This document shows positions 1 to 34,311 of a stretch of 34,311 bases of DNA, piece by piece. The notes beneath the pieces are model-generated. The model was not told the DNA's origin. It worked only from the letters and a program-made list of their open reading frames with translations, and ran no database searches. Numbering within the stretch: the stretch's first letter is position 1; every line of letters starts with the position of its first letter. Both the position numbers and the translations under genes were made by a program. The stretch spans positions 1 to 34,311 of the forward strand of contig CALYOS010000026.1 in NCBI GenBank assembly GCA_945267035.1, given 5' to 3'. The stretch comes from an uncultured Neisseriaceae bacterium. Lineage in GTDB: Bacteria; Pseudomonadota; Gammaproteobacteria; Burkholderiales; Neisseriaceae.

Positions 1-692
1 GAGTGGTAAAATAATTGGCAGATCGCAGGAGCATGTTTTTCCTGATAATTGAGAACGGTTAATTGCATTGGAAAATTAAAATAGTCTATTGTTAGCTAAG
101 TGCTTAACTTTATATCATAGTATAGATTAATCAATCTTGATGAGGTGATGATTATGTAGATCAATGGCTACAATAAATTCAGAATTACTATTCTGTTTAT
201 ATATTAGCTTATTTCAAAAGTCATTATTGGAAATATTATATATGCATCCCAAAGGATTTATACGCCTTGTAAATATCATGGTGGAAAAATTTGTCTAACT
301 AAATACAAACTTCCAAAAATAGTCCAAAATAAATTCAAGTCTAATTTCTCCAATAAAAATCTACTCAAATACCATTTAAGGGGATAGATGAAGTCAAACT
401 AAAATAATTATTCTGACAAAAAAGAGGAATAACTGCGGGTAAACCCTCCTAAAAAATGAATAATTAAATTATCAAAGTGTCACATTTTACCTTGGTTACC
501 CTGCCCTAACGTAGGTTTATCGTAACAACTAATAGGAGCAACCATATTCAATCATCGGTATTTAAATCAAATCAAGACATTGTTGTCAACCATGTCTTAA
601 GACATTCACTATTTAATAATTAGAATGCCACAAATTCAAAATACATTTTATCTTTCTTGATACTCCTAATTATTACAAGCCCTAAGTAACAA
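1..692. other. AT-rich stretch without a recognisable gene
   Basis: I see no convincing coding region on either strand. All frames are broken by frequent stops and there is no ribosome-binding site followed by a sustained frame. The only local structure noted is a 7-bp inverted repeat (AAGACAT at 574-580, ATGTCTT at 592-598) with no T-run, so I do not call it a terminator. The stretch lies downstream of the leftward MFS gene. Its composition matches the AT-rich DNA that continues to about 3750. Confidence 0.5.
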
Positions 693-1934
693 TCAACCCT
701 TTTCTTCTTTAATAGGTAAATTTACTAGAGCAGCAAAGATAGCTAAAGCGATATCTAAATACCATACCCATAAAAGATTACCAGAATACTTTATAGCTAA
801 TCCACCAAACCACGCACCAAGAAAACCACCTATTTGATGTGTAAAAAAGATTAACCCAAATAAAGTAGCTAGATATTTAACACCAAATAATTTTGCTACG
901 ATTCCTGCCGTAGGAGGTACCGTTGCTAACCACGTAAATCCTATACATATTGAAAAAATATAGAAGGTTAATGGCGTTTTAGGAGACAGTAAATATACCG
1001 TGATCATTAATGCTCTTAACGCATATAATGTGGCTAAAATATATTTCATTTTATATTTTTTTCCCAGTATTCCAGCACCAATACTGCCAAAAATATTGCA
1101 CAGACCAATTAATGAAATACTAGTAGCTGAAACTGAAGCATTGTGCCCACATAAACCAATTTCGCCAGGTAAATGGGTAATCAAAAAAGCCACATGAAAA
1201 CCACAAGTAAAAAAACCCAAATGTAACAAAATGTAACTGCGATCACGTAATGCAACTGAGACTTGATTTTTCAAACTGATAGTATGGGTATCTACGGATT
1301 TATTGATAACCTGAGAATTAGAATGATTAACTATAATGGCTGATTTAGCTTTACATAAAAACCATGAAGGTATTATTGAAACGAGTGAAAGAGCACTCAG
1401 AAAAACTAAACCAACTTTAAAATTAATTGCATTGATAATGGATTGTACGATTGGAGCTAAAGCAAACTGCCCTAAGGACCCACCAGCATTAATAACGCCA
1501 TTGGCAACAGAATGTTTATTCTGAGGTAATTTTGTAGCAATCACTCCAATCAGTATAGAAAAACTACCTGCAGCAGCTCCAGCAGGAGACAGGAGTCCCT
1601 GTGATATAGTGAGGGGAATAAAAGAAGTAGAAAATATCGTACAAATTTGTCCAATAGATAATATGATCGCCCCTGTTAGTAAAGCTGGAAATGCACCCTT
1701 TTTATCTGCCCAAGCACCCATTATGGGTTGAAAAACACCCCACATAAGTTGACCAATAGCTAAGGCCATGCTTACTTCAACAATGTTCATTGCAGTATGA
1801 TCTACTATTGGATGAACAAATAATCCAATAGTTAATCTATTACCCATCCCAATCATCAAGATTAAACAAGCTAGTACAACGGGTAACCAAATTACTTTTA
1901 ATTGAGAAAAATTAACTCTATGTTTATTATTCAT
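693..1934 (-). CDS. MFS transporter, 12 TM type
   Basis: A 413-residue inner-membrane secondary transporter of the major facilitator superfamily. About twelve hydrophobic segments are visible. The loop between segments 2 and 3 carries the MFS signature A motif (GAWADKKG, residues 73-80), and the N-half has the glycine-rich helices typical of this fold. The general look (a conserved GNR after the first helix, GAAAGSFSI and INAGGSLGQF further on) suggests the oxalate/formate-monocarboxylate or cyanate-type branches, but the substrate cannot be read from sequence. The ATG at 1934 has only a weak upstream Shine-Dalgarno. It stands alone, with about 500 bases to the next gene. Codons are strongly A/T-ending compared with the block after 11000, which fits recent acquisition. 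Family is sure; substrate unknown. Confidence 0.88.
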   Translation of the reverse strand: MNNKHRVNFSQLKVIWLPVVLACLILMIGMGNRLTIGLFVHPIVDHTAMNIVEVSMALAIGQLMWGVFQPIMGAWADKKGAFPALLTGAIILSIGQICTIFSTSFIPLTISQGLLSPAGAAAGSFSILIGVIATKLPQNKHSVANGVINAGGSLGQFALAPIVQSIINAINFKVGLVFLSALSLVSIIPSWFLCKAKSAIIVNHSNSQVINKSVDTHTISLKNQVSVALRDRSYILLHLGFFTCGFHVAFLITHLPGEIGLCGHNASVSATSISLIGLCNIFGSIGAGILGKKYKMKYILATLYALRALMITVYLLSPKTPLTFYIFSICIGFTWLATVPPTAGIVAKLFGVKYLATLFGLIFFTHQIGGFLGAWFGGLAIKYSGNLLWVWYLDIALAIFAALVNLPIKEEKG

Positions 1935-2440
1935 TTTAAAACATCAATTCTGCTTTTAATTTTAGCTACTCAACTTTAGATAAGCCTGATTTTAGAAAAT
2001 CAAATTCAAATCTAAGCCAAGTATGCACTTTAACAACAAACGACCTTATAAAGAGCATTATATAGCATTAGCTTTACTACCTACTTGAATATTAGGTTGA
2101 CAATCTACGTTAAAATTATATTAATTTAGTTTTGTGCTTTTGATTTTAAAAATTTCTTTAGCATTAAGTCGCTAAATTTTTTTTTAATTAAAAACCCTAG
2201 TGATTACATGATTGGTTATCAAAATCGTGATGGATTCTTGAAGTCATTTTTATTTCTGTTAGAAGTGTTTGATTTATCTAATCCACTAAGATATTACTTT
2301 GACAAATCTTAAGCGTAAAATGGGGAATCGACTGGGTAATTGACCAGAATTAAAAGAATTTCCTTTTTTTATAAAGAACCTTTTTTCAAAAAAATTGGCA
2401 CTATTTAAAATATAGGTTATATTGTTTCTATTAGTTTGAA
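1935..2440. other. AT-rich intergenic stretch
   Basis: No gene seen. There are several homopolymer A and T runs (for example near 2177-2190 and 2365-2395), which could serve as weak transcription stops for the leftward gene ending at 2441, but no stable hairpin precedes them. The promoter of the MFS gene presumably lies just above 1934; I could not identify clear -35 and -10 boxes. Confidence 0.4.
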
Positions 2441-3463
2441 TTAATAGCCTAATATTTCAATCCACTGTTTTAATTCGCCCTCGTTAATATTGTTATAGCC
2501 AACCAATTTAAGCACAAATAATATCTCACTGTTGTTTCCATTAAATTCCAAATCTAGTTTTATAGGTTCTATATCAATAAACACGAATTTATCGATTCCC
2601 TCAGGTTTACTAGTAGGACCACTTTGGATGATTTTGCTGGTTAAAGCGATCATAGCAAATTGTCTATTGTAACCACCATTGATTAAAAAATTTTGATATT
2701 CATGATACGTTTTATTAACGACATATTGGTAAACATACCAGGGCTCACCCATCTCATCCATCACTTCTTTAATATTATTTGCCATAAATAAATAAGTAGC
2801 ATTTAAATCAGTATCTGTTAATCCTAATTTCTGCCCCACTCCTTTTGGCGTTAATTTCGACCACTCGGCAAACGAATCATCAATAATTAAAATTTCTAAA
2901 TTATATTTATTGATTTTATCTTGCAGCTGCTTTAGATCTATAGAGTTTTGATCATTTTGGCTATATTGAGATTGACTCAAAATAGTAAAATACTTTTGTG
3001 GAGCCAAGCGATTTTGGCAACGCTTTTTGGTTTTAGCAATTAAATCACTTTTGCTAAATTCAATATTTTGTTGCTCAAAAATTTCTTTGCGCAGAGCTGA
3101 GTCAAGAGCTTGATAGGTTTGCAGATCAAAAGGAAATGCAGACAGTTTAGATTGAGTCTGCACAGTTTTTTGCATCAATTTTTCACTGTATTTTTTTGCT
3201 TTGGCCTCTGTTTTTTGCCCTATTTTATTCAGTCGCCAATTATCAACAGACCGTGAAGCGAATTCTCCAAGTTGTTGACATTCCGTAGCAATGATTGCCT
3301 CGAACTGCTCAATAGATAAATTTTTGTACTGTTTAACAGTCTCAATATCAACTGAAAAAGTGTTAGTTTGATCGGGATTAGATGAATGAGTTGAATTCTT
3401 AGCGGGCAAAATAGCAGGAAATAAGCACAATAGCATTAAAAACAATTGATTCTTTTTCTTCAT
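2441..3463 (-). CDS. exported protein of unknown function
   Basis: I do not recognise this protein. The frame is open up to 3517, but I choose the ATG at 3463 because it begins with a clean signal peptide (MKKKNQ, a leucine-rich core, then PAILPAKN with likely cleavage near residue 21), giving 340 residues. The mature part is lysine- and glutamine-rich and mainly helical up to about residue 270. It ends in a more beta-like C-terminal region with a run of alternating hydrophobics. There is no lipobox at the expected place, no transmembrane segment after the signal, and no motif that I can name. It is probably periplasmic or secreted. It is AT-rich and isolated beside the MFS gene, with no operon partner. 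The gene looks real by length and signal peptide; function is unassigned. Confidence 0.72.
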   Translation of the reverse strand: MKKKNQLFLMLLCLFPAILPAKNSTHSSNPDQTNTFSVDIETVKQYKNLSIEQFEAIIATECQQLGEFASRSVDNWRLNKIGQKTEAKAKKYSEKLMQKTVQTQSKLSAFPFDLQTYQALDSALRKEIFEQQNIEFSKSDLIAKTKKRCQNRLAPQKYFTILSQSQYSQNDQNSIDLKQLQDKINKYNLEILIIDDSFAEWSKLTPKGVGQKLGLTDTDLNATYLFMANNIKEVMDEMGEPWYVYQYVVNKTYHEYQNFLINGGYNRQFAMIALTSKIIQSGPTSKPEGIDKFVFIDIEPIKLDLEFNGNNSEILFVLKLVGYNNINEGELKQWIEILGY

Positions 3464-3799
3464 GTTATCGAAGTCCAAATTAATGCAACATTTGATGCCT
3501 GGCTGCTCTTTGAGCAATCATAGCGTTGATATAAATTTGGGGTAAAACTGTTTTCACCCAACTTAATCAATAGTAACATTAAGGGTATCCAATGTCATTT
3601 TTTTATTGCTATACCCTATGCCCATTAATTCATGGACTAAACTATTGCAAAGATTTAAGCTTGAGACTTAGGTTTTGTCGTACACCACTACCCAGTGGCA
3701 ATATATAAACGTAAATAGTCTGTGGCAAAATAATTTTCCTCAGAAAATCGCAGTAGTATAAATTAGCATGAAGCGGTATAGCTGCTATTTTCTATCCAT
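3464..3799. other. intergenic stretch, no gene
   Basis: No coding region is supported. It separates the leftward exported-protein gene from the end of ada and should hold the promoter of the former. I could not identify a terminator for ada. Confidence 0.4.
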
Positions 3800-4876
3800 C
3801 TACACGCCATCGCCGCGGTCAACAGCATGTGATTTTTCGTGCTCAATTAGCCAGCGCTTACGCTCCAGTCCGCCTCCATAACCAGTCAGATCACCATTAC
3901 TGCCAATGACTCGATGACAAGGAATGATAATCGACACGCGATTACAACCGTTGGCACTGGCCACTGCTCTCACCGCCAGCGGTCGATGAATACTGTGTGC
4001 TTGCTGTTTATAAGTGGTGAGCTGACCATAAGGTATTTGGGTTAAACACGCCCAGACTGCTTGTTGAAATTCTGTACCAGGGGTATGCAGTTGGACGGTA
4101 AAATGGTATCTGGTTCCTTGAAAATATTCTTGCAATTCTCTTTTGGTCTGACGAATATGCTCATTTTCTCCAAAAATAATTGGCATCTTGAGACGATTTT
4201 GCAGATCGCGAAATTCGGTTTCCAACATTCGGCGGTCTACAAATTCGAGTAAACATACACCCTTTGCTGTAGCACAGATAAACATCGGTCCTAACGGCGT
4301 GGTTAAGCGATTGATCAACATGATGTCGTTGTGTGAATGTTGTGAAGGTGAATTGTTGAGAATCTGTTTATACATATAAGAAAAACCACTTAAGGACTCA
4401 TAGCCGGAATCGTAAGCGGTATTGACGACATTTTTGCCGGATTTTAATTCCTGATAGGCCTGATTTATACGATACATTCTTTGAAATGTTTGAAATGTGA
4501 TGCCGTAATGCTTTTTAAACCAGCGCCGAATCGTTTCCGGACTGATCTGCTGAGCACTCAATATGCTGTCAGAGATTTTTTGTTTGGGATTTTGCCTGAT
4601 TAGTTCAATTGCCCTACGCACTTCTTGTGGTGCCTCAGCAGCATTTTCTGTTGGCCGGCAGATTTTACAGGGTCGATAGCCTGCCTGTAATGCTGCTTTA
4701 AATGTGGAAAAAAATTCGACATGTTCGAATTTCGGTTTGCGGGCTCGACAAGTGGCTATACAGAATATTGAAGTAGTCGTGACCCCAGCATAGAATATAC
4801 CAACATAATGTTGATCTTTGGCTAATAAAGCTTGATAAAAGGTCTCGATTTGTTGTGCATCGGTAATCTTTGTCAT
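3800..4876 (-). CDS. ada: Ada: methyl-DNA repair protein and AraC-type activator
   Basis: A 358-residue bifunctional alkylation-damage protein, cytoplasmic. The N-terminal zinc domain carries all four cysteines (Cys39, Cys43, Cys70, Cys73) in the FC-x3-C and RPC-x2-C settings; in Ada the first of these takes methyl from phosphotriesters and switches on the activator. An AraC-type helix-turn-helix spans roughly 84-175. The C-terminal methyltransferase domain (about 188-345) ends in the PCHRV motif with acceptor Cys320, which takes methyl from O6-methylguanine. Length and cysteine spacing match E. coli Ada (354 residues) closely. The ATG at 4876 has an AAGAGA ribosome site. A possible weak Ada-box-like AAAGC-x2-GCAA lies upstream (about 4909-4918, minus strand), which would fit autoregulation, but the match is poor. 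No alkB or alkA is adjacent. Confidence 0.93.
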   Translation of the reverse strand: MTKITDAQQIETFYQALLAKDQHYVGIFYAGVTTTSIFCIATCRARKPKFEHVEFFSTFKAALQAGYRPCKICRPTENAAEAPQEVRRAIELIRQNPKQKISDSILSAQQISPETIRRWFKKHYGITFQTFQRMYRINQAYQELKSGKNVVNTAYDSGYESLSGFSYMYKQILNNSPSQHSHNDIMLINRLTTPLGPMFICATAKGVCLLEFVDRRMLETEFRDLQNRLKMPIIFGENEHIRQTKRELQEYFQGTRYHFTVQLHTPGTEFQQAVWACLTQIPYGQLTTYKQQAHSIHRPLAVRAVASANGCNRVSIIIPCHRVIGSNGDLTGYGGGLERKRWLIEHEKSHAVDRGDGV

Positions 4877-5248
4877 GTAATTGTCTCTTAGTTCATTAGA
4901 TCATTTATATTGCAGGCTTTTTTGTCTGTTATGCGGTATCTCTGCGCTCACAACCCTCAGTCTTGATTGATTCATTCATGCTGACAGAGCAGAAGTAGGC
5001 TATGGGAAACTATAAAAACGAAGCCGATAAAGAACAACCGAAAATTTGACAAGTATTTTTTTCTCTAGGATTTGATAAGATATTTTTGCATTATCACCAT
5101 CATTTGCTGTTAATGACTCAGGCTGCATGACTTACCTTTATTGACTTAAACCAAGATAAGATCTCAATCTCATTAAAATTTGTTCGCCTTTCGCGTAAAC
5201 AAAAAGTAAACTACGGTGTTTTAATTATTTAATAATCTGTGCCAAATC
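4877..5248. promoter_or_regulatory. divergent intergenic region between ada and kynU
   Basis: This 372-base gap must contain the promoters of two divergent genes. A perfect TTGACA occurs at 5046-5051 on the plus strand, but the 17-base position downstream does not hold a good -10 box, so I do not assign the kynU promoter. No riboswitch-like or leader-peptide structure was recognised. Confidence 0.35.
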
Positions 5249-6496
5249 ATGATTACATTTGAACAATGTCAGCAATGGGATGCTGAAGACGAGCTGGCCA
5301 ATTTAAAAAGCCAGTTTGATTTACCACAAGGGGTCATCTATCTGGATGGTAATTCTCTCGGAGCCAAACCGATTAAGGCTATGGACTGTGCCCAGCAGGT
5401 GATCAATCAACAATGGGGCACTGATCTGATCAATAGCTGGAATAAAGCTGGCTGGTGGGATTTACCGGTTAGATTAGGGAATAAAATCGGCCAATTGGTG
5501 GGTGCACGTGAAAATGAAACGGTGGTTACTGATACCACCAGTATGAATCTGTTTAAAGTTTTGGCTACCGCCATCGGGATTCAGCAGCAACACCCAACGC
5601 GCAAAACCATTATTGCTGAAAGGGATTCTTTTCCGACTGATCTATATATGATTGAAGGCTTTATGGCATTGATTAATCAAGGCTATAAATTACAGTTAAT
5701 TGATCAACCAGAGGATTTGCCGCAATATTTAGATGAACAAACTGCAGTGGTGGTGTTGTCACATGTGAATTATCGTACAGGCTATTTGCATGATATGGCT
5801 GCCGTGAATCAGCAAGCACATGCCCAAGGTGCGCTAATCATCTGGGATCTGTGCCATTCGATTGGCGCTGTGCCGATCGATTTAAACGGCAGCAATAGTG
5901 ATTTTGCTATTGGCTGTACATATAAATACCTCAACGGCGGACCGGGTTCGCCGGCGATGCTGTGGGTACACAGTCGCTATCAAACCGCATTTAATCAGCC
6001 ATTGTCTGGCTGGTGGGGACATGCCAAGCCTTTTGCTATGGACGTCAGCTACACTCCTGCCGACAATGTCCGACGCTACTTATGTGGCACTCAGCCGATT
6101 GTCTCTATGAGTCTGGTGGAATGTGGGGTAGACATTTTCCTGCAAACCGACATGCAGGCTCTGCGACAGAAATCTTTGCGACTAACTGATGTGCTGATTC
6201 AGCTGCTTGAACAGGAGTGTGCTGGTTATGATTTAACCCTGATCACGCCTCGTGAACATCTTCATCGTGGCAGTCACATCAGTGTGCGACATCCGCATGG
6301 TTATGCCATCGTGCAAGCATTGATCGCCCGTGGGGTAATTGGCGACTATCGTGAACCAGAAGTTATTCGGCTTGGGGTAACGCCTTTATATCTAAGCTTT
6401 TGTGATATCTGGCAAGCGGTACAACATCTTAAGCAAGTCTTGGTGTCGCAAGAATGGGCGCAGCCACAATTTCAAACTCGCAGACAAGTGACCTGA
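5249..6496 (+). CDS. kynU: kynureninase
   Basis: A 415-residue PLP enzyme of fold type I that cleaves L-kynurenine to anthranilate and L-alanine (or 3-hydroxykynurenine to 3-hydroxyanthranilate). The family landmarks are visible: the YLDGNSLG segment near the N-terminus (31-38), Asp200 in the WDLCHSIGA segment contacting the PLP ring nitrogen, and the Schiff-base lysine Lys226 in CTYKYLNGGPGSPA. C-terminal RHPHGYAI and IRLGVTPLY segments are also family-like. Length is normal. The ATG at 5249 lacks a good Shine-Dalgarno sequence. Neither kynA (tryptophan dioxygenase) nor kynB (formamidase) is adjacent, so the enzyme may act on imported kynurenine or on material made by genes elsewhere. A hairpin follows 23 bases after the stop. 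Confidence 0.95.
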   Translation: MITFEQCQQWDAEDELANLKSQFDLPQGVIYLDGNSLGAKPIKAMDCAQQVINQQWGTDLINSWNKAGWWDLPVRLGNKIGQLVGARENETVVTDTTSMNLFKVLATAIGIQQQHPTRKTIIAERDSFPTDLYMIEGFMALINQGYKLQLIDQPEDLPQYLDEQTAVVVLSHVNYRTGYLHDMAAVNQQAHAQGALIIWDLCHSIGAVPIDLNGSNSDFAIGCTYKYLNGGPGSPAMLWVHSRYQTAFNQPLSGWWGHAKPFAMDVSYTPADNVRRYLCGTQPIVSMSLVECGVDIFLQTDMQALRQKSLRLTDVLIQLLEQECAGYDLTLITPREHLHRGSHISVRHPHGYAIVQALIARGVIGDYREPEVIRLGVTPLYLSFCDIWQAVQHLKQVLVSQEWAQPQFQTRRQVT

Positions 6497-6519
6497 TGCA
6501 AGTTTGGTTGATCATCTTC

Positions 6520-6541
6520 AGCCAGCCACCTACGGCTGGCT
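6520..6541 (+). terminator. hairpin terminator after kynU
   Basis: An 8-bp perfect stem, AGCCAGCC (6520-6527) pairing with GGCTGGCT (6534-6541), with a six-base loop, followed by a short AATTTG. It sits 23 bases after the kynU stop. The T-tract is weak, so termination may be partial. Confidence 0.6.
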
Positions 6542-7197
6542 AATTTGTATGCGTAGCATGACGCTTGATATACAGCATTTAGTTGGTTTGGGTTAATTTG
6601 CACACCTTTTGCTTAACACGCGCATTGATTTTGGTGCATCTCGTCGCTGTCGGTAGAGCGATAAGATTTTAATTTAACTTTAAACTTCCTCTACCCACAG
6701 TCGTCATCATATTTTCATGATGACTGAGCACAATACCGGTTAAGTAGGTTTTCATGTGTCCACATGATCAGGTCAGGTTTAATTTTTTATCTATATGCTA
6801 AGAGTTAAAATCTTTTGTGTTTAAATTCCGCTGCTTCCCCCTATTTTTAAACATACCTTGGGGTATTCATTTTTTTTTAACGAAAGAGGTTTATGGGTAA
6901 TATTGATAGTTGGTGTACCACAGGAGAATGTTCACTTAAGTGATCAAAGATTTGATGACTTTGCGCTGTTATCAATTGTATTTAATTTAAAGACGATGTG
7001 TGTTTTTCTTGTCACCTGCTTATCTGAGATTAAGTTCAGACCAGTCTCGTATACAATACTGAACCTATAGCCGGCAGATGCTGGCTAAAAGCATTTTTGA
7101 TTCAGATTAATATAGGTAATACGTTTTATCTACAATATAGATGGATATCGTCCTTATAAACTTTAAATTGGCTTTTTGGTACATGGATAAACACCAT
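6542..7197. other. intergenic stretch, no supported gene
   Basis: A 70-codon open frame at 6858-7070 has no ribosome-binding site, unusual composition and no recognisable motif, so I do not call it. No structured RNA or repeat stands out in the remaining sequence. It lies downstream of both flanking convergent units (kynU and higBA). Confidence 0.4.
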
Positions 7198-7476
7198 TTA
7201 TCTGCAAGTATGTCGCTGCAACGGGGTCACGCCATGATTCTTTTTCTGCAATGCTTTCCATAAATCATAATTGACCTGCATGTTCAGCCAGAATTGCGGT
7301 GTGGTGTTCAATAAAATAGATAATCGTACCGCCATTTCCGCACTAATTCCTGCTTTACCATTAATGATGCGTGATAAAGTGACCCTTGTTATCCCTAAAT
7401 GTTTTGCCGCTTCGCTGATATTTGTTTCGCCTAGATACTGTTTAAGTATTACACCAGCATGACAAGGATTATGCAT
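7198..7476 (-). CDS. higA: HigA-type antitoxin, XRE family
   Basis: A 92-residue antitoxin and DNA-binding repressor of the HigA/VapI class. I take the ATG at 7476, which has a GGAG ribosome site seven bases upstream; the frame is open to 7539 but the extra residues overlap higB and look non-native. A Cro/CI-type helix-turn-helix occupies about residues 19-58 (ISEAAKHLGITRVTLSRIING). It is followed by the family-typical SAEMAVRLSILLNTTPQFWLNMQ segment, as in HigA, where the C-terminal helices contact toxin. The start lies inside the end of higB with an 8-base overlap, so translation is coupled. It should bind HigB and repress the shared promoter through the palindrome at 7781-7799. Confidence 0.92.
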   Translation of the reverse strand: MHNPCHAGVILKQYLGETNISEAAKHLGITRVTLSRIINGKAGISAEMAVRLSILLNTTPQFWLNMQVNYDLWKALQKKNHGVTPLQRHTCR

Positions 7477-7765
7477 ATTTATTCTCCATGTTATAGTTTT
7501 GATAATCGACGATTTCCACTTCATCTTCATCAAATTCAAAGATCAAGCGCCAACTGCCATTTATAATCACAGCCCAACGATCTTTCTGATTACCTTTGAT
7601 AACATGCAGCCGCCAGAATGGTGCTTCTAAATCGATAGGCTTTTTTGCTGCACTTAACGCAGTCAGTACTACTCTTAATTCTGTGCTATGAGAATTGGGT
7701 ATGCATGCTTTGCTTCCAGTTCGATAATATTGTTCAAGTCCTTTATGTTTAAAGCTTTTAATCAT
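7469..7765 (-). CDS. higB: HigB-type toxin, RelE superfamily, altered active site
   Basis: A 98-residue protein of the plasmid-maintenance killer (HigB/GraT) family, ribosome-dependent mRNA interferases of the RelE fold. Family landmarks are all present: IKSFKHKGLE at the start, APFWRLH-x2-KG with His54 and Lys57, WAVIINGSWRLIFEF with Arg73, and VDYQ near the end. Family members usually end in DYQDYH. Here residues 90-92 read N-Y-N, so the Asp and the terminal His, which as I recall are needed for cleavage by Proteus HigB, are replaced, and six extra residues follow. The toxin may be weak or inactive. The ATG at 7765 has a strong GGGGAG ribosome site. Toxin-first order is typical of higBA. 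Confidence 0.92.
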   Translation of the reverse strand: MIKSFKHKGLEQYYRTGSKACIPNSHSTELRVVLTALSAAKKPIDLEAPFWRLHVIKGNQKDRWAVIINGSWRLIFEFDEDEVEIVDYQNYNMENKYA

Positions 7766-7780
7766 GGATTAACTCCCCTA

Positions 7781-7799
7781 TGTATAGACGCACTATACA
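7781..7799. promoter_or_regulatory. palindromic operator of higBA
   Basis: A perfect inverted repeat, TGTATAG (7781-7787), five-base spacer, CTATACA (7793-7799). It lies 15 bases upstream of the higB start and overlaps the proposed -10 box. Position and symmetry are those expected for a HigA dimer site giving autorepression. The palindrome is directly visible; HigA binding is inferred. Confidence 0.75.
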
Positions 7800-7819
7800 A
7801 AATTACTAATTAAAATCAA
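7792..7819 (-). promoter_or_regulatory. sigma70-type promoter of higBA
   Basis: On the minus strand a TTGATT -35 box (7814-7819) is followed after 16 bases by a TATAGT -10 box (7792-7797). The -10 box is embedded in the operator palindrome, so a bound repressor would block polymerase. The ribosome site GGGGAG follows shortly before the higB ATG. Confidence 0.6.
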
Positions 7820-8710
7820 TGATTAATGTTTTTAAATTATACCTTTTCTTAACTAAACTGGCTATATCTGAACATAATTTAAAATATAATAATTTGCTTT
7901 GAAAAATGATTTTGCCATAGTCAATTTGGATTAATTTTAAAAAATGCTTTAGTGCAATAATGACGTGTGACTATTTAATTCAGCATCTGTTCTGCTTGTG
8001 ACTAAATCATTTTTTTCTCATTGATTTATGGGCAGTTGCTGGCAAATTGAGTTGTGTAAAATTGGCTTTGAGGTTATCCGGGAACACGGGCTGCTAATTT
8101 GATGGTTAGTGATGATTAAGGTGATTCTCCAGCTGTTTTGAGCAGAGATGTAGTGATAGAAGCTTAAACTCACTCTTGCAGTCTGGTTTTTATTCTTTAT
8201 GACTCGCTGATCACTATTTTTGTAGTGAACCTCTCCTTTGAATCATTATTGAAGTATTCTGCTTTACAGCTATGGGTTGGATAAGGGTATCTTGTTGACA
8301 GAGTAAGAACAAAATTAGATAGCCAGTTAATGCGTTAATAGGCTTTATCTACTGAGCCCAATTTTGAATTTGAGCTGTTTAGATAAGTTATCAATTTTTT
8401 GGCTGCGGTTTAGCCGTTGTCACAAGGTAGATTAAGTTAGCACCACTGCGATGTAGGATTGAAAAGAAGATGATTACTGGGTGGGATGCGCGCTTTGTCA
8501 CTGATCATTTACCTCAATCATCAGGACATATTCAAACTTGATGCATATCATATTTAAATAATGCATCCTTAAAAAATTAGCGTTGTTAATATAATTTCAT
8601 CGCGACCTGCTATTATAATATACAAATTGTGATTTTTATTTGCAAAATATGCAGCTTTAACGAGAAAAGGTAAATATTTCTCTTTGTCAGTGCATATTTA
8701 AAGGGAAACA
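7820..8710. other. long stretch without a recognisable gene
   Basis: Nearly 900 bases with no sustained frame or motif on either strand. A 6-bp inverted repeat (TCACTA 8211-8216, TAGTGA 8223-8228) is present but has no known role. A TATAAT word at 8614-8619 may be the -10 box of the permease gene; the -35 position is poor. The stretch may be decayed coding DNA, but I could not reconstruct a protein from it. Confidence 0.4.
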
Positions 8711-10099
8711 ATGGGTAATTTTGACAAGATCCAGTCACGTGAAGCAGGTTTACATAAGAAACTTTCTGCCAAGCAGATGAGTATGATTGCGATTGGCGGA
8801 GCAATTGGAACAGGATTATTTTTAGGCAGTAAATTCGCTATTGGTTTTGCCGGTCCGGCAGTGATCATCAGTTATGCTTTGGGAGGATTAATTGCGCTGA
8901 CTTTAATGGGATGCTTGGCTGAAATGACGGTTCAGCACCCTACTTCAGGCTCTTTTGGTGCTTATGCTGAATTTTATCTGCATCCTTTGGCCGGTTTTTT
9001 GGTGCGCTATAGTTACTGGTCGTGTATTGTGCTGGCGGTTGGCACTGAGGTTACTGCGATTGCAGAATACATGAAGTTTTGGTTTCCACAGATAAGCTCA
9101 TGGATATGGATAGGCTTATTTTCTTTTAGTCTGATCGCGGTGAATGCCTACAGTGTTAAGGCCTTTGGTTCAGTGGAATACTGGTTTTCGACGATTAAAA
9201 TTTTTGCCATACTGGTTTTTGTTATTCTTGGCATTGGTGTTTTATTCACTTATGGCAGTATCGGAAAAATAGAACAGCACTTATTTGATCAGGGTGGTTT
9301 CGCCCCACATGGATTTTCCGGTATCTGGACTGGGGTGATTATCTCGATTTTTAGCTATCTGGGCATTGAGATGATTGCGATTGCCGCCGGTGAAGCCACC
9401 AAGCCGGAACAAGCAGTTAAAACAGCCTTCAAAGGAACTTTGGCACGACTGTTTATTTTTTATTTGCTGGCTTTAAGTCTGATTGTGATGTTGGTGCCAT
9501 GGCAGGAACTGATCAAAGAAAACAGTACCAGTCCGTTTGTGACGGTGATGCAAATTGTCGGTATACCTTTTGCCGACAGTATTCTGAATTTTATTGTGAT
9601 CGTGGCTGCTCTGTCTTCGATGAACAGCATGCTTTATATTGCCACGCGTATGATGTTCAGTTTGTCTCGAGCTGGTGAAGCGCCACAAATTTTAGGCAAA
9701 GTACGCAGCAATGGTGTGCCACTGAATGCGCTCACTTTATCTTCTGCTGGGATTGCTGTGGCAGCAATGGTGTATATTTTTAATCCAGAAACAGCGTTTC
9801 CGGTCATGATTGCATTATCCATGTTTGGTGCTTTAATCAGTTGGGGAACGGTATTTTTGTCACACTTGAGTTTTCGTCAGCACATGCAGCGCAAAGGAGA
9901 GCAAATTAAATTTAAGGTACCTGGTTATCCGTTTGTTACTTTAGCTGGGCTGTTTGCGATCATTAGTATTCTGATTACCACTTGGTTTACGCCTATTTTC
10001 CATGCCACGTTGGTTTTTGGTCTACCCTTTTTGTTTTTTCTAACGCTGATGTATTTTTTGCATCGCTATATGCAAAATAAATTGAATAATCGTCAGTAA
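8711..10099 (+). CDS. amino-acid permease, APC superfamily (AAT family)
   Basis: A 462-residue inner-membrane permease with about twelve hydrophobic segments. The first helix carries the family hallmark AIGGAIGTGLFLGS (27-40), the unwound substrate-binding segment of the LeuT fold. SYLGIEMIAIAAGEATKPEQAVK in the middle matches the helix 6 region of AAT-family permeases. Length agrees with GabP, AroP, LysP and ProY relatives (about 450-490). Substrate cannot be fixed: GABA, proline, aromatic and basic amino acids are all carried by close relatives. The ATG at 8711 has an AAGGG ribosome site five bases upstream. It is not in an operon with kynU, which ends more than 2 kb away across the higBA module, so I would not infer aromatic or kynurenine transport from proximity. 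Confidence 0.9.
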   Translation: MGNFDKIQSREAGLHKKLSAKQMSMIAIGGAIGTGLFLGSKFAIGFAGPAVIISYALGGLIALTLMGCLAEMTVQHPTSGSFGAYAEFYLHPLAGFLVRYSYWSCIVLAVGTEVTAIAEYMKFWFPQISSWIWIGLFSFSLIAVNAYSVKAFGSVEYWFSTIKIFAILVFVILGIGVLFTYGSIGKIEQHLFDQGGFAPHGFSGIWTGVIISIFSYLGIEMIAIAAGEATKPEQAVKTAFKGTLARLFIFYLLALSLIVMLVPWQELIKENSTSPFVTVMQIVGIPFADSILNFIVIVAALSSMNSMLYIATRMMFSLSRAGEAPQILGKVRSNGVPLNALTLSSAGIAVAAMVYIFNPETAFPVMIALSMFGALISWGTVFLSHLSFRQHMQRKGEQIKFKVPGYPFVTLAGLFAIISILITTWFTPIFHATLVFGLPFLFFLTLMYFLHRYMQNKLNNRQ

Positions 10100-10200
10100 A
10101 AGAGAATGTTATAGATTTTCTTAAAGGTTTAGGGTAAGTGATTAAACCTGATGGTTCAATTGTTGCAGCTACAAAAGCTATTTTTATAAAAAATTTCTGA
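10099..10200 (+). pseudogene. possible C-terminal remnant of a toxin-like protein
   Basis: Immediately after the permease stop, a different frame reads KENVIDFLKGLG, a TAA at 10135, then VIKPDGSIVAATKAIFIKNF and a TGA at 10198. The composition looks protein-like, and it sits 51 bases ahead of a small acidic orphan gene, the arrangement left when a polymorphic-toxin tail and its immunity gene are displaced. It is too short for family assignment and could be chance. Confidence 0.25.
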
Positions 10201-10237
10201 TGGCTCAACCAATATTTGAATTACAACTTACCCTAAA
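10128..10237. repeat. 12-bp perfect inverted repeat bounding 110 bases
   Basis: TTTAGGGTAAGT at 10128-10139 is exactly inverted as ACTTACCCTAAA at 10226-10237. The segment between carries the protein-like VIKPDGSI tail. No target-site duplication flanks the ends, so it is not a clear mobile element; a chance match is possible. Confidence 0.45.
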
Positions 10238-10251
10238 ATAATACCTGAAAA

Positions 10252-10746
10252 ATGAAATTTGATTTAATCATTGAAGAACCATTAACGAAACTAACTGACT
10301 TTAAGTTTGAGTTATATGATAAAGATTCCTTAACCGAGGCACTTTCTATCATTGAAGATGCTATTTATGAAACTCATAAAATAAAGTTTTATTTTAATTC
10401 CCTTGGTGAAGTATGGAACGTTACTGTATTTGGTGATCTCTCTGTTTTTCTGCAACAATTAGCTGATATCTTAAAGGTCACAAAAGGGATTAAAAAACAG
10501 CATATCTTAGATTTTTACGAAGTAGGAACTGATAGAAAATTACTTTTAATTCATGATAAAAACATAGTTGAAATTAAAAACATTTCAACTACTGATTGGA
10601 AACCTTCTATACCCGCCGAAACACAAGATGCTTTAGATAATCAAATATTATTGTTTGTTGATAAATTGAAAGGTATTGTAGAAATAATATGCCCGGAAGT
10701 GAATCAATTAGCGATAATAAAAAACTGGTACCACTTATTTCAATAA
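10252..10746 (+). CDS. small acidic protein, immunity-like orphan
   Basis: A 164-residue soluble protein that I do not recognise. It has no signal peptide or membrane segment, is acidic and rich in Ile, Leu, Asp and Glu, and appears to alternate helices and strands (for example SIIEDAIYETHKIKFYF and KLLLIHDKNIVEI). The region is distinctly AT-rich compared with the flanking permease and htpG. Such small, acidic, AT-rich orphans next to broken toxin tails are often immunity proteins of contact-dependent or other polymorphic toxins; here that is an inference from style and context only. The ribosome site before the ATG at 10252 is weak. There is no downstream partner gene. Confidence 0.65.
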   Translation: MKFDLIIEEPLTKLTDFKFELYDKDSLTEALSIIEDAIYETHKIKFYFNSLGEVWNVTVFGDLSVFLQQLADILKVTKGIKKQHILDFYEVGTDRKLLLIHDKNIVEIKNISTTDWKPSIPAETQDALDNQILLFVDKLKGIVEIICPEVNQLAIIKNWYHLFQ

Positions 10747-11110
10747 AATGAAACGCGAATTGTAAAACTAAACAAGACAAATGGAGGCGATTAAAAACGA
10801 GGAGGAAAAGCAGGTTCCGCCTCACAAGAGGTTAATGTCCTTCCTGGGAAATGATACCGCAGTATATCGGCTGCTGGTTGATTGCTCGTTTTTTCCCTCT
10901 GTCAAAACAGAGAGGCAATTTAGAAGAAGTAATCTGTCTGTCAATTTATTATGGTTGCCTGATTGACATTGAAATGGCATACATATTGAAATACGCCACA
11001 GCTCTTGCCTAATCCCTATTCTATTTTTCAAGATATTTAATTGCTGCGGTGATGAATTAGTTGGCAGTTTAATCGTTGCTGTTTTGCAGCACTGCATGCA
11101 CAAATCATTA
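10747..11110. other. intergenic stretch with a small hairpin
   Basis: No convincing gene. A 61-codon open frame begins at 10781 but has no properly placed ribosome site. CTCTGT (10897-10902) pairs with ACAGAG (10907-10912); the T-run lies on the wrong side for a terminator in either direction. It separates the orphan gene from the convergent htpG terminator. Confidence 0.4.
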
Positions 11111-11140
11111 AATAAAAACTGCCCGTCTAGACGGGCAGTT
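11111..11140 (-). terminator. rho-independent terminator of htpG
   Basis: A 24-base perfect palindrome (11117-11140; arms AACTGCCCGTCT and AGACGGGCAGTT) followed on the minus strand by TTTTATT. It begins 19 bases after the htpG stop. Confidence 0.9.
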
Positions 11141-11159
11141 GGTTTCATTCGCTAAAGAA

Positions 11160-13058
11160 TTAATGGTTCATGGTCAGCAGCAGATGGTTCATGCGTTTAA
11201 CAAATGCTGCCGGATTGTCCAGTTTACCGCCTTCGGCTAGTAAAGCCTGATCATAAACCAGTTCAGCCAATTCGGTTCGTTGCTCATTATCCTGTTCCGC
11301 AGCAATTTTTTTAATTAATGGATGATCAGGATTAATTTCCAGTGTTGGCTTGGTGTGCGGGATTTGCGCACCAGCACCGGAAGCTTCCAGCATACGTGCC
11401 AAATGCTGACTCATATCATGCTCACCCACAACCAAACAGGCAGGACTTTCCGTTAGGCGGGCAGTGGCTCGTACAGACTCTACTTTATCACCTAAAGCAG
11501 CTTTGATTTGTTCTACCACTTCTTTGTTGTCTTCTTCGGTTTTCGCCTGAACTGCTTTCTCTTCTTCATCGGCCAGGTTGCCCAGATCCAAGGAACCTTT
11601 AGCTACGCTAACCAGTTTTTTTCCGTCAAATTCAGTTAGGCTGTTAACCACCCATTCATCGACACGGTCTGTCAGCAACAATACTTCTACGCCTTTTTTC
11701 AGGAAAATTTCCAGATGTGGGCTGTTTTTCGCTGCTGCGTAGCTGTCAGCAGTGATGTAGTAGATTTTGTCCTGTCCTTCTTTCATTCGACTAATATAGT
11801 CAGCCAAAGAAACGGTTTGTTCGGCATGATCATTATGCGTTGAAGCAAAACGGCACAGTCCGGCAATTTTGTCTTTATTGCTGTAGTCTTCGGCGATGCC
11901 TTCTTTCAGGACATTACCAAACACGTTCCAGAATTCGCTATATTTTTCTGGTTGATTTTTCTGTAGATCTTCCAGCAGGGACAAGACTTTTTTAACGCTA
12001 CCAGAGCGAATGGCATCCAAGTCACGGCTTTCCTGCAAAATTTCACGCGAAACGTTCAAGGGCAGATCACTGCTGTCAATCACCCCACGAATAAAGCGCA
12101 AATAAGTTGGCATTAGTTTTTTGGCATCGTCCATGATAAATACGCGTTTTACGTATAATTGGACACCATGCTTGGGCTCACGTTCGTAGAGATCAAAAGG
12201 TGCATGTTTGGGCACATATAATAGTCCCGTGTATTCATGCCGTCCTTCTACTCTAAAGTGCGTCCACGCTAAGGCATCATCATAATCATGGGAAACATGG
12301 CGATAGAAGGTCTGATACTGCTCATCAGTGATTTCGTTTTTGGGACGTTGCCATAACGCCTGAGCTTGATTCACTACTTCCAGTTCGTCAGAAGTTTTAA
12401 CATTGCCTTCTTCATCGTATTCCGGTGCTTTTTTCATGTAGATAGGCACAGAAATATGATCGCTGTAGGTAGTGACAATGCGGCGTAAAGTCCAGTCGGA
12501 TAACAGGTCTTTTTCGTCATCTTTCACATGCAAGATGACTTTTGTTCCACGCTCGGGTTTAGAAATGGGTTCAACGGTGAATTCACCATCGCCAGCACTA
12601 ATCCAGCGCACTGCTTCATTGTCGGCACTGCCAGCTTTACGACTTTCCACTGTTACTTTGTCGGCCACAATAAAGGCAGAATAAAAACCCACACCAAACT
12701 GACCAATTAAATTGGCATCTTTTTTATCATCTCCAGTCAGTTGCTCCAGAAATGCTTTGGTGCCTGACTTGGCAATGGTACCGAGATGTTCGATGATTTC
12801 AGCTTCATTCATGCCGATACCATTATCTGCTACAGTAATGGTCTGTTCTTCAGCGTTGGCAGTTACAGTGATTTTGAATTCTGTATCATCGCCCAACAAA
12901 CTAGCATTATGTAATGATTCGAAGCGCAGTTTGTCGCAAGCATCAGCGGCATTGGATATGAGTTCACGCAGAAAAATCTCTTTGTTACTGTACAATGAAT
13001 GAATCATCAGCTGTAACAATTGTTTCACTTCAGTTTGAAAACTATGTGTCTGTTTCAT
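11160..13058 (-). CDS. htpG: HtpG, bacterial Hsp90 chaperone
   Basis: A 632-residue ATP-dependent cytosolic chaperone that remodels client proteins with the DnaK system. The N-terminal GHKL ATPase domain shows the Bergerat-fold motifs in order: catalytic Glu32 and Asn36 in [21 protein letters not shown] at 78-83, the lid segment GTIAKSGT (93-100) and [12 protein letters not shown] (118-129). The middle domain contains the conserved [14 protein letters not shown] segment, whose Arg contacts ATP gamma-phosphate. A C-terminal dimerisation domain follows. Length is close to E. coli HtpG (624). The ATG at 13058 has a GGGA ribosome site. A heat-shock type promoter lies just upstream, and a strong palindromic terminator closes the single-gene unit. 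Confidence 0.98.
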
Positions 13059-13100
13059 GATTTTCCCGAAATATCTAAAATTGGTTATTGTTGATTTAAG

Positions 13101-13127
13101 ATAGGGGTTGATTTAAGCAGTTTCAAG
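13101..13127 (-). promoter_or_regulatory. sigma32-type heat-shock promoter of htpG
   Basis: On the minus strand CTTGAAA (13121-13127) is followed after 13 bases by CCCCTAT (13101-13107), a close match to the sigma32 consensus CTTGAAA-N11-16-CCCCATnT. It lies 42 bases above the htpG ATG, so the leader would be about 35 bases. Confidence 0.72.
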
Positions 13128-13490
13128 ACGATAGAAAAAGACAATTAATTAGATTTTTATGACAAATACATTTAAGTTTTAATAAATGCATTCGCTACAA
13201 GCGTTTCTGCAAAACATCACTCACCTAAAGCGTGATGACTTATCGCGTTTTGCCTGTTCATTAAAGCGGTTTTAATTTTGCATGACGTGCTGTCTAGACA
13301 CTTTTTTCCCGTACTTTTCTTAAAACCCTGCCCTCCTTCACTTAACCACTGGGTAGTCTACTCAACAAAATTCTGATATGTTAAAATTAGGGCAATTTAT
13401 CAAATATTTAATGGCAATATGATTGTCCAAGGTTTGGTGCTTTGGCGTTATTTTATGCCTTAAATCAACATATTAAGAGGGATTTTTAAT
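13128..13490. other. divergent intergenic region before yebC
   Basis: No gene seen. It separates the htpG promoter from yebC and should hold the yebC promoter, which I could not define. The yebC ribosome site AGAGGGA lies at its right end. Confidence 0.35.
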
Positions 13491-14219
13491 ATGGCAGGAC
13501 ACAGTAAGTGGGCTAATATCCAACATCGTAAAGGCAGACAGGATGCCAAGCGCGGGAAAATTTTTACCCGTCTGATTAAAGAAATCACTATTGCAGCAAA
13601 ACTGGGTGGAGGCGATCCTGATTCAAACCCACGCCTACGTTTGGCAATGGACAAAGCCACTGATGCCAATATGCCAAAAGACAATATTCAACGCGCTATT
13701 GATAAAGGTACCGGTAATCTGGAAGGTGTCGAATACGTTGAATTACGTTACGAAGGTTACGGTATTGGCGGTGCTGCTGTCATGGTGGATTGTTTGACAG
13801 ATAATAAAACCCGTACTGTTGCTGATGTTCGTCATGCCTTTAATAAACATGGCGGCAATATGGGCACTGATGGGTCAGTGGCATTTCAATTTGTTCATCA
13901 GGGTTATTTACTCTTTGATCCTGCAACCGATGAAGATGCTTTGATGGAAGCGGCGCTGGAAGCAGGAGCTGAAGATGTGATTACGCAGGAAGATGGCTCT
14001 AAGGAAGTGATTACTGAGCCTTACAGCCATAGTAAGGTGAAAGAAGCACTGGAAGCAGCCGGATTTCATGCTGCTGATGGTGAAGTAACCATGCGTGCAG
14101 TCAACGAAACCGAGCTTGCAGGGGAAGATGCGGAAAAAATGCAGCGTTTACTCGATGCGCTTGAAGATTTGGATGACGTGCAAAACGTCTACACTACTGC
14201 GGTATTGGATACCGAATAA
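13491..14219 (+). CDS. yebC: YebC/PmpR family protein
   Basis: A 242-residue cytoplasmic protein of the YebC/TACO1 family. Members have been described as DNA-binding regulators (PmpR, RuvC-associated YebC) and, for TACO1-type members, as translation factors relieving ribosome stalling. The hallmark N-terminus [28 protein letters not shown] is intact. The [12 protein letters not shown] segment and the acidic C-terminal domain ([19 protein letters not shown]) are also present. Length is typical. The ATG at 13491 has an AGAGGGA ribosome site. A 12-bp hairpin follows directly. In many proteobacteria yebC precedes ruvC; no ruv genes are seen here. Confidence 0.96.
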
Positions 14220-14224
14220 AACTC

Positions 14225-14255
14225 AAACGGGCTGATCATCAGCCCGTTTAATCTT
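14225..14255 (+). terminator. rho-independent terminator of yebC
   Basis: Arms AAACGGGCTGAT (14225-14236) and ATCAGCCCGTTT (14238-14249) form a long near-palindromic hairpin starting five bases after the yebC stop, followed by AATCTT. It isolates yebC from the next genes. Confidence 0.85.
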
Positions 14256-14284
14256 CTAAAATATTGATTTTTCTATTTTCTCTC

Positions 14285-14494
14285 ATGCACTCCACAACCG
14301 ACTTCATGCAAACAGCCAGCTATGGTGAATGTGCAGAAACACTTGATTTTTGGCTAAATGAATGCACTCTGGATGAAGCCCCTTCTGCAGCAGTTGTGCA
14401 AAACTGGCAACAAATTTTTCAATCACGTGGCAATAAATTCCTCCGTTTGGCCACGCTGTGCCAGCAATGGCTTAATGAAGATAATACGCAATGA
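14285..14494 (+). CDS. small uncharacterised protein upstream of vanZ-like gene
   Basis: A 69-residue soluble protein, unrecognised. I choose the ATG at 14285; an in-frame TTG at 14264 and a second ATG at 14306 are alternatives, and none has a clear Shine-Dalgarno. It looks helical, with a CAETLDFWLNECTL segment and an amphipathic middle (VVQNWQQIFQSRGNKFLRLATLCQQWL), which suggests a small helical-bundle or partner protein. Its TGA overlaps the vanZ ATG by four bases (ATGA at 14491-14494), and vanZ in turn overlaps pepP, so it heads a translationally coupled three-gene unit. The overlap is the best evidence that it is real. Confidence 0.68.
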   Translation: MHSTTDFMQTASYGECAETLDFWLNECTLDEAPSAAVVQNWQQIFQSRGNKFLRLATLCQQWLNEDNTQ

Positions 14495-14883
14495 AAACTC
14501 AGTGGCTGAATAAATGGTTTGTTCTGGCGCTAATCTGGTTTGGCGCCAGTATTTATACCTTGTTTTTTTCCAGTGGCAATCAGTCTGTGTCCATTCCCCA
14601 CTTTGATAAGATATGCCATTTTGGTTTATTTTTCGGTCAGTTCTGGTTATTATGTAAAATCTGCTTACAATCTAACAGCACTTTGCCCATACGCCAATAT
14701 TTGATTTTAGCTTTATTGTGGGCTGCTATAAGTGAGGTGATTCAATCACAGTTACCACACCGTAGTGGCGATATATTGGACGCCATAGCAGATTTGCTCG
14801 GGGCGATTTGTGCGCTTTGGCTGGCGAAAAAAATTCAATTTGCTCGCCGTAGCATGTCTCAAGGAATTCAGCATGAAAGTTAA
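14491..14883 (+). CDS. VanZ-like membrane protein
   Basis: A 130-residue protein with about four hydrophobic segments. The signature of the VanZ/teicoplanin-resistance-like family is visible: HFDKICHFGLFFG after the first helix, and SEVIQSQLPHRSGDILDAIADLLGA near the C-terminal end, where the E-x3-Q, R-x2-D and D-x3-D/N positions are conserved. Family members in Gram-negative bacteria are of unknown function; drug resistance should not be assumed. It starts inside the preceding gene and overlaps the start of pepP by 11 bases, so the three are probably translated together. Location: inner membrane. Confidence 0.85.
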   Translation: MKTQWLNKWFVLALIWFGASIYTLFFSSGNQSVSIPHFDKICHFGLFFGQFWLLCKICLQSNSTLPIRQYLILALLWAAISEVIQSQLPHRSGDILDAIADLLGAICALWLAKKIQFARRSMSQGIQHES

Positions 14884-16195
14884 CCAATCGGTTTATCAGC
14901 AGCGTCGCCAAGCCGTACTTCAAAAAATCGGTACCGATGGTATTGCTATTGTATTTGCCGCGCCAGAACAACGTCGCAGCAACGATACCGAATACCCTTT
15001 CAGACAAGACAGTTATTTCCATTACCTCACCGGCTTTCCTGAAACTGAATCAGCTTTGATTCTGAATGGGCAAGAACAGAGTGCTACTTTATTGTGTCGT
15101 CACAAAGATCCTGATGCAGAAATTTGGCATGGTTTTCGATATGGTCCTGCTGCCGCGCGGGAGCAATTTAAGTTTGATCAGGCAGATGACATTAGCCAAC
15201 TTACTCAACATTTAAAAAAAGCTTTACCCGGTCATCGGCAATTATATGCGCTTTGGGGTTTATATCCTCAACGTGATACCCAAATGATTGCTTTGTGGAA
15301 TGAAATTAACCAGATCACCAATCACCACAGCATTCCTGGCAGCACCATCGCTTCAGAGAATTTGATTAATCTGAGCAGCATTCTTGACCCGATGCGGCTA
15401 GTCAAAGATGAACACGAACAGTCTTTAATGCGCATTGCAGCGGAAATCAGTGCTCAAGCTCATATCCGCGCCATGCGCAACACTAAACCGGGCAAATACG
15501 AATATCAGATTGAGGCGGAAATACTACATGAATTCATGTTGCATGGTGCACGTTATCCGGCTTACAACAGTATCGTTGCTGGTGGCAAAAATGCTTGTTG
15601 TTTGCATTACGTCCGCAACAGTGATCAGCTACAAGCGTCAGATTTACTCCTGATTGATGCAGGAGCGGAATATCAGATGTACGCTGGTGATATCAGCCGT
15701 ACTTTTCCCGTTAGTGGACGGTTCACCAGTGCCCAAAAAGATGTCTATGACATCGTTTTAGCTGTTAATCAGGCAAGTATTGATGCCACAGTTAATCAAG
15801 CAGACTGGCAGATCATTGCATCCAATGCCACACGAATGCTAACTGAAGGGATGATCGATCTGGGCATTTTGCAAGGTAGTGTTGAGGAAAACATTGATAA
15901 ACAGCTTTATCGTCGTTTTTACATGCATGGTTTGGGACATTGGCTGGGTCTGGATGTTCATGATGTTGGCGGGCGATTTGATCACCAGGGTCAGCCAATT
16001 TTGTTACAACCTGGTATGGTTACCACCATCGAGCCGGGTATTTATATAGCCGCAGCTGATGACATCCCCGCCGCTTTTCATCATATTGGCATCCGTATTG
16101 AAGACAATATTTTGGTTACAGAAAATGGAAATGAAAACCTGACCGCCTCAGTACCCAAAACCACCAGCGCAATTGAAACCATCATGCAGCAATAG
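14873..16195 (+). CDS. pepP: Xaa-Pro aminopeptidase (aminopeptidase P)
   Basis: A 440-residue cytoplasmic metallopeptidase that removes an N-terminal residue preceding proline. I use the ATG at 14873, with an AAGGA ribosome site; the frame is open to 14810 but those residues lie within vanZ. The N-terminal aminopeptidase-P domain (1-170) precedes a pita-bread catalytic domain. All five dinuclear metal ligands can be placed: Asp262 and Asp273 (IDAGAEY and AGDISRTFP), His356 in HGLGHWLGLDVHDVGG, Glu387 in TTIEPGIY, and Glu410 in IRIEDNI. Length matches E. coli PepP (441). It is the last gene of a coupled unit and is followed by a strong hairpin. Confidence 0.96.
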   Translation: MKVNQSVYQQRRQAVLQKIGTDGIAIVFAAPEQRRSNDTEYPFRQDSYFHYLTGFPETESALILNGQEQSATLLCRHKDPDAEIWHGFRYGPAAAREQFKFDQADDISQLTQHLKKALPGHRQLYALWGLYPQRDTQMIALWNEINQITNHHSIPGSTIASENLINLSSILDPMRLVKDEHEQSLMRIAAEISAQAHIRAMRNTKPGKYEYQIEAEILHEFMLHGARYPAYNSIVAGGKNACCLHYVRNSDQLQASDLLLIDAGAEYQMYAGDISRTFPVSGRFTSAQKDVYDIVLAVNQASIDATVNQADWQIIASNATRMLTEGMIDLGILQGSVEENIDKQLYRRFYMHGLGHWLGLDVHDVGGRFDHQGQPILLQPGMVTTIEPGIYIAAADDIPAAFHHIGIRIEDNILVTENGNENLTASVPKTTSAIETIMQQ

Positions 16196-16209
16196 GCTTT
16201 TATCTAATC

Positions 16210-16245
16210 AAACAGGCAGCAAGACTCTATGTCTGCTGCCTGTTT
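16210..16245. terminator. bidirectional terminator between pepP and hslO
   Basis: AAACAGGCAGCA (16210-16221) pairs with TGCTGCCTGTTT (16234-16245) over 12 bp. The A- and T-rich arm ends give T-tracts in both directions, suiting the convergent genes pepP and hslO. Confidence 0.85.
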
Positions 16246-16260
16246 GCTTAATAATGTTGT

Positions 16261-17178
16261 TTAATGATTACGTTGCTGAGCATGCAATTGTTGTTTGGCT
16301 GTCTCAACAATGTCTTGTCCGAACAGAGTATTAACATCCGCTTCATCAAACACATAATTAGCGTGACAGAAATCACAATTGATCTGAATACTGCCTTCTT
16401 CAGCCACCGCTTCACCCACTTCTTGTCCGCCCAACAGCAGCAACATATCACTAACTTTGGTACGCGAACAGGTACAGGCAAATTCTATCGGCTGCTGCGC
16501 CAGCAGGCGTACTTCATGTTCATGAAACAGACGATATAATAATTCTTCGGCTGGTAAATGCAGCAATTCATCTTTTTTGACTGTTTCTGCTAAAGCAGTC
16601 AGTTCTGTCCAGCAATCTTCTTCTATATCCTGCCCGGGTAATCTTTGTAATAACAAGCCACCGGCATGATTATCATCCGCAGCCAAGGCAATATAGGTAG
16701 CTAATTGTTCAGAACGCGCCATGTAATTCATCAGCATTTGCGCAATACTGTCGCCTGCCAGCTCTACCACACCCTGCCATGATTCTCCATGTGTTGGTTG
16801 TAAGGTCAGTACAAACATACCGCCGGAGCCAAGCAGATCGACCAAGCTCATATCATCATCAATAAGCGCAGATTCATCCCAACGTGCAGTGGCTCGACAG
16901 GTGCCAGAAGATGTCGCTTCTGCAACCAGCATTTTTAGAATACCACTTCCCTGAACCTGTACAATCAGGCTGCCTTCAAATTTAAGATTACTGGCGAGCA
17001 ATACCGCCGCTACGGTCAGTTCTCCTAGTGCTTGTTTGATGGCTGCTGGATATTTTTTATTTTCTCCAACATGCTGCCACACCTGCTGTAGATTCACTTG
17101 CAATCCACGCACAGGATAGGTTTCAAACATAAAGCGAGTCAGTTGATCTTGAGGATTTATTGCCTGTTCAGTCATCAT
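16261..17178 (-). CDS. hslO: Hsp33, redox-regulated chaperone
   Basis: A 305-residue cytosolic holdase activated by oxidative unfolding. The zinc-binding redox switch is intact: C-x-C at Cys235/Cys237 and C-x2-C at Cys268/Cys271, with a 30-residue spacing typical of Hsp33. N-terminal features (FPVRG-like YPVRGL, LGELTVAAVLLASNLKFEGSLIVQVQG, and the conserved ATARWD region) match the family, and the reading is close to what I recall of neisserial Hsp33. Two adjacent ATGs (17178 and 17175) are possible starts; the GAAAG site slightly favours the second. It stands alone, convergent with pepP. Confidence 0.95.
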   Translation of the reverse strand: MMTEQAINPQDQLTRFMFETYPVRGLQVNLQQVWQHVGENKKYPAAIKQALGELTVAAVLLASNLKFEGSLIVQVQGSGILKMLVAEATSSGTCRATARWDESALIDDDMSLVDLLGSGGMFVLTLQPTHGESWQGVVELAGDSIAQMLMNYMARSEQLATYIALAADDNHAGGLLLQRLPGQDIEEDCWTELTALAETVKKDELLHLPAEELLYRLFHEHEVRLLAQQPIEFACTCSRTKVSDMLLLLGGQEVGEAVAEEGSIQINCDFCHANYVFDEADVNTLFGQDIVETAKQQLHAQQRNH

Positions 17179-17600
17179 CTTCTTTCAGCAAAATAATCGT
17201 TTAATATGGTTACAACTTAATAAAATTCAACTATGCGTAATGTGTTGAGCAGATGTAACAATCTGAATAATTCATTTTTGCTCGCAATGAAACGGCTAAA
17301 ATTTTGATCGCAAGTGCGCGCATAAAACAACAAACAACCCAATTTTTTATAAATACGACCGCTAACAGTAGCTATTGGCTTTATACCTATATAAACTTTA
17401 GGATCATGTATTGGCATGGTTAACACGAGAATTGAAGGTCAATATACTCTTCAGACCTCAACCGATTTTTCTACTGTTTCAGTGTTAAGTGATCGGATAA
17501 ATAAAATTAGTAAATAATTGATGATAAAATAGTCCAACATCATCTCTGTGGCTAGGTTATTAATTCCACCCTATGCCTGGTTGTATAAGGAGAGTCTAAA
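17179..17600. other. divergent intergenic region between hslO and yafJ-like gene
   Basis: No gene supported; a 69-codon frame on the minus strand lacks a ribosome site and motifs. The region should carry both promoters. I could not define them. Confidence 0.35.
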
Positions 17601-18443
17601 ATGTGCCAATTGCTCGGCATGAATTGTAACACCCCAACGGATATTGTTTTTTCGTTTGAAGGGTTTCGTTTGCGTGGTGGATTGACTGATAGCCATGCAG
17701 ATGGCTTTGGCATTGCATTTTTTGAACAACACGGTATTCGGCTGTTACAGGATGACAAACCCTGTGCTCGTTCTCCTGTGGCAGATCTCGTGCAACAATA
17801 TAAAATCAAATCGGAAAATGTTATTGCGCATATCCGCAAGGCAACGCAAGGACAGGTTAGTTTAGCCAATACCCACCCTTTTGTACGCGAATTATGGGGT
17901 GAATACTGGGTTTTTGCTCATAATGGCAATCTGCGTGGGCTTAAAGAAATTGACGGCGAATATTTTAACCCTGTAGGCTCGACTGATTCAGAAAAAGCCT
18001 TTTGTTATCTTCTGGAACACTTGCGTCAGCGCTTCCGATACAAACCTTCACGCGAAGAATTGTTTGCCTCCATTGCCGAAAAAACGCATGAACTGAGAAA
18101 ATATGGTTTGTTCAATTATATGCTTTCCAATGGAGACTGGTTGTTAGCACATGCCAGTACTCTGCTGTTTTATATTATCCGTCAGGCTCCATTTGGCGAG
18201 GCGGCTTTAGTAGATGAAGATGTTGCCATTGATTTTTCCGCCGTCACCACTCCCAACGATCGCGTTGCGGTCATCGCTACATTACCTTTAACATGTAATG
18301 AAAAATGGCAACAATTAGCGGTGAATGAATTGGTGATGTTTAGTCAGGGAGAAATTGTTTTGCGTGATGAAATACAGCCAGCACAGTATATGAGTGTTGC
18401 AGAAGGGCTGGCGATTGCGCGCCAAGCCGGCGTTGAAATGTGA
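17601..18443 (+). CDS. yafJ: class II glutamine amidotransferase, YafJ type
   Basis: A 280-residue protein of the Ntn-type glutaminase family. Cys2, exposed after removal of Met1, is the expected nucleophile (MCQLLGM). Further family landmarks are AHIRKAT (76-82), NTHPF (90-94), the oxyanion and glutamine-binding segment AHNGN (106-110), and STDSE (127-131). The sequence matches what I recall of E. coli YafJ closely along its length, including RRAPFG-like RQAPFG and TTPNDRVAVIAT. YafJ relatives form a stand-alone glutaminase group of uncertain substrate, related to EgtC; there is no synthase domain. AAGGAGA lies just before the ATG. It is monocistronic, closed by a bidirectional hairpin. Confidence 0.92.
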   Translation: MCQLLGMNCNTPTDIVFSFEGFRLRGGLTDSHADGFGIAFFEQHGIRLLQDDKPCARSPVADLVQQYKIKSENVIAHIRKATQGQVSLANTHPFVRELWGEYWVFAHNGNLRGLKEIDGEYFNPVGSTDSEKAFCYLLEHLRQRFRYKPSREELFASIAEKTHELRKYGLFNYMLSNGDWLLAHASTLLFYIIRQAPFGEAALVDEDVAIDFSAVTTPNDRVAVIATLPLTCNEKWQQLAVNELVMFSQGEIVLRDEIQPAQYMSVAEGLAIARQAGVEM

Positions 18444-18545
18444 GAATAGTTGTGTCACAGCTTAAACCTAACCTGCATTGACCTTATTTTGTCCAAGCAT
18501 CAACTTAGCATTAACCCGCTAATTTGCCCATAGCTCACGGTCATA

Positions 18546-18579
18546 AAACATCAGCTCTGAAAAATATCAGAGCTGTTTT
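18546..18579. terminator. bidirectional terminator between yafJ-like gene and NSS transporter
   Basis: CAGCTCTGA (18552-18560) pairs with TCAGAGCTG (18567-18575), flanked by AAAACAT on the left and TTTTC on the right, so it can stop transcription from both convergent genes. Confidence 0.85.
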
Positions 18580-18602
18580 CACTGCCAAGTCAATCATTTA
18601 TA

Positions 18603-19976
18603 CTACTTTTGTGGCATAAAACCATAGATCATAATGGCGACGACCGCAATAGGAATGACGATACGGCACAAAAATTTCCACAGAGCAAATAATGCTGGAC
18701 CTAAGTGTAATTCCTCACGGATAAGTTGTTGATTCATCATCCAGCCAGCAAAAACAATGGTGCCCAGACCTGTTAGCGGTAACATCAGTTTACTGGTCAG
18801 ATAATCGAGCAAATCAAAGATATTTTTTCCGAACAAAGTCACTTGCTTCCATTCATTAAATGATAACAGACAAGCAATACCCAAAGCCCAGATAACAACA
18901 CTACTCACCACCGTTGCAGAAACACGGCTCAGGCGCGTTTTTTCTTCCAATAACTCTACCGTAGGCTCCAGCAGTGAAATTGAAGAAGTTAACGCAGCAA
19001 AGGTTAGGAAAATAAAGAACAATACTCCTAAAATAGTTCCGCCAGCCATATTACCAAATGCAATGGGTAAAGTAACAAAAATCAAACCAGCACCTTCGCC
19101 CGGTTGTAACCCATTAGCAAATACCAGCGGGAAAATAGCCATACCGGACAAAATAGCCACAATCACATCCAGAATAACAACTGTGCGAGCAGTGGAAATC
19201 AGGTTAACGTCTTTGCCCAGATAGGAACCGTATGCCATCATGATGCCCATACCCAAAGACAAACTGAAAAATGCATGTCCTAAAGCAGCCAACACAGCTT
19301 TTCCGGTTATAGCTGACCAATTTGGGGTAAATAAAAATTTAAATGCCTGCTCAAATGCTGGACCACTGACCAAAGCAGCATAAACCACCAGACCAATCAG
19401 TAATAAGCCCAATCCTGGCATCATGATCTTACATGAACGCTCTAATCCGGCACCCACCCCCAGTGCAACGATAAAGGCAGTAGCAAACATAAACACTGTA
19501 TGCCAAATAAATAGATGACTGACACTGCCCAAAAAATTCTCAAATAGCTGGCTGGTACCATTGCCATTCATACCAACAAATGAGCCTTTGGCTGCAATCA
19601 CAATGTAATCTGTAGCCCAGCCACCAATCACACTATAAAAAGACAAAATTAAAAAAGACCCGAGCACACCAATAATGCCTACCCAGCGCCAGTTTTTAGA
19701 TCTTCCTTCTGCTTTGGCCACATCTTCCATAGTATGTATCGGATTTTTTTGCCCACGCCGACCAATCAGCCACTCTGCTACCAATATGGGCAAACCAATC
19801 ACAAACATACAAATCAGATAAGTTAGTACAAAAGCAGAACCACCCATCTCTCCAGCCATATACGGAAATTTCCATATATTACCTAGCCCAACAGCTGATC
19901 CAGCAGCAGCAAGCATAAAGCCCATGCGCGAACTCCACTGGGAGTGTGATTTTTTCATTGTTATGCTTCCACTCAT
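18603..19976 (-). CDS. Na+-dependent transporter, NSS (SNF) family
   Basis: A 457-residue inner-membrane symporter of the neurotransmitter:sodium symporter family (LeuT/TnaT/MhsT relatives). The first helix carries the diagnostic AAAGSAVGLGNIWKFPYMAGE segment (about 23-43), which supplies Na+ and substrate backbone contacts. Around eleven to twelve hydrophobic segments follow, and the helix 6 region (GHAFFSLSLGMGIMMAYGSYLG) is also typical. Amino-acid uptake is likely; substrate is not readable. Two starts are possible: ATG 19976 with an AGGA site, or ATG 19958 (MKKSHSQWSS). It lies downstream of nit2 on the same strand, but a strong terminator separates them. Confidence 0.92.
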   Translation of the reverse strand: MSGSITMKKSHSQWSSRMGFMLAAAGSAVGLGNIWKFPYMAGEMGGSAFVLTYLICMFVIGLPILVAEWLIGRRGQKNPIHTMEDVAKAEGRSKNWRWVGIIGVLGSFLILSFYSVIGGWATDYIVIAAKGSFVGMNGNGTSQLFENFLGSVSHLFIWHTVFMFATAFIVALGVGAGLERSCKIMMPGLGLLLIGLVVYAALVSGPAFEQAFKFLFTPNWSAITGKAVLAALGHAFFSLSLGMGIMMAYGSYLGKDVNLISTARTVVILDVIVAILSGMAIFPLVFANGLQPGEGAGLIFVTLPIAFGNMAGGTILGVLFFIFLTFAALTSSISLLEPTVELLEEKTRLSRVSATVVSSVVIWALGIACLLSFNEWKQVTLFGKNIFDLLDYLTSKLMLPLTGLGTIVFAGWMMNQQLIREELHLGPALFALWKFLCRIVIPIAVVAIMIYGFMPQK

Positions 19977-20114
19977 TTCTTGTCCTCACAGCCTGATATG
20001 ATTTGATTACAATAATTCATCTAAAAATTCGATTAAGTCAAAAATAAAGTGGCTAATCATGCCATGAATTAAACTATTGGACAAGAATTGTAAAAAATTA
20101 TGTCAAGTAAATAT

Positions 20115-20157
20115 AAAAAAGGCAGAATAATTAGACAAATTATCTAATTTTTCCGCC
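20115..20157 (-). terminator. rho-independent terminator after the NIT1-type amidase gene
   Basis: On the minus strand a 15-base arm (20143-20157) pairs with 20121-20135, including a perfect 7-bp AATTAGA/TCTAATT apex stem, and is followed by six T residues (20115-20120). It begins 20 bases after the stop of the amidase gene. Confidence 0.85.
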
Positions 20158-20177
20158 CTGATTGCTCTAGAAGAAGA

Positions 20178-20978
20178 TTAAAGCAGCCGATGATTCAAAG
20201 CAGGTAATTTGCTGCGTACCATATCTAACTGATTTGCATCCAAAGTAGCGGTAATCACCCCTTCTCCCTCAGGCAAACAAGCCAACACTTCACCCCAAGG
20301 ATTAATAATCATGCTGTGTCCATAAGTACGGCGTCCATTTTGATGGATTCCGCCCTGAGCTGATGCCAAAACATAACACTGATTCTCTATCGCCCTGGCA
20401 CTCAACAGGGTTTGCCAGTGAGCTTTACCAGTGGTAAAAGTAAATGCAGCAGGCAAAACCATCACTTCAAATGGTAACTGCGCTCGGAAAAACTCGGGAA
20501 AACGTAAATCATAGCAAATACCCTGCGCCACAGCGATCTTGTCTACCTTCAGTTCAGGCACTTCTAGCCCACGCATTATGGTATTTTCTTCAGCATAAGA
20601 CTCATTGGCTGACTGAAAACCAAAGAGATGCATTTTATGATATTGACCAATTAATTGACCCTGATCGTAAACCAACATAGTATTTAAAACTTTGTCTGGA
20701 TCGGTACTTTGTAATGGTATGGTACCGGCGAATAACACAATATTTAATTGTGCCGACAATTCACTCAGACTTTGCTGTAACACGCCTTCACCCAATTTCT
20801 CGGCTATGCCCACCTTATCCCGATCATCCTGCCCCATTAGCGGCCAGTATTCTGGTAATACTACCCAGCGAGCCCCAGTCTCAGCCGCCTGTTTCACCAG
20901 TGCCGACATCTTCTCGACATTTTCCGCCACATTGGTACCGGATACCATCTGCACCACAGCAACTTTAATATCTTTCAT
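20178..20978 (-). CDS. carbon-nitrogen hydrolase, NIT1/deaminated-glutathione amidase type
   Basis: A 266-residue nitrilase-superfamily amidase. The catalytic triad is present: Glu43 (LPEYWP), Lys115 (YHKMHLF) and Cys155 (GICYDLRFPEFF). The KMHLFG, GICYDLRFPE and AAFTFTTGKAHW segments match the NIT1/NIT2/YbeM branch. NIT1 members hydrolyse deaminated glutathione, a metabolite-repair role; omega-amidase activity is the main alternative. I start at the ATG 20978, which has a GGAG site; the frame is open to 21041 but the extension is not conserved-looking. It lies 138 bases downstream of the desaturase gene on the same strand and could receive read-through from it; it ends with its own terminator. 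Confidence 0.9.
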   Translation of the reverse strand: MKDIKVAVVQMVSGTNVAENVEKMSALVKQAAETGARWVVLPEYWPLMGQDDRDKVGIAEKLGEGVLQQSLSELSAQLNIVLFAGTIPLQSTDPDKVLNTMLVYDQGQLIGQYHKMHLFGFQSANESYAEENTIMRGLEVPELKVDKIAVAQGICYDLRFPEFFRAQLPFEVMVLPAAFTFTTGKAHWQTLLSARAIENQCYVLASAQGGIHQNGRRTYGHSMIINPWGEVLACLPEGEGVITATLDANQLDMVRSKLPALNHRLL

Positions 20979-21116
20979 TACTCCAGCCCCTAAGCTATGT
21001 GTATAGCGTTTATTTAAAACCATTTCTGCTTCATCTGGCAAATTATTCGCTTACTGAAAGCAGAAAAATAGACGAATTTGAATTTTTTTGACTGAATATC
21101 GTTGGCGTGGGCCGCA

Positions 21117-22208
21117 TTATTGACGATAATTTTGCCCCATTTTGCGAAGAAATACCTGCTGTGAGCGCAGCAAACCGCTTAAGGACAAAGCCTGATAATC
21201 CAGCTTAAACTCACGCGCTATATGCGCCACGATTGGCGTCAACTTATGATAATGTCTGTGGCTGACCCCCGGAAAGAGATGATGAGTGAGATGCAAATTC
21301 AGTCCCCCCAGCCAGTACTCCAGCCAGGCATATTTCAAATGCCAATTTAAGGTTGTATAAAATGCATGCTGCAATTTTCCATGCTCAAACCGCCCTTGTG
21401 GAGGTGCCTGATAAAAAGTGGCTTTTGCCCAATGACTCCCCAAAATTAGAATGACAAAAATCAGTGATGAACACATCTGACTCAAACAATATACCAGCAC
21501 AATAACCCAGAAGTTAAACTGCGGACACACCCATGCCGGAATAACAAATGCCAGAATAATATGCAGCATTTTGGATAACAAAAACACCAGCCACCCTTTG
21601 ACACCGGGGTAAGTAAATTTACACACATTGAATTTCATGCCTAACCTATCCTGCCAATCGAAACACCAAACAATGGTCGGAAAAGTCATCGCTGCCACCA
21701 AAGGCCAGTAATATTGCTGATAGCGCATAAACCAATGGTGCACCTGAAACGGTGTTTGACGTAATACCCCGTTATAATCAATATCTAAATCATAAAACTC
21801 AACATTGGTATAGGGATGATGTTGCAGCACATGCCGTATTCGCCAACACTCTGGATCTATGCCCAGCGGAATAGTAATCCAAAAATTGAGCCATTTATTG
21901 GCTTTTGGAGAACGAAAAAAAACATTATGCGAGGCATCATGCACCACATTAATCGCCAACAGTAAGGCAAAAGTAATAAAGAAAAAATAGAATAGACAAA
22001 AAAACAGCAATTTTGTTTGATGCAACGCTGCAATATAAGCACCGGCACACAACAAACAGAGTGCAACCAGCTTGAATTTCATGCCCCAATCAGCATAACG
22101 ATGATCCTGATGCCGGCATAAATACTCTGCCAGCGCTGTTTCAAGGGACTCTTTTAAACGCTGATCTTGTTGCCGATCATAAATCAGCTCCAGACAATTT
22201 GGCTTCAT
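21117..22208 (-). CDS. membrane fatty acid desaturase
   Basis: A 363-residue integral-membrane di-iron desaturase. Three histidine boxes are intact: HDASH (90-94), HVLQHH (126-131) and HLTHH (306-310), with four or more hydrophobic segments between them. The order and spacing fit acyl-lipid/acyl-CoA desaturases of the front-end or omega type; there is no fused cytochrome b5 domain. Regiochemistry cannot be told. The segment NVVHDASHNVFF is typical of the family, and GGLNLHLTHHLFPG matches the third box of DesA/linoleoyl-type members. Its ATG overlaps the stop of the upstream oxidase gene by four bases (ATGA, 22205-22208), so the two are coupled. It is the last gene of the lipid cluster. Electrons would come from a ferredoxin or reductase encoded elsewhere. 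Confidence 0.92.
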   Translation of the reverse strand: MKPNCLELIYDRQQDQRLKESLETALAEYLCRHQDHRYADWGMKFKLVALCLLCAGAYIAALHQTKLLFFCLFYFFFITFALLLAINVVHDASHNVFFRSPKANKWLNFWITIPLGIDPECWRIRHVLQHHPYTNVEFYDLDIDYNGVLRQTPFQVHHWFMRYQQYYWPLVAAMTFPTIVWCFDWQDRLGMKFNVCKFTYPGVKGWLVFLLSKMLHIILAFVIPAWVCPQFNFWVIVLVYCLSQMCSSLIFVILILGSHWAKATFYQAPPQGRFEHGKLQHAFYTTLNWHLKYAWLEYWLGGLNLHLTHHLFPGVSHRHYHKLTPIVAHIAREFKLDYQALSLSGLLRSQQVFLRKMGQNYRQ

Positions 22209-23341
22209 GAGGATGCCTGTTTAGCACAAGGGATGGTGGTTTTATGACCATTTATCAAAGTATAGAGCAAAATCACCACACCGTGTATAGTCAATAACCA
22301 AATGATAACCTGCCAGTAAAGCTGTGGCCAATCAAATAGATATAAAAACACTACGGGCATACTTAAAGTTAATATGGTCCAGCCAATCAATCCCCATATC
22401 CGTCCTTCTGCCATTGCCCCAAGAAAAATGGTCCCCGCGGCTAAAAAACCAAAAAGAGTATATTGGCTAAACGTGATATTAGTCATACCATAAGCATATT
22501 TATATACATAAGCAATAGTCAGCGCAAAAAGCAGAATTCCACCCAAGGTCAACAGGAAACTGGAAAAAACCCATTTTTTCGTCGGTGCGGCGGGGACAAA
22601 AGAAATGTTCAACAATTGCATGAAGGGATAATTACTCGCCAGCAATGGATTTTGCGTCTTGATTCCCGGTGAACCGTAGCTAACCTTACCTGCAGGCATC
22701 ACAGCAAAGCTACCAAACAACTTGTCCCAAATAATAAATGAGCCGCCAAAATTACGATTAGAATAATGTCTGTCATTGATATGATGTACTCGGTGGTGAT
22801 TCGGGGTAACAAAAATCTTTTCTAGAATACCCAATTTTGGGGTGACGTCGTTATGATTAAAAAACTGAATAGAATAATGAAATATCGATACTGTCAGAAA
22901 TATTTCTGTTGAAACCCCAATAAATGCCAGTACAATATTTAACACGGCCGACATTAAAGACGAGTACCATGAATTCCTGACCGCTAAAGATAAATTAAAG
23001 TGTTCGCCCTGATGATGAACAATGTGCACCGCATAAAGCAGACGAAACGTATGTAACAACCGATGTTGCCAATAAAAACAGAAATCCCAGGCTATAAAAG
23101 CAAATATCCAGGCAAAAATGACTGGCACATGTGCAAATAAATTCAAACTGCAATACTGATAAACCAGTGCATAGCACAGAATTTCCAGCCCCCTAAAAAA
23201 CCACAAAACAATATGACCAGAATTTAAATTAAACATAATATCCAGCCAGTTAATGTGCTTCTTCTTAACTATTTTGAGTACTAATGCTTCAATATAAACA
23301 CTGCATAGCATGAAAATGATTGGCATAGTTAGCTGATTCAT
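22205..23341 (-). CDS. sterol-desaturase-fold hydroxylase, alkylglycerol monooxygenase-like
   Basis: A 378-residue membrane di-iron oxidase of the fatty-acid-hydroxylase superfamily. Histidine boxes are HRLLH (93-97), HIVHHQGEHFNLS (106-118) and NHHRVHH (181-187), followed by NRNFGGSFIIWDKLFGSF. The HH-x2-E-x-[FY]NLS-x2-[VL]R segment and TPNHHRVHH...IIWDKLFG resemble animal alkylglycerol monooxygenase (AGMO) more than sterol C5-desaturase. As in AGMO, a further block of membrane helices follows the catalytic part (about 245-370). AGMO cleaves ether lipids by hydroxylating the ether-bearing carbon; whether this protein does so is unknown. AAGGGAA precedes the ATG at 23341. It is coupled to the desaturase and is 264 bases downstream of the adenylate-forming enzyme gene. 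Confidence 0.88.
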   Translation of the reverse strand: MNQLTMPIIFMLCSVYIEALVLKIVKKKHINWLDIMFNLNSGHIVLWFFRGLEILCYALVYQYCSLNLFAHVPVIFAWIFAFIAWDFCFYWQHRLLHTFRLLYAVHIVHHQGEHFNLSLAVRNSWYSSLMSAVLNIVLAFIGVSTEIFLTVSIFHYSIQFFNHNDVTPKLGILEKIFVTPNHHRVHHINDRHYSNRNFGGSFIIWDKLFGSFAVMPAGKVSYGSPGIKTQNPLLASNYPFMQLLNISFVPAAPTKKWVFSSFLLTLGGILLFALTIAYVYKYAYGMTNITFSQYTLFGFLAAGTIFLGAMAEGRIWGLIGWTILTLSMPVVFLYLFDWPQLYWQVIIWLLTIHGVVILLYTLINGHKTTIPCAKQASS

Positions 23342-23605
23342 CGATTCCCTTCACTTCATTAGATCTGTTCTGAATGGCTATGTACCCTGTCAGTGCAACC
23401 TAGATATCACCATATCATCAATGCATATAGGTAGTGCTCATTATTTTTTCCCTTTTTTGCAGACCACAGGTGTAATAACAAACATCATAACTTGCTCACA
23501 ATTCGAGACTTTACTCTAAATCAAACTTAGGGCATATTGGAATTGATACTGATGTTTTTAAAATGGAAATGAATAAGCATATTGGCATTTATTCGCTTAT
23601 ACAAC

Positions 23606-24886
23606 CTATTTTTCCCGAATAATGCGGCGTTTTTTATGCATAAACGATACTGGAATAGTGTCGACAGATTTCAGAATCCAATCTAATTGATCAATCTGCG
23701 CACCTTGCTGTAGAAAATGCTTTTGCAACGCCAGCTGACAAGATTGCAGACTGGAAAGTGCACAGCATCCTATTAACTCGATTTGATCGGTAGCATGTTG
23801 AATCAAGCGGTAATCACTGTTTAACGGCAAATGATTGGCAATAACGCGACTACAATAATCGGAAAAAATGGTTATAGACTCATTACATTGATTTTTCAAA
23901 ATAATTTGATCGTCATGCCTACCCTCAATGGTCGCTATCGCCATTCCTTGCCGACCACATAAACACGGTTCTTCACGCCGCACCAGAATATCATCCAATC
24001 GATAGCGTACGATCGGTTGCGTTTCACGGGTAAAATCGGTAATAACAGGAACGAAACGCTTTTCTTCCAGCCACTGTGGCTCGACTAAAATAAACTCTTC
24101 ATTCAAATGCAACACACCATGAGCACAAGTTGATCCTAAAAATCCTTCAGTCGCCTGATACACTTCGCCCAATCGATTAAAAACTTGAGCTAACATTTGC
24201 CGGTCATGATATTCCAGTACTTCCGCGGCCGAAATAACCAGATCCGGAGAGATTGAGAGATTGCCATCTTGTTTCGCACGAGCTAAGGCACACAACACCT
24301 GCGCCGGGGCAATAATGATCGTTGGCTGATATTCTGCCAAGGCATGCAATTGCTGTTGAAAATGATCAAACAAACCAAAAAAGCGTAACTTGAGCCAACT
24401 GGTATCAACACTATGATAAAGATGATTATCTGCCCGCAGAAACAAAGCTACACGCTCATGCGCCAGTAAACCCTTGGGTAACATTTTAGCCAACATAGCA
24501 CCAGCCCACATTTGCTGCTCTTTTGGGCTAACAACAAACAGCCCCCGACTGCCGGATGTTCCAGATGACAGCCCCACACTGTATTGACCAACCTTTGGGG
24601 AAAAATCCTTAGATTGTTCGCTTTGGCGGGCGCAATCTAATAACGTTTCCAGCTCTAATCCAGCAGTGTTCATTGCATCAAAATGGCGCATCATGATCTG
24701 TTTATTCATTAAAGGCCATTGGTCAAATTCAAGTGTGGCAAAACGCCGGAAGTAAGGGCTTTTACTGAGTATTTTTTGTCTAAATCGGGTTAGTTGTTGT
24801 TGTTGATATGCTTGCAGTTCCTCCCTGCTGGCAAACGACAAACGTTTGGTTTTCCAGTAGTGCCACAACACTTTCAACGTATTCAT
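23606..24886 (-). CDS. adenylate-forming enzyme, F390-synthetase-related (PaaK-like)
   Basis: A 426-residue member of the ANL adenylate-forming superfamily in the phenylacetate-CoA ligase/coenzyme F390 synthetase branch. The phosphate-binding loop is LSSGTSGSRG (106-115). YQATEG (243-248) is the A5-like motif, RYRLDD (294-299) the A7-like Asp, and CLCGR (308-312) with EGRHDD (321-326) mark the hinge region of PaaK-type enzymes. It should activate a carboxylate as an acyl-AMP, possibly going on to CoA ester or another product. The C-terminal domain seems short compared with full ANL ligases (about 500+), as in its clade. It starts within the stop of the metallo-hydrolase gene (ATGA, 24883-24886). 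In this operon it occupies the role OleC has in olefin clusters; that parallel is inference. Confidence 0.85.
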   Translation of the reverse strand: MNTLKVLWHYWKTKRLSFASREELQAYQQQQLTRFRQKILSKSPYFRRFATLEFDQWPLMNKQIMMRHFDAMNTAGLELETLLDCARQSEQSKDFSPKVGQYSVGLSSGTSGSRGLFVVSPKEQQMWAGAMLAKMLPKGLLAHERVALFLRADNHLYHSVDTSWLKLRFFGLFDHFQQQLHALAEYQPTIIIAPAQVLCALARAKQDGNLSISPDLVISAAEVLEYHDRQMLAQVFNRLGEVYQATEGFLGSTCAHGVLHLNEEFILVEPQWLEEKRFVPVITDFTRETQPIVRYRLDDILVRREEPCLCGRQGMAIATIEGRHDDQIILKNQCNESITIFSDYCSRVIANHLPLNSDYRLIQHATDQIELIGCCALSSLQSCQLALQKHFLQQGAQIDQLDWILKSVDTIPVSFMHKKRRIIREK

Positions 24887-25692
24887 ATATAGCCTTCATG
24901 ACTAAGACAGATATTGACCTGAGATTGGCGCGATAAAAGCTGTAAATTGCGCAACGTCTGATAATAGGCGCGCGGATTTTCCATCACCAGATGAGCCAGA
25001 CGAGATGGACTTTTTAACTGTTGATAATTAGCCGGGGTCCAGGCAGCATCACTTGCCAGTAGTGTCCAACCTTGATCAGTCTGTACGAAGGCACCAATAT
25101 GACCACTGGCGTGACCTGGCAAAGGAACAATAAAGACCTGTTGATGGCTTTGGGGTAACTCATAGCCATCAGTAAATGGCCAAAGTTGCTGTGGTAAAGC
25201 AGATTGAGCAAAACTTTCCACAAAAGTAAGCCGTTGTTCAAAATCAGGCGGAATTAAATTTGGCACAAATCCATGCCTTAAAGCAGAAAAACCACGTAAT
25301 AAACGCATTTTCTGCCATCCTTCACCACTGCAAATAAACTTACTTTTGGGAAAATCACGCAGACCAGCAATATGATCACCATGAAAATGGGAAAGAATAA
25401 TTGCATCTATGCTGGCTAAATCAATGCCTAAAGCCAGAAACTGCATCTTCATCGATTCTTGTTGTTGTAGATATACAGGGGTTAGCTTGCGATAAAATTT
25501 AAAAATCCCAGTCTGCGTGCTTTGATAAAAATAGTCGGCATAACCCGTATCCCATAACCAGCGTTTACTACCCACTTCAATTAACCATGTTCGTGCAGGA
25601 AATTTGCAGATATTCCACCCCGCTCCCTTTTGCGCCATACAGGCAAGATGCGTGCAGTAGCCTGCTTCAAAGGTGGTTAGCTTGGCCATCAT
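24883..25692 (-). CDS. metallo-beta-lactamase-fold hydrolase
   Basis: A 269-residue MBL-fold protein. The metal-binding set is complete: SHFHGDH (His102, His104, Asp106, His107), His194 in PLPGHASGHIG, Asp215 in ASDAAW, and a late His265. The overall pattern resembles lactonase and thioesterase-type MBLs rather than beta-lactamases; no signal peptide, so cytoplasmic. I start at the ATG 25692 because it makes an ATGA overlap with the epimerase stop, like every other junction in this operon; the frame is open to 25719. It may hydrolyse an acyl-thioester or a lactone formed by its neighbours, filling the hydrolase slot that OleB has in olefin clusters. That function is inferred from the operon only. 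Confidence 0.88.
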   Translation of the reverse strand: MMAKLTTFEAGYCTHLACMAQKGAGWNICKFPARTWLIEVGSKRWLWDTGYADYFYQSTQTGIFKFYRKLTPVYLQQQESMKMQFLALGIDLASIDAIILSHFHGDHIAGLRDFPKSKFICSGEGWQKMRLLRGFSALRHGFVPNLIPPDFEQRLTFVESFAQSALPQQLWPFTDGYELPQSHQQVFIVPLPGHASGHIGAFVQTDQGWTLLASDAAWTPANYQQLKSPSRLAHLVMENPRAYYQTLRNLQLLSRQSQVNICLSHEGYI

Positions 25693-26699
25693 ACTGTTTT
25701 TCCGTTTTGGCTTAACCATTCAGCCGTTAGATTGATTCCTTCTTCTAGGCTATAGATGGGTTGATAGCCAAGGCGTTGATTAGCCTTTTCAGGATTCAAA
25801 GTCATGTCGAAATATAGCGCGCCGACACTGTAGCGCGTTAATGTTGGTTCTTTTCCTGTCACCTTCGCCACCAATTCACTGCAACAGGCAAGGGCAAAAA
25901 GCACTGGATAAGGGAAAGAGCGGATACGATAATCAATATGCAACCTATCTTTAAGCAGCATATTGAGCATGGTTTTAAGCTGCATAGGCTGTTGATTGGT
26001 GATATTAAAGATTTCCCCAGATAGTAACTGCTCATTGGTGGATGCCAAAAATAACGCCTGCACCACATTTAAGACAAAAGTCAGATCTATCACTGCCTCC
26101 CCAGCACCGGGTAAAGGCAAATTCCCTTTAGTCCGGGCAATCAAAGCCAGCACGCGTGAAATCAACACCCGATCATGAGGGCCGAAAATACCGCGTGGTC
26201 TGAGAATGATAAAAACGGTATCAGGAAAAGAATGCACATTTTGCTGGATCATTTGTTCAGCCAAATATTTTGTTGAAGCATAATGATTTGCAAAACGCTT
26301 TGCCAATTGATTCTCGCTGATATTCTGATGGGAATGAAAATCAAAATACAGCGATGGCGTCGATACATGTACAAACCGCTTAATACCCAGCTGACCCGCC
26401 AATTGTGCCAAACGGGAAGTTACCACCACATTTGCTTGGTAAAAATCCTGATAATCACCCCATGGGGATGATAAAGCCGCACAATGCCAAACCACATCAC
26501 AACCTTGTAAAAGGTTCAAATAATCCTCATCGGAGGCAGTAACCAGATCCAAAGCTATGAATTGAGCCCCAATTTGGCGTAATTGTTCCCCCGCAAGCTT
26601 ATTGCGACCTGTTGCACAAACCTGATAACCTGCCTGTAACAGCCATTGCGCCGCATTTCTGCCTAAACCACTGGTAGCACCAGTTACCAAAAACTTCAT
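25689..26699 (-). CDS. NAD(P)-dependent epimerase / 3-beta-HSD-type reductase
   Basis: A 336-residue extended short-chain dehydrogenase. The Rossmann motif GATSGLG (7-13) and the catalytic YxxxK (Tyr140, Lys144, in HYASTKYLAEQM) with the upstream VSTPS (112-116) are intact. RPRGIFGPHD is typical of the 3-beta-HSD/OleD-like branch. In OleABCD pathways the OleD member reduces the 2-alkyl-3-ketoacid made after condensation; the position directly after a KAS III-like gene suggests the same chemistry here. Its ATG overlaps the KAS III stop by four bases (26696-26699), and its stop overlaps the MBL start. Substrate is not established; a sugar epimerase role is less likely given the context. Confidence 0.87.
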   Translation of the reverse strand: MKFLVTGATSGLGRNAAQWLLQAGYQVCATGRNKLAGEQLRQIGAQFIALDLVTASDEDYLNLLQGCDVVWHCAALSSPWGDYQDFYQANVVVTSRLAQLAGQLGIKRFVHVSTPSLYFDFHSHQNISENQLAKRFANHYASTKYLAEQMIQQNVHSFPDTVFIILRPRGIFGPHDRVLISRVLALIARTKGNLPLPGAGEAVIDLTFVLNVVQALFLASTNEQLLSGEIFNITNQQPMQLKTMLNMLLKDRLHIDYRIRSFPYPVLFALACCSELVAKVTGKEPTLTRYSVGALYFDMTLNPEKANQRLGYQPIYSLEEGINLTAEWLSQNGKTV

Positions 26700-27721
26700 G
26701 GCAGTAAAATCATTCCGGCAAAGGTCAGACCAGCAGCGGTGCCGATGAGCATCGCCGGATGATTAGCTTGAAATCGATCGGTAATGACCGCTTCGTGCAA
26801 AGCACTGGGAATAGATGCAGCCACCTGATTACCACGAAATCGATAAATATCGATCAACGCTTGCTGGGAAACTTTTAACCGTTTACGCATATGTTCCAAC
26901 GATAGATGACTGGCCTGATGTGGAATAACGGTGACAATATCTTCTAATTGTAAACCACTTAACTGCATAAGCTTTGTCATAAAAGGTTCAATTAAAGAAG
27001 AAGCAAGCTTAAATAAAGGCTTACCCTGCATGTGAAAAAGAAAATCGCTATCTTTCATTCCAGTTCGCAAATTACAGCGAGTACCACCACCTTTTATCTG
27101 ACACAGATCGATACCCGCAGTATGCGTTTCCTGTAAAAACGATAGAATCCCACTTTGACCATCGCCCTTTTCCACAATAGCACAAGCTGCTCCATCCCCA
27201 AAAATCATTGAGGATTCTTCATCCTCCCAGTTTAATCCTCGGGATGCCAGTTCAGCTGAAACAATAGCGATACGTTGATAACTTCCAGAATTAATTAAAC
27301 AACCTGCCAAATTCAAGGCAGAAATAAAACTAACACAACTAACATTGACATCCAATGTTGCGGTTTTATCAGGCAAATTACTGGCCTGCAAAATATGTGC
27401 CGCACAATAAGGTAACGCTTGTACTTTCAATGCAGAAGCACAAATCAATAAATCAATAGAATCTGCTGCGATATGATGACGAGCTAAGGCATCATTCAAA
27501 GCCTGTGCGGCGAGATCAGCCTGATTAAGCTGATAATCAGCATGATACCGATATTCAATCCCTGAGCGTTTCAGAGTATAGCCATGAGGTTTATTGAGTT
27601 TTTGATCAAGTTCGTCAGAGGTTAACTTGCCATCTGGCAAAGCAACACCAGTTGATATGATTTTAAGGGGAATAAAATGTTGAGCTTTTTGGATAAATTG
27701 GTTATTAAAATGCACTTCCAT
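26696..27721 (-). CDS. KAS III-like condensing enzyme (thiolase fold)
   Basis: A 341-residue 3-oxoacyl synthase III family enzyme. The Cys-His-Asn triad is intact: Cys129 (NVSCVSF), His268 (IPHQAS) and Asn298 (RGNQVAASIPSAL). The 30-residue His-Asn spacing is the same as in FabH. The N-terminus (TSDELDQKLNKPHG...RSGIEYRYH) differs from housekeeping FabH (TRTGI type) and resembles accessory KAS III enzymes of specialised lipid or aryl-lipid pathways. It probably condenses an activated acyl chain with another acyl or malonyl unit. It is the first gene of the cluster, with a plausible promoter 28 bases upstream. The ATG at 27721 has only a weak ribosome site; a GTG two codons later is possible. 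No acyl carrier protein gene is nearby. Confidence 0.9.
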   Translation of the reverse strand: MEVHFNNQFIQKAQHFIPLKIISTGVALPDGKLTSDELDQKLNKPHGYTLKRSGIEYRYHADYQLNQADLAAQALNDALARHHIAADSIDLLICASALKVQALPYCAAHILQASNLPDKTATLDVNVSCVSFISALNLAGCLINSGSYQRIAIVSAELASRGLNWEDEESSMIFGDGAACAIVEKGDGQSGILSFLQETHTAGIDLCQIKGGGTRCNLRTGMKDSDFLFHMQGKPLFKLASSLIEPFMTKLMQLSGLQLEDIVTVIPHQASHLSLEHMRKRLKVSQQALIDIYRFRGNQVAASIPSALHEAVITDRFQANHPAMLIGTAAGLTFAGMILLP

Positions 27722-27748
27722 ACCTGAAATGTAACCAAAACATTAACC

Positions 27749-27777
27749 ATTTAAGCACTTAATATCGACAATGTAAA
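27749..27777 (-). promoter_or_regulatory. putative promoter of the lipid cluster
   Basis: On the minus strand TTTACA (27772-27777) is followed after 17 bases by TTAAAT (27749-27754). Spacing is ideal and the boxes are moderate, and the position is right for a leader of about 20 bases before the KAS III ATG. Confidence 0.42.
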
Positions 27778-28650
27778 CAAAATTTAGCTTAGATTTATGC
27801 CATCAATATAAATTGCCTTTGCAAAATACTGCATGACGATTTGAAAAATTTAATGATTTCAATTTTGACAAGATAGCGAACATTATCCATACCCATCCAC
27901 CGATATTTTGCCCCCCAAAAGTATGGCAATTTTATTAGCGAATTACCACAGGTACTACTGCATGTTTTTAAACATAGCAGCGATCAACAGGGTCAAAGCC
28001 CACGGTCAAGCCATCAATTTTATTCATATTTAAGGAAATACTTTAATAGCAAAAAAAAAGTATTAGATATTCTCCTATGATCAACAGATGACTGAGCCAA
28101 AGCAGCGATAGTAGTTCATGGTTTAAGCATAAAATAGCCAGATGCTACTCATTTAAAACCTAGAATAACTTTGTCTTCAGTTAATAAGAGGGATGTAGAA
28201 AGATCTCAATGCGCACCTTGTTGAAAAACCAACTTAGGAGCAAAGTAAAAAAGGCATATAGAAAACCATTTTAGATCCATACAAATTGGGGGATTCTTTT
28301 ATTAGAGTAAAATTTTTTCTTTAGACACCTGCAATAGCTCAACATGATCTTGAAGAAATAGCCAAGAATAGGCAGAAAAAGAACATAAACTTTTGATTTT
28401 AGAATTTTCGACAATAATGGCAATGATTTTCTAAGGTCAATCAGTGCTTAAAGTCGCACTGAATAACAAAAAGTTCGTGCTGATTGATTTGCTACAATGG
28501 AACCAATAGCCACATGGATAATCAAATGGTTACACCAACAATAAAACTAACCTAATTTGCTGAATAGGATCTGTAATCTAGAAGATATTAGCAACATAGA
28601 TAAAGAGTATTTAGCGGATAGAGCTAAAAGCATGCCACAGAAATCTGTGT
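27778..28650. other. long gene-poor stretch, perhaps decayed coding DNA
   Basis: No intact gene. On the plus strand several short protein-like stretches occur in different frames: PAIAQHDLEEIAKNRQKK near 28330-28385, and NLEDISNIDKEYLADRAK near 28575-28630 running on to a stop at 28655. They may be relics of a lost gene, but I cannot join or name them. The terminator of zur, if any, would be at the right end; no clear hairpin is seen. Confidence 0.25.
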
Positions 28651-29178
28651 TCAGTTAGGCTGTTTATTTTGCTGCTGGCTTTCACCCGTCTGGCGACACT
28701 GATTACACATACCAGTTAAAACAATATGTTCATCATTGAGCAGAAAACCACTGTCTGCCACTCGTTGACGTAACGCCAGCCATTCTTGACTCATACTGAG
28801 CTCCTCAACGGCACCACATTGATTGCAAACTAAAACAAAATCACTATGATGGATGGGATCTTGCCGACAAAGATCGCCACACTCATGCTGCACATGACGA
28901 CAAAGAATATATCCATTGATTGCTGGTATTTTGTGAAGCACGCCCTGCTCAGTCCAAAAGTCTAATGCTCGGTAAGCAGTAGGCGGGGCGATTGTATTGC
29001 TGCTATTGTGCTGCATACATGCCAATACCTGATACGCCTTAATCACACCAGTCATACCCAATACAATATCCAGAACTTGCGCTCGCAGTTGCGTAATCGT
29101 GGCTCCCTGCAGCTCACATTGCGCTAAAATCCGTGCTTTTTCTGCCGTATTCGCTGAGCAGGATAACTTGCCAGTCAT
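28651..29178 (-). CDS. zur: Zur, Fur-family zinc uptake regulator
   Basis: A 175-residue Fur-superfamily repressor. The N-terminal winged helix (about 24-90) contains TITQLRAQVLDIV and the PPTAYRALDFWTEQGVLHKI recognition region. The dimerisation domain has the structural zinc cysteines in two C-x2-C pairs (Cys118/Cys121 and Cys158/Cys161) and a regulatory-site segment HECGDLC (98-104) with HH at 110-111. HECGDLC-type residues and the TAYRALDFW motif point to Zur rather than Fur. With zinc bound it should repress zinc-uptake genes, none of which lie in this window. It follows ydfG after only nine bases and starts with an AGGA site inside that gap, so the two form an operon. Confidence 0.88.
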   Translation of the reverse strand: MTGKLSCSANTAEKARILAQCELQGATITQLRAQVLDIVLGMTGVIKAYQVLACMQHNSSNTIAPPTAYRALDFWTEQGVLHKIPAINGYILCRHVQHECGDLCRQDPIHHSDFVLVCNQCGAVEELSMSQEWLALRQRVADSGFLLNDEHIVLTGMCNQCRQTGESQQQNKQPN

Positions 29179-29187
29179 ACCAAAATC

Positions 29188-29940
29188 CTATGCCAGATCG
29201 CGGGTCACGCTCAGACCGGCAAAAGTTTGTGATACTGGCATAATTTCAATGTGATTTACATTGACATGAGCGGGAGTTTGATAAAGCCATAAAATCGTAT
29301 TGGCAATATCTTCGGGTTTGAGGTAACTGATATTTTCATACACCGCTTGAACCCGATCTTCATCACCACGAAAGCGCACATTGGAAAATTCAGTATCACC
29401 ACATAAACCCGGCGCAACATTGGTTACACGAATTCGGGTACCAACCAAATCAGTACGTAGATTTAAACTGAATTGACGCACAAAAGCTTTCGTGGCCCCA
29501 TACACATTACCACCTTTATAAGGCCAGCTACCGGCAGTAGAACCAAGATTAATAATATAACCTTTATTATTCTGCACCATCTGTGGCAGTATTTTTCGAG
29601 TCACATAGGTCAAACCAAGAACATTGGTATGAATCATCCTTTCCCAATCGGCAAAATTAGCTTCCTGCGCTACTTCCATCCCCAAAGCTAATCCGGCATT
29701 GTTGACCAGCAAATCAATTTGGGCCCATTGTTCAGGAATTGATGCCAGCGCCTGATCTACACTATTGGTATCAGTCACATCCATTTCCAGTGGTAAAAAT
29801 GCAGCACCCAGTTCCTGACTTAAATGCTGCAACTTATCCTGCCGCCGAGCAGCACCGATGACCTGATAACCAGCTTTAACCAAAGTGCGGGAAATACTGG
29901 CGCCAAAACCTGCAGAAGCACCTGTAACAAGAATAGTCAT
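29188..29940 (-). CDS. ydfG: YdfG-type SDR, 3-hydroxy acid dehydrogenase
   Basis: A 250-residue classical short-chain dehydrogenase. The cofactor motif is TGASAGFGA (6-14), the NNAG motif at 80-83, and the catalytic Ser134, Tyr147 and Lys151 (YGATK) are present. Length and sequence style fit YdfG, the NADP-dependent 3-hydroxy acid dehydrogenase that oxidises L-allo-threonine and serine and reduces malonic semialdehyde. I use the ATG at 29940 with a GGGG-type site upstream; an in-frame TTG at 29955 is less likely. It is the first gene of an operon with zur. A functional link between the two is not obvious. Confidence 0.9.
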   Translation of the reverse strand: MTILVTGASAGFGASISRTLVKAGYQVIGAARRQDKLQHLSQELGAAFLPLEMDVTDTNSVDQALASIPEQWAQIDLLVNNAGLALGMEVAQEANFADWERMIHTNVLGLTYVTRKILPQMVQNNKGYIINLGSTAGSWPYKGGNVYGATKAFVRQFSLNLRTDLVGTRIRVTNVAPGLCGDTEFSNVRFRGDEDRVQAVYENISYLKPEDIANTILWLYQTPAHVNVNHIEIMPVSQTFAGLSVTRDLA

Positions 29941-30146
29941 GATCAATTGCCCCAATATAAATATAGAAGGTGATTAATTCATTTTGTCAACCAGCTTTAT
30001 AAAGCACCAGAATGAACCACCATCTTAAATCACAAGCTTACAACAAACAGCTTAAACAGAAAAAAAATCAGCGTTAATTGAATGAATAGCCTTCATTACC
30101 TCGCTGCACTAAAAAAGCACAGCCAGATAACAAAGGCGTCGATCAA

Positions 30147-31100
30147 TTACAATGCTTGCTGTTGTAACGCCCAAGATCTTAATGTACGCGCGTCATTAAC
30201 CCGATTTAATGAGCTGGAAGAATTCAGCAACACAATAGTAACGGGCTGATTCTGAATCGTGGTTAACACCACCATAGATTTTCCGGCTTCACGGATATAT
30301 CCGGTTTTCTGTAAAGCTATGGGCCAACTTCCTTCGCGCACCAGAGCGTTTGAATTGCGGTATTTCTCCACCTTACCATTACTGGTATAAACCACGCCAG
30401 AATCTTCAGTGGTATAGCGACGAATTAAAGGGTATTGACTGGCTCCGCGCACCAGCAAGGCCAAATCACGGGCAGTGGCCTGATTACGAGGATCTAAGCC
30501 GGTGGGCTCATAAAAACGAGCATTAGTCATACCTAAATCAGCAGCCTTGCGATTCATAGCGTTGACAAAAGCCGGCATACCACCTGGATAGGTTCGCGCC
30601 AAAGCATGGATCGCTCTGTTCTCACTACTCATCAACCCGATATGCAACAGCTCGCGCCGACTCAGGACAGTACCGATCGATAACCGACTGCTGGAATTTT
30701 TCAGACGATCAATTTCAGCTGGAGTAATCGTAATCTGATCATTCATGTTTTGCTTGGCGTCCAAAACCACCATCGCAGACATCAGCTTCGAAATTGAAGC
30801 AATTGAACGAACTTGATTAATATTTTTCTGATAAAGAATTTCACCGGTCTGATTATTCATAATCAAAGCCGATTGCGAACTTAACAATGGACCGGCAATC
30901 TGTGCCTGACTTTCCAAATTAGAATCTGGATGATGATTGATAAACGAGCTAACTGAACCAGACTCATCTGCGGCCTGTCTTTGTTCTATAAACTGTCCCA
31001 GTACATCTAAATCATCCGCCATTGCAGGTACAGCCATGAACAAGCTGCTGCCTAATAAACCGATCCACTGCCACCGACGTAAACAAGATAAACGTGACAT
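30147..31100 (-). CDS. pbpG: D-alanyl-D-alanine endopeptidase PbpG (PBP7-like)
   Basis: A 317-residue periplasmic serine peptidase of the S11 low-molecular-mass penicillin-binding protein family that cuts D-Ala-mDAP crosslinks in peptidoglycan. A signal peptide ends at AMA-DD near residue 28. The three active-site motifs are clear: S-I-S-K (Ser102, Lys105), S-E-N (159-161) and K-T-G (265-267). There is no C-terminal amphipathic anchor, as in PBP7 and unlike PBP5, so the short length is normal. I prefer the ATG at 31100, because the AAGGAA site sits right against the alternative ATG at 31106. It is divergent from clpX and monocistronic. Confidence 0.93.
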   Translation of the reverse strand: MSRLSCLRRWQWIGLLGSSLFMAVPAMADDLDVLGQFIEQRQAADESGSVSSFINHHPDSNLESQAQIAGPLLSSQSALIMNNQTGEILYQKNINQVRSIASISKLMSAMVVLDAKQNMNDQITITPAEIDRLKNSSSRLSIGTVLSRRELLHIGLMSSENRAIHALARTYPGGMPAFVNAMNRKAADLGMTNARFYEPTGLDPRNQATARDLALLVRGASQYPLIRRYTTEDSGVVYTSNGKVEKYRNSNALVREGSWPIALQKTGYIREAGKSMVVLTTIQNQPVTIVLLNSSSSLNRVNDARTLRSWALQQQAL

Positions 31101-31504
31101 AATCATTTCCTTTTGAGCCCTTTAAGGGCGCTAATGACAAAAAATCACTAACTGACTTTCATAGCTGCAGAGAAAATCATGTCTGCTACATCATTACAGC
31201 TGTATGAATCTTACCGTAACAACGCCACCTACAGTAGCGATCACTCATCATTGTTCAACATTTAATATTCCTCATCTCGAGTTTTCAAACTGCTTGAATA
31301 TTAAAAAATATAATGAATAACTATTTTAGCTTAATTTTTGAATTCTGACCAAGTAGCAACATTCACAGTTGGACAACAGCATACGGTTTGATATCCCAGC
31401 AATAACACTATATACTCATCGATCACCTGATGTCTGCTACAGACTTAGTATTGTAACATTTTAAGCTTGCAACTTATGCATATTCCCTCAATGAAATCGT
31501 ATTT
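31101..31504. other. divergent intergenic region between pbpG and clpX
   Basis: No gene supported. It must hold the promoters of both genes. clpP is not upstream of clpX. I could not define a convincing heat-shock type promoter for clpX here. Confidence 0.4.
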
Positions 31505-32776
31505 ATGAGTAAAGATACCCGTTATTGTTCGTTTTGCGGTAAAGCCGAAAACGATGTAAAAAATTTGATTGAAGGCGAAAACGCACTGATTTGTAATGAA
31601 TGCGTCGACACCTGTAGCATGATGCTGCATAACCCCGATGAACAAGATTCAGCGGAAATGGCCAGCTCAGGCGATAATGAAAACCAGCCATTACCCACAC
31701 CAGCGGAAATCGTAGCCAATCTGGATCAATATGTAATTGGTCAGGAGCCGGCCAAAAAGTCATTAGCCGTAGCTGTTTATAACCATTATAAACGTCTGCG
31801 TATGGGCAAGACTGAAGGACAAGTTGAACTGTCCAAATCCAACATTTTATTGATCGGTCCCACCGGCTCGGGCAAAACACTGCTGGCGCAATCTCTGGCA
31901 CGCAAACTCGATGTACCTTTTGTCATGGCTGATGCCACCACCCTAACCGAAGCGGGTTATGTGGGTGAAGATGTTGAGCAAATCATCACCAAATTGTTGG
32001 CCAAATGCGATTTTGATGTTGAAAAAGCGCAAAAAGGGATCGTTTATATCGATGAAATCGACAAAATTTCGCGTAAAAGCGATAATCCGTCGATTACGCG
32101 TGATGTATCTGGTGAAGGAGTACAGCAAGCCTTGCTCAAATTAGTAGAAGGCACTGTTGCTTCAGTACCACCTCAAGGTGGACGCAAACTCCCCAATCAA
32201 GAATTTATCAACGTTGATACCACCAACATTTTATTTATCTGTGGTGGCGCTTTTGCCGGTCTGGAAAAAGTGATCCGACAACGCACTGAAAAAGGGGGCA
32301 TCGGATTTGGTGCTGATGTTCACAGCAAAGATGAAAAAACCAACATCAGCGAACTCTTTCAGACCGTTGAACCCGAAGATCTGATTAAATTCGGTTTGAT
32401 TCCTGAATTAATCGGTCGTTTGCCCGTTATTGCGACTTTGTCCGAACTGGATGAAGATGCCTTAATCAACATCCTAACCGAACCAAAAAATGCCTTAATC
32501 AAACAGTTTCAGGCATTATTCGCCATGGAAGGAGTTGAATTACAAGTGCAACCTTCTGCCTTACGCGCTATTGCCAAACTGGCTATGGCACGTAAAACCG
32601 GTGCACGTGGCTTGCGATCCATTGTGGAAAGAGCTTTGCTCAATACCATGTATGCACTGCCCGACCTCAAAAACGTCAAAAAAGTCATTGTTAATGAGGA
32701 TGTGATTAATCTGGGTACCGAACCAGAATGGTTATTGGCAGATGGTAGCCCTTATCATCCAGATTCAACAGACTAA
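31505..32776 (+). CDS. clpX: ClpX, AAA+ unfoldase of ClpXP
   Basis: A 423-residue hexameric unfoldase feeding substrates to ClpP. The N-terminal zinc domain has Cys8, Cys11, Cys30 and Cys33. The AAA+ core shows Walker A GPTGSGKT (118-125), the pore loop GYVGED (151-156), Walker B IVYIDE (179-184) and the IGF loop (266-268) that docks to ClpP; the C-terminal small domain contains GARGLRS, with the sensor-2 Arg. Length equals the usual 420-425. The start at 31505 has only a weak ribosome site, but the N-terminus aligns with the family. clpP and lon are not adjacent; separation of clpX from clpP is, as I recall, seen in Neisseria. A hairpin terminator follows. Confidence 0.98.
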
Positions 32777-32796
32777 CTATTGTGTTGAATGAATAA

Positions 32797-32835
32797 ACCG
32801 CTTCAGGCCTGCATGGCTTGCAGCGGTATTATTTT
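32797..32835 (+). terminator. rho-independent terminator of clpX
   Basis: A stem of about 13 bp (ACCGCTtCAGGCC at 32797-32809 against GGCTTGcAGCGGT at 32815-32827, one mismatch and one G-T pair) with a five-base loop, followed by ATTATTTT. It lies 20 bases after the clpX stop. Confidence 0.8.
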
Positions 32836-32953
32836 GGCTCGGGCGAAATTAACGCGAGATTTGTTCCCGTACTGTATAGCGCAATAAAACAGACTGGATC
32901 CCTTACTCAACCAGCCACCAATTAGCCCAGATTTTTTCATTTTTCACTTATAG

Positions 32954-33600
32954 CTAAACCAAAACCTGACCAATAATCGGTACATCTTCATCCATTTTAT
33001 CTAGCTTGATGGAAACATTGGATAAGCCCCATTAGCTGAAATAACAAAGACACCAATCACCAGCATAAATTGAAAGGTTGAACCAGCAAATTATCATTGA
33101 TGCATAATATAATATTTAGCTCACCAATGTTCCTTCAGCCACTAAATCAATATCATGGCACCATCATTAAATCTATTGACACCATTTTTTTAGTCCAGAC
33201 GATATAGATGCTTTTTGAGTCTTAATCGATGTTTTATCTCTTGCTATCTTAATGCCCTGATTGCAGGCATCTTGTTTTTATCAGCGTCAAAACCTTCAAC
33301 AGCAACCCTATTCCACCTAACAGCAACCCTATCCCATGCTTTTTTCGCTCCAATAACAAAAGCAAAATAGATCAAGTTAATAATGGATTGCCTGCTAATG
33401 TTTGTTTATTGTGCCACGAGCAAACTATATTTTTTACTTTCTCGAAACAGACCGATTTAAAGTGCATCAAGCTTCAACTATACTGTGCCTGCTGTTTAAC
33501 TGCACCTCCAGCAAATCAATCATATTGATCATCGTTGCTAATAACCAAAACAGACTTAAACCAGCGCTGCACCAGTTTAGATAAACCTATAATGCATAGT
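32954..33600 (-). pseudogene. decayed, multiply frameshifted gene (membrane-type)
   Basis: No intact frame, but the minus strand holds a chain of protein-like stretches in shifting frames. In order they are: a hydrophobic GLSLFWLLATMINMIDLLEVQ near 33560-33500; FRESKKYSLLVAQ near 33450-33415; a 44-codon open piece at 33378-33247 (NLIYFAFVIGAKKAWDRVAV, then VEGFDADKNKMPAI); KIARDKTSIKTQKASISSGLKKW near 33245-33185; DIDLVAEGTLVS near 33155-33120; and a hydrophobic GSTFQFMLVIGVFVISANG at 33084-33028. The last piece is LSNVSIKLDKMDEDVPIIGQ, ending at a TAG (32954-32956). Hydrophobic segments at both ends suggest a former membrane protein. I cannot name the family. Confidence 0.42.
33298..33332. 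repeat. 14-bp direct repeat with 21-bp period
   Basis: AACAGCAACCCTAT occurs at 33298-33311 and again at 33319-33332. In the minus-strand relic it encodes a seven-residue duplication (RVAV-R/E-type repeat), so it may be a small tandem duplication inside the decayed gene. Confidence 0.6.
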
Positions 33601-33619
33601 TTTACTCACAGAATTTTTA

Positions 33620-34300
33620 TCAACCTTCGCCACAACATTCATTTTGCAGCTCCAGCACGGTTAAATACCATTTATGATTGATTAAGGTAAGATGAAAGGT
33701 AAAGTAAAATTTTTGGTATTCTTTATGATCGCTTTCATCTTTACCCTTACCCCGATAAGTGACTTTGACTGTTCGTGGAGTAATCTGTTTAATCAGCTTT
33801 TCATCTGCTGAGTCATAATTGTCATCATTAAGCTTATAAAAATGAAATATTCCAGACATTACATCAATTTGACGCTGATGGACAGTAACAAAAAGACCTT
33901 TTTTTGCTGGGTTCTCAGCCTCATTGCACCTCGTCTTGCGCTTAGTCAGAAAGGTAACAGGAAAATCTTCTGTCATGACATTTTGCTTTAAATCATCCAA
34001 AACAAAATCAGGAATATTTTCAATATGCTTTTTAAGTTTGGGCACTCTCTCATATTGGTAAAAATCAAGCAAACCCTCAAACGTAATAAATAGCTTAATA
34101 TCTGGGTGGATAAATTGATTCAACCCATGTAAATCATGTTGATTATAATAATGAATGATTTGCTTTATTGTTTTAGTTAATTGCTGTTGCTGAGCGACGT
34201 CATTTTTTGTGCTGACAGGCTTATTGTGGCTTGCGGCAAATGACCCTTGGGCGAAACATACCAACAATATCGCTACCATTAACCCCAATTTCTTAAACAT
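33620..34300 (-). CDS. exported NTF2-like protein of unknown function
   Basis: A 226-residue exported protein. The signal peptide (MFKKLG, hydrophobic core, QGSFA-ASH) should be cut near residue 22-23. The mature part begins with a Gln-rich linker, then a helix LTKTIKQIIHYYNQHDLHGLNQFIHPDIKLFITFEG (41-76) with the look of NTF2/SnoaL-fold proteins (x-Y-x2-HD-x4-x2-FIHPD), then alternating strands ending in LTLINHKWYLTVLEL. The C-terminus carries adjacent cysteines (NECCGEG), and one more Cys sits in the middle; disulfide formation in the periplasm is possible. The ATG at 34300 has an AGGA site eight bases upstream; its promoter is beyond the window end. No partner gene is visible. The fold guess is moderate; function unknown. 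Confidence 0.78.
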   Translation of the reverse strand: MFKKLGLMVAILLVCFAQGSFAASHNKPVSTKNDVAQQQQLTKTIKQIIHYYNQHDLHGLNQFIHPDIKLFITFEGLLDFYQYERVPKLKKHIENIPDFVLDDLKQNVMTEDFPVTFLTKRKTRCNEAENPAKKGLFVTVHQRQIDVMSGIFHFYKLNDDNYDSADEKLIKQITPRTVKVTYRGKGKDESDHKEYQKFYFTFHLTLINHKWYLTVLELQNECCGEG

Positions 34301-34311
34301 GATTTTATCCT

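Follow-up and report, generated by a model that had tools for sequence, protein, structure and literature searches.

The described systems closest to the locus presented here are the OleABCD pathway and, for individual genes, the FabH ketosynthases, the AHL lactonases together with 4-pyridoxolactonase, the PaaK-type phenylacetate-CoA ligases, and the NCBIfam family TIGR02304. The accessible part of PMC2649909 places an F390-type gene in another type of cluster; a search of the open-licence literature returned no description of the present one, and the accessible portion of PMC9088363 holds nothing on it. The locus lies in a 34,311-nucleotide stretch (CALYOS010000026.1, positions 1–34,311, the whole of which is hereafter “the window”) of an uncultured Neisseriaceae bacterium, the host being a bee-gut-type bacterium, and had been read in the initial annotation as a six-gene unit running parallel to Ole, with an MBL-fold and a PaaK-type protein in two of the slots and subsequent hydroxylation and desaturation of the product. 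The plausible chemistry of each slot and the co-occurrence of the genes have stood, but the membership of the ketosynthase in OleA and of the reductase in OleD, as well as the six-gene unit, have not.

Gene Organization

All six ORFs between positions 21117 and 27721 were found intact on the minus strand where they had been annotated, and Pfam/NCBIfam assigned most of them to the families named initially (Table 1). As called, consecutive ORFs of the four-gene group, taken from KAS III to the F390-related enzyme, have overlaps of 4, 31, and 4 bases, and the hydroxylase and desaturase ORFs one of 4 bases, with 264 bases separating the group from the pair. No alpha/beta hydrolase (OleB) was detected by Pfam among the ten proteins scanned, an MBL protein being present instead; Rfam had no match over positions 20000–29500, and a tRNA scan returned none.

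Table 1. Features of the locus, in window coordinates.
Feature	Position	Strand	Basis
KAS III-type ketosynthase, 341 aa, core gene 1	26696..27721	-	Pfam ACP_syn_III, ACP_syn_III_C; own branch beside FabH
SDR, 3-beta-HSD/OleD-type reductase, 336 aa, core gene 2	25689..26699	-	Pfam; branch beside OleD-like proteins
MBL hydrolase, lactonase fold (predicted), 278 aa, core gene 3	24883..25719	-	Pfam Lactamase_B; AlphaFold model
F390 synthetase-related acyl-adenylating-type enzyme, 426 aa, core gene 4	23606..24886	-	TIGR02304; AlphaFold model
Gap, 264 bases, site of PAP2 in relatives	23342..23605	.	
FA_hydroxylase-family membrane oxidase, 378 aa, tail gene	22205..23341	-	Pfam PF04116, 94.4 bits
FA_desaturase-family membrane oxidase, 363 aa, tail gene	21117..22208	-	Pfam PF00487, 93.7 bits

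Constant Core and Exchangeable Neighbors

The genes do co-occur in many genomes, as had been proposed: all four core genes were present in 77 of the 80 named loci and lay next to one another in unchanged order in 76; these loci are the top-ranking 80 among 560 confirmed matches (some cut by contig ends), so that the counts lean towards close relatives. What recurs is, however, not a six-gene unit but a four-gene core with exchangeable neighbors, the full window-type set of which includes a PAP2 gene. The whole core accompanied 107 of the 118 non-duplicate F390 rows, whereas 11/118 lacked part of it; six rows (L170 and L178–L182) had no other core gene shown, no KAS III was labelled in L096, L099, and L102 (all named loci) or in L173, L140 is a broken copy, and the core genes of Pseudomonas Leaf58 are interspersed with other genes. 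Distances of the four core proteins correlated at r 0.93–0.96 over 107 loci (shuffles at most 0.30), and those of the core correlated with those of PAP2, hydroxylase, and desaturase at r 0.82–0.93 over 57 loci (shuffles at most 0.22), which, because the shuffles ignore kinship, speaks for shared descent and not for function. Six duplicate genomes/sequences were left out of the residue, locus, and correlation counts and, since the greedy gene caller misses some overlapping PAP2 and MBL genes, the window-type counts were taken from BLAST labels.

The neighbors vary by lineage and are mostly oxidases or head-group-type enzymes. Besides the window-type tail (PAP2, hydroxylase, and desaturase), a count over about 7–8 kb on each side of the core, which is a span and not a strict operon, revealed tails with a GT21 glycosyltransferase (12/110 loci), an ATP-grasp protein (15/110, some with GNAT or Rieske), a DUF3419 protein (two loci), or a sulfotransferase (two loci); a Rieske oxygenase occurred in 12/110 loci, PAP2-type and GT21-type tails stood side by side in four, and 13/110 had no known tail. 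The environmental carrier Pseudomonas fluorescens FW300-N2E3 (L049) combines the core with PAP2, the hydroxylase, and two desaturases. GT21 and DUF3419 are families acting on membrane lipids, and the head-group roles given here to them and to the other tail enzymes follow from what is known of the families; the DUF3419 protein had no NCBIfam match, and we take its family to be that of BtaA.

Among the best 80 of the 560 matches, the hydroxylase stands beside the core in 57 loci and the desaturase in 56. The NCBIfam model nearest to the hydroxylase is OlsE (66 bits vs. a cut-off of 475), and a sequence search gave neither oxidase a solved-structure match at E 0.01. The 264-base gap holds no PAP2 remnant, and the loss of PAP2 from the window organism was nevertheless rejected, as an intact PAP2-type gene, whose product is 52% identical to a same-genus operonic PAP2, is present on another contig (G000:C14:1755-2324). 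This protein falls below both Pfam cut-offs (25.1 vs. 27 and 23.6 vs. 27.2); among 14 same-genus genomes, a PAP2 match above 200 bits was seen only in three, all of them core carriers, and G009 and G006 (the latter about 60% complete) have the core with no strong PAP2 match.

Enzymes of the Core

The catalytic residues quoted initially for the four core enzymes are kept in their relatives (alignments with duplicates removed): Cys129 of KAS III in 105/107 rows (two gaps) and its His268 and Asn298 in 107/107, Tyr140 and Lys144 of the SDR in 110/112 (two gaps), each of the four letters of the MBL motif HxHxDH in 110/111 (one gap), and, for the F390 protein, Gly109 and Thr110 of SSGTSG in 117/118 and 110/118 (seven having Ser), respectively, along with Lys418 in 118/118.

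KAS III exceeds the Pfam ACP_syn_III cut-off, its best NCBIfam model being NF005541 (313 bits, below the cut-off of 402). The Cys-His-Asn triad of FabH is present in 39/39 cluster KAS III sequences. On the FabH model, the window protein scores about 189 bits (188.8) vs. a cut-off of 292.1, below which lie all the cluster proteins of the seven genomes scored (173.9–194.6 bits); a distinct FabH with 431.4 bits is encoded elsewhere in the same genome, and the FabH clade (support 99/98) excludes the cluster sequences, which form their own branch apart from both OleA and FabH (94/92, below the starred support level). KAS III is, hence, not the housekeeping FabH, and a plain FabH duplicate was rejected on the same three grounds of score, separate FabH, and separate branch. 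Membership in OleA fared no better: on NF006720/PRK09258, presumably the OleA-type model, KAS III reaches 79–84.5 bits vs. a cut-off of 285, two real OleA-type proteins scoring 466.3 and 486.6, and the column before the catalytic Cys, in which we assume the conserved Glu of OleA (2/2) to have its role, holds Leu/Ile in 39/39 cluster sequences, where 8/8 FabH carry Phe. The three best solved relatives in a sequence search include CorB and the ketosynthase 4v2p, both of which we understand to join two chains; FabH structures are among the best matches, and OleA structures lie far below these at about 35 bits.

The SDR exceeds the Pfam cut-offs for Epimerase (108.8 bits) and 3Beta_HSD (78.1 bits). 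Among NCBIfam models, it scores best on those of OleD, at 152.6 and 159.6 bits vs. a cut-off of 580, which argues against OleD membership; in the tree, it branches beside, not inside, six OleD-like rows, one of them over the OleD cut-off, with the cluster branch supported by only 84/65, likewise below the starred level. There are four long branches in the trees and no duplicate pair within either. A true ole operon was rejected: as KAS III falls outside both OleA and FabH and is devoid of the Glu, and the SDR lies outside OleD, the cluster is not Ole by membership.

The MBL protein exceeds the Pfam Lactamase_B cut-off and lies below all curated NCBIfam ones (56.9 vs. 325 at best; 45.5 vs. 375 for the best AHL lactonase model). 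Its AlphaFold model is nearest to AHL lactonases/4-pyridoxolactonase (TM about 0.7), a predicted lactonase fold that comes with residues of the two-metal type: seven metal-site-type residues, which we assume by analogy to be the metal ligands, are each kept in at least 110 of the 111 rows. The F390 protein has no Pfam match and scores 549 bits on TIGR02304 (“F390 synthetase-related protein”, cut-off 251.9), its AlphaFold model being nearest to PaaK-type ligases (TM about 0.6, 16–18% identity). Because the best models of the SDR are OleD-like and the predicted folds of the MBL and F390 proteins are lactonase-like and PaaK-like, chemistry of the Ole-slot kind is plausible.

Distribution

Carriers of the four core genes were also found among Alphaproteobacteria, Bacillota, and Fusobacteriota, and 672/5,426 complete E. 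coli genomes, one of which is that of CFT073, have these genes; some urinary-tract E. coli are among the carriers. Sweeps placed proteins over the TIGR02304 cut-off in 11/61 relatives, 7/398 genomes of the phylum (the window included), 0/289, and 7/151, which is not a prevalence, since several core carriers lie below this cut-off; the respective counts were 5/14 for same-genus genomes and 1/14 for control genomes. Sister genomes show decay of the operon.

Discussion

The operon probably builds an uncharacterized lipid, and its four constant genes seem to make the lipid core, which swappable neighbors seem to oxidize and furnish with different head groups. In our reading, for which gene content, catalytic residues, two predicted folds, shared gene history, and tail exchange are the basis, the core yields an acyl unit or lipid backbone that is hydroxylated and activated, and that the neighbors then oxidize and cap. 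Going by family chemistry, KAS III would condense its acyl primer and either a malonyl-type unit or a second acyl unit into a beta-keto product, the SDR would reduce the keto group to a hydroxyl, the MBL protein might hydrolyze a thioester, ester, or lactone to a free acid, and the F390-related enzyme would convert the carboxylate into an acyl-adenylate to be joined to an acceptor; in the window type, the membrane hydroxylase and desaturase may then oxidize the product, and the PAP2 enzyme may remove or transfer a phosphate-bearing group. That a hydroxylated lipid building block is the product of a single biosynthetic unit acting in this way, with tail enzymes oxidizing it and attaching or trimming a polar head, strikes us as an even call. 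More tentatively, at least three bacterial phyla might use the core to assemble a separate class of lipid backbone, next to diacylglycerol and ceramide, onto which lineage-specific oxidases and head groups are plugged; just as tentatively, these head groups might be phosphate-type, sugar, sulfate, amino-acid-type, and DUF3419-type, with one version in many E. coli chromosomes, that of CFT073 included.

We regard it as unlikely that the product is a diffusible secreted lipid (a signal or an antibiotic) and not a membrane one, the tails being natural-product tailoring: the patchy spread among E. coli and same-genus genomes, the decay in sister genomes, and the kinship with lactonases and PaaK-type ligases found in natural-product pathways would suit such a role, whereas the hydroxylase, desaturase, and PAP2 belong to membrane-type families, GT21 and DUF3419 are families acting on membrane lipids, and the gene maps show no transporter gene that consistently accompanies the core. 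Doubtful to a greater degree is a functional Ole parallel, in which KAS III would join two acyl chains, the SDR reduce the product, the F390 enzyme close a beta-lactone, and the MBL protein act on it before oxidation by the tail; the SDR adjoining OleD in models and tree, the lactonase-like MBL model, the acyl-adenylating fold of the F390 protein, and the presumed two-chain joiners CorB and 4v2p all point that way, but the missing Glu, the separate branch of KAS III, and the low scores of OleA structures do not, and GT21, ATP-grasp, or DUF3419 tails do not suit a hydrocarbon product. A spare FabH with neighbors merely adjusting ordinary fatty acids is very improbable, as the retained triad and the higher score on the FabH than on the OleA-type model (189.1 vs. 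84.5) are set against the genome's separate FabH, the separate branch, and the lack of any place for the MBL protein, the F390-related enzyme, and the exchangeable tails.

If the reading of a lipid core with exchangeable tails is true, an unrecognized lipid pathway would be encoded by roughly an eighth of the complete E. coli genomes, that of CFT073 among them, and by plant-, insect-, and bee-associated bacteria, and TIGR02304, now named only by resemblance to F390 synthetase, would gain a function; as one core is combined with several predicted head groups, the reading is directly testable by lipid mass spectrometry.

Compared with the known systems, the F390 protein exceeds the cut-off of TIGR02304, a family named by relatedness and with a function attached nowhere in the material found; it shares with PaaK-type phenylacetate-CoA ligases the fold and the C-terminal Lys, but is under the NCBIfam PaaK cut-offs and a weak sequence match. 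The MBL protein matches AHL lactonases/4-pyridoxolactonase in fold and in having a complete set of metal-site-type residues, but is under all curated cut-offs, and KAS III resembles FabH in its triad and best structural matches, but not in its score or in having Leu/Ile for Phe. OleABCD remains a fair analogy of chemistry: the cluster, too, has a thiolase-fold condensing enzyme, an OleD-like SDR, an adenylate-forming enzyme, and a hydrolase, but its KAS III is apart from OleA and without the Glu of the latter, the ANL OleC and the alpha/beta hydrolase OleB are replaced by a PaaK-type TIGR02304 enzyme and an MBL protein, and exchangeable tails are added.

One core, exchangeable tails

The main new observation is that one core, consisting of the KAS III, SDR, lactonase-fold MBL and PaaK-fold F390-related (TIGR02304) genes, is accompanied by interchangeable oxidase and head-group-type enzymes. 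When named genomes were scanned with an alignment built from nine F390-related proteins, at least 592 pattern matches resulted, at least 560 of which were confirmed; among the best 80 of these, all four core genes were present in 77 loci and stood in contiguous KAS III-SDR-MBL-F390 order in 76, spread over 30 genera and 15 families, the exceptions being L096, L099 and L102, without a labelled KAS III, and L088, not contiguous by the rule used. At L099 and L102 (Burkholderia/Paraburkholderia), where no KAS III was found, a desaturase gene immediately precedes the SDR gene. Throughout all fetched loci, the core was complete for 107/118 non-duplicate F390 rows, while the other 11 comprised six without any core gene, four without KAS III and one broken copy. 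Pairwise distances of the four core proteins correlated at r 0.93-0.96 over 107 loci, whereas 500 shuffles of each pair never exceeded 0.30, and, because the shuffles do not keep kinship, this protein-level correlation is read as showing shared history only.

For the tail type of the window (type I), the best 80 of at least 560 named loci include 63 with PAP2, 57 with FA_hydroxylase, 56 with FA_desaturase and 55 with all three. The other tails were counted over 110 non-duplicate loci, with a gene caller that misses some overlapping genes. Twelve loci carry a GT21 glycosyltransferase, usually joined by an additional OleD-like SDR (10), a UGT-like protein (10) and one of 189 aa that matches neither Pfam nor NCBIfam (8). 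Fifteen carry ATP-grasp, together with Rieske oxygenases (12) or with proteins of GNAT or similar type (9). DUF3419 was seen in two loci, and so was a sulfotransferase, whose gene runs divergently from the core beyond an intervening TetR gene; 13 loci showed no known tail. PAP2-type and GT21-type tails met in four loci. GT21 and DUF3419 are presumably the families of ceramide glucosyltransferase and of the betaine-lipid enzyme BtaA, respectively; the nearest NCBIfam model of the GT21 protein is HpnI (96 bits vs 310), and the DUF3419 protein had no NCBIfam match. Recurrent tail proteins without a Pfam match are of 189 aa (GT21 tail) and about 368 aa (DUF3419 or Rieske tails).

The window operon and decayed copies within the genus

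The six ORFs that the initial annotation had placed on one strand were all found where it put them, on the minus strand; as called, they form two groups, with overlaps of 4 or 31 bases between neighbours in a group and 264 bases between the groups, and the window copy looks whole. Among the matches listed, the loci nearest to its F390 protein (79% identity) were those of Snodgrassella alvi SCGC AB-598-O02 and an uncultured Neisseriaceae bin, and five genes flanking the operon are 76-88% identical to their counterparts in L138, the same stretch as S. alvi locus L029, so that, judging by sequence, the bacterium most likely belongs to Snodgrassella (Neisseriaceae). Upstream of the KAS III gene, a 930-base stretch holds no ORF of 100 aa and gave no match in an Rfam scan.

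Features of the window and of the compared loci
Record	Feature	Position	Strand
Window	KAS III, SDR, MBL, F390-related enzyme, FA_hydroxylase, FA_desaturase (in this order)		minus
Window	Stretch between KAS III and regulator genes	27722-28650	
Window	Zur/Fur-like regulator gene	28651-29178	
L029	Hydroxylase and desaturase remnants	about 12552-13163	
L140	Broken core	8051-9482	
L082	Recurrent tail protein without Pfam match	13435-14004	
L166	Recurrent tail protein without Pfam match	14209-15315	
L177	Recurrent tail protein without Pfam match	8092-9213	

Two same-genus genomes carry decayed copies: G006 (L138/L029) retains an intact core with only remnants of the hydroxylase and desaturase, and G008 (L140) has a broken core, located at a different site. 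As it has decayed in both, the operon is, on this genomic evidence, dispensable within the genus. Contig C14 of the window's genome holds an intact, single PAP2-type gene, whose protein is 52% identical (207 bits) to the operonic PAP2 of a same-genus genome and falls slightly below both Pfam PAP2 cut-offs. A TIGR02304 protein above the cut-off occurs in 5/14 same-genus genomes (G000, G001, G003, G006, G009) and a PAP2 match of >200 bits in three of these five and 0/9 others, a pattern that is suggestive only, because G000 (the window's genome) and G001 may be close kin.

Distribution beyond the window's lineage

Paenibacillus and Pontibacillus have the core with ATP-grasp placed after KAS III, Fusobacterium vincentii has it with KAS III in last place, and it is also found on plasmids of Paracoccus, Ketogulonicigenium and Rhizobium. 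All four genes are dispersed in Pseudomonas Leaf58, and on a P. amygdali plasmid the F390 gene was seen with none of the other three nearby. The seven-gene version (PAP2 included) was found in 672/5,426 complete E. coli genomes (query coverage of at least 80% in 671), and lies between narI and tRNA-Tyr/purU in CFT073 and JJ1887, the latter being, we assume, ST131. In a 386-kb E. coli KE48 record labelled "plasmid" (L003, NZ_CP141085.1), narK, narGHJI, purU and rssAB surround the operon, as on the CFT073 chromosome, and the record may be a piece of chromosome. All eight operon genes of L137, from a same-genus genome, are 78-94% identical to those of L031 (Gilliamella sp. WF3-4), and the KAS III proteins of the two pair in the tree (100/98); as these hosts belong to different classes, both observations suggest that the operon moved between bee-gut symbionts.

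P. cerasi and P. caricapapayae, which we take to belong to the same species group as P. syringae pv. actinidiae, each have one TIGR02304 match, within a cluster containing the four-gene core. A screen of 3,000 transposon mutants of that pathovar lists 91 with reduced virulence, one of them (score 2, selection <4) in a gene given as "Coenzyme F390 synthetase" (PMC9823363), which may be the cluster's F390-related gene.

Chemistry of the core and comparison with the Ole pathway

Of the 111 MBL rows, 110 or all 111 keep each of seven metal-site-type residues, and the predicted model of this enzyme (mean pLDDT 90.0) is nearest to AHL lactonases and 4-pyridoxolactonase; the F390-related enzyme keeps Lys418 in 118/118 rows, its model (mean pLDDT 89.8) being nearest to PaaK-type ligases. 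The best-supported reading, resting on family chemistry, is that the core enzymes would produce a hydroxylated acyl unit and then activate it, and that those of the tail would oxidise this unit and either attach a head group to it or trim one.

KAS III may extend one chain with malonate or may join two chains. The Glu column of OleA (2/2) is Phe in 8/8 FabH and Leu or Ile in 39/39 cluster KAS III, and this absence of OleA's Glu favours malonate extension; two-chain condensation is still allowed by kinship with CorB (127.6 bits) and 4v2p (149 bits), the closest solved relatives by sequence together with 2ebd (128.6 bits), presumably an Aquifex-type FabH entry. OleA structure entries reach about 35 bits or less, and in the KAS III tree the 39 cluster proteins lie on one side of a branch (94/92), apart from eight FabH (99/98) and two OleA (100/100). 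In the SDR tree, 32 cluster proteins (84/65) adjoin six OleD-like rows (99/96), including one that exceeds the OleD cut-off, and a third group (100/100) consists of the additional SDRs that accompany the GT21 tail.

No description of the cluster was found in the open-licence literature searched. The reorganised Ole pathway proposed in the initial annotation holds as an analogy but not as a family assignment. The cluster is real and conserved, and joins known enzyme families in a combination lying outside the tested definition of any known pathway.
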